Below are positions 1-64,000 of a stretch of 64,000 nucleotides of DNA, one piece after another. Made by a program: the position numbers and the translations under genes. Every line of letters begins with the position of its first letter. The stretch's first letter is position 1. This DNA is from Martelella endophytica (GTDB lineage Bacteria; Pseudomonadota; Alphaproteobacteria; Rhizobiales; Rhizobiaceae), in contig NZ_CP010803.1 of assembly GCF_000960975.1 (NCBI RefSeq), positions 2,942,405 to 3,006,404 of the forward strand, read 5' to 3'. Below the pieces are notes generated by a model. It was not told where the DNA came from. It did not search any database and was given only the letters and a program-made list of their open reading frames with translations.

Positions 1-149
1 GAACGGCGGCGGAGGGGAGCGTCGTCGAGGGGCGCCTGCAGGCCGAAACGGCCGGGGGCTGGCGCTATCTCGCCGACACCTCACGCGAGCTCGGCCTGCT
101 CGATCGCTCGGCCATCTATGGCGGCTTCCACATCTATGAACGGCTCTGA
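1..149 (+). CDS. btaA: 3' end of BtaA-like S-adenosylmethionine:diacylglycerol 3-amino-3-carboxypropyltransferase (partial)
   Basis: Only the last 48 residues are in the window, read in the frame starting at base 3 and ending at the TGA at 147-149. The C-terminus ends RSAIYGGFHIYERL, a pattern I associate with the DUF3419/BtaA family. BtaA moves the 3-amino-3-carboxypropyl group of SAM onto diacylglycerol, the first step of betaine lipid (DGTS) synthesis used when phosphate is scarce. The assignment is strengthened by the next gene, which starts one base after this stop and looks like BtaB. The N-terminal part lies outside the window, so completeness cannot be judged. Confidence 0.72.
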   Translation, partial: TAAEGSVVEGRLQAETAGGWRYLADTSRELGLLDRSAIYGGFHIYERL

Positions 150-150
150 C

Positions 151-783
151 ATGACGGATGCCCATGCTGACGCCATGGACGCGATGTACCGCTACCAACG
201 GCATATCTATGACCTGACCCGCAAATACTATCTGTTCGGCCGCGACGGACTGATTGCGGGGCTCGACGTTCCACCCGGTGGCTCGCTGCTCGAGGTCGCC
301 TGCGGTACCGGGCGGAACCTGAAGAAGGCGGAAGCGCTCTATCCGGAAGCGCGGCTCTACGGCTTTGACATTTCCGAAGAAATGCTGGCGTCGGCGCGCG
401 GCAATTTTCGCAATGACGCTGCCAGTTTCATCGCCGCCGATGCCTGCCGCTTCAAGGCCTCCGATTTCGGCGCCGAAGGCTTCGACCGCATCATGATTTC
501 CTATGCGCTCTCGATGATCCCCGATTGGCGTCGGGCCGTTGTCGCCGCGCTCGATGCGCTCCTGCCGGAGGGGCAGTTGCATGTCGTGGACTTCGGACAG
601 CAGGAAAAGCTGCCACGCGCCTTCCGCGTCGTCCTGCGCGCCTGGCTCGCGCGGTTCCACGTTCATCCCCGGGCGGAGATGATGGCGGTTCTGGCGGAAG
701 AGGCCGGCGCCCGCGGCATGACGCTGGCCTTCCACTCCGTCGGCGGCGGCTATGCCTGGTACGCGGTTCTGCGGCGGCAATAG
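151..783 (+). CDS. btaB: BtaB-like SAM-dependent methyltransferase (betaine lipid synthesis)
   Basis: A 210-residue class I methyltransferase. From the ATG at 151 it shows an N-terminal RHIYDLTRKYYLFGRD segment, then the SAM-binding motif I LEVACGTGRN near residue 48, the acidic turn YGFDIS about 25 residues later, and a post-motif ISYALSMIP. BtaB trimethylates the homoserine headgroup made by BtaA to give DGTS. The start at 151 is chosen because it follows the btaA stop by one base; an upstream in-frame ATG at 118 would overlap btaA by 32 bases. The two genes appear to be one operon. In rhizobia such pairs are induced by phosphate limitation; no Pho box can be seen because the promoter lies outside the window. 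Confidence 0.8.
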   Translation: MTDAHADAMDAMYRYQRHIYDLTRKYYLFGRDGLIAGLDVPPGGSLLEVACGTGRNLKKAEALYPEARLYGFDISEEMLASARGNFRNDAASFIAADACRFKASDFGAEGFDRIMISYALSMIPDWRRAVVAALDALLPEGQLHVVDFGQQEKLPRAFRVVLRAWLARFHVHPRAEMMAVLAEEAGARGMTLAFHSVGGGYAWYAVLRRQ

Positions 784-810
784 TTCGGGCCGGCACATGC
801 AGAAATGAAA

Positions 811-839
811 AAGGCGCCCCGCGAGGCGCCTTTCGTGTT
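811..839. terminator. Bidirectional rho-independent terminator
   Basis: A perfect 8-bp stem, AAGGCGCC at 811-818 with GGCGCCTT at 825-832, has a 6-base loop. It is followed by a T-rich stretch on the plus strand and preceded by GAAATGAAAA, which gives a T-rich tail on the minus strand. It sits between the convergent ends of btaB and the MFS gene and can serve both. Confidence 0.8.
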
Positions 840-2090
840 TCAGACCTCGGGATTGTGAGGCTGGAACAGCTTTCCCTTCTCCGCGATCAATGTGAGGCCG
901 AGGGCGACCACGGCGAAGATGAAGAAGCCGGTGATCATCGGCGTTGTCGTGCCGTTGAAGGAGAGGCCGATCGTGGCGCCGAGAAGGGCGGAGCCGGCGG
1001 TGCTGGCAAAGCCGAGGATCGAGGATGCTGCGCCTGCGACATGGCCGAGCGGCTCCATCGCCAGCGCGTTGAAGTTCGGGCCGATCCAGCCGAACTGGAA
1101 CCAGGCGATCAGAAACAGGCCATAGAACACCCAGAACGGCATGATGCCGTTGGTGGCAAGGTCGATGACCAGCCAGATACCGTTGGTCACGGTGAAGCCG
1201 ATCAGTGCGCCGTGCGACAGTCGTCGCATGCCGATCCTTCCGACGATCCGCGAATTGATCAGCGAGGAGCAGGCCATGATGATGCCGACGCCGGCGAAGG
1301 CGACCGGAAACAGCGTTCCGAGATTGAAAACCTCGACGTACACCTGCTGGGCAGAGGTCACGAAGCCGAAGATGCAGGCCATGATGAAAGTGGTGCCGAG
1401 CGTGTAGAACAGCGCCAGGCGGTTGCTCAGGACAACATGGAACGAGTGAACGATCGCCTTCGGCGTCAGCTCGACACGGTCTTCGGAATGCTGGGTTTCC
1501 GGCAGACGGAAGATGACCCAGAAGAAATTGCAGAATGCTGCAAGCCCGAGGAAGGCGAAGACGAGATGCCATTCGCCGGCCAGCATGATGGTCTGGCCGA
1601 TGGAGGGTGCGATCACCGGAATGATCATGAACACCATCATGATCAGCGACATGATCTCGGCCATCTTGCGGCCACCGTAAAGGTCGCGCACGATCGCGAC
1701 AGAGATGACCCGGGTCGCAGCAGCGCCGAGGCCCTGGAAGAACCGCACCGCCAGCATCAGCGTGAAGCTGGGCACGAAGACGCAACAGACGGCGCCGATG
1801 AAATAGATGACGAGACCCACCAACAGCGGCTTCTTGCGGCCGTAGCGGTCCGCAATCGGGCCATAGGCGAGCTGCGCGATGCCGAAGCCCAGCACGTAGG
1901 ACGTGATGATGAACTGGTGTTCGTTATCCGACTGGACACCAAGGCTTGCCCCGATCTCCTTGAGCCCCGGCAGCATGATGTCGATGGCGAGAGCATTCAG
2001 CGCCATCAGCGCCGCCATCATCGCCACCAGCTCCCACTTTCCGGGAGCGCGGCGGACGAGCGGCGCCGTCGTGTGTAATGTATCTGTCAC
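840..2090 (-). CDS. Bcr/CflA-type MFS drug exporter
   Basis: A 416-residue inner-membrane transporter of the major facilitator superfamily with about 12 hydrophobic segments. The first helix contains ALAIDIMLPGL, resembling the ALSTDMYLPA signature of the Bcr/CflA (DHA1) drug:proton antiporters, and the loop after helix 2 has GPIADRYGRKKPL, the family's motif A. Substrate cannot be told from sequence; bicyclomycin, chloramphenicol or sulfonamide-type compounds are typical of the family. It stands alone between two terminators, so it is probably transcribed from its own promoter just upstream of 2090. No adjacent regulator gene is present. Confidence 0.85.
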   Translation of the reverse strand: MTDTLHTTAPLVRRAPGKWELVAMMAALMALNALAIDIMLPGLKEIGASLGVQSDNEHQFIITSYVLGFGIAQLAYGPIADRYGRKKPLLVGLVIYFIGAVCCVFVPSFTLMLAVRFFQGLGAAATRVISVAIVRDLYGGRKMAEIMSLIMMVFMIIPVIAPSIGQTIMLAGEWHLVFAFLGLAAFCNFFWVIFRLPETQHSEDRVELTPKAIVHSFHVVLSNRLALFYTLGTTFIMACIFGFVTSAQQVYVEVFNLGTLFPVAFAGVGIIMACSSLINSRIVGRIGMRRLSHGALIGFTVTNGIWLVIDLATNGIMPFWVFYGLFLIAWFQFGWIGPNFNALAMEPLGHVAGAASSILGFASTAGSALLGATIGLSFNGTTTPMITGFFIFAVVALGLTLIAEKGKLFQPHNPEV

Positions 2091-2114
2091 AATTTAAATC
2101 CTGAAAGCAAAAGA

Positions 2115-2135
2115 AGGCGCTGCAATGCAGCGCCT
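2115..2135 (-). terminator. Rho-independent terminator after grxD
   Basis: A near-perfect palindrome, AGGCGCTGCA at 2115-2124 with TGCAGCGCCT at 2126-2135, is followed on the minus strand by TCTTTTGCTTT. It lies downstream of the purL-bolA-grxD group. Confidence 0.75.
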
Positions 2136-2219
2136 GTGTCCCACCTTAACGGTATCGTCATCTGGCGGGCGCATATGGCGCGCCCGACCCCAAAACTGCT
2201 GTCGGTTTCCGGAAGGGCC

Positions 2220-2555
2220 TTAAGCCGCGCCGCGCACCGTCACGCCTTTTGCGGTGAGATGATCCTGCAGTTCGCCCGCCTGGAACATCTCGCGCACGAT
2301 GTCGCAACCGCCCACGAATTCGCCCTTCACATAAAGCTGCGGGATCGTCGGCCAGTTGGAAAAGTCCTTGATGCCCTGGCGCAGGTCCGCGTCGGCAAGC
2401 ACGTTGACGCCTTTGTATTCGACGCCGAGATAATCGAGAATCTGAACCACCTGGCCGGAGAAACCGCACTGCGGAAACTGCGGGGTGCCCTTCATGAAGA
2501 GAACGACATCGTTGTTGTCGACTTCGTTCTGGATCGAGGTATGAGCATCAGTCAT
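2220..2555 (-). CDS. grxD: Monothiol glutaredoxin, Grx4/GrxD family
   Basis: A 111-residue CGFS-type glutaredoxin. It has [16 protein letters not shown] (Cys30 in the CGFS site), the WPTIPQLY cis-proline loop and the GGCDI glutathione-binding end. CGFS glutaredoxins bind a [2Fe-2S] cluster with glutathione, pass it to client proteins and act with BolA partners. Start: the ATG at 2555 has a GAAAGGA ribosome site 6 bases upstream; the longer frame would begin with GTG at 2570 and have no such site. The neighbouring bolA gene on the same strand is the known interaction partner, so the two probably work together in iron-sulfur assembly and iron sensing. Confidence 0.93.
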
Positions 2556-2664
2556 GTGCAATCCTTTCACATACGGGTCAAGGCCGTAGCGTTATTTGCA
2601 TTCAGCATATAATTGATCGTTTGACATACGCCAAGCCCTCTTGGCGCATGAATTGCCTTTCGGC

Positions 2665-2898
2665 CTATTGCGGAACCGAGGTCTGCAGGGCGAGCGCGTG
2701 GAGCACACCGCCCATATTGCCCTTCAGCGCATCATAGACCATCTGGTGCTGCTGCACCCGGGTTTTTCCGCGAAAGCTTTCCGAGACGACTTCGGCGGCA
2801 AAGTGATCGCCGTCGCCGGCCAGATCCCTGATCTTGACCGTGGCATCCGGGATGGCGGCCTTGATCATGTCTTCGATTTCGCCAGCATTCATCGCCAT
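2665..2898 (-). CDS. bolA: BolA-family protein
   Basis: A 77-residue BolA/IbaG-like protein: an N-terminal helix (AGEIEDMIKAAIPDATVKI), then GDGDHFAAEVVSESFRGKTRVQQHQMVY with the family's conserved H-F and R-x-x-QHQ-VY signature, and a GGVLHAL end. BolA proteins adopt a KH-like fold and share an Fe-S cluster with CGFS glutaredoxins. The start is 2 bases after the purL stop, so the gene is translationally close to purL, and grxD follows 109 bases later. The set purL-bolA-grxD is a familiar alphaproteobacterial arrangement. Confidence 0.92.
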   Translation of the reverse strand: MAMNAGEIEDMIKAAIPDATVKIRDLAGDGDHFAAEVVSESFRGKTRVQQHQMVYDALKGNMGGVLHALALQTSVPQ

Positions 2899-2900
2899 GT

Positions 2901-5153
2901 TCAGTGCTCCTCGCTTGCTGCCGGTTCTTTTGCCGGTTGGCCGGATGCGGCCATGTATTCAGGGAACCACATTTCGTGGGCGGTACGCAACTCCTCAACG
3001 GAAACGCTGACGAGCGCGTCGATCACAAGCGTGTCACCCGCAACCTTGCCGAGCCGGCGGAACGGGATGCCGAAGCCCTCGGCCGAGGCGCACACGAAGT
3101 TGCCGTACTCGGCCGGCACGGTGATGACATAGCGCGCCTGATCCTCGCCGAAGAGAAGTGCGTGCGGCAGGCCGCGGGCGGGCTCGAGGCTGAGGTTCAT
3201 GCCCGCGCCGGCAGACATGCACATTTCCGCGAGCGCGACGATGAGACCGCCACCGGAAATGTCGTGGCAGGCGGTCACCTGGCCATTGGTGATTGCCGAG
3301 CGGATGAAATTGCCGTTGCGGCGCTCGACATAGAGGTCCACCGCCGGGGCGGGGCCATCGAGGCTGCCGAGCACTTCGCGCATATAAACCGAGGCGCCGA
3401 GATGGTCGCCGTCATTGCCGATCAGAATCACGTGGTCGCCTTTGGAGAAGGAGCCGATGCGGGCCATCTTCCGCCAGTCGGAAATCAGGCCGACACCGCC
3501 GATCGTGGGCGTCGGCAGGATCGCCTCGCCATTGGTCTCGTTATAGAGCGAGACATTGCCCGAGACGATCGGGAAATCGAGCGCGCGGCAGGCTTCGCCA
3601 ATACCCTCGATCGCCTTGACGAACTGGCCCATGATGTCCGGCTTTTCCGGATTGCCGAAATTGAGGTTGTCGGTCGCTGCCAGCGGCTCGGCGCCGGTCG
3701 CGATGATATTGCGCCAGCACTCGGCCACCGCCTGCTTGCCACCCTCGAACGGGTCGGCCTCGACATAATGCGGGGTAACATCGCAGGAGAAGGCCAGCGC
3801 CTTGGTCGGATGCCCCTCGACCCGGATGACGCCGGCATCGCCGCCTGGCCGCTGCAGCGAATTGCCCTGGATGATCGTGTCGTACTGCTCGTAGACCCAG
3901 CGGCGGCTCGAATGATTCGGCCCGCCAAGTATGGCAAGCAGCGCCGCCTTGTAGTCCTCGGGCGCCGCGATCAGGTGCGAGGGGAGCTCGCCGCGCGTGT
4001 CCGGCTCGCGCCAGGGGCGGTCATATTCCGGCGCCTGGTCGCCGAGGTCCTTGATCGGCAGGTCTGCGACTTCCTCGTTGTTGTGGAAGACGCGGAAGCG
4101 CAGGTCGTCGGTGGTCTTGCCGACGATCGCGAAATCGAGGCCCCATTTGCGGAAGATCGCCTCGGCGACCTCTTCCTTCTCGGGGTCGAGCACCATCAGC
4201 ATGCGTTCCTGGCTTTCCGAGAGCATCATCTCGTAGGCCGTCATGTTTTCTTCGCGCACCGGTACCTTGTTGAGGTCGAGTTCGATGCCGAGGTCACCCT
4301 TGGCGCCCATTTCGACGGCCGAGCAGGTGAGGCCGGCAGCACCCATGTCCTGGATCGCGATCACAGCGCCGGTTTTCATCAACTCCATGCAGGCTTCGAG
4401 CAGGCATTTCTCGGTGAAGGGGTCGCCGACCTGCACGGTCGGGCGCTTCTCCTCGATGTCCTCGTCGAATTCGGCGGATGCCATGGTGGCGCCGCCGACG
4501 CCATCGCGGCCGGTCTTGGCGCCAAGATAGACGACCGGCAGGCCAACGCCCTGGGCCTCGGAATAGAAGATCGCATCACTGCGGGCGATGCCCGCGGCAA
4601 AGGCGTTGACCAGATTGTTGCCGTTGTAGCGGGCGTCGAATTCGACCTCGCCGCCGACGGTCGGGACGCCGAAGGAGTTGCCGTAGCCGCCGACGCCGGC
4701 AACGACGCCGGAGACGAGGTGGCGGGTCTTCGGATGATCCGGGGCGCCGAAACGCAGCGCATTCATCGCGGCGACGGGCCGTGCGCCCATGGTGAAGATA
4801 TCGCGCAAAATGCCGCCGACACCGGTCGCGGCGCCCTGATAGGGCTCGATGTAGGACGGATGGTTGTGGCTTTCCATCTTGAAGACGACGCAGTCGCCAT
4901 CGTCGATATCAACGACACCGGCGTTTTCGCCAGGACCCTGGATAACCCGGCGCCCCGTGGTCGGCAGCGTTCTCAGCCAGCGCTTGGAGGATTTGTAGGA
5001 GCAGTGTTCGTTCCACATCGCCGAGAAGATGCCGAGCTCGGTGAAGCTCGGCTCGCGGCCGATGAGCGACAGAATCCGCTCGTATTCATCCGGCTTCAGC
5101 CCGTGGGCCGCGACGAGTTCGGGGGTTATGGCCTGGCTGTTGGAAAGGGTCAT
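2901..5153 (-). CDS. purL: Phosphoribosylformylglycinamidine synthase subunit PurL
   Basis: A 750-residue small-type PurL, the ATP-dependent synthetase subunit that converts FGAR to FGAM in purine synthesis, working with separate PurQ (glutaminase) and PurS subunits in this lineage. Visible motifs are [10 protein letters not shown] (residues 47-56, catalytic His50), [10 protein letters not shown] (73-82), [10 protein letters not shown] (91-100) and the Gly-rich substrate loop that follows. A second AIRS-type half is visible near [13 protein letters not shown] and [11 protein letters not shown]. Length is close to the 740-745 usual for the family. purQ and purS are not in the window. Confidence 0.96.
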
Positions 5154-5269
5154 GAGACGTGAGCATCCCGCTTTGGTTTCAGACGATCTTCGCGTTTTGC
5201 GCCTTCATTAGCCGAAGTTGCAATGCGAAGCGACAATGTTTTTACCGTTTTCCCGTGCCGGCGGTGGCC

Positions 5270-6724
5270 TTAGCCACGCCAGTACATCGGCATCAGGATC
5301 ACGACGATGGTGAGGATTTCCAGTCGGCCGAGCAGCATCATCAGCGACAGCAGATAGAGCTCGGGGTCCGCGAAGGACGAAAAATTGCCTGCCGGACCGA
5401 TGATGTCTCCAAGACCAGGGCCGACATTCGAAAGCGCCGTCAGCACAGCCGTCGTGGCGGTGACGATGTCATAGCCAAGGGCGGCGAGGGCGACGCTGCC
5501 GACAGCCCAGAGCAGGATATAGGCGCTGAAGAACATCGACACGGCACGCTGGGTCTCCGGATCGACGGTGAGCTGGCCGTAGCGGATCGAATAGACGGCA
5601 TTCGGATAGATCAGTTTCTTCATGCCTGTCTTCAACATGTTGAACAGGATGAGGAAACGATAGGCCTTGATGCCGCCCGCCGTCGAACCCGAGCAGCCAC
5701 CCATGAAGGTGAGAAAGAACACCAGGACAACGGCAAAGCTGCCCCAGAGCGTGTAGTCGGTGCTGGCATAGCCGGTCGTCGACAGGATCGACGAGACGTT
5801 GAAGAAGGATTCCGACAGCGCCATCGGGAACGTCATCTCGCCATTGAGGCTGATGTAGAGCGCAAGCGCGAAGACGGCGATGCCGAGGTAGCCGAGAAAC
5901 AGCATGATCTGCGGATCGCGCAGTGTGTCGAGGCGGCCGCGAACGATGAACAGGATCAGGATCGAGAAGGGCAAGCTGCAGATGGTCATGAAGAAGCCGG
6001 CGATCCACAGCAGCCGCGTGTCGTGAAAGTAGCCGAACGACGCATCATGGGTGGAAAAGCCGCCGGTCGCGACCGTTGTCAGTGCATGGTTGACCGCATC
6101 GAAATGCGACATGCCGCTGGTGCCGTAGCCGATGGCGCAGAGCACGGTGATGCCGACATAGATCGCCAGGAAGGCGCGCGTGAAGCTTGCCATGCGCGCG
6201 AACGGCTTGTCGCCGGTATCGGATGATTCCATCTTGAAGAACGCCATGCCGCCGATCCTGAGGAACGGCAGGATGAACAGGCCGAGAGCGACAATGCCGA
6301 TGCCGCCCATCCATTGCAGCAGCGAACGCCAGATCAGCAGGCCGGGGGCGGCGTGATCGAGGCCGGTCAGCACCGTTGAGCCGGTCGTGGTGATCGCCGA
6401 GACGCTTTCGAACAGCGCCTGCGCGAAGGAAAGGTCGGCCCGTGCGAGATAGATCGGAACAGCGCCGACGACCGCGAAGGTGACCCACAGCAGGTTGACC
6501 AGGAAGAAGCCGAGGCGGCGGCTGAAGGGCGGAGGATTGCCGCGCATGGCAACCGCGGTGACGCCGCTGATGCCGCCCACCATGATGCCGCAGACGGCAA
6601 AAACTTCCCAGTCCTTGTTGTTGTAATAGAGGTCTGCCATCGCCGGAACGAACATGGCGGCGGCAAGATAGAGCCCGCAAATTGCCGCTATATAGAAGGC
6701 AGATCGCAGAAGCGTGGCGTTCAA
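5270..6724 (-). CDS. trkH: TrkH-family potassium uptake protein
   Basis: A 484-residue membrane protein of the TrkH/KtrB superfamily of K+ translocating subunits. It shows the repeated selectivity-filter patterns of the four M1-P-M2 units, including SAITTTGSTVLTGLD, TTVATGGFSTHDASF, SSILSTTGYASTDY and SNVGPGLGDIIG. The gating-loop region FMGGCSGSTAGGIKAYR is also intact. It should form the channel-like K+ pathway, with TrkA (not here) as nucleotide-binding regulator. It lies 116 bases upstream of purL on the same strand and diverges from the dehydratase gene at 6814. Confidence 0.95.
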   Translation of the reverse strand: MNATLLRSAFYIAAICGLYLAAAMFVPAMADLYYNNKDWEVFAVCGIMVGGISGVTAVAMRGNPPPFSRRLGFFLVNLLWVTFAVVGAVPIYLARADLSFAQALFESVSAITTTGSTVLTGLDHAAPGLLIWRSLLQWMGGIGIVALGLFILPFLRIGGMAFFKMESSDTGDKPFARMASFTRAFLAIYVGITVLCAIGYGTSGMSHFDAVNHALTTVATGGFSTHDASFGYFHDTRLLWIAGFFMTICSLPFSILILFIVRGRLDTLRDPQIMLFLGYLGIAVFALALYISLNGEMTFPMALSESFFNVSSILSTTGYASTDYTLWGSFAVVLVFFLTFMGGCSGSTAGGIKAYRFLILFNMLKTGMKKLIYPNAVYSIRYGQLTVDPETQRAVSMFFSAYILLWAVGSVALAALGYDIVTATTAVLTALSNVGPGLGDIIGPAGNFSSFADPELYLLSLMMLLGRLEILTIVVILMPMYWRG

Positions 6725-6813
6725 AGGGCAGGTTCCCTGTCAGATTCTTTCAGGCATCCGGGCTTTTTCACCACCCGCTTGATATGCCATAGCGGTGATG
6801 TCCGACAAACTCA

Positions 6814-8079
6814 ATGGGAAGCATGAGAATGGATGAGGCCGTAAGACGATCCGAGGTGGCGCTCCGGGACCTGTTCGAGCCGACGCCGCTGCAGCGCAAC
6901 GTGCATCTGAGCACGCTCTTCGACGCCGATATCTATCTGAAGCGGGAAGATCTGACGCCGGTGCGCTCCTACAAGCTGCGCGGCGCCTTCAATTTCATGC
7001 GCAAGCATCTGGAAACGGGCGGCCGCGACAAGGTTTTCGCCTGCGCATCCGCCGGCAACCACGCGCAGGGCTTTGCCTTCTGCTGCAAGCACTTCGGCGT
7101 TGAGGGCGTGGTCTTCATGCCGGTGACGACGCCGCAGCAGAAGATCGACAAGACCCGCACCTTCGGCGAAGGTCATATCCGCATCGAGCTCGTCGGCGAC
7201 ATCTTTGATGTCTGCTACGACGCTGCCCGCCGCTTCGTGGCGGAAAACGGCGGCGTCATGGTGCCGCCCTTCGATCATGTGGACATCATCGAGGGGCAGG
7301 CGACGATCGCCGCCGAGATCGAGGCCGCCTGGCCGGAGCCGGGGGAGCTGCCGGACATGGTGGTTCTGCCGGTCGGCGGCGGCGGCCTTGCGGCCGGTAT
7401 CACCGGTTATTTCGCCGGGCGGATGCCGGATGACGCCTTCATCTTTGCCGAACCCGCCGGCGCGCCGAGCCTGAAGCGCTCGCTGGAAGCGGGGCAGGTG
7501 GTGACCCTCGACGAGGTCGACAATTTCGTCGATGGCGCCGCAGTCGCCAGGATCGGCGACGCGAATTTCGCCGCTCTTGAGCGCTTTCCGGCCGAGCAGG
7601 TGATTCTGGTCAAGGAAAACGCCCTCTGCGTGACGATGACGGAGATGCTCAATGTCGAGGGCGTGGTGCTGGAGCCGGCCGGCGCGCTGGCGCTCACCGC
7701 GCTGCGGGGGCTGCCCGCGACATCGATACGCGGCAAGAAGATCGTGATCCTGGTGTCCGGCGGCAATTTCGATTTCGACCGCCTGCCGGATGTCAAGGAA
7801 CGGGCAATGCGGCATCTGGGGCTCAAGAAGTATCTCATCCTGCGGCTGCCGCAGCGGCCGGGCGCGCTGAAGGATTTCCTCGGGCTTCTCGGTCCGGAGG
7901 ACGATATCGCGCGGTTCGAATATCTGAAGAAGTCGGCGCGCAACTTCGGCTCCATTCTGATCGGCATCGAGACGGCGCGGCCTGAAAATTTCAACACGCT
8001 GTTCGACAAGATCAATGCAGGCGGGCTGAAATACCAGGACATTACCGAAAACGAGATTCTCGCGAATCTGATCATCTGA
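6814..8079 (+). CDS. ilvA: Threonine dehydratase (threonine ammonia-lyase), short form with one C-terminal ACT-like domain
   Basis: A 421-residue fold-type II PLP enzyme. The PLP-binding lysine is in RSYKLRGAFN (Lys54), the substrate loop is ACASAGNHAQG, and the phosphate-binding glycine stretch is LPVGGGGLAAG. The C-terminal 90 residues (from about LGLKKYLILRLPQRPGALKDFL) look like the single ACT-like regulatory domain of the roughly 420-residue enzymes; E. coli IlvA is longer and has two. The reaction deaminates threonine to 2-oxobutanoate for isoleucine synthesis. In-frame ATGs at 6814, 6823 and 6829 are all possible starts. It is not in an obvious operon. Confidence 0.9.
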   Translation: MGSMRMDEAVRRSEVALRDLFEPTPLQRNVHLSTLFDADIYLKREDLTPVRSYKLRGAFNFMRKHLETGGRDKVFACASAGNHAQGFAFCCKHFGVEGVVFMPVTTPQQKIDKTRTFGEGHIRIELVGDIFDVCYDAARRFVAENGGVMVPPFDHVDIIEGQATIAAEIEAAWPEPGELPDMVVLPVGGGGLAAGITGYFAGRMPDDAFIFAEPAGAPSLKRSLEAGQVVTLDEVDNFVDGAAVARIGDANFAALERFPAEQVILVKENALCVTMTEMLNVEGVVLEPAGALALTALRGLPATSIRGKKIVILVSGGNFDFDRLPDVKERAMRHLGLKKYLILRLPQRPGALKDFLGLLGPEDDIARFEYLKKSARNFGSILIGIETARPENFNTLFDKINAGGLKYQDITENEILANLII

Positions 8080-8176
8080 GGCCCGGAACGCGGTTCGAGC
8101 GTTTGAGGGCCGGTGTCCGGAGGCTGGCGTGCGCGCTGGCGATCGGATAAGAAGGACAAAAAGGGAGTTTATTCAC

Positions 8177-8503
8177 ATGGCATCGTTTTTCTCGAAGATC
8201 GGTTCACTGTTTTCCGGCGGCGGCAACGCGGCCGGCCAGGAAAACGAACAGGCCGTGCAATCGATCGTGCATGAGGAATGCATCATCTTCGCCGAGCCGG
8301 TGAAGGAGGGCACGCAGTATCGTCTGCAGGGCCGGATCGAGAAGGAAGTCGACGGCGAAACGATGACCCGCACCTTCATCCGCGCCGACCTGTTCGCATC
8401 CCAGGACGAAGCGATCGAATGGAGCCTGAAGAAGGGCAAGCAGATCATCGACCAGAACGGTCGCTCGCTGTTTTCTGACGGTGAGAAGAACCGTACGGCC
8501 TGA
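8177..8503 (+). CDS. HlyU-family protein
   Basis: A 108-residue protein. After a basic and glycine-rich start (MASFFSKIGSLFSGGG) it has YRLQGRIEKEVDGETMTRTFIRADLF and ends with EAIEWSLKKGKQIID, the pattern of the HlyU family (named after a Vibrio haemolysin activator; rhizobial members have no assigned role). The ATG at 8177 is preferred because AGGGAG lies 9 bases before it; the longer frame from 8129 has no such site and adds unconserved residues. It is monocistronic. Whether it binds DNA cannot be said from the sequence. Confidence 0.75.
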   Translation: MASFFSKIGSLFSGGGNAAGQENEQAVQSIVHEECIIFAEPVKEGTQYRLQGRIEKEVDGETMTRTFIRADLFASQDEAIEWSLKKGKQIIDQNGRSLFSDGEKNRTA

Positions 8504-8641
8504 GCGCGGGCCGGGCGTCGAGCAGAGGGCCGCTTACGGGCGGTCTTCGCCGGTGCCTGTGCTAACGGGGTCAGGAAAAGCGGGAAAGAGGCCCTGCCGG
8601 CGCGAGAGCGCCGTTGATATCTGCCTCGCTGTCGTTGCGCG

Positions 8642-8869
8642 TCAGTAATAGAACACGAGCAGGTAGCTGGTCAGGATCGCGATTCCGACCAGGGATATCC
8701 AGACGGGCATGTTGTAGGGCGTCGCCGCTGCGGCAGGACGGTTGTCAGGCTTGTCTTCGCTAGCGCTATCATGTGTTTCAAGTGCCGAAAGACTATAGCT
8801 GCCGCATCGCCGGCAGACCACGCCGGTTCGCTGGATGTATTGGCATGCAATACACTTGTAGTGCGTCAT
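8642..8869 (-). CDS. Small zinc-ribbon protein with C-terminal membrane anchor
   Basis: A 75-residue protein I do not recognise by name. Residues 1-25 hold CIACQYIQRTGVVCRRCGSY, with CxxC and CxxC pairs separated by about 10 residues, typical of a zinc ribbon. The last 25 residues form one membrane helix (ISLVGIAILTSYLLVF), so the protein is probably tail-anchored with the ribbon in the cytoplasm. The start at 8869 has GGGGAG 8 bases upstream. It lies between the HlyU gene and tRNA-Val and is expressed away from both. The middle is low-complexity and polar, probably a flexible linker. Confidence 0.6.
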   Translation of the reverse strand: MTHYKCIACQYIQRTGVVCRRCGSYSLSALETHDSASEDKPDNRPAAAATPYNMPVWISLVGIAILTSYLLVFYY

Positions 8870-8986
8870 AACAATTCTCCCCTTGACGCGAAGGTTACGC
8901 GCGAATCGGGGGACAATCAAGACTGACGGGGATGGCGGCGCTGCAGATTGGCCTGGCGGCGAGGTTTTTGCAGTTTTGGGGAAGAA

Positions 8987-9062
8987 TGGTGGGCGATGAG
9001 AGGCTCGAACTCCCGACATCCTCGGTGTAAACGAGGCGCTCTACCAACTGAGCTAATCGCCC
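8987..9062 (-). tRNA. tRNA-Val (anticodon TAC)
   Basis: On the minus strand a full cloverleaf can be drawn: acceptor GGGCGAT with ATCGCCC, the D-arm TAGCTCAGTTGGTAGAGC, the anticodon stem CTCGT with loop TTTACAC giving TAC, the T-arm GTTCGAG and an encoded CCA. Length is 76 bases including CCA. Confidence 0.96.
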
Positions 9063-9595
9063 GCCCTGTCGGTGGTGGGTGAAATATGCGGATCGGACGG
9101 AAACCGCAAGAGGGTATTCGCCGATTTTCGAATTTTTTTTGACGGCTTCGGGAGAGGTGGGCAGGGGAGACTCGGTTTCTCTGCCGCATTGCCGAAATGC
9201 GCGCCCGGTCGCGAAGCCAACGTCCGTCGCAGGCTGAATGCGCAAAGAGGGTGAGGCAACCTCCTCTTATAGGGTGGTTCACAGTGCTCTTATTAAGAGG
9301 GGGCATCAGCGTATGGGAGGGCAGGCGGCTCGGTGGAGAGTCGGCTGCTGTTGCATATTGGGCTGCATCTGGTCGCCCGGCTGCGGTCGTCCTCTGCTGT
9401 GGGTGGAGTGAAAGGGAAGGGGCCGAGGTGTGGATTGTCCGTGTTTGCTGGGGTGCGGAGAGAGGGTGCTCCAAAAAAATCAGAAATGCGCGATATGCTG
9501 CTTGACAGTAGCGGGAGACCCCCTTAAACAGCCGCTCACGCCAGACAGACAAGCGCTCACGAAAACAAGCGCTTGCCCCTGAAACGGCCAAATGC
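9063..9595. other. Intergenic region between tRNA-Val and tRNA-Asp
   Basis: About 530 bases with no credible coding sequence; the open frames here lack ribosome sites and recognisable proteins. It must hold the promoters of the two divergent tRNA genes. Only the tRNA-Asp promoter is visible (separate entry). The middle is G-rich on the plus strand. Confidence 0.5.
9502..9530 (+). promoter_or_regulatory. Sigma-70-type promoter for tRNA-Asp
   Basis: TTGACA at 9502-9507 and TAAACA at 9525-9530 are separated by 17 bases and lie about 65 bases upstream of tRNA-Asp. The -35 is a perfect consensus match and the -10 a partial one. Confidence 0.55.
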
Positions 9596-9672
9596 GCGGG
9601 TGTAGCTCAGCTGGTTAGAGTGCCGGCCTGTCACGCCGGAGGTCGCGGGTTCGAGCCCCGTCACTCGCGCCA
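9596..9672 (+). tRNA. tRNA-Asp (anticodon GTC)
   Basis: The acceptor GCGGGTG pairs with CACTCGC, the anticodon arm is CCGGCCTGTCACGCCGG with GTC at the centre, the T-arm has GGTTCGAGCC and CCA is encoded at 9670-9672. Length is 77 bases. Confidence 0.97.
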
Positions 9673-10095
9673 TTTTCTCTCACGAAATCTTGATGTTGTC
9701 AGGCAGAGCTCAAGTGCCGTCTCGGGCGCTGAGTCGGATGACATTCTTGCCTGCCGAGGTGCGGTTGAGCCGCTGTGCGACGATCACGCGCGCGCCCTTC
9801 CTTGGCTGTGGGCATTGTCTCAGGCTCGCCAGATCTGACTTTCGCCATATGGCGGTCGTGCTTCGCCCGGCAATTGATGCATGATGGGGGTGGTGCCGCG
9901 ACATGCGAAACCGCCTGGATGCGGTCATCGATCTCCGTGAAAGTTTGATGCAGCGCCACGAAATGAGGTGTGAATCTCTTGCGCGAGCGCGCCGGCTGCG
10001 CTAGTCACGACCCCGACATCTATCAATTTTCGGTCTCGCGGTTTATCCTCTGCGTGCGCTGACCCGGGCGCCTCCAAACGGCAAGGGTGATTTTT
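9673..10095. other. Leader region of the nuo operon, no gene seen
   Basis: About 420 bases between tRNA-Asp and nuoA. Short open frames on both strands have no ribosome sites or recognisable features. The nuo promoter should be here; I see no convincing -35/-10 pair and no clear hairpin leader. Confidence 0.45.
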
Positions 10096-10461
10096 ATGGC
10101 TGAGTTGCTCAGTTCCTACGTTCCAATCGTCATCTTCATCGCAATCTGTCTCATCATCGGGCTTGCCCTGATGATCGCGCCATTCGCGCTGGCCTTCAAA
10201 GCCCCCGATGCGGAAAAGCTTTCCGCCTATGAGTGCGGCTTCAACGCCTTTGACGATGCGCGCATGAAGTTCGACATCCGGTTCTATCTTGTGGCGATTC
10301 TCTTCATCATCTTCGATCTCGAAGTCGCTTTCCTGTTTCCATGGGCGGCGTCATTCGGCGATATCGGCTGGTTCGGTTTCTGGTCGATGATGGTATTCCT
10401 GGCCGTGCTGACCATCGGCTTCGTCTATGAATGGAAGAAAGGAGCACTGGAATGGGAGTGA
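10096..10461 (+). CDS. nuoA: NADH-quinone oxidoreductase subunit A
   Basis: A 121-residue membrane subunit of complex I with three hydrophobic helices. It carries the conserved loop [43 protein letters not shown], whose YECG and FDLE segments identify NuoA. The ATG at 10096 follows AAGGGTG; a GTG at 10087 in the same frame is less likely. It opens the 14-gene nuo operon, which makes the proton-pumping NADH:quinone oxidoreductase. It overlaps nuoB by 10 bases, suggesting coupled translation. Confidence 0.97.
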
Positions 10462-11030
10462 GCACCAACGAGACCCTGGTTGCCCCCGTACCCCAGGGCA
10501 TCGTCGATCCGCGGACCAACAAGCCTGTTGGCGCGGATGACCGATTCTTCGGAGAAATCAACAACGAGCTGGCCGACAAGGGCTTTCTGGTTACGTCGTC
10601 CGCCGCACTCATCAACTGGGCACGTACCGGTTCGCTGATGTGGATGCAGTTCGGCCTGGCCTGTTGCGCCGTCGAGATGATGCAGATGTCGATGCCGCGC
10701 TACGACTGTGAGCGCTTCGGCTTCGCCCCGCGTGCCTCGCCGCGCCAGTCGGATGTGATGATCGTCGCCGGCACGCTGACCAACAAGATGGCGCCGGCGC
10801 TGCGCAAGGTCTATGACCAGATGCCGGAGCCACGTTACGTCATCTCGATGGGCTCTTGTGCCAATGGTGGCGGCTATTACCACTATTCCTATTCGGTGGT
10901 GCGTGGCTGTGACCGAGTCGTCCCTGTCGATATCTATGTGCCGGGCTGTCCCCCGACGGCCGAGGCGCTGCTCTACGGCGTCCTGCTTCTGCAGAAGAAG
11001 ATCCGCCGCACGGGCACGATCGAGCGATAG
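10452..11030 (+). CDS. nuoB: NADH-quinone oxidoreductase subunit B
   Basis: A 192-residue peripheral-arm subunit that holds the terminal [4Fe-4S] cluster N2 next to the quinone site. The ligands are visible in [21 protein letters not shown] and VPGCPPT. The ATG at 10452 is preferred because AAAGGAG lies 7 bases upstream; it overlaps the end of nuoA. Length and order fit the alphaproteobacterial operon. Confidence 0.97.
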
Positions 11031-11044
11031 GGCGGGAGAGGAAA

Positions 11045-11644
11045 ATGAGTGAAGTCTTGATCGAACTCGGCGCCCATATCCGGGAGGCCTGCGCAGGCGT
11101 CGAAGATGCCAGCGTCGAGCATGGTGAACTGACCGTGGTGACGACGCCGGAATCGGTGGTCGAGGTCGCCAAGTTCCTGCGTGATGACGGCCAGTGCGCC
11201 TTCGTCTGCATCATCGATGTATGCGGTGTCGACTGGCCGGCGCGCGAGAAGCGATTCGACGTGGTCTACCACCTGCTGTCGCCGACCCAGAACCTGCGCG
11301 TTCGCGTCAAGCTCGAGGCCGGCGAAGACGAGGTCGTTCCCTCGATCACACCGATCTTTCCCGGCGCCGACTGGTTCGAGCGCGAGACCTGGGACATGTA
11401 CGGCATCCCGTTCAGCGGTCACCCCGACCTGCGTCGCATCCTCACCGATTACGGCTTCGAGGGGCATCCGCTCCGCAAGGATTTTCCGGTGACCGGCTTC
11501 GTCGAGCTGCGCTATGACGAGGAGGCAAAGCGGGTGATCTATGAGCCGGTCGAACTTCGCCAGGAGTTCCGCAGCTTCGACTTCCTCAGCCCCTGGGAAG
11601 GGCCGGAATACGTGCTGCCGGGCGACGAAAAGGCGAACGGCTGA
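11045..11644 (+). CDS. nuoC: NADH-quinone oxidoreductase subunit C
   Basis: A 199-residue separate NuoC (30-kDa subunit), not fused to NuoD as in E. coli. The signature [22 protein letters not shown], followed by [14 protein letters not shown], is present. It lies in the connecting part of the peripheral arm and helps shape the quinone site. It starts 14 bases after nuoB with GGGAGAGG just upstream. Confidence 0.97.
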
Positions 11645-11682
11645 GCCACCAACGAATTCAATGAGCGCGGAGCGCCTCGACC

Positions 11683-12873
11683 ATGACTGAACACAACGTC
11701 CGCAACTTCACGATCAACTTCGGGCCTGAACACCCTTCGGCTCATGGTGTGTTGCGACTGGTGCTGGAACTCGACGGCGAAATCGTCGAGCGTGTCGACC
11801 CGCATATCGGTCTGCTTCACCGCGGAACCGAGAAGCTGATCGAAACCAAGACCTATCTTCAGGCCGTGCCTTATTTCGACCGGCTCGACTATGTTGCGCC
11901 GATGAATCAGGAGCACGCCTTCGCGCTTGCCGTGGAAAAGCTTCTCGATGTCGAGATCCCGATTCGCGGCCAGCTCATCCGGGTGCTGTTTTCCGAAATC
12001 GGCCGTGTCCTCAACCATCTTCTGAACGCCACCACGGCCGCCATGGACGTCGGCGCGCTGACGCCGCCGCTCTGGGGCTTCGAAGAGCGCGAGAAGCTGA
12101 TGGTGTTCTACGAACGGGCCTGCGGCGCGCGCATGCATGCTGCCTATGTCCGGCCCGGCGGTGTTCATCAGGATCTTCCCCCAGAGCTGGTCGAGGATAT
12201 CGGCAAGTGGTGTGAGCAGTTTCCTGCGAAGCTTGACGATATTGAGGCACTTCTGGCGGGTAACCGCATTTTCAAGCAGCGCAATGTCGATATCGGCGTG
12301 ATCTCGCTCGAAGACGCCTTTGCCTGGGGTTTTTCCGGCGTGATGGTTCGCGGTTCGGGCGCTGCCTGGGATCTGCGTCGCGCGCAGCCCTATGAATGTT
12401 ACTCCGACCTCGATTTCGATGTCGTCGTCGGCAAGAACGGCGATTGCTACGACCGCTGGGTCGTGCGCATCAACGAGATGCGCGAATCGGTGAAGATCAT
12501 GAAGCAGTGCGTCGAGCGGCTGCTGGGCGATGCCAAGGTCGGCCCGTTCAATTCCATGGACGGCAAGGTCGTGCCGCCGAAGCGGGCGCAGATGAAGCGC
12601 TCGATGGAAGCGCTGATCCACCACTTCAAGCTCTATACCGAAGGTTACCACGTTCCCGAGGGTGAGGTTTACGCCTCCGTCGAGGCGCCCAAGGGCGAGT
12701 TCGGCGTCTATCTCGTGTCCGATGGCACCAACAAGCCTTATCGCTGCAAGATCCGCGCCCCGGGCTTTGCGCATCTTTCGGCGATGGACTTCATGTCGAA
12801 GGGCCATCAATTGGCCGACGTCACCGCCATCATCGGTACGCTCGACATCGTGTTCGGCGAGGTGGACCGGTGA
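11683..12873 (+). CDS. nuoD: NADH-quinone oxidoreductase subunit D
   Basis: A 396-residue 49-kDa-type subunit related to the large subunit of NiFe hydrogenases. It shows [13 protein letters not shown] near the N-terminus, [12 protein letters not shown], and the C-terminal [15 protein letters not shown] and the quinone-site tail [11 protein letters not shown]. It forms the quinone-binding pocket with NuoB. A 116-base spacer to nuoE follows, the longest gap in the early half of the operon. Confidence 0.97.
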
Positions 12874-12989
12874 TAGCTGGCGTCCGAAAAATAGCAGAAA
12901 TGGTTTCCGACTGTCGCGAGCCGGCTGAAGGCCGGCAGCGGGATGTTTCGGAAATCGTGATGACAACCTCCGAAGAGGTGTGAGAGAGC

Positions 12990-13955
12990 ATGTCCGTTCG
13001 TCGATTAGCCGATGAGAATGTCCAGCCGGCCGCGTTTGCGTTTTCCGATGAGAACGCCCGCTGGGCCGAAGCCACGATCCGGAAATACCCCGAAGGGCGT
13101 CAGCAGTCCGCAGTCATTCCGCTTCTGATGCGGGCGCAGGACCAGGACGGCTGGGTGACGCGCGCGGCGATCGAGAAGGTTGCCGAGATGCTGTCGATGC
13201 CGCTCATCCGCGTGCTCGAGATCGCGACCTTCTATACCCAGTTCCAGCTGAAGCCGGTCGGCACGCGTGCCCATATTCAGGTCTGCGGCACGACGCCCTG
13301 TATGCTGCGCGGCGCTGGCGATCTCATCAATGTCTGCAAGAAGAAGATCAATGCCAAGGCGCATGAGACCAATGCGGATGGAACGATGTCGTGGGAAGAG
13401 GTCGAGTGCCTCGGCGCCTGCGCCAACGCACCAATGGTGATGATCTTCAAGGATACCTATGAAGACCTGACGCCGGAGCGGATGGAAGAGATCATCGACG
13501 CGTTCGAGGCCGGTCGCGGTGACGAGGTCAAGGCCGGCCCGCAGATCGATCGCTGGTACTCGGCTCCTGAAGGCGGCTTTACCGCGCTCAAGGAAGAGGG
13601 CGAGGGTGCGCTCGAAAGCGACGACGACGAGACCGACGAAGGCGCAGGCTCCAGAGAGGCCATTGACGGCGCCAAGGGCGACCGCCCGCCGGCGGCCGAT
13701 CAGAAGCCCGAAGACGCCGACGATCTGACGCTGATGGCTGGCGTCGGCCCGAAGATTGCGGGTCTCCTCAATGAGATCGGCATCTACAAATTCGAGCAGA
13801 TTGCAGCCTGGACGCCGGGTGAATGCGCCTGGGTCAACGATTCGCTGAAACTCGGTGGCCGCATTCAGCGCGACGAGTGGGTGCGCCAGGCCGGCGTTCT
13901 CGCCAAGGGCGGCATCGAGGAATACGAAAAAGTGTTCGGCAGAACAGCGCGCTAG
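12990..13955 (+). CDS. nuoE: NADH-quinone oxidoreductase subunit E with C-terminal helix-hairpin-helix extension
   Basis: A 321-residue protein, much longer than the roughly 165 residues of E. coli NuoE. Residues 1-180 are the thioredoxin-like 24-kDa subunit with the [2Fe-2S] N1a ligands in [10 protein letters not shown] and [10 protein letters not shown] charged linker (about 190-245) follows, then a domain with [20 protein letters not shown] and a repeat of helices to the end, resembling the HhH domain described as a predicted 5' nuclease-like module (COG3743). Such extended NuoE proteins are common in rhizobia; the role of the extension is not known to me. Its start lies 8 bases after GTGAGAGAGC. 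Confidence 0.93.
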
Positions 13956-13964
13956 GAGTGAAGC

Positions 13965-15263
<1,299 letters not shown>

Positions 15264-15347
15264 ATTCTTGCGCGTCCCGGTCGGGCGGGGCGGGCTGCAA
15301 AACCTTGAGAGCCGGTTTTGAAAGCTGGCGAAGCGGGAAAGACGGAT

Positions 15348-17429
15348 ATGGTAAATCTGATTGTAGACGGCAAGGAAATCGAGGTTCCCGACCATTACAC
15401 GCTGCTGCAGGCGGCGGAGGCGGCGGGCGCTGAAATCCCGCGCTTCTGCTTTCACGAGCGGCTGTCGATTGCCGGCAACTGCCGCATGTGCCTCATTCAG
15501 GTGAAGGGCGGACCGCCGAAGCCGGCGGCCTCCTGCGCCATGGGCGTGCGCGACATTCGCGGCGGGCCGGACGGTTCGCTGCCGGAAATCTATACCAAGA
15601 CGCCGATGGTCAAGAAGGCGCGCGAAGGGGTGATGGAGTTCCTGCTCATCAACCACCCGCTCGATTGCCCGATCTGCGACCAGGGTGGCGAATGCGACCT
15701 GCAGGACCAGGCGATGGCCTTCGGCATCGACGCCTCGCGTTATCAGGAAGACAAGCGCGCCGTCGAGGACAAGTATATCGGCCCGCTGGTGAAGACGGTG
15801 ATGAACCGCTGCATCCACTGCACGCGCTGCGTCCGTTTCACCACGGAAGTCGCCGGCATTTCCGAGCTCGGCCTGATCGGTCGCGGCGAGGATGCCGAGA
15901 TCACCACCTATCTCGAACACGCCATGACGTCGGAGCTGCAGGGCAACGTTGTCGACCTCTGCCCGGTCGGCGCGCTGACCTCCAAGCCCTTCGCCTTTAC
16001 CGCACGTCCGTGGGAGCTGAACAAGACAGAGAGCATCGACGTGATGGATGCTGTCGGTTCGGCGATCCGTGTCGACACCCGCGGCCGCGAAGTGATGCGC
16101 ATCCTGCCGCGCGTCAACGAGCAGGTGAACGAGGAGTGGATTTCCGACAAGACGCGGTTCATCTGGGACGGTCTGCGCACCCAGCGCATCGACAAGCCCT
16201 ATATCCGTGCCAATGGCCGGCTGCAGCCGGCGACCTGGAACGAAGCCTTCGCTGCCATCGGCGCAAAGGTGGCCGCCACCAAGGCGGACAAGGTCGGTGC
16301 GATTGCCGGTGATCTGGCAACCGTTGAGGAAATGTACGCGCTCAAGGGCCTGATGACGGCGCTCGGCTCGGCCAATACCGACTGTCGTCAGGACGGTTCG
16401 GCGCTTGATCCGTCGCTCGGCCGTGCAGGCTACCTCTTCAACCCGACCATCGAAGGCATCGAGGATGCAGACGCTCTGCTGATCATCGGCGCCAACCCGC
16501 GCTTCGAGGCTTCGGTCCTGAATGCCCGCATCCGCAAGCGTTTCCGCAAGGGCGGCTTCCCGATCGGCGTGATCGGCGAGAATGCCGACCTGCGTTATGA
16601 TTACGAATATCTCGGCGCCGGCCCGCAGTCGCTTTCCGACCTCGCTTCCGGTTCGCTCGGCTTCCTCGACGTCCTGAAGAACGCCAAGCGTCCGATCGTT
16701 CTGGTCGGCCCCGGTGCTGTTGCACGCGCTGATGGCATGGCGGTTCTGTCCGCCGCGGCGAAGCTTGCCAAGGATGTCGGCGCAACGGCCGAAAACTGGA
16801 ACGGCTTTGCCGTGCTGCACACCGCAGCGTCCCGTGTCGGTGGCCTCGATATCGGCTTTGTGCCGGGCGAGGGCGGCAAGGATGTTGCCGGCATGCTCTC
16901 CGACATGGACGTTTTGTTCCTGCTCGGTGCTGACGAACTCGATTTCACCGCCAAGAAGGCAGGCTTCACCGTCTATTTCGGTAGCCATGGCGATGCCGGC
17001 GCGATGAACGCCGACGTGGTTCTGCCGGCGGCGACCTACACCGAAAAGTCGGGCACCTACGTCAATATCGAGGGTCGACCGCAGATGACCAACCGCGCTG
17101 GCTTTGCCCCCGGCGAGGCGCGCGAGGACTGGGCGATCATCCGGGCGCTTTCGGCGGTTCTCGGCAAGACGCTGCCGTTTGATTCCCTTGCGGCGCTGCG
17201 CATGAAGCTTTATGCCGACCATCCACACCTTGCCGCGCTCGACGAGGTGACGGCAGCGGACACCTATGGCATTGAGGCGCTGTCGGCAAAGGGCGGCGAT
17301 CTGGGCGAGGGCGGTTTCGTCTCCCCGATCACCGACTTCTACCTGACCAACCCGATTGCCCGCGCTTCGGCCGTCATGGCCGAGTGCTCGGCGCTGGCGC
17401 GCAACAACTTCAAGGCGGCGGCGGAGTAA
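15348..17429 (+). CDS. nuoG: NADH-quinone oxidoreductase subunit G
   Basis: A 693-residue 75-kDa subunit. The N-terminal ferredoxin-like part has the [2Fe-2S] ligands in [15 protein letters not shown], then the His-Cys ligated cluster [15 protein letters not shown], then the [10 protein letters not shown] cluster; the rest is a molybdopterin-oxidoreductase-like fold without cofactor. The ATG at 15348 ([10 protein letters not shown]) gives the usual length; an in-frame TTG at 15318 is less likely. It begins 84 bases after nuoF. Confidence 0.96.
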
Positions 17430-17439
17430 GGACGGAACA

Positions 17440-18483
17440 ATGGATTTTTTCTCTACCTATCTTCTGCCCGCCCTGATCATGATCGGCCAGTCGCTGCTGC
17501 TGCTGGTGCTGCTTCTGGTCGGCATCGCCTTCATCCTGCTCGCCGACCGCAAGATCTGGGCGGCGGTGCAGATGCGCCGCGGCCCGAACGTCGTCGGTCC
17601 CTTCGGTCTGATGCAGTCGTTTGCCGACCTTTTGAAGTTCGTCTTCAAGGAACCGGTCATTCCGGCGAGCTCGGACAAGGTCGTGTTCCTGCTGGCGCCG
17701 CTGATCTCGGTGACGCTCGCGCTTGCGACCTGGGCGGTGATTCCCTTCGCCGATGGCTGGGTGATCGCCAACATCAATATCGGCATCCTCTACATCTTCG
17801 CGATTTCCTCGCTTGAAGTGTATGGCGTGATCATGGGTGGTTGGGCGTCGAACTCGAAATACGCCTTCCTTGGCTCCCTGCGCTCCGCTGCGCAGATGGT
17901 GTCCTACGAAGTCTCGATCGGTCTCGTCATCGTCACCGTGCTGCTGACGGTCGGTTCGCTCAACCTTTCGGATATCGTCTTCGCCCAGACGACCGGTCTC
18001 GGCACGATGCTGGGCCTGCCCAACTCGTTCCTCGACTGGAACTGGCTGGCGCTGTTCCCGATGTTCATCGTGTTCTTCATTTCGGCGCTGGCCGAAACAA
18101 ACCGCCCGCCCTTCGACCTTCCGGAAGCGGAATCGGAGCTGGTTGCGGGCTTCATGGTCGAATACGGCTCGACCCCGTACATGATGTTCATGCTCGGCGA
18201 GTATGCGGCCATCGTTCTGATGTGCGCGCTGACGACGACGCTGTTCCTTGGCGGCTGGCTGCCGATCCTGGATGTTCCGGTGCTCAACTGGATCCCCGGT
18301 GTCATCTGGTTCCTGATCAAGGTCTGCCTGTGCTTCTTCATGTTCGCCATGGTGAAGGCTTTCGTGCCGCGCTACCGTTATGACCAGCTGATGCGTCTTG
18401 GCTGGAAGGTCTTCCTTCCGCTGTCGCTCGTCATGGTCGTCGTCGTCGCTTTCGTCGTCAAACTGACCGGCTGGGTGGGCTGA
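17440..18483 (+). CDS. nuoH: NADH-quinone oxidoreductase subunit H
   Basis: A 347-residue membrane subunit with about eight helices that joins the peripheral and membrane arms and lines the quinone channel. Family signatures are [21 protein letters not shown] and the acidic loop [21 protein letters not shown]. The ATG at 17440 lies 10 bases after the nuoG stop and follows AAGGACGG; the longer frame running back into nuoG is not coding. Confidence 0.97.
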
Positions 18484-18523
18484 TGCAGGTGCTCTTCAAA
18501 GTACCGGATTGGAGATTTTGAAA

Positions 18524-19015
18524 ATGGGTTCTGTTGCTCAGGCGTTCAACGCCATCTTCCTGAAGGAGTTCGTGGCTGCGTTCTTTCTGACGATGCGCTA
18601 CTTCTTCGGGCAGAAATCGACGGTCAACTATCCCTTCGAGAAGGGGCCGGTGAGCCCGCGTTTCCGTGGTGAGCATGCGCTGCGCCGCTATCCGAACGGC
18701 GAGGAACGCTGCATCGCCTGCAAGCTCTGCGAAGCGATCTGTCCCGCCCAGGCGATCACCATCGAAGCCGGCCCGCGCCGCAATGACGGCACCCGCCGCA
18801 CGGTGCGTTACGACATCGACATGGTGAAGTGCATCTATTGCGGTTTCTGCCAGGAAGCCTGCCCGGTGGAAGCGATCGTCGAGGGACCGAACTTCGAATT
18901 CGCGACGGAAACGCGCGAGGAGCTTTACTACGACAAGGAACGTCTGCTCGCCAATGGCGACCGGTGGGAGCGCGAGATTGCGCGCAACATCGCGATGGAT
19001 GCGCCTTACCGGTAG
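18524..19015 (+). CDS. nuoI: NADH-quinone oxidoreductase subunit I
   Basis: A 163-residue ferredoxin-type subunit carrying two [4Fe-4S] clusters (N6a, N6b) with [12 protein letters not shown] and [12 protein letters not shown]. It bridges NuoG and NuoB in the electron path. The ATG at 18524 gives the normal length and has GGAG upstream; a TTG five codons earlier is also in frame. It is followed by a 139-base spacer before nuoJ. Confidence 0.97.
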
Positions 19016-19154
19016 GGACTGCGAGAGGGATCGGCCGGCATTCGTCGGCCGGGGGACAAATCTGAGGACGGAAGACCTGCCGCCAACGGCCGGTTTTTCA
19101 TAAAAACTGCGCTTGCGGGTTTTCCGTGGCGTTCACGGAGAGAAGGCACCAAAC

Positions 19155-19769
19155 ATGGGTCTGCACGCTCTATTTTTCTATCTGTTCGCGTTTATTGCCG
19201 TGGCGTCGGCGCTCATGGTGATCACGGCCCGGAATCCGGTCCATTCGGTCCTGTTCCTGATTGTCGTGTTCGTCAATGCGGCGGCCCTGTTCATCATGGC
19301 GGGCGCGGAATATCTGGGTCTCCTGCTGCTGGTGGTCTATGTCGGCGCGGTCGCGGTGCTCTTCCTCTTCGTGGTGATGATGCTCGACATCGACTTTACC
19401 GCTTTGCGCTCGGGCATCCTGCGCTATGCGCCGGTCGGTGTTCTGATCGGCATCGCGCTGCTCGCCGAACTGGTGATTGTCGCCTGGGGCAGCTTCGTCA
19501 CGCCGGAAATCACCGCCAACACAGCGATGCCGATGCCGCCGATTGCGGAGCGTTCCAGCGTGCAGGCGATGGGCGACGTGATCTACACGCATTACGCCTA
19601 TTTCTTCCAGGTGGCCGGCCTGATCCTGCTGGTGGCAATGATCGGCGCGATCGTGCTGACGCTGAAGCACCGCACGGACGTGAAGCGCCAGGACATCGGC
19701 AAGCAGGTCGCCCGCACGCCGGAGACGGCGCACGAAACGGTCAAGGTTAAGCCTGGCCAGGGTATTTGA
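19155..19769 (+). CDS. nuoJ: NADH-quinone oxidoreductase subunit J
   Basis: A 204-residue membrane subunit with five predicted helices. The helix-3 region AEYLGLLLLVVYVGAVAVLFLFVVMML is the typical NuoJ pattern with its pi-bulge tyrosine/glycine region. The start at 19155 has GGAGAGAAGG upstream. The C-terminal tail after the last helix is polar and basic, as in other alphaproteobacteria. Confidence 0.96.
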   Translation: MGLHALFFYLFAFIAVASALMVITARNPVHSVLFLIVVFVNAAALFIMAGAEYLGLLLLVVYVGAVAVLFLFVVMMLDIDFTALRSGILRYAPVGVLIGIALLAELVIVAWGSFVTPEITANTAMPMPPIAERSSVQAMGDVIYTHYAYFFQVAGLILLVAMIGAIVLTLKHRTDVKRQDIGKQVARTPETAHETVKVKPGQGI

Positions 19770-19817
19770 AATAAGAACGAGAATTCTCGCGGGAATACGG
19801 GATCGAAGGACAAGACC

Positions 19818-20126
19818 ATGGAAATCGGACTTTCCCACTACCTGACGGTCAGTGCCATACTCTTCACGATCGGCGTTTTCGGGATCTTCCTGAACCGGAA
19901 AAACGTCATCATCATTCTGATGTCCATTGAGCTGATCCTGCTCTCGGTCAATCTCAACATGGTGGCGTTCTCGTCCTTTCTGAACGACATGGTCGGGCAG
20001 GTGTTTGCGCTGTTCATCCTCACGGTGGCGGCTGCTGAAGCTGCCATCGGACTGGCGATCCTCGTGGTGTTCTACAGAAACCGCGGTTCGATTGCGGTCG
20101 AAGACGTCAATATGATGAAGGGCTGA
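19818..20126 (+). CDS. nuoK: NADH-quinone oxidoreductase subunit K
   Basis: A 102-residue subunit with three helices. The membrane glutamates used in proton transfer are seen in [16 protein letters not shown] and [12 protein letters not shown]. It lies 48 bases after nuoJ and 7 bases before nuoL. Confidence 0.97.
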
Positions 20127-20133
20127 TCTTCCG

Positions 20134-22143
20134 ATGATTTACAAACTCATCATTTTCCTGCCGCTGATCGGCTTTCTCATCGCGGGCCTGTTCGGCAACC
20201 GCATCGGCGCCAAGGCGACCGAGTGGTTGACGATCACCCTGATGGCGATTGCTGCCGTCCTGTCCTGGTATGTGTTCATCTCTGTCGGCTTCCTGCAGCA
20301 TGAAGAAGGCTACGTGCTGCATGTGCCGGTGATGCAGTGGATCAATTCCGGCGGCATCAACGCCACATGGTCGTTGCGCATTGACACGCTGACAGCGGTC
20401 ATGCTGGTGGTGGTCAACACCGTCTCCTGCCTCGTCCACCTCTACTCGGTGGGCTACATGCATCACGATCCGCATCGCCCGCGCTTCTTTGCCTATCTCT
20501 CGTTCTTTACCTTTGCGATGCTGTCGCTGGTCACCGCAGACAACCTGCTGCAGATGTTCTTCGGCTGGGAAGGCGTCGGTCTTGCGTCCTACCTGCTGAT
20601 CGGCTTCTGGTACAAGAAGCCGTCGGCCTGCGCTGCCGCGATGAAGGCCTTTATCGTCAACCGCGTTGGCGACTTCGGCTTCCTGCTCGGCATTGCCGGC
20701 CTGTTCTTCCTGGCACACACCATCGAATTCGATCCGATCTTCGAGGCTGCGCGCAACCTTGCCGATAACCACGAGGCTGCTGTGGCGGCCACCGGCCAGG
20801 GCACCGTGCTACATTTCCTCGGCATGAACCTCGACGTGATGCAGGCGACCACCGCGATCTGCCTGCTTCTGTTCATGGGCGCGATGGGCAAGTCGGCGCA
20901 GTTCCTGCTGCACACCTGGCTTCCCGACGCCATGGAAGGCCCGACCCCGGTCTCGGCCCTCATCCATGCTGCGACCATGGTGACCGCCGGCGTCTTCCTC
21001 GTTGCCCGCATGTCGCCGGTCTTCGAACTGTCGCCGACGGCGCTGACCTTCATCACCCTGGTGGGCTCGATCACCGCCTTCTTTGCGGCAACGGTCGGCC
21101 TGGTGCAGAACGACATCAAGCGCGTGATTGCCTATTCGACCTGTTCGCAGCTCGGCTACATGTTTGCCGCGCTCGGAGCAGGAGCCTTTGGCGCCGGTGT
21201 CTTCCACCTTTTCACCCATGCCTTCTTCAAGGCGCTTCTGTTCCTTTGCGCCGGCTCGGTTATCCATGCCGTGTCGGATGAACAGGACATGCGCCGCATG
21301 GGCGGGTTGCGGAAGCATATCCCCGTCACCTTCTGGGCGATGGTCATCGGCACGCTCGCCATCACCGGCGTTGGGATCCCCTTCACCGAGATCGGTGCTG
21401 CCGGCTTCTTCTCCAAGGACGCGATCATCGAGTCGGCCTATGTTTCGGCCAGCCCGCTTGCTTCCTTCTCCTTCTGGATGCTGGTGATCGCCGCAGCCTT
21501 CACCGCCTTCTATTCCTGGCGTCTGATCTTCATGACCTTCTTCGGCAAGCCGCGGGCGTCGTCCGACGTGATGCACCACGTGCATGAAAGCCCGTGGATC
21601 ATGCTGACGCCGCTGGTCATCCTCTCGGTCGGCGCGCTGTTCGCCGGTGTTGTCTTCCTGCCCTATTTCTTCGGGCATGATTACAGCGAATTCTGGAAGG
21701 GCGCCCTGTTTACCGGTCCTCACAACGAGGTTCTGGACGAGCATCACCACGTTCCGGCCTGGGTCAAGCTGTCGCCGTTCATCGCGATGCTGCTCGGCAC
21801 GGTCACGGCGATCTACATGTACCTTATCAATCCGTCTTCGGCGCCCAAGCTCGCCCAGACGTTCCCGCGGCTTTACGCCTTCCTGCTCAACAAGTGGTAC
21901 TTCGACGAACTCTACGACTTCCTGTTCGTCCGCCCATCCAAGCGGCTCGGCTACTTCCTCTGGCAGAAGGGTGATGTCGGCTTTATCGACCGGTATGGAC
22001 CGAACGGGATTGCCTCGCTTGTGTCCGACATTACCGACCGTGTCGTGAAGCTGCAGTCCGGATATGTTTACCACTACGCGTTTGCAATGCTGATCGGCCT
22101 GGCCGCGCTTGTAACCTGGATGATGCTCGGAGGGGCGCTGTAA
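20134..22143 (+). CDS. nuoL: NADH-quinone oxidoreductase subunit L
   Basis: A 669-residue antiporter-like proton-pumping subunit with 14 or more helices and the long lateral helix near the C-terminus. Signatures include [46 protein letters not shown] (with proton-path Lys/Glu positions) and [12 protein letters not shown]. Its TAA overlaps the ATG of nuoM by one base, so the two are translationally coupled. Confidence 0.97.
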
Positions 22144-23654
22144 TGAGCGACTGGCCAATTCTTTCAACGGTCCTTTTTCTGCCGCTCGTCGGCGTGGTGC
22201 TGATCCTGTTCACCCGCGACGACAACGAGGCCGGGCTTAGAAACATCCGCAATGTCGCGCTGCTGACCACGGTCTTCACCTTCCTGGTGTCGCTGCTGAT
22301 CTGGGTGAAGTTCGATCCCACGAATCCCGGTTTCCAGATGCTTGAGGATCATCCCTGGCTTGGGACCGGCATCGGCTATCACCTCGGCGTCGATGGCATC
22401 TCGATGATGTTCATTCTGCTGACCACGGTGCTGATGCCGCTTTGCATCCTCGCCTCCTGGGAAGCGATCACCTATCGGGTGAAGGCCTATATGATCGCCT
22501 TCCTGATCCTCGAAACGCTGATCATCGGCGTGTTCGTGTCGCTCGATATCGTGATGTTCTACGTGTTCTTCGAGGCGGGCCTGGTCCCGATGTACCTGAT
22601 CATCGGCATCTGGGGCCACGAGCGCCGCGTCTATGCATCGCTGAAGTTCTTCCTCTACACCTTCGCCGGTTCGATCTTCATGCTGCTGTCGATCATGGCG
22701 ATGTACTGGGTGACGGGCACGACCAGCGTGCCGGTGCTGTTGAACTACACCTTCCCGGAACACTTACAATATTGGCTCTTCCTCGGCTTCTTCGCCTCGT
22801 TCGCGGTGAAGATGCCGATGTGGCCGGTGCACACATGGCTGCCGGATGCCCACGTCGAGGCGCCGACGGCGGCCTCGGGCGTGCTGGCGGGCGTGTTGCT
22901 CAAGCTCGGCGGCTTCGGTGTGCTGCGCTACTCGATGCCCATGTTCCCGGATGCGTCCTACTATTTCGCACCGCTGATCTTCACGTTGTCGATCATCGCC
23001 ATCGTTTATGCCTCTTTCGTGGCGCTGATGCAGACCGACATGAAGAAGTTGATCGCCTATTCCTCGATCGCCCATATGGGCTTCGTCACGATGGGCATGT
23101 TCTCAGCGACGGTCGAGGGTATCGAAGGTTCGATCTTCCTCATGCTTTCGCACGGTATCGTCTCGGGCGCCCTGTTCTTCTGCGTCGGCATCATCTACGA
23201 CCGGATGCACACCCGCGATATCGCGGCCTTCGGCGGGCTGGTGAACAACATGCCACGGTTCGCAGTGGCCTTCCTGATCTTCGCCATGGCGAATGTCGGC
23301 CTGCCAGGAACCTCCGGGTTTATCGGTGAATTTCTGACAATCATCGGTGTCTATCAAGTGAGCACCTGGACAGCCGTGTTTGCGGCCACCGGTGTCATTC
23401 TCTCAGCGATGTACACGCTGTGGCTCTACCGTCGCGTGGTCTTCGGTGCGCTGGAGAAGGACAGCCTGAAGGCGTTGCTCGACCTTACGACGCGGGAAAA
23501 GTTCGTGCTTTACCCGCTCATCGGACTGACGATCTTCTTCGGTATCTATCCGCAGCCGATCTTTGGGGTGATCCATGGTTCGGTAGAGCAGATTGTCCAG
23601 CACTATGCCGCGGTGCTGCAATCGACGCAGAACATCGTGCTGCCGGTTAATTGA
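22143..23654 (+). CDS. nuoM: NADH-quinone oxidoreductase subunit M
   Basis: A 503-residue antiporter-like subunit. It has [22 protein letters not shown] with the conserved membrane glutamate, [31 protein letters not shown] and [13 protein letters not shown]. It pumps protons in the membrane arm together with NuoL and NuoN. The gene ends 17 bases before the nuoN start. Confidence 0.97.
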
Positions 23655-23671
23655 GACAGGATCTTTTGGAC

Positions 23672-25111
23672 ATGACATCGGAACTTCTTCTTTCAAGTCT
23701 GAAACTGATCATGCCGGAACTGGTGCTGTCGCTCGGTGCCATGGTCCTGTTGATGATCGGCGCCTTTGCCGGGCGTCGCAGCGGCCCGACCATTCTCGGG
23801 CTCGCGGTTGCGCTGCTCGTGGCAGCAGGCGTATTGCTGTTTCTGGCTGGTAATGGTCTTGCCTTCGGCGGCTCGCTTGCCTTCGACGCCTTCACCCGCT
23901 TCATGCAGGTGCTGGTGCTGATCGGTGCGGCGCTGTCGATGATCCTGTCGGTCGGCCACGAGGAACCGGAATACCTCGACCGTTTCGAATTCCCGGTGCT
24001 GATGCTGCTTTCGACCACCGGCATGCTGCTGATGGTTTCGGCCAACGACATGCTCGCCTTCTACATGGGCCTCGAGCTGATGTCGCTGCCGCTCTACGTG
24101 ATTGCCGCGATCAACCGCGATAGCCTGCGTTCGACGGAGGCAGGTCTGAAGTACTTTGTGCTTGGCTCGCTGTCTTCCGGCATGCTGCTCTACGGCATCT
24201 CGCTGATCTACGGTTTCACCGGCAATATCGGTTTCGAGGCTGTCGCCCAGCAGATCAGCGCCGGCAATACCGGTCTTGGCTTTATCTTCGGTATGGTCTT
24301 CGTGCTGGCCGGCATCACCTTCAAGATTTCGGCCGTGCCGTTCCACATGTGGACGCCGGATGTCTATGAAGGTGCGCCTACACCGGTAACGGCCTTCTTC
24401 GCCTCGGCACCAAAGGTTGCGGCGATGGCGATCATCGTGCGCCTCCTGATTGAGGCCTTCGGCCCTGCCATGTCCGAATGGCGTCAGGTCACGGTGTTCA
24501 TCGCGATTGCCTCGATGGCACTCGGTGCCTTCGCCGCGATCGGCCAGCGGAACATCAAGCGTCTGATGGCCTACTCGTCGATCACCCATATGGGCTATGC
24601 CCTTGTGGCGATTTCGGCGGGCACCGAAATGGGCGTCTCCGGTGTCGCGATCTACATGGCGATCTACCTGTTCACCACGCTTGGTGCGTTTGCCATCATC
24701 ATGGCCATGCGTCTGAAGGAAGGCGGCAACGTCGAGAATATCGATGATCTCGCCGGTCTTTCAAAGACCCGGCCTGTCATGGCCGTCGTTTTGACCATCT
24801 TGATGTTCTCGCTTGCCGGTGTGCCACCGGTGGCGGGCTTCTTCGGCAAGTATTTCGTCTTCCTTGCCGCCATTGAAGCGCATCTCTATGTGTTGGCCAT
24901 TATTGGTGTCACGACCTCGGTCGTTGCCTGCTTCTACTACCTGCGGGTGGTCAAGGTGATGTGGTTCGACGAGCCGACGGTCGAATTTGCCCGCACGCCC
25001 GGCGAACTGCGCTTCGTCTACGGTCTGAGCGGCCTGTTCGCGATCGGCTACCTGCTGATCGGCGGGTCCATCAATGCCGCGGCGCAGGCCGCTGCCGCAG
25101 CGCTGTTCTAG
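23672..25111 (+). CDS. nuoN: NADH-quinone oxidoreductase subunit N
   Basis: A 479-residue antiporter-like subunit with [42 protein letters not shown] and [13 protein letters not shown]. The ATG at 23672 has AGGATCTTTTGGAC before it; a TTG at 23651 overlapping the nuoM stop is also in frame. It completes the set of 14 complex I subunits with no gene missing. The birA start follows its stop by a single base. Confidence 0.97.
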
Positions 25112-25112
25112 G

Positions 25113-25865
25113 ATGGCGGGACAAAATCCCGCCGCCCGCTACCGTCACGAAGCTCTCGATACGGTCGGCTCGACCAATTCGGAGGCTCTGGAGCGGGCGC
25201 GGGCCGGCGATCCGGGCCGGCTGTGGCTGACGGCGGAACGTCAGGTCGGCGGACGTGGCCGGCGTGGACGCAACTGGGTTTCGGAGCGAGGCAATCTCTA
25301 TGCCTCGCTTCTGCTTGTTGATCCGGCCCCGCAGGTGGTGGCAAGCTCACTGCCTCTGGTTGCCGCGGTAGCGGTGGAGCGGGCGATTTCGGAGATGCTC
25401 GCTGGCCATACCGGTGAAGTTGCCATCAAATGGCCGAACGACGTCCTCATTGACCGGAAGAAAGTTTGCGGCATTCTGCTGGAAGCCGAACATCTGGCGG
25501 ATGGCCGGTTTGCCGTGGTGATCGGGATCGGCGTGAATGTCGGTTTCCGGCCCGATGACGTACCCTATGAGGTCGCGCGCATTGCCGATTATGTGGCGGG
25601 CGCGGATCCGTCCGTGCTTTTTGCCCATCTGTTCCAGACGATGGCCGATGAGATCGAAATCTGGCGCGAGGGCGCAGGGCTTGCCGAAACCATGCGACGC
25701 TGGCGGCGAGCGGCCTGTGGCCTCAACGAGCGCATCATTGTAAACCTCGCCCGCGAGCAGGTCTCGGGGCGTTTCGCCGGTATCGACGATGCCGGCATGT
25801 TGATAGTTGAAACCGAAAAAGGCACGCGCACATTTGCTGCCGGCGATGTCTTTTTCGACACCTGA
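25113..25865 (+). CDS. birA: Biotin--[acetyl-CoA-carboxylase] ligase
   Basis: A 250-residue biotin protein ligase without the N-terminal DNA-binding domain of E. coli BirA, so it should be an enzyme only and not a repressor. The biotinyl-AMP site is seen in ERQVGGRGRRGRNWVS and the catalytic lysine region in VAIKWPNDVLI. It attaches biotin to carboxylases. It starts 1 base after nuoN and is thus co-transcribed with complex I. The C-terminal SH3-like part ends AGDVFFDT. Confidence 0.94.
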   Translation: MAGQNPAARYRHEALDTVGSTNSEALERARAGDPGRLWLTAERQVGGRGRRGRNWVSERGNLYASLLLVDPAPQVVASSLPLVAAVAVERAISEMLAGHTGEVAIKWPNDVLIDRKKVCGILLEAEHLADGRFAVVIGIGVNVGFRPDDVPYEVARIADYVAGADPSVLFAHLFQTMADEIEIWREGAGLAETMRRWRRAACGLNERIIVNLAREQVSGRFAGIDDAGMLIVETEKGTRTFAAGDVFFDT

Positions 25866-25881
25866 ATTGGATAACGCTGAA

Positions 25882-27555
25882 ATGGCGGACAATAACGCTG
25901 AACTGGTCTTTCTCCCGCTCGGAGGCCTTGGCGAAATCGGCATGAACCTCGCGCTTTACGGCTACGGCCCGGCGAAGAAGCGCGAATGGATCATGGTCGA
26001 TTGCGGGGTGACCTTTCCCGGCCCGGAACTGCCGGGCGTCGACCTGATCCTGCCTGATATCGAATTCGTGCGCGAGCAGCGTGCCAATCTCAAGGCGATG
26101 ATCATCACCCACGCGCACGAGGATCACTTCGGCGCGATCTCCGATCTGTGGCCGGGCCTCAATGTGCCGATCTATGCCTCGCCGTTTACGGCCGGCCTGC
26201 TGGAAGCCAAGCGCGAATACGAAGCCTCGATGGGCGAAATCCCGGTCACGATTTTCCGTGCCGGCGATCGCATCAATGCCGGGCCGTTCGAAGTCGAGGC
26301 CGTGGCGGTCAACCACTCCATCCCGGAGCCGATGGCGCTCTGCATCCGCACGCCGCTCGGCAACGTCGTCCATACCGGCGACTGGAAGATCGACCACGCG
26401 CCGTCACTTGGTCCGAAGACCGACGAGAACCGGTTCCGCGAACTCGGTGACGAGGGCATTCTGGCGCTGATGTGCGATTCGACGAACGCTCTGCGCGATG
26501 GCGTTTCTCCGTCTGAGGAGGAAGTTTCCGAAAGCCTGCGAAAGGTGATCGAAAATGCCGAGGGCCGGGTGGCTCTGACGAGCTTCTCCTCCAATATCGG
26601 CCGCATCCGCTCGATTGCGCGGGCGGCGGAGGAGGCGGGCCGCGAGGTGCTGCTGCTGGGCTCGTCGCTGAAGCGCGCCGTTGCGGTCGCCCGTGACATC
26701 GGGCTGATGGAAGGCGTCAAGCCGTTCATCGACGAGGACGAATTCGGCTACATTCCACGCGAGAAAGTCGTTGCGATCCTCACCGGTTCGCAGGGCGAAA
26801 GCCGCGCGGCACTGGCCAAGCTCTCGCGCGACGAGATGCGCAATGTGGCGCTTGCCGCCGGCGATCTGGTGGTGTTCTCCTCGCGCGCCATTCCCGGCAA
26901 TGAGAAGGCGATCCAGGAGGTCAAGAACGGCCTGATCGAGCAGGGCGTCCATATTCTGACGGATAACGAGGCGCTGGTGCATGTTTCCGGCCACCCGCGC
27001 CGCAATGAGCTGAAGCAGATGTATGAGTGGGTCCGCCCCGAGGTTCTGGTGCCGGTGCATGGCGAGGCCGCGCACCTGACGGCGCAGAAGGAGCTCGGCG
27101 AGCAGAGCGGTATCCGGCATGTGCCGAAGGTGCGAAACGGCGACATGCTGCGCGTCGCGCCGGGCGAGCCTGAGGTCATCGGCCAGGTCGAGGCCGGCCG
27201 TATCTTCAAGGATGGCAAGCTCATCGGCGGTTTCGACGAGATGGGTATCGGCGAGCGCCGCAAGCTCTCCTTCGTCGGCCACGTCGCCGTCAATCTGGTG
27301 CTGAATTCCAAGCTCGAATTCGCCGGCGACCCGGAAGTCGTGCCGATCGGCCTGCCGGGCTTTGATGACGATGACGAGAAGATGGAAGATGTGCTCTTCG
27401 ACGCCGTGCTCGGCGCCGTCGAGAGCATTCCGCGCTCCCGTCGCAAGGACCTTGCCATGATCAAGGAGGCCGTGCGCCGCTCGGTACGGGCGGCTGCCAA
27501 CGAATGCTGGGGCAAGAAGCCTGTCGTGACGGTGTTCGCGACGAAGGCGGGCTGA
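25882..27555 (+). CDS. rnj: Ribonuclease J
   Basis: A 557-residue metallo-beta-lactamase/beta-CASP nuclease. The zinc site HAHEDHFGA (residues 77-85) and the beta-CASP region with SRAIPGNEKAIQEV and VHVSGHPRRNELKQM are intact. RNase J is the 5'-3' exonuclease and endonuclease that matures rRNA and degrades mRNA; in alphaproteobacteria it coexists with RNase E. The ATG at 25882 lies 16 bases after birA; the longer frame that starts inside birA is rejected. The family's conserved C-terminal domain ends at VVTVFATKAG. Confidence 0.94.
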   Translation: MADNNAELVFLPLGGLGEIGMNLALYGYGPAKKREWIMVDCGVTFPGPELPGVDLILPDIEFVREQRANLKAMIITHAHEDHFGAISDLWPGLNVPIYASPFTAGLLEAKREYEASMGEIPVTIFRAGDRINAGPFEVEAVAVNHSIPEPMALCIRTPLGNVVHTGDWKIDHAPSLGPKTDENRFRELGDEGILALMCDSTNALRDGVSPSEEEVSESLRKVIENAEGRVALTSFSSNIGRIRSIARAAEEAGREVLLLGSSLKRAVAVARDIGLMEGVKPFIDEDEFGYIPREKVVAILTGSQGESRAALAKLSRDEMRNVALAAGDLVVFSSRAIPGNEKAIQEVKNGLIEQGVHILTDNEALVHVSGHPRRNELKQMYEWVRPEVLVPVHGEAAHLTAQKELGEQSGIRHVPKVRNGDMLRVAPGEPEVIGQVEAGRIFKDGKLIGGFDEMGIGERRKLSFVGHVAVNLVLNSKLEFAGDPEVVPIGLPGFDDDDEKMEDVLFDAVLGAVESIPRSRRKDLAMIKEAVRRSVRAAANECWGKKPVVTVFATKAG

Positions 27556-27558
27556 GGT

Positions 27559-28215
27559 TCAGGCCGCCGCCTTCAGGATATCGTTTCCGGCATTGTCGAG
27601 ATCGGTCTGCACAAGGCCGGTCAGCAGACGCGCCAGTTCGCCCGGTCCGTTGGCAAGCCGTGAAAGCGCCTTGGGAGCGGGATCCAGGCCGAGGTTTTCG
27701 GCGGCCTTGGCGGCGCGGCTGTCGACGAACGGGTAGAGTTCGTCCCATGCGGTCTGCACCTCGCGCAGGAAGATATCTGCGCCGACATCGCCGATGCCCT
27801 TGAATTCCTTCAGGAGCTTGCGTTCGGCCTCGGGGTCGTGCCCGGCCTCCTCGCGCAGCTTGCGCAGGTCGCCGCCGTAATCTTCCTTCAGCTTTGCCGT
27901 GGTGTCGGCAATGTAGCGCGCCGTGCTTTCGTCATAACGGGCATAGCCGTTCTTGTTCAGCACCTTCACCCTCTCGTCCCAGTTGGTCTTTGCCATCTTG
28001 TCCGGTGTGGTGAAGCCAGCAGTAAACAGGGCGCCGGCGGCGCGCTGTGCCTGGCTGGCGCTGATGCGGGCGCTCATCAGCAGCGCGCAATTGAGCCATT
28101 GAAACAGCGGTGCGGGCGTGTTCTTGGCGAGGTCGATGCCGAGCATCTCGGAGTAACTCTCGGGATAGCGTTCGAGAACCGCCTTGGCGATGGCTTTCTG
28201 CTTGTCGGTTTTCAT
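27559..28215 (-). CDS. HhH-GPD-like DNA repair protein (endonuclease III-like), hypothetical
   Basis: A 218-residue protein. The centre resembles the base-excision glycosylase fold: LLMSARISASQAQRAAGALF early, and the helix-hairpin-helix LLKEFKGIGDVGADIFLREV near residue 140, followed by YPFVDSRAAKAAENLGLD where glycosylases carry their catalytic Asp. I see no Fe-S cysteine cluster. It probably binds DNA, but activity is uncertain. The ATG at 28215 has ATGGAGG upstream. It points against the surrounding operons, and its stop lies 3 bases from the end of rnj. Confidence 0.6.
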   Translation of the reverse strand: MKTDKQKAIAKAVLERYPESYSEMLGIDLAKNTPAPLFQWLNCALLMSARISASQAQRAAGALFTAGFTTPDKMAKTNWDERVKVLNKNGYARYDESTARYIADTTAKLKEDYGGDLRKLREEAGHDPEAERKLLKEFKGIGDVGADIFLREVQTAWDELYPFVDSRAAKAAENLGLDPAPKALSRLANGPGELARLLTGLVQTDLDNAGNDILKAAA

Positions 28216-28361
28216 GGCGTACCTCCATATTCGCGGGCCGAAACGGCCCTTTCGGAGGTAACGTACCACCGAACGAAGCGGTTCCTTGCCGCGCTTGCAT
28301 GCCGTGCGCGAACCGGCTTAACTGCACACGCCGATATTCACCTCTTGCACGGAGCAATCGA

Positions 28362-28625
28362 TTGTCGCTGTTTTCCGCATTTGCCGTTTATTTCGTCATC
28401 TGGTGGGTGACGCTGTTTGCGGTGCTGCCGTTCGGATTGCGGACGCAGGACGAGGAGGGCGACGTCGTTCCCGGCACCACAGAGAGCGCACCTTCGCGCT
28501 TCCGTCCCTGGCGGGTCGTGCTGTGGACCTCGCTGGTGTCGGCGGTGGTGTTTGCGCTCTGGTGGGTGGTTGCCGTGGTGATCGGCCTTGGTCTGGAAGA
28601 CCTGGCGGCGTTGTTTGAGTGGTGA
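28362..28625 (+). CDS. DUF1467 family membrane protein
   Basis: An 87-residue protein with two membrane helices (AFAVYFVIWWVTLFAVLPFGL and VLWTSLVSAVVFALWWVVAVVIGLG) joined by a polar loop with RTQDEEGDVVPGT. This arrangement matches DUF1467, a small family found upstream of proS in rhizobia; function unknown. The start is a TTG at 28362 with GGAG 7 bases upstream. There is no suitable ATG at the start of the conserved part. Confidence 0.75.
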   Translation: MSLFSAFAVYFVIWWVTLFAVLPFGLRTQDEEGDVVPGTTESAPSRFRPWRVVLWTSLVSAVVFALWWVVAVVIGLGLEDLAALFEW

Positions 28626-28692
28626 CGCGACCACGTGGGTCTCGCCCCTGAGGGACGAAGCAACGCTTAAGTGGAAAAAATGAAAGGCAAAA

Positions 28693-28719
28693 AAAAACAA
28701 GGCCTCAGGCCTTGTTTTT
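28693..28719 (+). terminator. Rho-independent terminator after the DUF1467 gene
   Basis: AACAAGGCCT at 28696-28705 pairs with AGGCCTTGTT at 28707-28716, and a run of T follows at 28715-28719; A-rich sequence on the left would also terminate minus-strand transcription. Confidence 0.85.
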
Positions 28720-28952
28720 CAAGTATCGCGTGATCCGTTCCGTTTCCGGGGCAGCGACAAGCGCGCCAGGACCGATCCTCCCAAGACTTGACCGCGAATA
28801 AAAGGCAAGAATTTAAGCTCCCTGCCTGTTTTATGGGCTCAACCTAGCCTACGGATTGGGCTTTGTCACCCTTTATTTTGCAAATTTACGACACTGGATG
28901 CACTTTTTCAGTTTGACAATTGAGTGTGCACAATCTGCAACGTTTCAAGACC

Positions 28953-28966
28953 TTGACACTTGTCAA
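28953..28966. promoter_or_regulatory. Palindrome TTGACA-CT-TGTCAA upstream of proS
   Basis: A perfect 6-2-6 inverted repeat lies about 150 bases before the proS start, in the low-GC part of the intergenic region. A related TTGACA lies at 28913-28918. It could be an operator or a -35 element; no regulator is implied by the neighbours. Confidence 0.3.
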
Positions 28967-29116
28967 ACCGCATGTCTGCAGGCCTGCGACACAGTTTTTC
29001 CGGCTGATTTTCACGACTTTAATTCCTCAAAGGAAGCCGCTACAAGGGGTGCCGGAGAAACCCAAGGTTAAACACGATTCCCGGCAATCCGGGACTGCCA
29101 CAGAAAGCGGCTCCTC

Positions 29117-30436
29117 ATGCGCCTTTCCCGTTACTTTCTGCCGATCCTGAAGGAAAACCCCAAGGAGGCGGAGATTGTTTCGCACCGTTTCATGCTGCGT
29201 TCCGGCATGGTCCGCCAGAACTCGCAGGGCATCTATACCTGGCTGCCGCTGGGCAAGCGCGTGCTCGACAAGGTGAACGCCATCATCCGCGAGGAGCAGA
29301 ACCGTTCGGGCGCCATCGAGCTGCTGATGCCAACCATGCAGTCCGCCGATCTTTGGATCGAGAGCGGTCGCTATGAGGCCTATGGCAAGGAGATGCTGCG
29401 CATCACCGACCGGCAGGAACGCGCAATGCTGTTCGGCCCCACCAATGAGGAAGTGATCACCGATATCTTCCGCAGCTATGTGCGGTCCTACAAGCAGCTC
29501 CCGCTCAATCTCTACCACATCCAGTGGAAGTTCCGCGACGAGATCCGTCCGCGTTTCGGCACGATGCGCTCCCGCGAGTTCATGATGAAGGATGCCTATT
29601 CCTTCGATCTGACGCGGGAAGGGGCTGAGCATTCCTACAAGAAGATGTTCACCGCCTATCTCAGGACCTTCGACCGGCTCGGCCTGCGCGCCATTCCCAT
29701 GCGCGCCGATACCGGCCCGATCGGCGGCGACCTCAGCCACGAATTCATCATTCTCGCCGAGACCGGTGAATCGGAGGTGTTCTGCCACCGCGATTTCGTG
29801 AACTTCGACATTCCGCCGGAAGATGTCGATTTCGACAGCGCCGAGGCGATGCAGGACGTTTTCGCCAAGTGGACCTCGGTCTATGCCGCCACCGACGAGA
29901 TGCATGATGCGGCGGTTTTCGATGCGCTGCCGGAAGGCGAGCGGCTTTCCGCGCGCGGTATCGAGGTCGGCCACATCTTCTATTTCGGCACCAAGTATTC
30001 CGAGCCGCTGAACGCCAAGGTTCAGGGCCCCGACGGCAAGGAGCATACCGTTCACATGGGCTCCTACGGTATCGGCCCGACGCGCCTTGTTCCCGCCATC
30101 ATCGAAGCATCCCATGACGAGAACGGAATCATCTGGCCGCGTTCGGTCGCACCGTTCGAGACGATCATCGTCAACATGAAGGCGGGTGACGCCGCCTGCG
30201 ACGGGGTTGCCGAGCGCCTTTACGAGGCCCTGACCAATGCCGGCCAGGACGTGCTCTATGACGATACCGATGAGCGCGCCGGCGCCAAGTTCGCGACCGC
30301 TGACCTCATCGGCGCGCCGTTCCAGATCATCGTCGGCCCGCGTGGCGTCGCCAATGGCGAAGTCGAGGTCAAGGACCGCAAGACCGGTGCCCGCGAAACG
30401 ATGACGGTCGAGGCGGCGCTCGCAAGGGTGGCCTGA
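29117..30436 (+). CDS. proS: Prolyl-tRNA synthetase, short alphaproteobacterial type
   Basis: A 439-residue class II synthetase that lacks the large editing insertion of the roughly 570-residue E. coli type. Motif 2 is visible in [31 protein letters not shown] and motif 3 near [16 protein letters not shown]. The C-terminal anticodon-binding domain runs from about residue 335 ([12 protein letters not shown]). It charges tRNA-Pro. It leads the proS-lolC-lolD group, a conserved order in rhizobia. Confidence 0.96.
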
Positions 30437-30520
30437 GCGCGCGAGCCGGCAGGTCCGGCACGCGACACATGAAACAGGGCGGCTTCGCGTGGTGCGGGGC
30501 CCTGAGGGAGATAGGCCTGA

Positions 30521-31819
30521 ATGGCGGCTGCAGACGAGACAATCGAGGACATCCGGCGCGCTTCGGCCAAGCCGTTTTCCGTTTTCGAACGCATGGTCGC
30601 CTGGCGCTATCTGCGGGCCAGGCGCAAGGAAGCCTTCATCTCGGTCATTGCCGGTTTCTCCTTTGTCGGCATCATGCTCGGCGTTGCCACGCTGATCATC
30701 GTGATGGCGGTGATGAACGGTTTTCGTAGTGAGCTCGTCAGCCGCATCCTCGGCATCAACGGCCACGTCGTGGTGCTTCCGGCCGGCGAGCCCTTCAACG
30801 ACTATCAGGCCCTCACCGAGCGGCTGCAGGGCGTCGAGGGCGTGAAGCTCGCTTTCCCGCTGGTGGAAGGCCAGGCACTGGTTTCCGGCGCGCAAGGGGC
30901 TGGCAGTGGCGCGCTGGTGCGCGGTATCCGGCCGGATGACCTCTTGAAACTGACGACGGTTTCCGATCACCTCATCGAGGGCGACATGGTGGGCTATACC
31001 GCTGGCGACAGCGTGCTGATCGGTTCGCGCATGGCGACCTCGCTCGGCCTGTTCTCCGGTGACAAGATCACGCTGATCTCGCCGGAAGGCGATGTCACCC
31101 CCTTCGGCGTCAATCCGCGGGTCAAGGGCTATCCTGTCTCGGGCATCTTCGAGATCGGCATGTCGGAATACGACGCCTCGATCCTGTTCATGCCGCTGAA
31201 GCAGGCGCAGGCCTATTTCAATGCGGGCGATACGGTGCAGAGCATCGAGGTGTTTCTCGATCACCCCGATGATGTCGATGCGGTCATCCCGAGGATCAGG
31301 GAAGCCGCCGGCGAGAACGTGCTGATTTCCGACTGGCGGCAGAACAACCGCACCTTCTTCTCCGCGCTTGAGGTGGAGCGCAACGTGATGTTCATGATCC
31401 TGACGCTGATCGTCATCGTGGCGGCGCTGAACATCATTTCCGGCCTGATCATGCTCGTGAAGGACAAGGGGCCGGATATCGCGATCCTGCGCACCATGGG
31501 CGCCTCTTCCGGCGCGGTGATGCGCATCTTCTTCATGACCGGGGCCGCCATCGGCCTGACCGGCACACTGGCCGGCCTCGTTCTCGGCGTCGTGGTGTGC
31601 CTCAACATCGAATCCATCCGCGAGTTCTTCTCGTGGATTTCCGGCACGGTGATCTTCGACCCGCAGGTCTATTTCCTGAGCACCCTGCCGGCCGAGATGA
31701 GCTTCGGCGAAACGGCGACCGTCGTGCTGATGGCGCTCGGCCTGTCCTTCCTGGCCACCATCTTTCCGGCCTGGCGCGCCTCGCGCCTCGATCCGGTCCA
31801 GGCACTGCGTTACGAGTAG
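30521..31819 (+). CDS. lolC: Lipoprotein-releasing ABC transporter permease, LolC/LolE family
   Basis: A 432-residue inner-membrane protein with the FtsX/MacB topology: one helix at about 42-66 ([29 protein letters not shown] in part), a large periplasmic domain, and three C-terminal helices (about 288-425). It should extract lipoproteins from the inner membrane for delivery to LolA. Only one permease gene is present beside lolD, so the complex is probably a homodimer of this subunit, unlike the LolC-LolE pair of E. coli. The lolD start follows 11 bases later. Confidence 0.92.
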
Positions 31820-31830
31820 GAGAGAGCAGC

Positions 31831-32538
31831 GTGGCGACACCGGCACTTGAACTGAAATCGATCGAGCGGGAATACGGGCAGGGCGATTCCGTGCTTAAGG
31901 TTCTGCGCGGCGCTTCGATGACCATCAATCCCGGCGAGATGGTGGCGCTTGTCGCGCCATCCGGCACGGGCAAGTCGACGCTGCTGCAGATCGCAGGCCT
32001 GCTGGAGAAGCCGACCGCGGGGGAGGTGTTCATCGCCGGCCGCGCGGCGACGAGCCTCGATGATGCCGCCCGCACGGCGCTGCGCCGCAACGATATCGGC
32101 TTCGTCTACCAGTTCCACCATCTGCTTCCGGAATTCTCCGCCCGTGAGAACATCATGCTGCCGCAGCTGATTGCGGGGTTGACGCCCGCCGAGGCGCGCG
32201 AGCGGGCCGAGCAGATGCTCGATTACCTGAAGATCGCCCATCGCGGCGAGCACCGGCCGGCCGAACTCTCCGGCGGCGAGCAGCAGCGCGTCGCCATTGC
32301 CCGCGCCGTCGCCAATGCGCCGAGCCTGCTGCTGGCCGACGAGCCGACCGGCAATCTCGATCCGGAGACCGCCGGCTATGTCTTCGAGGCGCTTGAGGCG
32401 TTGGTGCGCCAGTCCGGCCTTGCCGCGCTGATCGCGACCCACAATCTCCATCTCGCCGCCCGCATGGATCGCCGGGTGACGCTTTCCGACGGTCACGTCG
32501 TTGATGCGGATGCTGTGAGCAACCCGGCGGCGGGCTGA
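31831..32538 (+). CDS. lolD: Lipoprotein-releasing ABC transporter ATP-binding protein
   Basis: A 235-residue ABC ATPase with Walker [10 protein letters not shown] (residues 42-50), signature [10 protein letters not shown] and Walker [13 protein letters not shown]. It starts at GTG 31831 with AGGAGAG upstream, directly after lolC. It powers lipoprotein release with the LolC permease. In rhizobia dnaE usually follows lolD; here a terminator, an AT-rich region and the prophage follow. Confidence 0.94.
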
Positions 32539-32613
32539 GCTACAGCTTCGCTTGCCCGCAGGCGGAAGGCGCAAATTGCCTTCGCTTGCCGCTTTCCCGC
32601 CCAGCTCTTCCCC

Positions 32614-32654
32614 AAAAGCCTCTCTCCCCCTCGGGACGAAAAAGAGAGGCTTTT
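32614..32654 (+). terminator. Rho-independent terminator after lolD
   Basis: AAAAGCCTCTCT at 32614-32625 pairs with AGAGAGGCTTTT at 32643-32654, around a 17-base loop, and ends in four T. It closes the proS-lolC-lolD unit. Confidence 0.75.
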
Positions 32655-32865
32655 CCCTCAACCACATGCGACGATCATACTGCCTGCTCCTGGAGCGCCC
32701 GTTGAAATCGGCACCCGGTCATGCCCGTTGCGGCGGTCCTGAGGGCTGATGCCCGCGCAGGGACGCCATGCACCCGATCCCTCCCGCCTGTCCTTCCTGC
32801 CTTGCCGATGACGAACCCGTTCGAAATCGCGAAAGCCGGGTGCCAACGACTATTCCCACTTGTCA

Positions 32866-32885
32866 AATAGGAATAATTTCCTATT
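32866..32885. promoter_or_regulatory. Inverted repeat, candidate operator
   Basis: AATAGGAA at 32866-32873 and TTCCTATT at 32878-32885 form an 8-bp dyad with the loop TAAT. It lies at the left edge of the AT-rich block, about 330 bases upstream of the putative ribbon-helix-helix gene. No T-run follows, so a regulatory site is more likely than a terminator. Confidence 0.35.
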
Positions 32886-33211
32886 ATTGAGGTAACAACC
32901 GGAGCGGGAATATCTGGAGGGAATGTATCGTCCGTAAAATCCATCGTAAGGCGCGGCGTCTCACTTTGAAGAAAAAAACTTAATTTTCCGGACAAGTGAT
33001 GAATATCCATTCGTTATTTATTCGCATATTACATTCAAAATATAAGTATAAAATCAATACGTCACATGTATAAATATAATATATATCGAATATATACACG
33101 TAAAAAATCACAACATGCAGAACATTTACTTAAGGTTGACTTTGGATATAATTGCAACCGGCCGCGCGTTCACAAGGTTCAACACAGTCCAATCAGGAGA
33201 AGGGCGCAAAC

Positions 33212-33481
33212 ATGTCGCAGGGAGATACAGGAGATAACAGTCAGAAGTTCGCGCGTTCTGACGAGGAGCGAGAGGCGTGGAACCGCTATATGCGCAACTT
33301 CCGCCGTGGTTTCAAGCAGAGGGGGCTGACCAGTCTGTCGACGGTCATCACCGTCGAACATGCTGATTTCATTGATCAGTATGGTCGGGCGAGGGGGTGT
33401 CAGTCGAAGCGGGAGGCGCTGATGATGATCATCGACGACGTCAAGAAACGCTTCGAGACCGAAGGAGATCAGGACGCATGA
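33212..33481 (+). CDS. Small putative ribbon-helix-helix protein
   Basis: An 89-residue protein I cannot name. After a polar N-terminus rich in Arg and Asp, residues 40-82 (LSTVITVEHADFIDQYGRARGCQSKREALMMIIDDVKKRF in outline) read as one beta-strand followed by two helices with a small turn, the layout of Arc/MetJ/CopG-type DNA-binding proteins. The ATG at 33,212 has AGAAGGG upstream. It stands alone, with no toxin-like partner next to it. The AT-rich DNA before it and the dyad at 32,866 could be its own control region; this is inference. Confidence 0.5.
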   Translation: MSQGDTGDNSQKFARSDEEREAWNRYMRNFRRGFKQRGLTSLSTVITVEHADFIDQYGRARGCQSKREALMMIIDDVKKRFETEGDQDA

Positions 33482-33763
33482 TCGGCCCGCCCGAAGACGG
33501 GCGGAAAGCCCTATCCGGAGGCGGAAAACGCGCATTGCCGCGGCAAGCCCATATCCGCCTCCGGAGGTTGTTCCGCCAACGTGGAACCTGCGTCAGGGGT
33601 CCAAGATAAGAATTTCTTCCTATTTTCCCCTCGCCGTGATGGCGCGCCTGCAGCCCCGATGGCAATCACCTTCGTCTGCCTCGTCATTCCGGCTTGCATC
33701 CCCATTGTCTCTCGCCTAGAAGGGCGTGGATATTCGACGCAATGGCTTTTTGCTTCGCTCGAT

Positions 33764-33848
33764 GCGCGTGTGGCGGAATTGGTAGACGCAGCAGGTTTAG
33801 GTCCTGCCGCCGCAAGGTGTGGGGGTTCGAGTCCCTCCACGCGCACCA
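33764..33848 (+). tRNA. tRNA-Leu (anticodon TAG)
   Basis: The acceptor GCGCGTG pairs with CACGCGC, the anticodon loop is TTTAGGT with TAG, a long variable arm (CGCCGCAAGGTGTGG) identifies a class II tRNA, the T-arm has GTTCGAGTC and CCA is encoded at 33846-33848. Length is 85 bases. It is the last clear host feature before the prophage. Confidence 0.96.
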
Positions 33849-33881
33849 ACATTCAAGAGCTTTTTTCGCTCTAACCTATTG

Positions 33882-33901
33882 AAAATAAAATATTTTATTT
33901 T
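33882..33901. repeat. Perfect AT-only palindrome
   Basis: AAAATAAAAT at 33882-33891 is followed at once by its complement ATTTTATTTT at 33892-33901. It lies 34 bases after tRNA-Leu in the transition to the prophage. It could be a weak bidirectional terminator or a flexible end sequence. Confidence 0.5.
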
Positions 33902-33958
33902 TGTTTAATTTTCAGGTCTTGCCTGATCTGTGCTTTTTGTGTATGTAGCGTGACGCGC

Positions 33959-33988
33959 GGTTTTGCAATTTTGACAGCTGGTTTTGCA
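33959..33988. repeat. Two GGTTTTGCA direct repeats 21 bp apart, candidate transposase sites
   Basis: GGTTTTGCA occurs at 33959-33967 and again at 33980-33988, a spacing of 21 bases or two helical turns. Repeated A/T-containing blocks in phase are typical of the ends of Mu-like phages where MuA binds. I cannot identify the terminal TG/CA dinucleotide or the 5-bp target duplication with only one end in view. Confidence 0.35.
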
Positions 33989-34019
33989 GCAGCACAATTA
34001 CATAAATTGCCGGAAGTGG

Positions 34020-35024
34020 CTATCTTTGACCTGTTGTTTCGGTCCATCTCTGACATGAAACATGCTCTTCGCCCCGAGAGTAATAGTGGCACTTCCCGTT
34101 ATTTTTACATCCCCACTCGGGTTCACTCAAAAAGTTAGGGTTGGCCAGCAAATCTCGGCAGAGCCCGATGTGGACGTTCGATGGTAACTCTTTCCTTTTC
34201 GGGAAAATTCTTCCTGACATAATAAACTGCTGGTCTGGGAAATGACTTGCCACTGATAGGCCGTCTGCGAAGCGCTCCGAAATGATTTCTTCTCTGCTAG
34301 GATATATAAGTCTCTTATCAATATTGTAGAACCCGGAGGATAAGTCGACCAAGTCAAACCCCGTGCCGACTATGTCAGTCAAAAAAACTTCGCGGCCATG
34401 AGAGTCAAAATTTGGTTCTCCGCTTCGAAGTGAAATACGGATCGAAGTCTCACTGCCCATCGATCTGAGCCGAGCGGACTGAACTGCCAGCCATTCAAGT
34501 ACTTTCTCCGCTTTGGCGTAGATCCTTTTGTCCACTAATAAGCCAAGAAGATAGCCATGCGCGGCATGGATTTGGATATGCTCAAAGCCTTGATCTAAGG
34601 CCATAGCTGAAGCCAATTCAAAGGAACTGAGGATTTTTTCGACCGAACTATCGTCGATCGCATTTACGAGATCGCGAGAGGCCCTAATAACTTCACGAGC
34701 ATCTTTAGCGACAAACTTCCTGGCACCTTTATATCCTGACCAAGTCGTCGAAAGCTGGATGCCAGGACGAGTACCCCTGGCCTTAACCGCTTTGGCAAGA
34801 TCAGGCCATATGCGATCACGGGTTAGAACCGGTGTAGCCGAATTGGTGCCGTAGCCATCTGGAACCACAACGTTGCCAATAATTGCGCAGTACAAATCTT
34901 TCGAGCTTCGAAGTTCATAAAATTCAACATATCTCTTGTCGGGCATGCCAGACGTAAGGAGCCCCGTGTTTATACCAACGAAAAAGACTCGTTTATCCTT
35001 GGAGATACTCATATCTTCGGCCAT
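34020..35024 (-). CDS. Divergent Old Yellow Enzyme-like flavin oxidoreductase (cassette gene 3)
   Basis: A 334-residue TIM-barrel-type protein resembling NADH:flavin oxidoreductases of the OYE family. Matching parts are YVEFYELR (32-39), GNVVVPDGYGT (50-60), PGIQLSTTW (87-95) and QIHAAHGYLL (151-160), where His153 and His156 are the pair that binds the substrate oxygen in OYE. The usual NxRxDxYGG loop after it is missing. Near the C-terminus GLCRDLLANPNF is followed by Cys306, Cys312 and Cys324, which could hold a metal or Fe-S cluster as in 2,4-dienoyl-CoA reductases. The substrate is unknown. The ATG at 35,024 overlaps the preceding MazG-like gene by 32 bases, so expression is coupled. Base composition is AT-richer than the phage late genes. 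Confidence 0.65.
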   Translation of the reverse strand: MAEDMSISKDKRVFFVGINTGLLTSGMPDKRYVEFYELRSSKDLYCAIIGNVVVPDGYGTNSATPVLTRDRIWPDLAKAVKARGTRPGIQLSTTWSGYKGARKFVAKDAREVIRASRDLVNAIDDSSVEKILSSFELASAMALDQGFEHIQIHAAHGYLLGLLVDKRIYAKAEKVLEWLAVQSARLRSMGSETSIRISLRSGEPNFDSHGREVFLTDIVGTGFDLVDLSSGFYNIDKRLIYPSREEIISERFADGLSVASHFPDQQFIMSGRIFPKRKELPSNVHIGLCRDLLANPNFLSEPEWGCKNNGKCHYYSRGEEHVSCQRWTETTGQR

Positions 35025-35346
35025 TGGCCCTCATCTTTTCAAGAACATCTTTCTCGAGATCGCCGCCTAAAATCACCGATAAACGCATGATATAAATCGT
35101 CGCATCGGCGAGTTCTTCGCGAAGCATAACAGCTTCGTCCTCTAGAGAGGGGCCCCTGTACTTGACGTTGTCTAGAGCCAGTCCGACTTTCTTGAGCCTA
35201 TTGGCGAATTCTCCGACTTCTCCGATTAGGCCAACGGTGTCTTTCATCAACTGGTCGCGTCTTGCCCGATCTGAAGAGAACTCAACCGAGAATCCTCTTT
35301 GGCGATCCGCATCAATCTGAATTTTTACAATCTCGGAGAGTTCCAA
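34993..35346 (-). CDS. MazG-like nucleotide pyrophosphohydrolase (cassette gene 2)
   Basis: A 117-residue all-alpha NTP pyrophosphohydrolase domain. Metal ligands are seen as ExxE in GEVGEFAN (Glu43, Glu46) and ExxD in REELADATIY (Glu78, Asp81); the end KMRANGRRY is typical of the family. Such enzymes remove pyrophosphate from (d)NTPs, often non-canonical ones, giving the monophosphate. The start is a TTG at 35,346 with AAGGAG 8 bases upstream, one base after the stop of the dCTP-deaminase-like gene, so it is strongly coupled to that gene. All catalytic residues that I can see are intact. Confidence 0.75.
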   Translation of the reverse strand: MELSEIVKIQIDADRQRGFSVEFSSDRARRDQLMKDTVGLIGEVGEFANRLKKVGLALDNVKYRGPSLEDEAVMLREELADATIYIMRLSVILGGDLEKDVLEKMRANGRRYEYLQG

Positions 35347-35347
35347 T

Positions 35348-36121
35348 TTATTTCTCCTTAATTCTATTAACTAGGGTTAAAAACAAGCTGATAAGAACAG
35401 TAGAAATTAGATTCACTAATACCGCAGAAAAATTACTCATAAGTCCCGTGCCGGCCAAAAAGAGCGCCGTAGCGTTGATGGCGATCGCTACGCCAAGACC
35501 GATGATGGTGCAAATGCGGAAAAATTCGAGGTCACGAATAACTGTCCGAGTTGCCTGGGGTAGCAAAGCGAAAGCCTCCTCCTTCTCAACAGAAACTCGT
35601 TCATCGCCCTTCACCTCATTGTATTCTTTCTGAAGGTGGTCTTTCAAAGGCCAAATGCCGGCCTGGAACCCGTGCTGACCGACGTAGGGTTTTGTTGAGG
35701 GCGACAATAATTTGCTGAACTCAGCTTTTGCGATAGGCTCTCCCGGAGGCAACTCGATATATTTGTCTCCGATGTTCATCGTCACTAGGCCGAGGTTTCC
35801 CTGAAACCCAGGATCTGCATAGGTTGCGACAGGGCTTAGGCCAATGCTGAAAAGTGCTCCTTTGCTGATCACTCTGACTATAATATCGTCCGGTATCAGA
35901 AGCCTTTCCGCGGTAATAAGCACCACACGATGCCCGGGCTTTATTAGAACTCGCTGTCCTGGTTTCAGTTGAATTCGTTTGGCATCCTCAGAAAGGTCGT
36001 AATACACGTTCCCCATTCGTAGTTGATAGGAAGCGGCTTCCACCATCTCCGCATCGGCATTTAGTATCAGTTGGCCAGCTTCAATAGCCGCTTCAATTTC
36101 GTTATTGCTAAGAGTAGGCAC
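35348..36121 (-). CDS. Catalytically degenerate dCTP deaminase/dUTPase-fold protein with two C-terminal membrane helices (cassette gene 1)
   Basis: A 257-residue protein. Residues 1-165 follow the dCTP deaminase fold: SYQLRMG (31-37), PGHRVVLITAERLLIPDDI (62-80), YADPGFQGNLGL (101-112), ELPPGEPIAKAEF (123-135) and a lid-like YVGQHGFQAG (146-155). The catalytic positions differ by eye: the RSSxAR motif is replaced by SKGALFS (86-92), and the active-site Glu of the VLEF strand is Val or Thr in GLVTMN (111-116). Residues 203-224 and 232-252 are two membrane helices with a short tail. It may thus bind a nucleotide and signal to the membrane without deaminating. The start is GTG at 36,121. It heads a three-gene operon. 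Confidence 0.7.
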   Translation of the reverse strand: MPTLSNNEIEAAIEAGQLILNADAEMVEAASYQLRMGNVYYDLSEDAKRIQLKPGQRVLIKPGHRVVLITAERLLIPDDIIVRVISKGALFSIGLSPVATYADPGFQGNLGLVTMNIGDKYIELPPGEPIAKAEFSKLLSPSTKPYVGQHGFQAGIWPLKDHLQKEYNEVKGDERVSVEKEEAFALLPQATRTVIRDLEFFRICTIIGLGVAIAINATALFLAGTGLMSNFSAVLVNLISTVLISLFLTLVNRIKEK

Positions 36122-36167
36122 TATATCCCCGCATCAATTGCCAAAATTCTCCGTGATATGAACAATA

Positions 36168-36983
36168 TTACGCACTCCAGGACAAGATTTTATTGGAAAT
36201 TAGCACCTCCTTCACGCCCTTCCCATTCCTCTCCGAGATCGAATAGGTGCAATCGACCTCCTCGATCGCGAACCGTGAGAAGGTTTCGAAGACGCCTTGA
36301 ACGGCGTTCAAGGACAGGATGAAGGCTCCTTGAAGGCCCTCTAAGGCCTCCGCCATCGCCTCGAAATCCTCCCGGCCGAAGACGCCCGCGCCATAATCGG
36401 CCTCGTTTCCCCAATAGGGCGGGTCGAGATAGAACAGCATGCCCGGCCGGTCGTAGCGGCGGATGAAGTCTTGCCAGGGCAGGCATTCGATGACGACGCC
36501 GGCGAGGCGCTCGTGGATGTCCTCCAACGTCGAGGCGAGTTTGACCAGGTTGAAGCGGGCGCCGGTGGTCTTGCTGACGCCGAAGTTCCGGCCCGACACC
36601 TTCCCCCCGAAGGCGAGGCGCTGGAGGTAGAGGAAGCGGGCGGCGCGTTCGAGATCGGTCAGCGTCGTGGGATCGGTCTTCATCAGCCGCTCGAACTCCC
36701 GCCTTCCGGAGATCTGGAAGCGGAGCGTATCCATGAACTGCGGGAAGTGCCGCTGCAGGATGCGGAAGAAGTTGGCGACGTCGCCGCTGATATCGTTGAT
36801 CACCTCCGTCCTCGGCTGGCGATCGCGGCGCAGGAACACGCCGCCCATTCCGACGAAGGGTTCGGCATAGCCATCATGCGGGGTCGCGTTGATTTTGCGG
36901 ATAACGGTCTTCGACAGGATGCGCTTGCCGCCGATATAACCGGCTGCGGGAACGACCGGGGCGACCGGGCGCTGATTTACCAT
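36168..36983 (-). CDS. Dam-type DNA adenine N6-methyltransferase (phage)
   Basis: A 271-residue class D12 methyltransferase. It shows the SAM site AAGYIGGK (13-20), EPFVGMGGVF (41-50) and the catalytic DPPY in FYLDPPYWGN (residues 187-190). The recognition site cannot be told; GATC is common for the family. The ATG at 36,983 is preceded by a weak GTGAG site; the longer frame upstream is not coding. It lies downstream of the tail-fibre assembly gene where Mu carries its DNA-modification gene mom, so a role in protecting phage DNA from restriction is likely. Confidence 0.85.
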   Translation of the reverse strand: MVNQRPVAPVVPAAGYIGGKRILSKTVIRKINATPHDGYAEPFVGMGGVFLRRDRQPRTEVINDISGDVANFFRILQRHFPQFMDTLRFQISGRREFERLMKTDPTTLTDLERAARFLYLQRLAFGGKVSGRNFGVSKTTGARFNLVKLASTLEDIHERLAGVVIECLPWQDFIRRYDRPGMLFYLDPPYWGNEADYGAGVFGREDFEAMAEALEGLQGAFILSLNAVQGVFETFSRFAIEEVDCTYSISERNGKGVKEVLISNKILSWSA

Positions 36984-37097
36984 TTCAAATATCTCACGAC
37001 TCAGCCACAAATTGTGTTGCCCCTTCCGGGGCACGGGTGTGGCAGTTATCGTATGTTGCTGCCCGGCGGGTCGATCCGCAATAATTGATCCCGCCGT

Positions 37098-37119
37098 GCC
37101 ATGGCCGTGAGGCCATGGC
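37098..37119 (-). terminator. Strong hairpin at the end of the tail-fibre genes
   Basis: GCCATGGCC at 37098-37106 pairs perfectly with GGCCATGGC at 37111-37119 around the loop GTGA, just after the stop of the fibre-assembly gene. No T-run follows on the minus strand, so termination may be partial. Confidence 0.4.
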
Positions 37120-37129
37120 CACCCGCTTG

Positions 37130-37777
37130 CTACTCTTCGTCCATGCCGGCAAAGGCCGCGTCGACCTCGGCTTGGTTTGAGACAGTGCCGGCGTCGATTG
37201 CGGCATAGACGTCCGCACGCCGGTCGAAGGTCCATTGCACGAATTCGCCGACCCGTTCTGCGATGGCGATCGCTTCGACCGCCGTGAGCGAAAGAACAGC
37301 CGTCCCATCCCCATGCGCATCGAAGGAGAATGTTCGGTCGGCATCCCGTTCGGCCAGTGCCGCCATACCGTTGATCAGGCCGATCGCTTCGCCGTCGCAT
37401 TTAATACGGACGCCATTGATCAAAGGCCCCTCGATACGGGTTTCCCATGACTTCCGTGCCGCATATGCAGACAACTCTGCCTTGGTGGGCGGTATAAACG
37501 GCTTTTCGGCAACAAGGCCGCGGACGGCGGGAGCGCCGATGAAGTCGATCTCGACCGGGTTCGCTTCATCGTCGAACCATGTTTGTCCGCGATGATCCGG
37601 TCTCAAAGACCATGCCCCCTCCGCGAAGACCGCGACCTCGCCATCGGCCGCCGTTGGCGGCTCGAGGTCAGTGGCATAGGCTGGGATCAGAAATCGATGA
37701 GGTTCAAGAGGGTCAAGACGCGCAACCGAGCCGGATACGAGTTCGCCGGTTTCCGGCGCATAATGGAAAATATTCAT
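37130..37777 (-). CDS. Putative tail fibre assembly protein (DUF4376-like C-terminus)
   Basis: A 215-residue protein that follows the tail fibre gene. It starts MNIFHYAPETGELV, a common beginning of phage fibre-associated proteins, and has a C-terminal half with RIKCDGEAIGLINGMAALAE and a heptad-like region as in DUF4376 proteins. Such proteins sit in the position of Mu gpU, the fibre chaperone. The ATG at 37,777 has GGAGGTGG just upstream. Assembly or structural role is inferred from position and size. Confidence 0.6.
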   Translation of the reverse strand: MNIFHYAPETGELVSGSVARLDPLEPHRFLIPAYATDLEPPTAADGEVAVFAEGAWSLRPDHRGQTWFDDEANPVEIDFIGAPAVRGLVAEKPFIPPTKAELSAYAARKSWETRIEGPLINGVRIKCDGEAIGLINGMAALAERDADRTFSFDAHGDGTAVLSLTAVEAIAIAERVGEFVQWTFDRRADVYAAIDAGTVSNQAEVDAAFAGMDEE

Positions 37778-37791
37778 GATCCACCTCCGTC

Positions 37792-38502
37792 TCAGTATTT
37801 GATGATGAACATGGGAGCGATATTGCGTGGCCGCGTGACCGCGTACCACGAGTTCATGTTGGCGAACACGACGGTCGGGTCCGAACTGCCGTAAACGGTG
37901 ACTGTTTGCGTGTATTGCCCCGGATAGACCGGGTCCGCGCCGATCTCCGCGCCCTCACTTTTTCCCTGGACGATAGACCCGTTCGCGCCATCAACATTGT
38001 CATCGTAACCACCGACCAGGGTCCCCTTCTGGAAAGAGCCGAATGCACGGCCAGCGTCAACGCCGCGACCGTGATCCCATCCGCGCAGAAACTCACCGCG
38101 AAGATCCGGAAGCTTGAATGTCGTGGCGCCGTCACCGCCGCCGAAGGTTGTCCCGATCGCGGCGAACAGTCCAGCATATGCCGTTCGCGATATCAGGGCG
38201 CCGTCACATTCGAGCCAACCGGCTGGAGGTTCGTTGGTGTACCAGGTGGATCCGGTACCCGGTGGAACGGTGTTGCGGATCATCTCGGCAATCGCTTTCG
38301 AAAGCTGCGTCAGGTCGCCATCGTCGGGAAGTTGGCCAGACTGAACGATCACGTTCAGCAGCTCTTCTTGAACACTGTTCAGCCACTTGGCCGTAACCAC
38401 AGTGCCTTCCTGGCTGCCGCCTCCGGTCGACAGTATCTGATCCTGAAACCCTCGTTTGCCGTTGCCCAAATCGACGACGGCCGTGCCTGTAATCCGGTCC
38501 AT
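37792..38502 (-). CDS. Phage tail fibre protein with tail-collar domain
   Basis: A 236-residue protein. The centre is a classic phage collar domain: GWLECDGALISRTAYAGLFA and GDGATTFKLPDLRGEFLRGWD. The N-terminal 80 residues carry LNSVQEELLNVI, the tail-attachment type of segment, and the C-terminus ends RPRNIAPMFIIKY as in Mu-like fibres. It should contact the host surface. It is short compared with Mu gpS, so receptor binding may rely on this single domain. It begins 1 base after the gp48-like stop. Confidence 0.85.
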   Translation of the reverse strand: MDRITGTAVVDLGNGKRGFQDQILSTGGGSQEGTVVTAKWLNSVQEELLNVIVQSGQLPDDGDLTQLSKAIAEMIRNTVPPGTGSTWYTNEPPAGWLECDGALISRTAYAGLFAAIGTTFGGGDGATTFKLPDLRGEFLRGWDHGRGVDAGRAFGSFQKGTLVGGYDDNVDGANGSIVQGKSEGAEIGADPVYPGQYTQTVTVYGSSDPTVVFANMNSWYAVTRPRNIAPMFIIKY

Positions 38503-39096
38503 CTAAGCTCCCGAATACTGGAAAATGAGGCGCGTATGCGCCGGTTTTATGAGCAAAAAATACGCCTCGGCCGAACCGTTCACCTGAAATGCCGCAAGCG
38601 AATGCCCGGCCCGGTTCGCACCCGCGCGAAAGGCGGTCACCTCCACGGCCGGCATCGAAACCAGCCAGGTGAACTGTTCGCCCTCGGCAATCAGAGGCGT
38701 ACCGGCACGCAGCACACCGGCCCGTGACGGCCAGAACTCGGTGATTGTGATGTCGAGGTTGAGCACTTCGCCGATGCCGAGAAAATAGGGCACGGACTGG
38801 CCTCCCTTGGCAGTCCAGCGCTGGTGGGCCAGCCTTCTTCGTTCGTCGATGCCGGCGAGCTGCAGGTCGCGCTTTGCCGGATCAGGCCCGAGCACGCGCT
38901 CGAAATCGGCAAGGCAGGCATCGGCCGTGCGCGGGTCGATCTCGTCCATCATGGCGGCGGCGACCCGCTCGCCTTCCTGTATCTCGCCGGCGAAGGCTGC
39001 AAAGAGCGCATCCATGAAGCCGCCCGCCCTTGGCCGGGCAAAGCCGAGCGGCCAATGGGCGCGAAGCGAGCGGACGATATCGGCGATTCGTCTCAT
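38503..39096 (-). CDS. Mu gp48-like tail protein (DUF2313/YmfQ)
   Basis: A 197-residue protein of the DUF2313 family, which links the baseplate to the fibre in Mu-like phages. Visible are DPRTADACLADFERVLGPD and RRRLAHQRWTAKGGQSVPYFLGIGEVLN, the characteristic segment. It overlaps the preceding gp47-like gene by 4 bases, typical of these compact late operons. Structural role by family and position. Confidence 0.85.
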   Translation of the reverse strand: MRRIADIVRSLRAHWPLGFARPRAGGFMDALFAAFAGEIQEGERVAAAMMDEIDPRTADACLADFERVLGPDPAKRDLQLAGIDERRRLAHQRWTAKGGQSVPYFLGIGEVLNLDITITEFWPSRAGVLRAGTPLIAEGEQFTWLVSMPAVEVTAFRAGANRAGHSLAAFQVNGSAEAYFLLIKPAHTRLIFQYSGA

Positions 39097-40247
39097 TCCG
39101 CCTCCGCGAAGCTGATCGCGCCCGTGACCGGGAACTGATAGGCGCCAAGCGTGTAGGTCTCGGCCGGCACGATCAGGTCATGGGCATATTCGCCATTGGC
39201 GGCCGAGATCTCCTCCGAGAGGCGGGAGACTTCGATCGTCGCGCCGATCGGCGTGTCGTTGCCGGTGTCGTCGTCATCGCCAAGTGTCGCGATGAACCGT
39301 CCGAAGGCCTCCTCGATCGCGGCGCGTACCACCGGCGTGTCCGGCCTGATCCTGACGGTGAGCGGCACGGCGACGATCTCGGCGGCGTGGACGCTGACAT
39401 AGGCGGTGACCGGGCGAACGCCCTCCGGCGTCAGCGGCCGGCCGAGATGGGCAAGCATCGCGGCGCGCTCATCATCGCTCGGCGCCCGGCCAATGCCGTC
39501 TTCGTCCTTCATGGCGACCACGACGCCGACGGAGCCACGGCCGACGACATCGGGAATGATCCGCACCGCCTTGATCGCGAATTTGTCGTCGAGCCAGTCG
39601 GAATAATCGTAGCCGGCGCCGCCCTGCGGTGGCTTGCGAATATGGGCGATGGTCGCCGACTGAAGCTCGGCGACCGGCATCTCGTCGGCGCCGCCGGAAA
39701 AGGCGACGGCGATGGTGATCGTGTCGATCTCCGGCCAGGGCTCGACCGTTGAAAGCTGAATGCCGGCTTCGTAGTTGCCGGCGGTCCCGGCGGCTGCCGC
39801 CGTCGCGGGCGCCGTCACCGTGCCATCCGCGCCGATCGTGGTCTCAACATCGAGGGCGAAGACGCGGCCTTCCGACGAGGTCATCTGAAGATCGGCCGGC
39901 AGCACCGTGCCGGGTTCGCCGGTGATCGCCACGGAGCCGACCGCATAGGTCGCGCCGCGCTGCTTGACGCCCCAGATCGAGGCGTGGCGCAGGACGAACT
40001 CATCCTCGGCCGTATCCACGAAATATTGCCGGCCCCACCAGGCCACATGGCTATGGATGGAGCGGAGCTCCAGCGAGACCGACCGCAAGATCCAGGCAAG
40101 CAGGCCGCGCGAGGAGCGAACCGCAAACGAGATCGCTTTCGGTGTGTAGGAAATAGCCTTTGCGTCGAGCACCCCGGCAAGGCCGGCCTCCAGCGTTGCC
40201 GCCATGCGGGCCGCGATCGTCTTGGCGGAGGGAACGGGCCAGCTCAT
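39093..40247 (-). CDS. Baseplate J-like protein (Mu gp47)
   Basis: A 384-residue baseplate wedge protein related to P2 gpJ. It contains ATYAVGSVAITGEPGTVLPADLQM and PPQGGAGYDYSDW, both found in the baseplate J/gp47 family, and an internal VPLTVRIRPD region. The ATG at 40,247 overlaps the gp46-like stop by 4 bases. It forms the six arms of the baseplate with the gp46 and gp48 types. Confidence 0.9.
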   Translation of the reverse strand: MSWPVPSAKTIAARMAATLEAGLAGVLDAKAISYTPKAISFAVRSSRGLLAWILRSVSLELRSIHSHVAWWGRQYFVDTAEDEFVLRHASIWGVKQRGATYAVGSVAITGEPGTVLPADLQMTSSEGRVFALDVETTIGADGTVTAPATAAAAGTAGNYEAGIQLSTVEPWPEIDTITIAVAFSGGADEMPVAELQSATIAHIRKPPQGGAGYDYSDWLDDKFAIKAVRIIPDVVGRGSVGVVVAMKDEDGIGRAPSDDERAAMLAHLGRPLTPEGVRPVTAYVSVHAAEIVAVPLTVRIRPDTPVVRAAIEEAFGRFIATLGDDDDTGNDTPIGATIEVSRLSEEISAANGEYAHDLIVPAETYTLGAYQFPVTGAISFAEAE

Positions 40248-40720
40248 TGGTCGACCCTCTTGGTGATCTCGATTGCCTCGCCGGAAACCGAGCACCGCAG
40301 CCGCAGAAGATTGCGGGCATGCCACCAGGCTTCGACCTCGGCCGTCTCGCCGGTCATATCCTCGGCCCAGAACAGGCTTTCGGCGGCGAAGTATTCGGCG
40401 AGAAGCCGGGTCTCCTCGGTCTGCTTGTTCCGGGAAAGCTCCCAGAGCCTAGAGCCGGAAAAGCGGCCGTCGATATCGAGCGCGTCTCCGGCGCTGCCGC
40501 GGCGTTCGAGGAAGGAGGAGGGATTGGCCGACCATTGCGAGCGGCCATCCGGCAGCGTGTCGCCGGCAAGCGCGCGGGCGTCGAGCCCGATCGACATCAG
40601 CATCGGCGTCGCGGGCGTGGTGTCGATCACAAGATCGCCATCGGCGCCGAGTGAGATATCGCAGGCGCGGGCATCCTGATCGAGAATGAGGGCAACATCG
40701 CAAAACATGGGCGCGAGCAT
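40244..40720 (-). CDS. Mu gp46-like baseplate protein
   Basis: A 158-residue GP46 family protein. It has FCDVALILDQDAR, ISLGADGDLVIDTTPATPM and the Trp-rich centre WWHARNLLRLRC. Starts at 40,720 or 40,708 (MFCDVAL) are both possible and neither has a good ribosome site. The family is part of the Mu baseplate, comparable to P2 gpW (T4 gp25). Confidence 0.85.
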   Translation of the reverse strand: MLAPMFCDVALILDQDARACDISLGADGDLVIDTTPATPMLMSIGLDARALAGDTLPDGRSQWSANPSSFLERRGSAGDALDIDGRFSGSRLWELSRNKQTEETRLLAEYFAAESLFWAEDMTGETAEVEAWWHARNLLRLRCSVSGEAIEITKRVDQ

Positions 40721-40763
40721 GACACGCGCGCGCGTGAGCCGATCATGCCCGCCGTTGCGGGCA

Positions 40764-41285
40764 TCAGGTCATTTGCGGAGTGGGTGGGGGACCGCCGGGA
40801 TGGCCATGGCCGTTATACTGCTCGCGCATTTCCTGCATCGAGCCGTTCTTGTCGGTCACATTGCCGCTCGCCTCGATGTCGCCTTCGACCTTCAGGATTT
40901 GCGCGGTGATGAACACACCGGCATCGGTCTTGATCGTGATCTGCGCGCCGGTCTTGATGTCGAGCGTGCCGTCGGCCTTGAGCACCATACGATCGCCGCC
41001 GCTGTTGTAAAGGCCGACCTCGTTCTCCTTCAGCCCGCCCATGCGCGCGGAGGGATTGGCGACAGGCAGCACGACCAGGTCGCCCTCATCGCCGCCGACG
41101 GCAAGCACGATCGCCAGCGCGCCGTCTTCCGGCACATGGGCGGCGAAGCCATAGGGCTGCATCACCTCGACATCGTGGCGCCAGACGCCATCGGCGACCT
41201 CGACGGAGGCCGTCTGCACGGCGCCGTTGTCTTTCACATTCTTCAGAACGGAGCGGCGGATCATGCCGCGATTGGTCTCTGTCAT
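40764..41285 (-). CDS. Mu gp45-like baseplate spike protein
   Basis: A 173-residue protein of the Mu gp45 (gpV-like) family. It has MIRRSVLKNVKDNGAVQTASV at the start, an OB-fold-like part with VMQPYGFAAHVPEDGALAIVL, and the repeated region TLDIKTGAQITIKTDAGVFI typical of a beta-helical membrane-piercing spike, ending in GHGHPGGPP, a His-rich metal-binding tip. The ATG at 41,285 has GGAAGGA upstream, so the longer frame is rejected. Confidence 0.88.
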   Translation of the reverse strand: MTETNRGMIRRSVLKNVKDNGAVQTASVEVADGVWRHDVEVMQPYGFAAHVPEDGALAIVLAVGGDEGDLVVLPVANPSARMGGLKENEVGLYNSGGDRMVLKADGTLDIKTGAQITIKTDAGVFITAQILKVEGDIEASGNVTDKNGSMQEMREQYNGHGHPGGPPPTPQMT

Positions 41286-41310
41286 TTTATTCCTTCCGCG
41301 CGTTGCGAAC

Positions 41311-41331
41311 GGAAAAGTCTGCAACTTTTCC
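41311..41331. repeat. Inverted repeat between gp44 and gp45 genes
   Basis: GGAAAAGT at 41311-41318 pairs with ACTTTTCC at 41324-41331 around CTGCA. It is similar in its arms to the element at 42,543 and to palindromes scattered in rhizobial genomes; it lies in the only sizable gap of this part of the late operon. Confidence 0.5.
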
Positions 41332-41340
41332 TGCCCGCGC

Positions 41341-42528
41341 TCATAGTCTCTCCGCCGTCGTGTCGAGCGCCTTCTTCTGCTTGGCCACCTTGTTCTTGCG
41401 CTGCTTCTTCTTGGGCTCGCCCTTCTCGAAGCTCTCCGGCGAGATGACGCCGAGGCTGGTGATTTGGCCGTCGTCATTGTTCTGGATGAAGGTCACCTTC
41501 GAGATCAGCATGTCGCGGTTGATGTCGTTGAACGCATCCGAGACCGGCACGATCGTGTTCGGCCGCCAGAGCTTGCCTTCCACCGAATGCCCGCGCCGGA
41601 TATAGGTGACCTCGGCGGCCGCACCCCGCGCTGTGTTGCGCCGCCACTCCGCCTCGGCCCTGGCGCTGTCGTGATCGGCCTTGGTGCGGGCGAGATAGAC
41701 CTTCGGCCGGTAGCGCCCGATCTCCTCATCCTCGGCAATGCCGGTGACGGCCGTACCCGCTCGCTCGGTTCTCGTGGCGCTGCCATCGCCGGCGGCGCGA
41801 TCGGCCGGCAGAAGCGGCTCGGCCGTGGTGTCGAGGCTTGCCTTGCCGCGCTTCTTGCCGGCACGCTCGCTGGTGCCGCGCACGATCGTCTTCGAATAGC
41901 TTTGCTCGTCGCTCTCATCGATCGAGGCCTTCAGCACATTGCCTGGCAGCGTGATCGCGTCGGCAGCGCGGGTGCCGCCGGAGCGGGTGATCACCACATT
42001 GCCGATACCATCGGAGAGAACCCGCGCCTGGCGCTGGCGGGCGCCTTTCTCGATCGCGGTGAACGGGCTTTCGTCGAGATCGATGCTGTAGCGGGGAAAC
42101 GGCGCGCCGGTGTCGATCTCTGTACGCACGCCGATGCCATAGGGTTTGATGATCCGCGCGACCGCATCCTCCAGTTTCACATTGTGCATCTCGGCCGGCG
42201 TGTCATCGACGAGGGCGGTGCAGTCGACGAGGTCGCCAAGCTTGCAACGGCCCTCGACGGTGATATCGGCGAAGGCGGCCTCGATATTGGACGAGCGCTT
42301 CTCGATCCGGCCGTTCAGCACGGTGACGCCATCAACCTTGATCGACACGGCCGCGCGGCGCTGCAGACGTTTGTTCTTGGCGCTGTGGACATGGGCGAGC
42401 GCCGCCGCCGAGGCCTCCTGGTCGTGGCAATAGAGCGAGAAGCGCGCGGAGAACTCCTTCATGTCGAGTTCGACCTCCGCGCCGGTCCAGCCTTCGAATA
42501 GTGCGCCGTCGATCGTCACCTCAATCAT
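41341..42528 (-). CDS. Mu gp44-like baseplate hub protein (gpP)
   Basis: A 395-residue tail hub protein of the Mu gpP / P2 gpD group. It starts MIEVTIDGALFEGWTGAEVEL and has VKLEDAVARIIKPYGIGV and SPFTAIEKGARQRQARVLSDGIGNVV, typical of hub domains; the C-terminus is very basic. It joins tube and spike. The ATG at 42,528 has AGGGA upstream; an ATG at 42,546 is also in frame but overlaps the repeat. Confidence 0.88.
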   Translation of the reverse strand: MIEVTIDGALFEGWTGAEVELDMKEFSARFSLYCHDQEASAAALAHVHSAKNKRLQRRAAVSIKVDGVTVLNGRIEKRSSNIEAAFADITVEGRCKLGDLVDCTALVDDTPAEMHNVKLEDAVARIIKPYGIGVRTEIDTGAPFPRYSIDLDESPFTAIEKGARQRQARVLSDGIGNVVITRSGGTRAADAITLPGNVLKASIDESDEQSYSKTIVRGTSERAGKKRGKASLDTTAEPLLPADRAAGDGSATRTERAGTAVTGIAEDEEIGRYRPKVYLARTKADHDSARAEAEWRRNTARGAAAEVTYIRRGHSVEGKLWRPNTIVPVSDAFNDINRDMLISKVTFIQNNDDGQITSLGVISPESFEKGEPKKKQRKNKVAKQKKALDTTAERL

Positions 42529-42542
42529 GGCATTGTCCCTGC

Positions 42543-42586
42543 GCATGCCCGGACGGAAAACCGGTATCCACTTTTCCTGGTCATGC
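42543..42586. repeat. Rhizobial-type interspersed palindromic element
   Basis: The stretch starts GCATGC, has GGAAAACCGGTATCC then ACTTTTCC in the centre and ends TCATGC. Elements with this layout (GCATG ends, an AAAACCGG half and a CACTTTTC half) are, to my knowledge, scattered in large numbers through Hyphomicrobiales genomes. Here it spans the junction between the gp43- and gp44-like genes. Confidence 0.55.
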
Positions 42587-43813
42587 TTTCAGCACCTTGA
42601 TGCTTCCGGCTGGAAGCTGCGCCGGATGACGCGGCCGGTTGCGCGCAACGATGTCGGCCCAGACCGCCTCGATCGCCGCCGGGTTCTCGCCTGCGATATG
42701 GGTGGCGATCATCCAGGCGTCGGTCGGCCCGGCAAGCGTGAGCGTCAGCGTTTCCGGCAACTGCCCGATGATCTCATTCAGCGCGCCGGTCACCTCGGCC
42801 TTCAACCCCTCAAGTGCGGAGACCAGTCCATCGACCTCGCCGTCATAGCGGCCGGAGGAGAGCTGGCCGACCGACTCGATCAGGCGATCGGCCGCAGCAT
42901 GCATGCGGGCGCGGGACGCAAGCGCGGTCTCGGCGCTGTCGAAATCGGAGTAGGGGACCTGCGCCACCGCCTGCGACAGGCAGTGCGCCGAGGCGGCAGC
43001 AATCAGCGCCCGGTCGGGATCGGACGGCGCTGCCGCGATCGCGCCGGCAAGCGATGAGGCGAGCGAAACGCCGATCGCGGTCAGCGCCGCCGGCGTCGCC
43101 GCGACCTCCGGAACCGCCTCGGCCGCGGCCGCGACGAACGGGGTTTGGGAGGCTTCCCCGAAGCGGCTGGCGAGATCCGCGACCTCGGCGTCGAACGCTT
43201 CGGGCGTCGTCGGCGCGAGCTGTGCCGTTGCGTCTTGCAGGCGCGGCAGAAACCGGGCGGAACCGTTGACGGGCTGGAGCACACCCGCCGCATCCTGCAC
43301 GACGCCCGCGCTGCGGTTGACCGCCCGCGTGCGCGCCGCCGAGATCGATCGGGTCGAGACCGCGCTCGCCAGCAGCGAGGCCGCCGAGGCGACGAGCGCC
43401 ACGGCCGTAAGCACGCCTGAAAGCCCGTTTGAAAGGCTCGTGAAGCCGGTTTGAACCTTCCTGAATTTCGCGGAAAAGCGGACGGCGCGCAGCTCGCGCG
43501 AGGCAAGCGAGATCGTGGCGGGCTCGGTGAGGATCACCTGCATCGGCCCCTGCCAGGGATGGATCAGCATCGCCGGGCCGGACTGGTTGAACGCCGCCTC
43601 AAGCGCGACCGCCTGCGCCTGGTAGAAGTCGCCGATGATCACGCCGTTAATCGAAACCTCGGCCGCGGCTCGGCCGAAGTCGTCATAGGCCGCGTCGTCA
43701 ACGCCGGGAAACAGATATTCGACCAGGCGCCGGCCGGCCTTGGTGGTGGTGTCGGGCACATCGAAGGCGATGCCGCGATAATAGCCGGTGACAAGGCCGG
43801 GAAGCGTTGCCAT
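42581..43813 (-). CDS. Mu gp43-like protein (gpN, DNA circularisation N-terminal domain)
   Basis: A 410-residue tail protein. The N-terminus YYRGIAFDVPDTTTKAGRRLVEY and VSINGVIIGDFYQAQAVALEAAFNQSGPAMLIHPWQGPM are typical of the DNA circularisation protein family, although the protein is a tail component in Mu. The rest is Ala-rich and helical. The start overlaps the tape-measure stop by one base. Confidence 0.85.
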   Translation of the reverse strand: MATLPGLVTGYYRGIAFDVPDTTTKAGRRLVEYLFPGVDDAAYDDFGRAAAEVSINGVIIGDFYQAQAVALEAAFNQSGPAMLIHPWQGPMQVILTEPATISLASRELRAVRFSAKFRKVQTGFTSLSNGLSGVLTAVALVASAASLLASAVSTRSISAARTRAVNRSAGVVQDAAGVLQPVNGSARFLPRLQDATAQLAPTTPEAFDAEVADLASRFGEASQTPFVAAAAEAVPEVAATPAALTAIGVSLASSLAGAIAAAPSDPDRALIAAASAHCLSQAVAQVPYSDFDSAETALASRARMHAAADRLIESVGQLSSGRYDGEVDGLVSALEGLKAEVTGALNEIIGQLPETLTLTLAGPTDAWMIATHIAGENPAAIEAVWADIVARNRPRHPAQLPAGSIKVLKA

Positions 43814-46128
43814 CAGGGCATCCCCACGGCGCGGCCGGTGTTAAGCTTGACGTCGCCGCTCGTTTTCGCCGACGAATGCGTCACGGCCGTTCCGGGCTCG
43901 GCCTTCACCGTGATCTCGCCGTTGAAATTGCCGTTGGCGGCAACGGGCGCGGCCTGCTGAGCGGTGGCGCCGCCCGTGCCACCCATCCACTTTGGACGGT
44001 TCTCCCAGCTCGGCCAGCTGATCAGCGAAGAGATGTCGATGCTGCCGATCGCCGAGAGAATACGGCTGCCGATATTGCCGAACCAACTCACCAACTCGTC
44101 GATCGTGCCCTTGACCGCGTCGACCATTGCCTGGGCGGCACGCGCTCCGCTATCACGAAAACCGGCCTCCATCTCGTCGGAATAGTCCTTCATGGTGAAG
44201 ACCGACTTGATGCTGCCCCAGAGATCGAGACCAGAGAACCAGCCGGTGAGCTCGTTCCACCAGCCCTCTACCACGGCCCGCGCCTCGGCGAGCTCGGACG
44301 AGATGGCGGCCGTATCGACACCGAAGAAGGCAGCGAGATCGACGACCTGACCGCCGACCCAGCCGGCAAAGTCGGAAAGCGCCCCCATCACGTCGCCGAC
44401 GGCGTCCCAGATGACCGAGGCAAACCCAGCAATGAAATTCGAGATCGGCTCCCAGTAATGCCAGACGGCCACGCCGATGGCGGCGACCGCGGCAACGATG
44501 GCTGCAATCAGCGCCCATATCGGCGCGGTGATGCCGGCAAGCGCGCCGCCTATTGCGGCCATCACGGCCATCAGGCCCTCAAACAGGAAAGATAGGCCGG
44601 GGATGGCAAACAATATGCCGCGAAATCCCGTCGCAAGACGGCCAAGCCACGAAAGCTTCATGCCATTCATGCCGGCGAGCGACGATTGTAGGCCGATTGA
44701 TCCGGCTGCGGCGCGGTAGAAATAGAGGGCGAGCCGCAAGGCCCCTTTGCCGGCAAGCCAGAGGGGCGAAAGGATGAGCCGCAACCCGGCAATGACCGGC
44801 GGCAGCACGAAACCGATGACGCCGAGCGCGCCCCCGAGCAGAACGCCGGCCCCGCCAAGCCTCAGAGCCTCGCGCCCGCCGCCATTGGTTTCTTCGTTCC
44901 AGGCGCGTAGCTGGTCGAGCCCGGCCTTCAGATGCGTGTTGATCGCGGGCAGCCATTCGCCGAAAGCCATGCCCACTTCGCGGACGGCCTGCGTACCGAT
45001 CTCCCGGAAGGTGATGAGCTGGCGGTTGAGGCCCTGCATCTGCGTGTCGAAATCGGCGTCGATGATCGAGCCGTCGGCCTCGGCCATCTTGTCGCGGATC
45101 GCCTTGTACTCATCGACGTTCGCCATGAACGGGATCAGGAAATCCATCACCTGCTGATCCTGGAACAACTCGCCGAGACCGCCGGCGCCGGCGATCTGGA
45201 CGAGCTGCTCGCGCACAGCATCGAGCGCTTCGGCGCCTTCGAGCCCGTTCGCTTTTGCGGCTTCCATCATGTCGGCGATCTGGTTTTCGGAAACGCCGGT
45301 CAGTTTCATGACCTTCTGCAGCACCGCCTCGATCGGGTTAATGCCCTTGGTCGCGGCGTCCTGCATGACCGCCTGGATATCGACGCCCATATCCTTGAAG
45401 TTCTTCACCGTCGCGGGTGCCAGGATCTTCGACAGGAAGTTCTTGAGGTTGTTGGCCGCCTCGGCCGGATCGGACGTGCCCTTGCGGGCGATCTGCAGGG
45501 CGGCGCCGAGAAAGCCGACGGCTTCCTGTCCCTTGACGCCGAACTTCGCCACCTGGCTGGTCAGCGATGGGAAGTAGCGCGCCATGTCCTTCAGCTCGAA
45601 GGCGCCGAGCTTGCCGGATGTGACCAGCATCGCCAGAACCTTCTCGATCTGATCGGCCGGCACGCCGAGCGTCATCATCGACGAGGTGGCGACCGCGGCG
45701 ATGTCGTCCGTCGAGGCATTGGCCGCCGTCGCAACCCTGGCAATGTCGTCGATCGCGCCGTCGATCAGCGCACCGTCGAGACCCGCGGCAAACATGTTGG
45801 CAACCGCCGAGGCGATGCCATCGGAGGTCTGTCCGGTCGCAAGCGCGAGATCCTCGAACCGCGCCTTCTGCTGTTCGGTAAACTTGAAGGCGGCAGCGCC
45901 CGTCAGCTCGGCCGTGCCCGCCATGTCCAACAGCTTTTGCTGGAAATCGGCAGCGCCCGCGATCGGCGCCATGAAGGAGATGCCGGCGACGGCCGCGCCG
46001 ATAATGCCGATGCGGCCGGCAAGGCCGGTGAAGCCACGCACCGCGCCGGAAAGCCGGCGGAGCGGCCCGCTCATCAGGTCGCGTAGACGGACGAGAACGT
46101 CCAGCGTCATCTGCCCCGATCCGGCCAC
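43813..46128 (-). CDS. Tail tape measure protein
   Basis: A 771-residue protein whose length should set the tail length. It has an N-terminal basic helix, LSGPLRRLSGAVRGFTGLAGRIG, and family segments FKFTEQQKARFEDLALATGQTSDGIASAVANMFAAGLD and AFELKDMARYFPSLTSQVAKFGVKGQEAVGFLGAALQIARKG in outline, then several hydrophobic stretches (about 430-460 and 510-560) that could enter the host membrane. It starts with GTG at 46,128, one base after the stop of the frameshifted chaperone. Rough tail length at 1.5 angstrom per residue would be about 115 nm. Confidence 0.92.
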   Translation of the reverse strand: MAGSGQMTLDVLVRLRDLMSGPLRRLSGAVRGFTGLAGRIGIIGAAVAGISFMAPIAGAADFQQKLLDMAGTAELTGAAAFKFTEQQKARFEDLALATGQTSDGIASAVANMFAAGLDGALIDGAIDDIARVATAANASTDDIAAVATSSMMTLGVPADQIEKVLAMLVTSGKLGAFELKDMARYFPSLTSQVAKFGVKGQEAVGFLGAALQIARKGTSDPAEAANNLKNFLSKILAPATVKNFKDMGVDIQAVMQDAATKGINPIEAVLQKVMKLTGVSENQIADMMEAAKANGLEGAEALDAVREQLVQIAGAGGLGELFQDQQVMDFLIPFMANVDEYKAIRDKMAEADGSIIDADFDTQMQGLNRQLITFREIGTQAVREVGMAFGEWLPAINTHLKAGLDQLRAWNEETNGGGREALRLGGAGVLLGGALGVIGFVLPPVIAGLRLILSPLWLAGKGALRLALYFYRAAAGSIGLQSSLAGMNGMKLSWLGRLATGFRGILFAIPGLSFLFEGLMAVMAAIGGALAGITAPIWALIAAIVAAVAAIGVAVWHYWEPISNFIAGFASVIWDAVGDVMGALSDFAGWVGGQVVDLAAFFGVDTAAISSELAEARAVVEGWWNELTGWFSGLDLWGSIKSVFTMKDYSDEMEAGFRDSGARAAQAMVDAVKGTIDELVSWFGNIGSRILSAIGSIDISSLISWPSWENRPKWMGGTGGATAQQAAPVAANGNFNGEITVKAEPGTAVTHSSAKTSGDVKLNTGRAVGMP

Positions 46129-46129
46129 C

Positions 46130-46725
46130 TCAGCTCTCCTTCATTTCCTTGCGCGCATGCATGATGGCATTCCACCAGAAGATCAGCTCACGGCCGTTCA
46201 TGGCGAGGATCTCGGCGGCGCCGAAACCCGAGTGCTCGGCGAGAAAGCCGGTCAGGACGCCCGCGTTTTCGGGCCACTCGTCAAAAAATGGTTGAGCACC
46301 CGGCCGCCGCCGGCAATGTCGGTGGCGTCAAGCTTGTCCCAGACCGCGTTCATCACCGCCTGATTGAGGCGGCAGGAACGCGCGAAGGTGACGATGTTCT
46401 GCAGGTTGTCGGGCGCCTCGGAAATCACGCGGGTGTCGAGGCCGGTCAGACGATGGAAAGTCAGGCTTTCGAACACCTTCTCCTTGATCTTGCCCGACGC
46501 CCGGACCTTGATCCTGACGGTCTCGTAGAGCGGCAGCGTGATCGTGCCATCGGCGTTGCGGATCGCATGCGACGGCAGCTTGTCGAGCGGATCGGTCGCA
46601 TCCTCGTCGACGATATCGTCGTCGGCCTTCTGAACGGACACACCGGTGTCTTCATCGACGATGGTTTCGTCAACAACGGTTTCCTCGTCGTCGAGGTCGA
46701 TTGCGGCAATGGTCTTCGTCGTCAT
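46130..46725 (-). CDS. Tail assembly chaperone, -1 frameshift product (gp41-gp42 type)
   Basis: The zero-frame gene (46,252-46,725) reads up to TTG at 46,284-46,282; slipping one base back on T TTT TTG (46,288-46,282) continues with DEWPENAGVLTGFLAEHSGF and 30 more residues to a TGA at 46,132-46,130. The product would have 198 residues. The extension ends KEMKES directly before the tape-measure GTG, exactly where tail phages place the longer chaperone form. The extra domain includes GFGAAEILAMNGRELIFWWNA. Both forms are needed in known phages, with the long one rarer. Confidence 0.75.
46252..46725 (-). CDS. Tail assembly chaperone, short form (Mu gp41-like)
   Basis: A 157-residue protein. 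The first 60 residues are acidic (IDLDDEETVVDETIVDEDTG), then comes the TAC-type domain with RIKVRASGKIKEKVFESLTFHRLTGLDTRVI in outline and NLQNIVTFARSCRLNQAVM. It coats the tape measure during tail assembly. The ATG at 46,725 overlaps the tail tube stop by 4 bases. Translation normally ends at the TGA at 46,252-46,254, and a share of ribosomes is expected to shift at 46,282-46,288. Confidence 0.82.
   Translation of the reverse strand: MTTKTIAAIDLDDEETVVDETIVDEDTGVSVQKADDDIVDEDATDPLDKLPSHAIRNADGTITLPLYETVRIKVRASGKIKEKVFESLTFHRLTGLDTRVISEAPDNLQNIVTFARSCRLNQAVMNAVWDKLDATDIAGGGRVLNHFLTSGPKTRAS
46282..46288 (-). promoter_or_regulatory. Slippery heptamer T TTT TTG for -1 programmed frameshifting
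   Basis: On the minus strand the codons are CAT TTT TTG ACG in the zero frame. The heptamer T TTT TTG matches X XXY YYZ exactly. Shifting back one base opens a 50-codon frame that ends just before the tape-measure gene. No clear downstream pseudoknot was worked out; GC-rich sequence follows. Confidence 0.75.
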
Positions 46726-47084
46726 CCGATGATCTCCTGCGCCTCTCCGGCAGCCCATTTGAGTTCGATCTGGCCATCCGTCGCGCCCGTCGTCTCGGGG
46801 CGGTCGCCCTCAAGAAAAGCGTCCTCGAAGACGTAGGTCTGGCCGGTGTCGCACACGACCTGCAGCTCGCCTTCCTCATGGTCGAGAAGGTCGACGAGCG
46901 ACTGTCCCTTTTCGAGGTTGGTGGTCGCGGTGATTTCGGAGCCCTGAAACTCCTGAAAGCGGCCGACGCCGCGCCCATAGGCCGTGGCGGTGTTCTTGAT
47001 GCCGCCGAGCCGGAGCTTGGCCCCGGTTTTGACGGGGATCGTCCGTCCCTTCCAGACGATATCGATGATGCCAAGTGTCTGCAT
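46722..47084 (-). CDS. Tail tube protein (Mu gpM, gp40)
   Basis: A 120-residue protein with the tail tube pattern: VKTGAKLRLGGIKNTATAYGRGVGRFQEFQGSEITATT in outline and a C-terminal DGQIELKWAAGEAQEIIG. It forms the inner tube of the contractile tail inside the sheath. It starts 12 bases after the sheath stop, with GGAGCC upstream. Confidence 0.92.
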   Translation of the reverse strand: MQTLGIIDIVWKGRTIPVKTGAKLRLGGIKNTATAYGRGVGRFQEFQGSEITATTNLEKGQSLVDLLDHEEGELQVVCDTGQTYVFEDAFLEGDRPETTGATDGQIELKWAAGEAQEIIG

Positions 47085-47096
47085 GGTCGGCTCCTA

Positions 47097-48581
47097 TCAG
47101 ACGAGGAATTCGAGGCTGGAGGCGAACACCATCTGGTTGCCGACGATCTGGACGATCTGCCGGGCATTGGTGCGGTTACGGTCGTTCGGATCGCGCTCGA
47201 AGGTGGAGGCCTCGATCGTCGCCTCGGCGTTCTCGATCCAGACGAGGCCGGCATAGCGCTGGCAGCGCGCCGCCCAGGTGCCCTTGATCCGGCCGGGCGA
47301 AACCACGGCGGAACCGGCGGCCTTGTCGCCCTCGGCGCGGCGCGTCTGAAACTGCTTGCCGTCGTCGACCAGCTTGGCGCGCGGATAGAGCGTGTTGAAA
47401 TAGGCCGACCAGTCGTAGCGGATCCGCGACATGGTCGCCGGCACCATGATGTCCATCCAGGCATCGTCGAGCACGCCGAGCGACGTCTTCTTGTAGGTGG
47501 TCACCATGCGGTTGATCACGGTCGAGCCGTCGTCGAGGTGGAGATAGGTCGACACACCGTGCTGCAGCAGAAGATTGCGCTCCTCCCACGAAAACTGGTC
47601 CTCGATGTCGGGTGCTTCGACGCCGTTCACGACCAGGCTCTTCAGCTGGCGCGCCGGATCGTTGGAAAGGTGGAAGGCGGCAAGCGCGCAGTCGGCCGCC
47701 GCATGCACCCAGGACGAGGTCGGCGAGCGCGACAGGCAGGACAGCGACAGGAAGGCGCAGTTGGTGAGATCGCCGAGCGTCACCGCCTGGGCATAGGTCG
47801 CCCGCTTGCCGGTGAAGCCATGGCAATCGAGCTTGGCCGTCGCCACGTAGCGCGCGTTCAGCCATTCGGCGAAGAGCTGGACATTGGTGACATCGGACCA
47901 GGGATGCTGGAGCTTGGTGAACCAGGCATTCTCGATCAGGTCGAGCACGTCCTGCAGGTCCGGATTGCCGGCGCCGCCCGCCATGTCGGCAACCGCGATC
48001 GTCAGCCCCTCGGGCACCGGCTGGGCGGTCACGTCGACGCGCAGGTCGATATCGTTGCCGACCTCGCCGCCGTTCTTCGCGGTCACGGTCACGACGCCGG
48101 CGGCGGCGGCGGCCGTCACAACGATATCGGGTTCCGCCGTGATCGCCGCGGCAAGTTTGGTGGCGAGCGCGGCGACGTTATCGGTCGCAAGCGCCGAGAC
48201 GCGGATCCGCACGCCTGCGATCTTGAAGCGAAGCACGGTCGACTGCGAAGGCGCGCCCGTAAAAGTGATGGTGCCGGTGGCCTTCACCGCATCGTCGGCA
48301 TCAGCAAGCGTCGTCACATAAAGCGGCGTGGTCTTGTTGACCTTGCGGAAGGCGGCGACCTGCTCGGCGCCGATCGAGCCCCGGCCGAAATAGGCGGTCG
48401 CCTCGTCGCCGCGCGTGATCTGGCGGATCTGGCCGGGCTCAAGTGTGCCGGCGGCAAGCTTGTGGCCGGCGATCAGAACCTTTTCCGGCCAGGCGTAAAT
48501 GCCCTTCTGGCTGTAGTTCGGCTTGACCTCGATAAAGATGGCGGGGTCGTACCAGGTCATCGGGATTTCGTCGAAGTCCAT
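47097..48581 (-). CDS. Tail sheath protein (Mu gpL, gp39)
   Basis: A 494-residue contractile sheath protein. It begins MDFDEIPMTWYDPAIFIEV with the typical PGIFIEVN-like start, has a GTITFTGAP / KIAGVRIRV insertion-type domain, and ends with VWIENAEATIEASTFERDPNDRNRTNARQIVQIVGNQMV in outline, the conserved C-terminal handshake region. It shows that the phage is a myovirus. Size matches Mu gpL (495). Confidence 0.94.
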   Translation of the reverse strand: MDFDEIPMTWYDPAIFIEVKPNYSQKGIYAWPEKVLIAGHKLAAGTLEPGQIRQITRGDEATAYFGRGSIGAEQVAAFRKVNKTTPLYVTTLADADDAVKATGTITFTGAPSQSTVLRFKIAGVRIRVSALATDNVAALATKLAAAITAEPDIVVTAAAAAGVVTVTAKNGGEVGNDIDLRVDVTAQPVPEGLTIAVADMAGGAGNPDLQDVLDLIENAWFTKLQHPWSDVTNVQLFAEWLNARYVATAKLDCHGFTGKRATYAQAVTLGDLTNCAFLSLSCLSRSPTSSWVHAAADCALAAFHLSNDPARQLKSLVVNGVEAPDIEDQFSWEERNLLLQHGVSTYLHLDDGSTVINRMVTTYKKTSLGVLDDAWMDIMVPATMSRIRYDWSAYFNTLYPRAKLVDDGKQFQTRRAEGDKAAGSAVVSPGRIKGTWAARCQRYAGLVWIENAEATIEASTFERDPNDRNRTNARQIVQIVGNQMVFASSLEFLV

Positions 48582-48584
48582 CGA

Positions 48585-48821
48585 TCAGTCCTCGCTCTTT
48601 TCCGTGGTGGTTTTCTTCGTTGCGGGCGCGCTGGCCTCGACCAGGTCGCCGTCGCGCAGGCGCCTTCGGACAAACAGCGTGTCGTCGACTTCGACGCCCG
48701 CTGCCGGCACGATCGCGCCGCCCGGCAGGGCAACGCCCGGAACCGTCTTCTCGGCATTCGCCGCGTCCCGGATCGTCAGCGTCCGGCCTTCGCCCGGCTT
48801 TACAAATTTCCGATGGCCCAT
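48585..48821 (-). CDS. DUF2635 protein (Mu gp38-like)
   Basis: A 78-residue protein, FVKPGEGRTLTIRDAANA then VDDTLFVRRRLRDGDLVEA, matching DUF2635, found next to the sheath gene in Mu-like phages. Role unknown. The ATG at 48,821 has GGGAGCC upstream; the longer open frame to 49,172 belongs to the antisense composition of the gp37 gene. Confidence 0.82.
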   Translation of the reverse strand: MGHRKFVKPGEGRTLTIRDAANAEKTVPGVALPGGAIVPAAGVEVDDTLFVRRRLRDGDLVEASAPATKKTTTEKSED

Positions 48822-48823
48822 CG

Positions 48824-49396
48824 TCAGGCTCCCGTCTCGATTTCGTCTTGAGGTTCGATGTCGCCGCCAAGCGACCAGGTCACGCCGAGGGCGGCGAGAT
48901 CGTCGGCCGTCTCCAGCTCGAGCTCGGCCGTCGCGGTGACGAAGGAAAAGCTGAAGTCGACCTGGGCAAGCGCGATATTGTCGTCGGCGAAACCATCGGC
49001 GACGATCGCGGCAGCACCCGTGACGGTGAGGCTGCCCATATCGGCAAAGCTCACGCCGTTGAGCAGGACCGCCGCGACATCGACCATGGCATCGAGCCCG
49101 ACGCCGCGCGTGTCGCCCTTGAAGCGGGCTTCCAGTCCGGAGGACACGGCGCAGACCAGGAACAGCCGCCATTGCATCGTGCCGGAAAGCAGCCTCGCGT
49201 CGTTGCCCGGCTTCATGCCCTGCCAGGCGAGGCCGAGGAAAGGTGCAAGCCTTGCGATGCGGCGAAACTCGGTGATCGACATCGCCGTCGGCACGCGCTC
49301 GAAGCCGAATGTCTTTTCCGGAAAGGCGATGCGCAGCCGCTCTTCGATCAGCGGGCCCTGGCGAGCGATGATGGCAAGCGCCGGATTGATTCCCAT
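48824..49396 (-). CDS. Mu gp37-like tail completion protein
   Basis: A 190-residue protein of the gp37 (DUF1834) family, with IIARQGPLIEERLRIAFP at the N-terminus, LGLAWQGMKPGND in the centre and DFSFSFVTATAELELETADDLAAL near the end. It lies between gp36 and the sheath, where head-tail joining and tail terminator genes are found. It is 2 bases from the next gene. Confidence 0.82.
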   Translation of the reverse strand: MGINPALAIIARQGPLIEERLRIAFPEKTFGFERVPTAMSITEFRRIARLAPFLGLAWQGMKPGNDARLLSGTMQWRLFLVCAVSSGLEARFKGDTRGVGLDAMVDVAAVLLNGVSFADMGSLTVTGAAAIVADGFADDNIALAQVDFSFSFVTATAELELETADDLAALGVTWSLGGDIEPQDEIETGA

Positions 49397-49397
49397 C

Positions 49398-49835
49398 TCA
49401 CGCGCCCCTCAACGTGTCATAGGTGAAGTCGCGCGGGCGATCGGAATAGCGCGGGCCGGAGCCGACCTTCGCGCCGGTGGCGCCCTCGGCAAGCGGCGCA
49501 TCGAGATGCACCCGGCGGGCGGCGATATCGCGCAGCCACTTCAGCACGTCGTCGCGGCCCTTCGACATCTCCTCGGACGGTGAGACATGCTCGCCCTGGG
49601 CCAGCTCATAACGGGCCAGAATGGAGGCGGCGCGGACGAGGTCGACCGGCGGAGCGGTGACCGGCACGGCGTAGTAGCCGCGCAGATAGCCCTCGATCTC
49701 GGCCGTGGCGTCCGACAGCGCGCGCTCGACACGCGCCACATCGACGGCCTCGGCCGTGCGGTCCTCCGGATTGGAGAGCCTCAGAATGTGCGTCTCGCCG
49801 AAGCGGGCAATCATGTCGTTGACTGTGGCGTACAT
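49398..49835 (-). CDS. Mu gp36-like head-tail connector (DUF1320)
   Basis: A 145-residue protein. MYATVNDMIARFGETHILRLSN, LSDATAEIEGYLRGYYAVP and LVRAASILARYELAQ match DUF1320, the adaptor type that sits under the portal. The ATG at 49,835 is chosen over longer frames because the conserved part starts there. Confidence 0.87.
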   Translation of the reverse strand: MYATVNDMIARFGETHILRLSNPEDRTAEAVDVARVERALSDATAEIEGYLRGYYAVPVTAPPVDLVRAASILARYELAQGEHVSPSEEMSKGRDDVLKWLRDIAARRVHLDAPLAEGATGAKVGSGPRYSDRPRDFTYDTLRGA

Positions 49836-49908
49836 GGTCGGTTTCCGGTGCTGTCGGGAGTGGGGGCGGCATTCGCGCCGCCCCCGGCCGGGCGCAGGCT
49901 TCGGGAGG

Positions 49909-50316
49909 CTATTTCTTGGCCGGTGTCTTGGCGGCCGCCTTGGCTGCCTCTTCCAGCGCGGCAATCTTGGTGGCGGCGGTCGCAAGCTCGGCCTTCAGTG
50001 CGGTAATCTCCGTGTCGCGCTCCTCGAGTTTGGCCTCGGCGGTTTCGTGCGCGCCCTTGAGCCGTTCGATTTCGGTGTTGGCCGTGGCAAGCGCCTCGGC
50101 CTTCGTCTTCGCCTCGGCTTCCGCCGTGCGTAACGCGCTGACGGTGGTCGCGGCCGGCGCCTCGCCATCGACCACCTCGAAAGCGGGATCGGCGCGGAAG
50201 GCGGCGAGTTCCGTCTTGGTGAACTTGTCGGCGGCATAGGTCGCGGACGCCGGATGCTTGATGCCGGCGCGGCGCATGCCGGGATTGCGGCAGATGATGG
50301 TGATCTGGTCAGCCAT
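49909..50316 (-). CDS. Mu-like gp35 protein with coiled coil
   Basis: A 135-residue protein. The N-terminal 55 residues (ITIICRNPGMRRAGIKHPAS, FTKTELAAFRADPAFEVVDG) match the FluMu gp35 type of domain; the rest is an Ala/Glu/Lys-rich coiled coil of about 70 residues. It lies directly downstream of the major head gene. Role unknown; minor head or connector part by position. Confidence 0.78.
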   Translation of the reverse strand: MADQITIICRNPGMRRAGIKHPASATYAADKFTKTELAAFRADPAFEVVDGEAPAATTVSALRTAEAEAKTKAEALATANTEIERLKGAHETAEAKLEERDTEITALKAELATAATKIAALEEAAKAAAKTPAKK

Positions 50317-50408
50317 AGGGTTTCTCCTTCAAGGGCTTTGCGGAAGCCGCCGGGCTCGGCGGTTTGCGCAAGGCCCCGCGCGGGCTGTACCGCGCCGGGT
50401 GATTGCGA

Positions 50409-51302
50409 TCAGGCGAGGTAGGGGACCACCTCGACCTTCGCCGTATTGCGCCAGATATTGGTGGCACCGGCGTCGTTGCGCTCCGCTTCGAGGATGGCGC
50501 GCGCGGTGCCTTCAAGCGCCGGCGGCACGATCAGCTTGGAGGGGCGGAGGTTGATGACGCTGCCGTTCTTCTTGCGGATCGTCTGCATGGCGACGCGCGC
50601 GGCCGAGAAGCTTTCAGCCGTCAGCACCGCCTTCGACTTGTGCGCGGTCTGCCACATGCCGTAGCCGGCATTGCAACGGCCGGACGTGCCCCACAGGAAC
50701 TCGTCATTGAGGAAGACGTTGGCGTCCTTCTCGTCCTGGAACGAGACGAAGTTGAACGGCCGGCGCTTCTGGTAGACGAGCGGCTTGACCACCTGGGTGT
50801 CGTCGACCAGGTACCAGGCCGGCCCGGCGCCGGCGGTATAGTTGGCAACCGAGATCTCGTTGCCCTGCTCGTTGAAGCCGGGATGATCGGTGTCGAAGAA
50901 ATACTGGCCGTCATAGCAAAGCGCGGTTTCGCCGGCGGCAAAGAGGGGCCAGCAGAGCTGGTCGGGAAACTCGGCCGCGTGCTGGCCGATCTGTCCGGCG
51001 ACCGGCACGAAAACGCCGATCTGATCGTCCTCGATCTGGTCGCGCAGGATCCCGACCGTCTCTTCGAACTTGCGGTTCTTGATGGTGTAGGTCTGGGCGC
51101 CGAGGCGCACGACCTGCCGCTCGCCGATCCATTCGCGGATGCCCGGCAACTCGTCGAGGCGCGGATATTCGTTCTGCGCCGTCGTCGAATTGACCTCCAT
51201 CGCGATCAGGCCGTAGCTCGTCGGCGTCGAGGTGAAGCGGGCATTGAAGGCCGTCGAAAGGCCGGTATAGATGCCGCGCAGGCTGGAAGCATTGATATCC
51301 AT
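50409..51302 (-). CDS. Major head protein (Mu gpT)
   Basis: A 297-residue capsid protein of the gpT type. It starts MDINASSLRGIYTGLSTAFN and has RLDELPGIREWIGERQVVRL, YTIKNRKFEETVGILRDQIEDDQ and CYDGQYFFDTDHPGF. Length fits Mu gpT (305). It is expected to be the most abundant virion protein. Ribosome site GGACTTCAAA. Confidence 0.94.
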   Translation of the reverse strand: MDINASSLRGIYTGLSTAFNARFTSTPTSYGLIAMEVNSTTAQNEYPRLDELPGIREWIGERQVVRLGAQTYTIKNRKFEETVGILRDQIEDDQIGVFVPVAGQIGQHAAEFPDQLCWPLFAAGETALCYDGQYFFDTDHPGFNEQGNEISVANYTAGAGPAWYLVDDTQVVKPLVYQKRRPFNFVSFQDEKDANVFLNDEFLWGTSGRCNAGYGMWQTAHKSKAVLTAESFSAARVAMQTIRKKNGSVINLRPSKLIVPPALEGTARAILEAERNDAGATNIWRNTAKVEVVPYLA

Positions 51303-51336
51303 TTTGAAGTCCTTTCGAGACCCTTTGAGGCGGCCC

Positions 51337-51729
51337 TTAAAGCGCCTTCAGCCAGACGCCGTCTTCGTCGACGAAGCCGATCGTGCCCGCCTGAAGTTCG
51401 TCGCTGACATTGGTGAGCTGGTAGGTTGCGTCGTCGGCCGCATAGACCGGGTCGCCGGTATTGGCGGCGGTCGCGGCGGCAAGCGGAATGCGCAGCATCT
51501 CCTTGGAGACATCGACGCGGATGGCGCCATCGCCACCGGCCGAATTGTCGGCCCGCTCGCGTGCCCAGCCGACGATCGCGACGGCGTCGGCATGGTCGGG
51601 CTTGACGGCAAGGCCTGCCGCGGTGACGGCCACCTGGGTGCCGCCATAGATCAGCGTCGCGGCCTTGACCGGGAAAGCGGCCCTGCGGCCATCGCGCGTG
51701 ACGCGCTCGATATCGTTGGTCGCGGCCAT
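51337..51729 (-). CDS. Head decoration-type protein (DUF2190-like)
   Basis: A 130-residue protein with FPVKAATLIYGGTQVAVTAAGLAVKP, a strand-rich centre and GTIGFVDEDGVWLKAL. Proteins like this lie between protease and major head genes in Mu-like phages of alphaproteobacteria and are annotated as capsid decoration or cement. Mu itself lacks an exact equivalent. It starts directly after the protease/scaffold stop. Confidence 0.65.
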   Translation of the reverse strand: MAATNDIERVTRDGRRAAFPVKAATLIYGGTQVAVTAAGLAVKPDHADAVAIVGWARERADNSAGGDGAIRVDVSKEMLRIPLAAATAANTGDPVYAADDATYQLTNVSDELQAGTIGFVDEDGVWLKAL

Positions 51730-52290
51730 TTACTTCGTCTCCCGTTCGCGCTGTTTGGTGAAGTCCTCGGCGCCGAGCCCCATCAGCGCCATGACCTGTT
51801 CGTCCTCGGCGGTGATGTCGGGGTTGCCGGTCTCCGGCGGCTTGCGCCGGCCAAGACCGCCGGAATGGATCGAGGGCAGAAGCTTCAGCTCCGCCTCGAC
51901 GCCTTCCGCGTCCTTCTGATGGCGGGCGATGTAGTGGTCGCGCAGCGCCGGAATGACCTTGCCGCCCGAAATCGCGGCATCGATCACGGCCTCGGCCTTT
52001 TCCTTCGCCTGGTCCGCCTGAAGCGTGGTGAGCTTGGAATTGAGATCGGCCACCGTTGCGTGGAGGCTTTTGATTTCCTCAGCCTGGCCGCCGGTGTTGG
52101 CCTGAAGCCGGCCCTGCAGCGCGGTGACCACGGTCTCCTCGTCGCCCTCGGTTCCGGCGATCGTGCCAAGCTTCGCGACAAGCGCGGTATGGGTGCCGGC
52201 TTTCGTATGGGCGGCTTTGACGGCGGCGAGCACATCGGCCTCGCTTGCCGTTTCTGAGAGGCCGAGCGCCTCCCGCAACTCTTCGAGCAT
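51730..52290 (-). CDS. Internal in-frame scaffold protein (Mu gpZ-like)
   Basis: The ATG at 52,290 within the protease gene starts MLEELREALGLSETASEAD and is preceded by AAAGAGGA 7 bases upstream. It would give a 186-residue coiled-coil scaffold identical to the C-terminal part of the protease, as in Mu (gpI and gpZ) and lambda (C and Nu3). Confidence 0.65.
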   Translation of the reverse strand: MLEELREALGLSETASEADVLAAVKAAHTKAGTHTALVAKLGTIAGTEGDEETVVTALQGRLQANTGGQAEEIKSLHATVADLNSKLTTLQADQAKEKAEAVIDAAISGGKVIPALRDHYIARHQKDAEGVEAELKLLPSIHSGGLGRRKPPETGNPDITAEDEQVMALMGLGAEDFTKQRERETK

Positions 52291-52752
52291 AGGATTGTCC
52301 TCTTTCGAATTGAGGGATTTCAGGAAGGGGAGATTGGGATCGTTGGTCAGCGCCACGCGCTCGACCGAGCCGATCCGGTAGGGCTTGGTGCGCGAATGGA
52401 GGAACACCGGGGAGATGAAGCCATAGGCCTTGTCTTCCATCAGTGCCCGGCCCGAGGCCGTCCATTCGACGCGGCCATAAAGCCCATCCTCGCGCGCCTG
52501 CAGTTCGACGATCCAGCCGCGCGCCGGTGCGGGATGTCCGGCCTTGCCGGCCAGATCGGTCGCGTGGTTTTCGTCGATCGGGAGCTTGCGGCCGGCCGTG
52601 TGGAAGGCGGCAACCAGGCTTGCCAGATCCGGCGCGGCATAAGGACCGCGTCCGTCGACGCCGGTGAACTCGGCGGCCGGCAGAAGCTGCAGCCATTCCG
52701 GAACGCCGGCGGCGTTGAGAGCAATCGAGAGTGAGGCGCGTGTCGTTTCCAT
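51730..52752 (-). CDS. Head protease/scaffold protein (Mu gpI)
   Basis: A 340-residue protein. Residues 1-150 are the protease domain with LPIDENHATDLAGKAGHPAPARGWI and SPVFLHSRTKPYRIGSVERVALTNDPNLPFLK in outline, the H-D-x-x family-specific pattern of Mu-type prohead proteases. From about residue 155 a helical Ala/Glu/Lys-rich scaffold follows. An internal ATG with a good ribosome site at 52,290 should make the scaffold alone. Confidence 0.9.
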   Translation of the reverse strand: METTRASLSIALNAAGVPEWLQLLPAAEFTGVDGRGPYAAPDLASLVAAFHTAGRKLPIDENHATDLAGKAGHPAPARGWIVELQAREDGLYGRVEWTASGRALMEDKAYGFISPVFLHSRTKPYRIGSVERVALTNDPNLPFLKSLNSKEDNPMLEELREALGLSETASEADVLAAVKAAHTKAGTHTALVAKLGTIAGTEGDEETVVTALQGRLQANTGGQAEEIKSLHATVADLNSKLTTLQADQAKEKAEAVIDAAISGGKVIPALRDHYIARHQKDAEGVEAELKLLPSIHSGGLGRRKPPETGNPDITAEDEQVMALMGLGAEDFTKQRERETK

Positions 52753-52824
52753 GCGTCGATTGCTAGCATCGGCGCATAGGCGCGGGTCATGCCCGCCGCC
52801 GGAGGCGTGCGTGCAAATTTGAAA

Positions 52825-53331
52825 TCAGCGGGAGCGGGAAAAGCGGAGGATGAAGCCTTCGATCGTGTGGCGGATCATCGTCTCGTCGTCCTCGGAGATA
52901 CCAAGGAAAGGCCGCGCCGGCAAGATAACCCGGTCGGCAACGATCAACCGGCCGCCGATCCGGAAATAGAGATGGTCGGCATGAACCGGCACGATCTCGG
53001 CGCCTTCCTGGTGCGGTCGCGCATAGATGACATTGGTGCCGACCTGGGCGTAGTCGTTGCCGGCGAAATGGGTGATGCTGTCGCGCAGCCGGCCGCTCTC
53101 GGTGAGGATACGCGTGTTGCGCTTGTCGGCGCCATAGTCCTTGTTGACCGGTGTCCAGGCTTGCCCTTCCGGATCGGTCTGGGTGATGAAGCGCTGGACG
53201 GTCGAGGCGACCAGGCCGACGCCGATCACGTTCATCATCGGCTGGGTGTTGCGGGTCATCAGCATCAGCCCGCCGAGGCCCTTCATCAGCGCTTTGTCGC
53301 GGATCTCGGTGACGATCGACACGCCGGCCAT
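52825..53331 (-). CDS. Virion morphogenesis protein (Mu gpG)
   Basis: A 168-residue protein of the gpG / phage tail completion (gpS-like) family: RFITQTDPEGQAWTPVNKDYG, RILTESGRLRDSITHFAGND and IYARPHQEGAEIVP, ending with LPARPFLGISEDDE. It acts at the tail-head joining step in family members. Separated by 72 bases from the protease gene and 114 from gpF. Confidence 0.88.
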   Translation of the reverse strand: MAGVSIVTEIRDKALMKGLGGLMLMTRNTQPMMNVIGVGLVASTVQRFITQTDPEGQAWTPVNKDYGADKRNTRILTESGRLRDSITHFAGNDYAQVGTNVIYARPHQEGAEIVPVHADHLYFRIGGRLIVADRVILPARPFLGISEDDETMIRHTIEGFILRFSRSR

Positions 53332-53445
53332 GATTTGCCTTTCCGGCCTGTGAGGCCTATATTTTCGAGAGGACGCGCCGAGCAGGAAGCGCCCGCTTCA
53401 GCGGGATTGGGACAAGGCGACTTCTGGCCCCCCGGCGCGTTCCTC

Positions 53446-54651
53446 TCACGTCAGCTTCTTCATCTTCCGCGCCGTCGTCCGTCTGAGCGACGTCAGATAT
53501 ATTTCCTCGCGACCGTCTTTCTTCACCACCTTGAGGCCTGCGTGATAATTGGCGCCGTCATGTTCGCCGACATAGGCCCAGCGGCCGTTTCCACCCTGGG
53601 CGAGCCTGCCGTTCTTCCTCAACCAGTTCGGCAGCACCGCATAGGCGTCCGGCGTGATCCGGTCGTGCTTGGCATGGCTGCGGATGGTATCGGACGAAAG
53701 CCTGACTTCCGTCCCGGCCTTAACGCCGAGCTTTTCCGCATCCGCCTTGCCAGCCGTCGCGACCGGCTGCCAGGTTCCATCCGGCCACTTGCCGCGTTGG
53801 ACCGCCCGCACGAATTTCGCGACCTGCGTCTGGCTCGCCGTTACCGCCTTCGGTCCCGGCGCGGTGCGCGATAGCCAGGCAGCGCCAGGATTATAGTCAA
53901 AGGACGGATCAACGCCGCGCGGCTGATCGGTTCCGAGCTGGTCGAGATCCGGTGTGCTGTCAAAGCCCTTTGCCTCGACGAGCGCCGCGGGCACCGGCGT
54001 GACGAAGCAGCCGCAACCGAAACCGTTCGGCGGATAGATCGATTGCCATACCGGATCGTCGGCCGCCCAGACCTTGCCGTCCCAGGCGAGGTGATCGCGG
54101 CGCGGATGCTTGTTGCCGGAGTGATTGTAGCGCCAGCCGGGAAAGGCCTCGCGGATCTCGGGACTGTTGAGCTGAGCAAAGCGGCCGGCGGCATAGGCCG
54201 TCCTCAGATTGGTCTCGAAGATCACCCGCGTGCGCCAGCCGCGATCGCCGTGATAGGACCAGCCATGTGTTTTAACGGTCGCGTCGAAGTCCTTACGGAA
54301 GTCCTCCAGCGTGGTCCCGTCCTTCAGCGCCCGCTCGATCGCGCCCTGAAAGTCCGCGACCAGGGCTTCCGTCTGCGCGCCGGCGACCATGAACATCTTG
54401 GAGTGCGCCGCATCGAAGACATCGCGCCAGCTCCGGGTCGGAACGCCGACCTTCTGGCGGAGGAAATCGATCGCTTCCTGGAAGGGCAATTGCAGAGGAT
54501 CGGTTGTTTCCGTCATCAGCGCCGGTCGAATGCTGGACAGGATCGATTTCGAAGCCCTTTCAAAGCCCCTGGGCGCGTTTTCCGGGAAAAGACGACTGAT
54601 CATGCGTCCCGACCCGGCCTCGCGTGTCTGTGGGGCTTTATTTTCGATCAT
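53446..54651 (-). CDS. Head morphogenesis protein (Mu gpF)
   Basis: A 401-residue minor head protein. The centre has RVIFETNLRTAYAAGRFAQL and RYNHSGNKHPRRDHLAWDGKV, then PPNGFGCGCFV, the SPP1 gp7/Mu gpF signature. A C-terminal domain (from about VKAGTEVRLSSDTIRSHAKH) ends HAGLKVVKKDGREEIYLTSLRR, resembling the phage barnase-EndoU-ColicinE5 type nuclease-like domains seen in some gpF proteins. The ATG at 54,651 overlaps the portal by 14 bases; ATG 54,516 is an alternative. Confidence 0.88.
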   Translation of the reverse strand: MIENKAPQTREAGSGRMISRLFPENAPRGFERASKSILSSIRPALMTETTDPLQLPFQEAIDFLRQKVGVPTRSWRDVFDAAHSKMFMVAGAQTEALVADFQGAIERALKDGTTLEDFRKDFDATVKTHGWSYHGDRGWRTRVIFETNLRTAYAAGRFAQLNSPEIREAFPGWRYNHSGNKHPRRDHLAWDGKVWAADDPVWQSIYPPNGFGCGCFVTPVPAALVEAKGFDSTPDLDQLGTDQPRGVDPSFDYNPGAAWLSRTAPGPKAVTASQTQVAKFVRAVQRGKWPDGTWQPVATAGKADAEKLGVKAGTEVRLSSDTIRSHAKHDRITPDAYAVLPNWLRKNGRLAQGGNGRWAYVGEHDGANYHAGLKVVKKDGREEIYLTSLRRTTARKMKKLT

Positions 54652-56251
54652 CGTCGAGCGCGTCCAGAAGCGCCGCCTGGCCGGAAAGATGCGCGACCAT
54701 CATCGCGGAGGCCATCGCCTTCGCCAGCGCTTCCTCTTCAAGGTCGAGTGCCGCCAGCCGGCGCGCCGCATCCTGAAGGCTGGTCGCCTGGTCGAGCGCC
54801 GCACGGATCGCATCGATCTGGCCGTCGAGAATATCCGCGGCATCTTCCTCAAGCCGATCGGCGATGAGCTCTGCCTCGTCGCGGGCATCCGCCCTGACAT
54901 GCGCCGAGCGTTCGAACAGCCGGTCGAGCGACTGGCGCGCGGTGAGACGCTCAGGCTGCGGCTTTCCGCCGGAGCTTTCGCCCGTCGGCGGCTCAAGAGC
55001 TGTAGTGGCGGGTCGCCCGCCGACCGTCAGCTCATCGCCCTTCGGAGGCGGAGCGCCAAGACGGTTGTAAAGGTAGGAGGCCGGGACCTGCAGACCGTGA
55101 CGGGCGAACACGTCGAAGGCCGTCGCGAACTCACCGAGCGGCACCTCGTCCGGTCGGCCGATCGACAGCGTCGGATAGTGCTCCTGCGGGCCGAACCGGA
55201 AGGCGATGATGTTGCGCACGAGCTGAAGATTGATCGTCGTCGTCAGGTCGAGTGCGTCGGAGCGTTCGATATCTTCCTGAACCTCGCGGTGTTCCTTCGA
55301 GACTGCGTGACCGCCCGAGATCGCGTCGGTCGTCGTCGTCTGGCCCAGAACGAGCTTGGAAATCTGGCGGTCGTACCAGTCGGCCCGCCGCTCGAACATA
55401 TCGGTCGAGGCCGATTTCGAGCCGACCTCCTGAAACTCGATCTCCATCGTGGTGGGAATGATCGCGGCGCAATCGCCGGCGATCTGGCTGACCGCCTTCC
55501 AGAGAACGCTCTTCTCTTCCTCGGTGGCGTTGTTGTCGTATCGGCCAAGCCGGATCGGCTGCCCGAAATTCTGGCAGAAGATCGCCCAATCCTTGATGGT
55601 GAAGCTTTTGAACATCCAGCCCCAGGCCGCGACGCGGGCGATGCCGGAGCGGACCGTGAGGCCGGACTTCGCCTTGGAGCGGTGGACCACGAAGTTGACG
55701 GGATCGAGGTCGACCAGGCTTGCCGCCTCGCGCAGCATCACCGTCTCGCCATCCTCGCGATCGAAATCGAAATGCGTTGGCGATCGCCAGATCAGCTCGC
55801 GCGGCGTCCAGGCATTCGTCGTCGTCTTCCAGTCGATCTCCATGACCGAAAGGCCCTTGCCGATGGCATCAAGCATGTCGAAGAGGCAGGCGCGCAGAAC
55901 GCCGTCATCGACCCAGCTCTGCAGATATTGCGCGTGCTTCTTGTGGTCGGCTGCGTCGGAGGCTGCCTTCACGGTGATCGGAAGCTGGCCGACCGAGCGC
56001 TTGCGGGTGGCGAGCACCGCCAGATAATGCGGGTCGCGCTCCTCCATGTTTTCGGCAAGCTCGAAATAGGAGAGGGGATCGCCATTGGCGGCCGAGCGCA
56101 GAATGCGCGCCATCCTGACCGGCGTCATGCCGTCGGCCTGATCGGTGGCGAAGGGATCGCGGACGGTCCCGACCTTCGGCGCGGCAACGTCGCCGGTCAG
56201 CCGGCTTGCCGGAATGAGGCGGTTCAGAAAATCTCTCAAGGCCATGGTCAA
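54638..56251 (-). CDS. Portal protein (Mu gp29, DUF935)
   Basis: A 537-residue DUF935 protein. It has RMARILRSAANGDPLSYFELAENMEERDPHYLAVLATRK, ISKLVLGQTTTTDAISGG and FRFGPQEHYPTLSIG in outline, close to Mu gp29. It forms the dodecameric ring through which DNA is packed. It overlaps the terminase stop by 4 bases. Confidence 0.93.
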   Translation of the reverse strand: MTMALRDFLNRLIPASRLTGDVAAPKVGTVRDPFATDQADGMTPVRMARILRSAANGDPLSYFELAENMEERDPHYLAVLATRKRSVGQLPITVKAASDAADHKKHAQYLQSWVDDGVLRACLFDMLDAIGKGLSVMEIDWKTTTNAWTPRELIWRSPTHFDFDREDGETVMLREAASLVDLDPVNFVVHRSKAKSGLTVRSGIARVAAWGWMFKSFTIKDWAIFCQNFGQPIRLGRYDNNATEEEKSVLWKAVSQIAGDCAAIIPTTMEIEFQEVGSKSASTDMFERRADWYDRQISKLVLGQTTTTDAISGGHAVSKEHREVQEDIERSDALDLTTTINLQLVRNIIAFRFGPQEHYPTLSIGRPDEVPLGEFATAFDVFARHGLQVPASYLYNRLGAPPPKGDELTVGGRPATTALEPPTGESSGGKPQPERLTARQSLDRLFERSAHVRADARDEAELIADRLEEDAADILDGQIDAIRAALDQATSLQDAARRLAALDLEEEALAKAMASAMMVAHLSGQAALLDALDDDRK

Positions 56252-57603
56252 AGTCTCCCGCGCAGGCCGAAACCGGCAGCGCCATCGTCGTCATCATCGG
56301 TCGCGGCAGGAAAGGCGGTGCGCTCGGCATGCGATGCCGCCGATTGATAGCCATAGGCCATGCGTGCGCCGCCGGCGGCGTTGATGCCGAGAAACGCCGC
56401 CCAGGTGCGGTCGGCGTGATCATCGTCGCGTTCGGCGACGAAGCGCGGCGCGCCGGTGGCCGAGGCGACCTTCCGCAGTTTGTGGAGATCGGAACGCAGC
56501 GGCACATTGCCTTCCGGAATGCGAACCTTGCGATCCTCGAACCGCTCCTTGCCGGCCGTCGCCATGATCAGCTTGTTGGAGGTGGTAAACAGCACGCCCT
56601 CGACGCGGCTTCCGTAGCGGCGTTGCGCGTCCTCGGTCACCTTCTCGCCCATGCCGGTCTGGTCGATGCACGCGCGCGCCACTCGGTAGCGCGTCATCAC
56701 ATCGTCGAAGGCCATGTCCATCTCGGCGAAGGTCGCCCGCTTCTGCTCGATGATCTCGCGGCACCAGAGCACGTCGCCGATTTCTTCCCAGACCCAGATG
56801 ACATGCAGGTCATTGCGTCGGCCGATATCGCGGCCGACATAGCAGGGCCCGCCCTGATAGCCATCGGGAATGCCGGCGGCGTCATCCTCGACCGAGGAAA
56901 TCAGGTCGTAGGAAAGCCAGGCGCTGGCCTCGTCCAGATATTTGAGCTCGTATTCCTGCTCCCAGGCGTCGTCATCGGCGATGCCGGCGCGCAGCTCCTC
57001 GATGTCACGCGGCAGACCATCGGCGACCGCCTGATAGATATCGACGACATGCCGCGACCAGGCGTTGTCGTCCGCCGTGTCCAGTTCATAGAACTTGCCG
57101 CTCTTGCCGTTCGGCGTCGAGGTGACGCGCAGCTTCCAGCCGGCGGATATGACGGGGAAGAGCGCCTTCCAGATGGCGTTGCTGTCCTTATGGAAGGCGA
57201 ACTCGTCGAGAAACACATTGGCCGAAAAGCCGCGCGCGGTATCCGGATTGGCGGGTAGCGCGGTGATCTTCGAGCCGTGCGGCAGCTCGACCTCGAGCGC
57301 GCGATAGGAGCCCTCGGCGCCTAGCCAGTCATATTCGTTCATCTCAAAGCCGAGCTTGTAGGCCTGGGCGTGGAGCTTGATGCCTTCATTCATCGCCTCG
57401 CGCGCCTGGCGCTCGCCGCGCGACAGGATCACCCAGCGCGCGCGCTTCTGCTCGATCGCATGCTCGAAGCAGTCGTCGACCACTTCGAGCGTCGTGGTGA
57501 AGGTCTTGCCCGTCTGCCGAGCGAACTTGCCGAGCTTGAAGCGCGACCTGTCCATAAACCAGCGCCGCTGATAACCGAAGAGAGGAACGGCGGGCGCGCT
57601 CAT
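56248..57603 (-). CDS. Terminase large subunit (Mu gp28)
   Basis: A 451-residue packaging motor. ATPase motifs are FARQTGKT (Walker A, about 28-35) and VFLDEFAF (Walker B), and the nuclease domain has YVGRDIGRRNDLHVIWV and ACIDQTGMGEKV. It cuts and packs DNA, together with some flanking host DNA, as is typical of Mu. It overlaps the DUF3486 gene by 4 bases. Confidence 0.93.
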   Translation of the reverse strand: MSAPAVPLFGYQRRWFMDRSRFKLGKFARQTGKTFTTTLEVVDDCFEHAIEQKRARWVILSRGERQAREAMNEGIKLHAQAYKLGFEMNEYDWLGAEGSYRALEVELPHGSKITALPANPDTARGFSANVFLDEFAFHKDSNAIWKALFPVISAGWKLRVTSTPNGKSGKFYELDTADDNAWSRHVVDIYQAVADGLPRDIEELRAGIADDDAWEQEYELKYLDEASAWLSYDLISSVEDDAAGIPDGYQGGPCYVGRDIGRRNDLHVIWVWEEIGDVLWCREIIEQKRATFAEMDMAFDDVMTRYRVARACIDQTGMGEKVTEDAQRRYGSRVEGVLFTTSNKLIMATAGKERFEDRKVRIPEGNVPLRSDLHKLRKVASATGAPRFVAERDDDHADRTWAAFLGINAAGGARMAYGYQSAASHAERTAFPAATDDDDDGAAGFGLRGRL

Positions 57604-58193
57604 TTGAAGATCCCGTAAATGTCTTCACGGATCCGGCGGAGCGCCTCCTTGCCGTCGGGCGTGAGCTTGTCCTCCTGGTCCTCGATAGCGTCCATCGCCT
57701 GGCCGACCTTGGCTTTGAACTCAGCCTCGACCTTATGTCGGCGCGAGGTCGAAACGCCCTGCGCTTGCGTCGCTGAGCGGAGGGCGGCGGCGAGCTGCAT
57801 CGCGCCCTTCGGATCGATCCCGCTCTCGCCGCCAGCCGTCAACAATTCGAAGACCAGCGTCTTGATCGCCTCGGCCGCAATGAGCGTCAGCTCGTCGGAG
57901 GCCTCGGCATCCATGCGCTCGGATATCGTGCGGGCGATCTCGCGGGTCTGCTCGAGCCGGCGGGTCATCTGGGCGAGCTTGACCGAGTAGCGGTTAAACG
58001 CAGTGAAGGAGGGAATATCGAAGGCGACGCCATACTCGCCCTGAATGGCGAGCAGCTTTTCGCAAAACTCCGGATAGATATCGGTTTGTGTCCGGTCGCG
58101 GTTCGCCAGCTCCTGCGCCGCCCAGGCAACGACGTCGTCGCATTCGGCCGGCAGAAGGTCGATCTTGGAAAGCCTGCCTCGTCCACGACCCAT
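57600..58193 (-). CDS. DUF3486 protein, probable small terminase (Mu gp27-like)
   Basis: A 197-residue, mostly helical protein. MGRGRGRLSKIDLLPAECDDVVAWAAQEL and an N-terminal helix-turn-helix-like part (IPSFTAFNRYSVK) match DUF3486. The next gene is the large terminase, so DNA recognition for packaging is likely. The C-terminal half has a coiled-coil character. Confidence 0.85.
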   Translation of the reverse strand: MGRGRGRLSKIDLLPAECDDVVAWAAQELANRDRTQTDIYPEFCEKLLAIQGEYGVAFDIPSFTAFNRYSVKLAQMTRRLEQTREIARTISERMDAEASDELTLIAAEAIKTLVFELLTAGGESGIDPKGAMQLAAALRSATQAQGVSTSRRHKVEAEFKAKVGQAMDAIEDQEDKLTPDGKEALRRIREDIYGIFK

Positions 58194-58195
58194 GA

Positions 58196-58492
58196 TCAGG
58201 CTCCTGGCGACGGACGGTCGACGCCCTCGATCACCGAGCGCCTTTCCACATGATCGACGCCGGCGCGCGTGATCGAGGCGATCAGGACGGAGCCCGCTTC
58301 CGTGACCGTCACGGCGCCGAGCTCCTCGAGCTTGCGAATCTGGGTGCGGACATAGTCGCGGCTGCGGTTATGGCCGAAGGTGCGCAACAGCGCGGTCAGC
58401 AGCGTTTCGTTCAACGCGCCATCCACTTCTCTCGCCAGTCCCTTCAACATGATCAGCCGCGCGTCACGGGCCGAGAATTCCTCGAAGTTCAT
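58196..58492 (-). CDS. Winged-helix phage protein, VpaChn25_0724-like
   Basis: A 98-residue protein, ARLIMLKGLAREVDGALNETLL then YVRTQIRKLEELGAVTV, the layout of a small winged-helix fold found in Mu-like phages between the lysis and packaging genes. Whether it binds DNA is not shown. It overlaps the DUF2730 gene by 4 bases. Confidence 0.75.
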   Translation of the reverse strand: MNFEEFSARDARLIMLKGLAREVDGALNETLLTALLRTFGHNRSRDYVRTQIRKLEELGAVTVTEAGSVLIASITRAGVDHVERRSVIEGVDRPSPGA

Positions 58493-58827
58493 GCGCCTTC
58501 CCCTCGTTTACGCAGATAGTTGTCGATCCGGTCGACCGTCATCGACACGCGGCTGACGATCTGGCCGGTGGCCGAGACCGCGCCATCCAGTTTGGTGAGC
58601 GACAGTTCGAGCCGGTTCAGCTCGTCCTTGCCCGGAAGTTGCTTGATCTCCGCCTCGACCTTCAGCATCCGCCGGTCGATCCCGTCGACATTCTTCTCCA
58701 GCGTCTCAAGTTTGGCGCTGTTACCCTTCGCCCGCGCGGTCAAAACCGAGTGGATGAAGGAGCCGATCGAGATCAGCAGGGAAAGGGCCGTCAGGAGCGG
58801 CAGGAACGCGCCAACTTCAATCACCAT
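58489..58827 (-). CDS. DUF2730 membrane protein (Mu gp25-like)
   Basis: A 112-residue protein with one N-terminal membrane helix (FLPLLTALSLLISIGSFIHSV) and a long coiled coil (LETLEKNVDGIDRRMLKVEAEIKQL). It matches DUF2730 next to the spanins. A role in lysis or holin regulation is possible from position. The ATG at 58,827 has GGGGAGA upstream. Confidence 0.78.
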   Translation of the reverse strand: MVIEVGAFLPLLTALSLLISIGSFIHSVLTARAKGNSAKLETLEKNVDGIDRRMLKVEAEIKQLPGKDELNRLELSLTKLDGAVSATGQIVSRVSMTVDRIDNYLRKRGEGA

Positions 58828-59113
58828 CGGTCGTCTCCCCGGTCGCGCTGTCGACGGCGGCGACGGCTGCGGCGCGACGGGTCTCGCAGACATTGAGCGC
58901 CGAGCGATCGGCGCCCCAGAGCGATACGACCTCCGCCTGGCTGAGACCGCCCTTGGCCGGCAAAGTTGAAGGCTTCGCGCAGGGGCGGCGCGCCTCGGCC
59001 GGAAGCTCCGGCTTGATCATTGTCCGCAGCACGATGGGCTCCTGCTTATTGGGGGAGAAGGTGCACGCGCTCAGGCTCAAGGCCGCAAGCGTCACCGCGA
59101 GGCAATGCCGCAT
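58817..59113 (-). CDS. Rz1-like outer-membrane spanin lipoprotein
   Basis: A 98-residue lipoprotein with signal LAVTLAALSLSAC; Cys17 is the lipidation site in the lipobox LSAC. The mature part is short and contains several Pro, as in o-spanins. It begins inside the Rz-like gene in another frame and overlaps its last 68 bases, the usual nested arrangement. The C-terminal segment with Cys residues (LNVCETRRAAA) resembles Mu gp23-type proteins. Confidence 0.72.
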   Translation of the reverse strand: MRHCLAVTLAALSLSACTFSPNKQEPIVLRTMIKPELPAEARRPCAKPSTLPAKGGLSQAEVVSLWGADRSALNVCETRRAAAVAAVDSATGETTDGD

Positions 59114-59408
59114 TGTCTCTCTCCATCTGTTCGAGTTTGTCGTTGGCGTCGGTCTCGGCCGCCCGGATCTGACGATCGGCGACCATGATGGCGCGAAGCT
59201 GGGCGGCCACCGCGTCCGCCTTTTCCGCATTCGCTTTGGCGATCTCGCCCGACCAGAAGGCATCGCGCTCGGCGATAGCGTTCTGCCGCGCATCCCGCAC
59301 CATGGCGGAAAGCTCGCGTGCCGCCAGAAACGACAGGCCCCCGCCGATCGCGATCAGCAGGGCGGCGAGCAGCAAGGGCATGGTGTATTTTCCGAGGAGG
59401 GCTGCCAT
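59046..59408 (-). CDS. Rz-like inner-membrane spanin
   Basis: A 120-residue protein with an N-terminal membrane helix (PLLLAALLIAIGGGLSFLAA) and a periplasmic coiled coil (NAIAERDAFWSGEIAKANAEKADAV). This is the i-spanin layout; together with the nested lipoprotein it should fuse the inner and outer membranes at lysis. Its start touches the stop of the holin candidate. Confidence 0.8.
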   Translation of the reverse strand: MAALLGKYTMPLLLAALLIAIGGGLSFLAARELSAMVRDARQNAIAERDAFWSGEIAKANAEKADAVAAQLRAIMVADRQIRAAETDANDKLEQMERDNAALPRGDACGLEPERVHLLPQ

Positions 59409-59659
59409 CAGCTCTCCTTCGCCGGCTGGTCGCGGCCATAGCGCGCGATCGTGTGCATATCGACGGAGCCGAGGCCGCGATGGATGCCGAGAAGGGCGAG
59501 GATCATCCCGGCCATCAGCGGTACAACGGTCGGCGCCAGCGCCAGCGCACCGGCCGAGCCAGCGCTCGCCGCCGCCACGACAACGAAAATCACCAGCCAG
59601 GCGAAGGCATGGGAGATGCTCATGAAGCGCTTTGAGCTGCGATAGGTGGGCTTTTCCAT
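59408..59659 (-). CDS. Small membrane protein, holin candidate
   Basis: An 83-residue protein with two membrane helices, about 17-33 and 37-57 (ALALAPTVVPLMAGMILALLG). It lies between the lysin and spanin genes, where holins are found. N-terminus is basic. The ATG at 59,659 overlaps the lysin stop by... the lysin stop lies 8 bases downstream of it, so the genes are nearly joined. Holin function is inferred from context. Confidence 0.6.
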   Translation of the reverse strand: MEKPTYRSSKRFMSISHAFAWLVIFVVVAAASAGSAGALALAPTVVPLMAGMILALLGIHRGLGSVDMHTIARYGRDQPAKES

Positions 59660-59667
59660 TTGCGGCC

Positions 59668-60369
59668 TCACGCGGCCAGGACGCGATAGGACGGCAGGCC
59701 CTTCAGCGCCCGCTCCATCTCGTCACGCGTCTGCGGCCCGACGACGCCGTCATCGACGATGCCGCGCATCTGCTGGAACCAGATCGTCACCAGTTCGACG
59801 GTATGGTCGAAGGCGTCGGTGGGCTGCACCGGCCAGCGATGGCCGATCTTCCGGCGATAGGCGGCAAGCGCGTCGACCCAGGCGGCGACGGCCGGGCCGT
59901 GATCGCCGCGCCGCAGGATTGCGTCCTCGATCGACGCGACCTGATCCATGCCGGGGAAGAGGTGGGCATATTCGGCGCGGGCGTCGAAGCAGGGGCAATC
60001 CTTGCCCTTGTCGTAATCGTGATGGCCGCTGATCTTGCCGATGCCGAAACGGTCGCGAAGTGCGACGATTTCGGTCACGAGCGCTGTCTTCTGCGCGGGC
60101 GTGCGCGTATCGGCCGAGGCGGTCATGTCCCGCGTCATGCCGCCCACATAGACGACGCCGACCGTGCCGGTGTTGTGGCCCGCGACATGCGCGCCGATCT
60201 TTTCGATCGGACGTCCGTCCTCGCGCTGTCCGTCGAGGTGAACCACGCGATGATAACCGATGCCCGACCAGCCGCGCGCCAGATGCCATTCGTTGATCTC
60301 TGCGACGCTGACCGGACGGCCTTCGGGCGTCGCGGTGCAATGGATGATGATTTCGTTGATAGGGCGCAT
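59668..60369 (-). CDS. Endolysin: N-acetylmuramoyl-L-alanine amidase
   Basis: A 233-residue lysin. The amidase_2 domain has INEIIIHCTATPEGRPV, SGIGYHRVV and the zinc His in KISGHHDYDKGKDCPCFD. A C-terminal peptidoglycan-binding-like region contains AVAAWVDALAAYRRKIG and DDGVVGPQTRDEMERAL. No signal peptide is seen, so export would need the holin. The ATG at 60,369 has GGAGG 5 bases upstream. Mu itself uses a different lysin (gp22). Confidence 0.9.
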   Translation of the reverse strand: MRPINEIIIHCTATPEGRPVSVAEINEWHLARGWSGIGYHRVVHLDGQREDGRPIEKIGAHVAGHNTGTVGVVYVGGMTRDMTASADTRTPAQKTALVTEIVALRDRFGIGKISGHHDYDKGKDCPCFDARAEYAHLFPGMDQVASIEDAILRRGDHGPAVAAWVDALAAYRRKIGHRWPVQPTDAFDHTVELVTIWFQQMRGIVDDGVVGPQTRDEMERALKGLPSYRVLAA

Positions 60370-60373
60370 GGGA

Positions 60374-60415
60374 GCCTCCGGATTTGGAGGCAAGATAGGC
60401 GGCAAGCCGCTTGCC
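60374..60415. promoter_or_regulatory. Two inverted repeats between the Mor-like gene and the lysin
   Basis: GGCAAG-CCG-CTTGCC at 60401-60415 and GCCTCC-GGATTT-GGAGGC at 60374-60391 are both perfect dyads in a 74-base gap directly downstream of the Mor-like activator gene. The second covers the lysin ribosome site. One may be the activator's target at the middle or late promoter. Confidence 0.4.
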
Positions 60416-60443
60416 TGATCATGCTAGCCACCGGAGGCGAGCC

Positions 60444-60815
60444 TCAAAAGAGGTCCATCTGATTGCTGGGTTTCCGGGGCTTTGGTTCGCGAGGGGCGGA
60501 ACGCAGAAGCTTGTAGACGCCGCTTTCGCTCATGCCAAGACGCCGCGCGATATCGGCGTGGGAGAGCCCGCGAAGCCGATATTGATCGGCTCGCCACCGG
60601 CGCGCAAGAGGAACCTTGATATACTCGCCGGGATAAGCGTTGGAGAGCGGCGCGAGAATGTCGTCGCCGAGCCCTTCCTTGTCCGCCGAACGTGCCGGAT
60701 CGTGCGGGACATAGAAGCGGATGCCTCCGACCTTTTCGACAAACTGCATGAAGCCTTCGTCGCCGAGCATAGCGCGAAGCTCCATTTCCATATCCCGACG
60801 ATCGTCATCGAACAT
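60444..60815 (-). CDS. Mor-family transcription activator
   Basis: A 123-residue protein. VEKVGGIRFYVPHDP is followed by a dimer part, LAPLSNAYPGEYIKVPLARRWRADQYRLRGL in outline, and a C-terminal helix-turn-helix LSHADIARRLGMSESGVYKLL. This is the Mor/C family layout; Mu Mor turns on the middle promoter and C the late ones. Only one such gene is seen here, directly before the lysis genes, so it may do both jobs. Confidence 0.85.
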   Translation of the reverse strand: MFDDDRRDMEMELRAMLGDEGFMQFVEKVGGIRFYVPHDPARSADKEGLGDDILAPLSNAYPGEYIKVPLARRWRADQYRLRGLSHADIARRLGMSESGVYKLLRSAPREPKPRKPSNQMDLF

Positions 60816-61020
60816 GGCGACCTCCGGGATATTGGATGGTCTCGCGGCGGATCAGTTCCGTGGTGACGATCGAGAGCTCGTGGGTCAAGCCGACCCGCTT
60901 ATGGCTGCGCGGCGGCAAGGCTTGAAGACGCTTCAAGAGCGCGACGCGGCGCTCCTCAAGCCTCCTCAAGGTTTCGCGGTTTTCGACCGACCGGAAAAGG
61001 GGGAGGGCGCTATTGGTCAT
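60805..61020 (-). CDS. Small phage protein, unknown
   Basis: A 71-residue basic, helical protein (LRRLEERRVALLKRLQALPP). It overlaps both neighbours by 4 to 11 bases, a sign of a real gene in a compact operon. No family recognised. Confidence 0.6.
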   Translation of the reverse strand: MTNSALPLFRSVENRETLRRLEERRVALLKRLQALPPRSHKRVGLTHELSIVTTELIRRETIQYPGGRHVR

Positions 61021-61286
61021 CGCTCGCCCTTTCCCGGTGTACGCGGCAACCAGTGTCGCGAATTGCAGGTCACGACGGCATCGCCGCGCAGGATGAACCG
61101 CATGCCATCCGCAACCACGGCCGAGGCGCCGTAGCGCACGCCCGCCTCGCAGCGATTGGCGATGATCAGCCGAATGGCGTCGGTGTCGATCCCGTGGACG
61201 TGCTCGATGAAACGCAGAACCGCGTGATCGGTGACGATCGGCACGCTGAGGCCGGTTTCCGGCATCTTGTTGTTGCGCCCCGTCAT
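61017..61286 (-). CDS. Small phage protein, unknown
   Basis: An 89-residue protein with VTDHAVLRFIEHVHGIDTDAIRLIIANRCEAGVRYGASAVVADGMRFILRG in outline, ending RHWLPRTPGK. The HAVLRFxEHVHGID start resembles small phage proteins of the Mu early-middle region but I cannot name it. The ATG at 61,286 has GGAAG upstream and overlaps GemA by 4 bases. Confidence 0.65.
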   Translation of the reverse strand: MTGRNNKMPETGLSVPIVTDHAVLRFIEHVHGIDTDAIRLIIANRCEAGVRYGASAVVADGMRFILRGDAVVTCNSRHWLPRTPGKGER

Positions 61287-61906
61287 CGCGCTTCCGCCTT
61301 CATGGCGCGCACCCTTTCGCCAAGGGTGTTCATAACCCTGATCCACTCCGCGCGGGTCAAATCGCGGACGCCCGGATCGGTGTCCGAGAGCATCGGCACA
61401 ACGGTCCAGAAATCGTTCGGGTCCTGCTGAAGCGCCGCCCATTGCGCGACGGCGATCTTGTAGCCCTCGGCCTGGCGCCAGAGCGGCATGGTGCGATGGA
61501 CACGCCAATCCACGCCGGCCTCGCGCGCCATCCAGGCCTTCAGCGCTTCGATCGCCTTGGCGGCGTCGTCGGCGTAGTAGAGGAACCGCGTGTGATCGAT
61601 ACCGGTCTGCCGCTTGACGAAGGCGAGCAACGCCTTGTCGTCGCGGTTACCGACAATCCCGAGGTTCCAGGCGCCGATCCATAGTGCCTGGAGTTTTGCT
61701 GAGAACGGGCCGGTGAGCTTTTTGCGGCCGTCCGGGCGTCGGGCGCCACCAAGCCGCCGAAACTCGGCGGCAACGGCCTCCCTCTCCGTTTCAGTCATCA
61801 CCGTGAGCGTCGGCTTTCCGGTGACGCGCTCATAAACCGCACGGCGGGCCTCATCGTCTAGGCCTATCCTATTCGCAAAGGCGTGGATGGTACGATGTGC
61901 AGTCAT
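61283..61906 (-). CDS. gemA: GemA-like regulatory protein (Mu gp16, DUF1018)
   Basis: A 207-residue protein. The N-terminus IHAFANRIGLDDEARRAVYERVTGK and LQALWIGAWNLGIVGNRDDKALLAFVKRQTGID in outline match the GemA family, which in Mu affects host gene expression and DNA topology. The C-terminal half has ADDAAKAIEALKAWM, a typical end. It is the last gene before the reverse-oriented insert. Confidence 0.87.
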   Translation of the reverse strand: MTAHRTIHAFANRIGLDDEARRAVYERVTGKPTLTVMTETEREAVAAEFRRLGGARRPDGRKKLTGPFSAKLQALWIGAWNLGIVGNRDDKALLAFVKRQTGIDHTRFLYYADDAAKAIEALKAWMAREAGVDWRVHRTMPLWRQAEGYKIAVAQWAALQQDPNDFWTVVPMLSDTDPGVRDLTRAEWIRVMNTLGERVRAMKAEAR

Positions 61907-61968
61907 TGCGCCAATCCCTCAGATGGCCGAAAGTACCTTTCGGATAGGGCGGCCGAGGGGTCAAACGG

Positions 61969-62706
61969 ATGAATGAGTGCATTTGGAAGAAGATCTTGGG
62001 GGCGGCGGGAGTGGCCGTTTTCGCGGCGCTCGCTGTGCCTGCAATGTTCGGCGGAAAGCAAGACCTCTGGGGCCGCTTTATTTACGACTATCAAACTCTG
62101 ATCAGCGGGATTGCCGCAGTGATTGCCGCTGTTCTGACGATTCGCCAAATGCAACGAAGCGACCGAGCCGCGCTTACCCATCACCTTGAAACAATAGCTA
62201 TTCAGACTTTGCCTTACGCCCGACGAGTAGCTGCGCTCCACCTCAAGGTCACGCCCATTTTCGGTAACATCACAGAGAGCGGCATTTTTTCCGAAGTCCC
62301 TCCGACCCTCACACAAATAACCTCCGTTGAGGAAATCGACGCGCTCTTTTCGTGGCTTCGCCGCACCGACCTCGCCCTTGGCAAAGCGATCAGCTGTCTT
62401 GACGATAAAGCATGGGAAGAAGCGCAAGAGGCGATACCCGCCCTTCTTTGGGCGCGCCGGCAAACGGCCAGATCCACGGCTCATAAATTGAGGAAATGGC
62501 TTCCGGACACAGCCAAAGAGACTGTCTCTATTCCTCCATCCGATGTTCTCGCGACAACCTCCGCTCTCTTTATGCTGGGAACGCCGGATTGCTATGAGAT
62601 TTTGAAGTATGACCCTGAGCCCTGGAAAGGTTTTTCCCGCGATCTTGTTGAGATCAATGCAGACTTGGAACGGCTTAGAGGGGTATATAAAAACACCCAT
62701 ATATAA
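61969..62706 (+). CDS. Two-TM protein of unknown function on the opposite strand (candidate moron)
   Basis: A 245-residue protein I do not recognise. Residues 8-28 and 40-58 are membrane helices (AAGVAVFAALAVPAMFGG and LISGIAAVIAAVLTI), followed by RQMQRSDRAALTHH and a soluble helical domain of about 180 residues with ALGKAISCLDDKAWEEAQEAI. It is the only plus-strand gene in the prophage, and its base composition is AT-richer than its neighbours. It splits GemA from the early genes. A lysogen-expressed exclusion or defence function is possible but not shown. Confidence 0.6.
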   Translation: MNECIWKKILGAAGVAVFAALAVPAMFGGKQDLWGRFIYDYQTLISGIAAVIAAVLTIRQMQRSDRAALTHHLETIAIQTLPYARRVAALHLKVTPIFGNITESGIFSEVPPTLTQITSVEEIDALFSWLRRTDLALGKAISCLDDKAWEEAQEAIPALLWARRQTARSTAHKLRKWLPDTAKETVSIPPSDVLATTSALFMLGTPDCYEILKYDPEPWKGFSRDLVEINADLERLRGVYKNTHI

Positions 62707-62771
62707 ATTGCTTTCTTGGGCCAGATGTTTCGATAGAAGAGCAGGTCGTACAACGGAAACCGAGTTAGTCA

Positions 62772-63542
62772 TCATTCACCCGCCCTCGCCAGATCGATCG
62801 TGATCGCCTGCCACCGGTCCTCGACCGAGCGCCGGTGATAGAACCGGACATACTGCTTCGAACCCGTCACCCGCATCGCGTCGCGGATCGCGCTCATGGC
62901 GCGCTGCCAGCGGGCGTCCTCGATGTTGTGGCGGAGTAGGCCGAAGATTTCGGCCCGGTTGATCTGCCCCTCCTTGTCGGTGTTGAAGGCGCGGGTGACG
63001 ATCGCCTGGATTTCCGGGCGGCTTTCCGCCGACCATTCGTTCAGGCATTCGTCGATCAGCCCCTTGGCGATCTGCAGCTCCGGGCCGAAGTCGATCCGCT
63101 CGGCGACCTGCACCTGGATCTTCAGGAGCCCGTCATAGGACTGATAGGTCCGGTTGCCTTTCTTGCCACCCTTGGTGACCTCGTATTCCTGCGCCAGCAG
63201 TTCGTCGAAGCCGTCGAGGTCCATCATCGTGTGTTCGAGGAACCGGCCGATCTGGGCGGAAAGATCGAAGGCGAAAGCGATGACTTTGCGCACCACCTCG
63301 TCCTCCAGTTTGTGCTGCGGCTTCACCAGATCGAGCGGCACCAGCCGGTCGCTGGCATCGGTCATGAAATCCCGGCCATTGACCAGCGTGACACCGGATC
63401 CGATCTCGCGCACCTGCGCCTGGTGGAGCGCCTCCGGCACGAACCGGCCGCGCACGTCCTCGACATAGCGCTCGCCGCCGATCTCGGCGACGCGGGCCTG
63501 CCGCGCCTGATCTTCGAGAATGCATGCTTCCATCGCGTTCAT
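62772..63542 (-). CDS. DUF3164 protein
   Basis: A 256-residue protein that is common in the early region of Mu-like phages. It has VEDVRGRFVPEALHQAQV, then HKLEDEVVRKVIAFAFDLSAQIGRFLEHTMMDLDGFDELLAQEYE in outline and KQYVRFYHRRSVEDRWQAITIDL at the end. Function unknown; replication or host takeover is suggested by its position before GemA. Confidence 0.87.
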   Translation of the reverse strand: MNAMEACILEDQARQARVAEIGGERYVEDVRGRFVPEALHQAQVREIGSGVTLVNGRDFMTDASDRLVPLDLVKPQHKLEDEVVRKVIAFAFDLSAQIGRFLEHTMMDLDGFDELLAQEYEVTKGGKKGNRTYQSYDGLLKIQVQVAERIDFGPELQIAKGLIDECLNEWSAESRPEIQAIVTRAFNTDKEGQINRAEIFGLLRHNIEDARWQRAMSAIRDAMRVTGSKQYVRFYHRRSVEDRWQAITIDLARAGE

Positions 63543-63778
63543 GCCGCGTCGCCTCCGTTGTCGTCGCCATTAGAAATCAGGGTGAAGCGAGGCGACAGGC
63601 GCCGCGCCTTGTTGCGGAGGCAAAGCTCTTCCTCCAGTTCTGCCGTCAGCGCGATGCCGGTGTTCAGCCGCGTGACCATGCCTTCGAGTTCGTTGACCGT
63701 TGGGCGCTTCTGCATGCGGATGAAAAGCCGCATCTCGTCGCGCAGGCCGCCCAGATATTCGGATGGCTGAATGTTCAT
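63539..63778 (-). CDS. Small early phage protein, unknown
   Basis: A 79-residue protein, SEYLGGLRDEMRLFIRMQKRPTVNELEGMV in outline, mostly helical. The start at 63,778 is preceded by GGCGGAA, and the gene overlaps both neighbours by 4 bases. No family recognised. Confidence 0.6.
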   Translation of the reverse strand: MNIQPSEYLGGLRDEMRLFIRMQKRPTVNELEGMVTRLNTGIALTAELEEELCLRNKARRLSPRFTLISNGDDNGGDAA

Positions 63779-63993
63779 TTCCGCCCTCCCGTGAAATCCG
63801 GCCGGACGATCTTGCCCTCCGGGTCGGCGATGAGCTGGCCGAACTTCCGGCTCGCCTCGATGTCGAGGATGGCGCCGCGCGCGCGGCTTTCCTCGGCGAG
63901 GCGATGCACTGCCAGCTCCTGTTCGATATTGCGAGCGCACTTGCGCATGGCCGTGAGGCTTTTGACGAAGCGCGTGGTCTCCGCCGGAGACAT
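63775..63993 (-). CDS. Small early phage protein, unknown (start may lie outside the window)
   Basis: A 72-residue protein, CARNIEQELAVHRLAEESRARGAILDIEASRKFG in outline. The ATG at 63,993 is 7 bases from the window edge, so an earlier start cannot be excluded. It overlaps the next gene by 4 bases. Confidence 0.55.
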   Translation of the reverse strand: MSPAETTRFVKSLTAMRKCARNIEQELAVHRLAEESRARGAILDIEASRKFGQLIADPEGKIVRPDFTGGRK

Positions 63994-64000
63994 CGTGCAG

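Follow-up and report, generated by a model that had tools for sequence, protein, structure and literature searches.

The window, a stretch of 64,000 nucleotides from Martelella endophytica (NZ_CP010803.1), carries three ORFs on its minus strand which encode, in reading direction, a DCD protein, a MazG-like protein, and an OYE-like protein. Gene 1 (35348-36121, minus strand; GTG start) encodes a protein of 257 aa with the DCD (dCTP deaminase/trimeric dUTPase) fold and two C-terminal membrane segments. After a 1-base gap follows gene 2 (34993-35346, minus strand; TTG start), which encodes a MazG-like NTP pyrophosphohydrolase of 117 aa. Gene 3 (34020-35024, minus strand) overlaps gene 2 by 32 bases and encodes an OYE-family FMN protein of 334 aa. 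The G+C content of the trio region (34001-36000) is 47-48%, compared to 58-69% per kb in 36001-56000. The initial annotation of this DNA had described three co-directional ORFs with this gap and overlap, of lower G+C than the phage late genes, at the right end of a Mu-like prophage. The coordinates, the minus strand, and the G+C values bear out the first two points, and the Pfam Mu transposase and MuB domains, the ends, and the GTGTA duplication bear out the third.

The prophage spans window coordinates 33944-77119 (43,176 bp), so that 13,119 bp of it lie beyond the window. Its right end is a 48-bp sequence (33944-33991, plus strand; it starts 5'-TGTAGCGTGACG) that is present in relatives too. 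Both prophage ends begin 5'-TGT and are flanked on each side by the 5-bp target duplication GTGTA (unstranded), one copy at 33939-33943 and the second beyond the window, just past the left end at 77119. The joined flanks align over 77 columns with genome G007, which is phage-free at that point. Because the two ends, the duplication, and this empty site were all located, the trio can be assigned to the phage itself; it lies 76 bp in from the right end, between that end and an adjoining D12-class adenine methyltransferase gene of the prophage (36168-37400, minus strand). Pfam identifies Mu transposase domains in the transposase (DDE_2, E 1.6e-43) and a MuB C-terminal domain in the product of the adjacent gene (E 1e-21). 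A duplication length of 5 bp is a Mu trait; MuA/MuB, 5'-TGT ends, and the 5-bp duplication, by which a Mu-like transposable prophage is recognized, were all found here. Ends of the form 5'-TGT are mentioned for Mu-like phages (PMC4378225). A host tRNA-Leu (33764-33848, plus strand) adjoins the right end of the prophage. An integrase-type element at this tRNA, as suggested by the 48-bp repeat, was considered and rejected; the repeat is a Mu-like right end with a 5-bp duplication.

Other phages of this type carry different genes at the same place. In a related prophage of genome G004 (e.g., 84% identity over 7,368 aligned bases), the methyltransferase is kept and other short ORFs replace the trio. 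Three more pieces with the same right end, from G004, G012, and the genome of the window itself (125.1-127.6 kb), carry a DUF2971 gene, a gene with no Pfam match, and a DUF4238 gene, respectively. Thus, four comparable phage right ends have other genes next to the D12 methyltransferase. The DUF2971 gene has a PADLOC match at 2.8e-42 and the DUF4238 gene one at 1.8e-9, and the right-end gene of G012 and the one in-phage ORF of G004 that was scanned have none; PADLOC-listed genes thus occur at two of these four sites. The piece from the same genome is a remnant of another Mu-like right end (window coordinates 125141-127583, L113), about 48 kb beyond the prophage, with the DUF4238 gene and a truncated D12 methyltransferase. 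At its left end, the prophage itself encodes a type II restriction enzyme (PADLOC 1.9e-55) and a methyltransferase (7.4e-204); this restriction-modification pair lies with a gene for a Schlafen AlbA_2/AAA ATPase protein at window coordinates 70933-76385 (L110, 14338-19790). Defence-like cargo is therefore present at both prophage ends.

The DCD assignment of gene 1 is supported by a match to Pfam PF22769 above the cut-off (E 1.9e-14) and by a best profile match among solved structures to 8y1w (E 2.6e-20), an archaeal protein called dCTP deaminase. An AlphaFold2 model (mean pLDDT 85.4, pTM 0.71) predicted a strand-rich domain with two long helices after it, and two hydrophobic segments lie at residues 197-254. 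Compared to the Dcd proteins 2qxx and 8y1w, the trio protein shares the fold, the Pfam DCD domain, and a conserved stretch around D-P-G-F-x-G, but differs in the K-S-S-L-G-R stretch, in the Glu position, and in having C-terminal membrane segments or a MazG fusion. In the HMMER alignment to 2qxx, K-S-S-L-G-R is changed to K-G-S-L-F-S in the family consensus and to K-G-A-L-F-S in the window, and the consensus has Val in place of the Glu. The catalytic Ser, Arg, and Glu of Dcd dCTP deaminase are thus absent from the DCD family in this alignment. Gly, Ser/Ala, and Val/Ile stand at the deaminase places in 119 of 120 homologues (the best 120 of 545, the window protein included), with one outside the pattern. 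The window protein also scores 70 against TIGR02274, below the cut-off of 92.8. The missing Glu alone is not decisive, because 8y1w keeps Ser and Arg and has Met at the Glu position. The missing deaminase residues taken together argue for binding rather than deamination, and the protein could have another activity.

The protein encoded by gene 2 is small and carries the E-x-x-E...E-x-x-D motif of MazG-type NTP pyrophosphohydrolases, which is intact in all 17 aligned sequences. It differs from those enzymes in scoring under the Pfam cut-off (PF12643, E 0.0018; 18.9 bits against 27, and also 14.6 against 22) and in standing with DCD and OYE genes at the loci examined here. A single clade of 37 proteins combines the DCD signature with the MazG motif in one chain, and this natural fusion suggests that DCD and MazG act on one molecule. 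It is likely that the two proteins form a functional unit.

The fusions also bear on the role of the membrane segments. Among the homologues listed, 112 of the 119 unfused DCD proteins have two hydrophobic segments (three segments in 3, one in 3, and none in 1), and two-TM effectors are known in defence. These observations would suit a system in which a nucleotide is detected by the DCD protein, whose two membrane segments would then open the membrane or damage it, with MazG and OYE producing or clearing the signal. However, no membrane segment was found in any of the 31 DCD-MazG fusions of at least 300 residues, or in the fusion of genome G345, whose locus still retains the OYE gene and its overlap. 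The membrane part therefore looks dispensable and seems replaceable, and the exchange of a membrane tail for a MazG fusion speaks against killing at the membrane, which makes such a membrane effector rather unlikely.

Gene 3 matches Oxidored_FMN (PF00724) above the cut-off (E 1.7e-7), and all 51 members of the OYE sequence set A3 match this family. Its closest solved relative is YqjM (1z41; E 1e-17, aligned over profile positions 32-298). The YqjM class of OYE ene-reductases shares this profile alignment and the H-x-x-H-G-Y motif with gene 3, but a C-terminal C-x5-C-H-x10-C tail is confined to gene 3 and its homologues in this comparison: the motif and the tail occur together in 120 of 120 homologues (the best 120 of 406, the window protein included), and the tail in none of 75 generic OYE ORFs. 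The classic C-x2-C-x3-C spacing was likewise found in 0 of these 75 ORFs, a set that holds no true example of it. The tail presumably resembles the Fe-S cysteines of dienoyl-CoA reductases; a comparison with solved-structure sequences gave one match, by chance. The conservation of both active-site and tail motifs is what would be expected if the OYE protein were the effector, released or activated by a DCD-MazG sensor on infection and then burning NAD(P)H or making peroxide, and cofactor depletion is a known defence strategy. Yet nothing ties OYE activity to infection and OYE oxidase activity is slow, and we regard an effector of this kind as improbable.

Collectively, these results uphold the initial annotation of gene 1 as a dCTP-deaminase-fold protein with two TM helices (PF22769 and the segments at 197-254) and of gene 3 as an OYE-like flavoprotein (PF00724 and H-x-x-H-G-Y). 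Its call of a MazG-like pyrophosphohydrolase for gene 2 is supported by the intact motif and left short by the Pfam score. Two of its interpretations fared less well. First, the parallel to dCTP deaminases that deplete nucleotides in phage defence does not fit a DCD protein that lacks the deaminase residues; those defence enzymes presumably have a different (zinc deaminase) fold. Second, the proposal that the membrane protein acts at the membrane is weakened by the absence of membrane segments from 31 of 31 tested fusions and from the G345 fusion.

The complete trio, in a constant gene order, is present at each of the 14 loci of this OYE subfamily that could be assessed, namely, the window, L002-L011, L089, L090, and L095/L097; L088 was left out, as this piece holds only an OYE gene at its edge. 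Some of these loci are near relatives (L002/L004, L005/L006, and L089/L090), and some are irregular: OYE is split by insertion sequences in L004, MazG lies in two frames in L006, and DCD is cut at the contig end in L010. Identity to the window proteins is 50-64% in most Alphaproteobacteria (49% for the lowest OYE), 46% in G345, 39-48% in the L089/L090 prophages, and 28-44% in Priestia (Bacillota). Recurrence of the same gene order in such distant bacteria places the arrangement beyond chance. The OYE loci from genome contigs were the best 80 of 314 relatives, of which 5 were true members and the other 75 served as controls; a DCD or MazG match (E<=1e-3) was found in 0 of these 75 loci, in searched flanks that were in some cases short. 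The initial annotation had named a lack of co-occurrence in other genomes as refuting, and it was not refuted on this count. When approached from the DCD side, all five plasmid records above 40% identity were the same trio loci, with the other 18 below 35%. Furthermore, in six further genomes the locus tags of the OYE and DCD homologues are spaced as for one gene between them.

The MazG frame overlaps the OYE frame at every one of the 13 loci measured (L006 left out), by 11-32 bases at the nearest usable start. The overlap is 32 bases, through a usable ATG, at 7 of the 13, including the fusion locus, 26 bases at L089 and L090, 20 at Priestia L005, and 11 at L002, L003, and L004. A fixed overlap of 32 bases was rejected: 10 of 13 loci show 32 as the aligned register, but L002 and L004 (in-frame stop) and L003 (no start) have a later usable start. 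The overlapping frames suggest coordinated synthesis of OYE and MazG. In Priestia L005, a DUF4062-like gene (13099-13968; PDC-S60, E 2.3e-27; Pfam DUF4062 just under the cut-off) comes after the trio in the same orientation and may be a fourth gene.

The trio is rare. With the centre genome counted each time, the OYE gene occurs in 1 of 61 relatives, 2 of 397 genomes of the order, and 1 of 242 genomes of the genus of G345; the DCD gene occurs in 2 of 398 genomes of the phylum, and both of these carry the trio. Its carriers are prophages, plasmids, defence-rich regions, and other genome contigs. The OYE protein had no match in the "phages" collection, where DCD had 15 records, all below 39% identity and mostly annotated as dUTPase or dCTP deaminase; the viral_contigs collection gave the prophage of the window itself, L088, L089, and L090. 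A gene set confined to phages was rejected, since plasmids and other genome contigs also carry the trio. Ordinary host metabolism was rejected because of the patchy distribution, the mobile locations, and the missing deaminase residues. The trio is real, conserved, and mobile.

The genes around the trio were compared at 10 of the 14 loci (all but the window itself and the near-duplicate loci L002, L006, and L090) and at 10 generic-OYE loci, with up to 15 nearest ORFs per locus; the 17 longest of 143 control ORFs were left out. Strong PADLOC matches (E<=1e-40, without methyltransferases and a generic kinase) were found at 7 of 10 trio loci and at no more than 2 of 10 control loci, which are not taxon-matched. 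At this threshold, 134 trio-neighbour ORFs matched 66 PADLOC families, many of these being redundant models for the same protein, and 126 control ORFs matched 2 families, with one ORF each. Among proteins scanned singly, the neighbours are Gabija GajA and GajB at L003, a CBASS phospholipase and cyclase 308 bases upstream at L004, CARF6 and dGTPase at L009, CARF6 at L011, CARF-STK-AAA at L097, and the candidate defence families PDC-M37B and PDC-S14 at L005 and L010. The uncounted loci are L007 and L089, with methyltransferases, and L008, where eight ORFs scanned singly gave one match, to a generic kinase model, at a distance of about 7 kb. The enrichment in defence regions that the initial annotation had proposed as a check was thus seen in a small sample without taxon matching, and the neighbourhood is an association only.

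The neighbourhoods also bear on the question of whether the trio serves the phage or plasmid in other ways than against other phages, through nucleotide house-cleaning, protection from host defences, or maintenance of the element. Such fitness cargo would agree with the location in prophages and plasmids, and MazG enzymes are classed as house-cleaning enzymes. However, the trio is also found outside phages: on plasmids it neighbours Gabija and CBASS genes, and on genome contigs CARF, dGTPase, and methyltransferase genes. A DCD protein without its deaminase residues is ill-suited to house-cleaning. Fitness cargo of this kind is therefore an unlikely explanation.

Since the unit turns up again in distantly related bacteria, usually with known or candidate anti-virus genes as neighbours, we prefer to read the trio as an anti-virus system; it is probably an undescribed anti-phage system of nucleotide-handling proteins and a flavin enzyme, and a defence function as such is likely. 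PADLOC-DB 2.0.0 gave 0 families at E<=1 for the DCD, MazG-like, and OYE-like proteins, in keeping with the initial view that no named defence system has this combination, and a search of the open-licence PMC literature did not find the gene combination described. To our knowledge, there is no precedent for an OYE protein in defence. The available part of the DefensePredictor report lists MazG and dUTPase domains as predicted, unvalidated defence domains (PMC13092281); it thus names the same domain classes but does not describe the DCD/MazG/OYE trio itself, and the words "flavin", "oxidoreductase", and "deaminase" are absent from its main text. Because such domains are listed there as predicted and unvalidated, the operon makes this prediction directly testable. 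In the available parts of the respective reports, Clover combines a dGTPase with a nucleotidyltransferase (PMC12265719) and Kongming uses a dITP messenger (PMC12948488), so that nucleotides and nucleotide enzymes take the part of signal, sensor, or effector there in defence against phages, as proposed for the trio. The proteins described for these systems are different ones; the trio is set apart from them by these descriptions, with protein comparison through PADLOC only.

Taken as a whole, the best explanation, to which we give about an even chance, is a mobile anti-phage operon, carried here as cargo of a Mu-like prophage, that withdraws nucleotides and includes a reductive step. It builds on the observed unit, gene order, overlap, fusion, motif states, mobility, and defence neighbourhoods, and proposes from them the defence role, the substrate, and the order of steps. 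First, the DCD subunit, having lost deaminase activity, would bind a (deoxy)nucleotide and hand it to MazG, which would cleave the bound nucleotide to the monophosphate. DCD and MazG would work as one unit held at the membrane by the DCD tail, but in one clade the two are fused without the tail. Second, OYE would carry out a flavin-dependent reduction of the same nucleotide or its product. Third, the nucleotide pool needed by an incoming phage would be withdrawn or spoiled. A nucleotide-withdrawing unit is favored by the fusion, the overlapping frames, the missing deaminase residues, and the exchange of tail for fusion. The reductive step is a guess, because no OYE precedent in defence is known to us, and we hold it to be possible but doubtful.

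A more specific form of this chemistry would have DCD and MazG pass a pyrimidine deoxynucleotide to OYE, a flavin enzyme that may also contain a metal or Fe-S center and that would reduce the base. The resulting 5,6-dihydropyrimidine nucleotide would then starve DNA synthesis of the phage, poison it, or act as a signal. Ordinary metabolism includes FMN barrel enzymes by which the 5,6 bond of pyrimidines is formed or reduced, which makes the reaction feasible; as an account of the trio it is quite improbable. If the proposed anti-phage system is confirmed, flavin-dependent reduction would join the enzymes of bacterial immunity, a deaminase fold would have been reused as a nucleotide-binding part, and a compact system would be at hand whose natural fusion hints at which subunits touch.

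Two further groups of genes were noted near trio loci. In Sinorhizobium, Hephaestia, and Mesorhizobium, the trio is adjoined by a four-gene set that encodes a CARF6-like protein, an ORC/CDC6-like ATPase, a metallophosphoesterase, and an adenine methyltransferase (L002 10610-15376, L004 from 21620, L009 3195-8654, and L011 4850-10255). CARF6 was scanned in L002, L009, and L011, and the ATPase was identified by Pfam in L011 only; the set is possibly a separate system. Near the fused trio, L097 encodes at 13284-14528 a protein with no Pfam match that looks thymidine phosphorylase-like by eye, beside the CARF-STK-AAA and cytosine methyltransferase genes.
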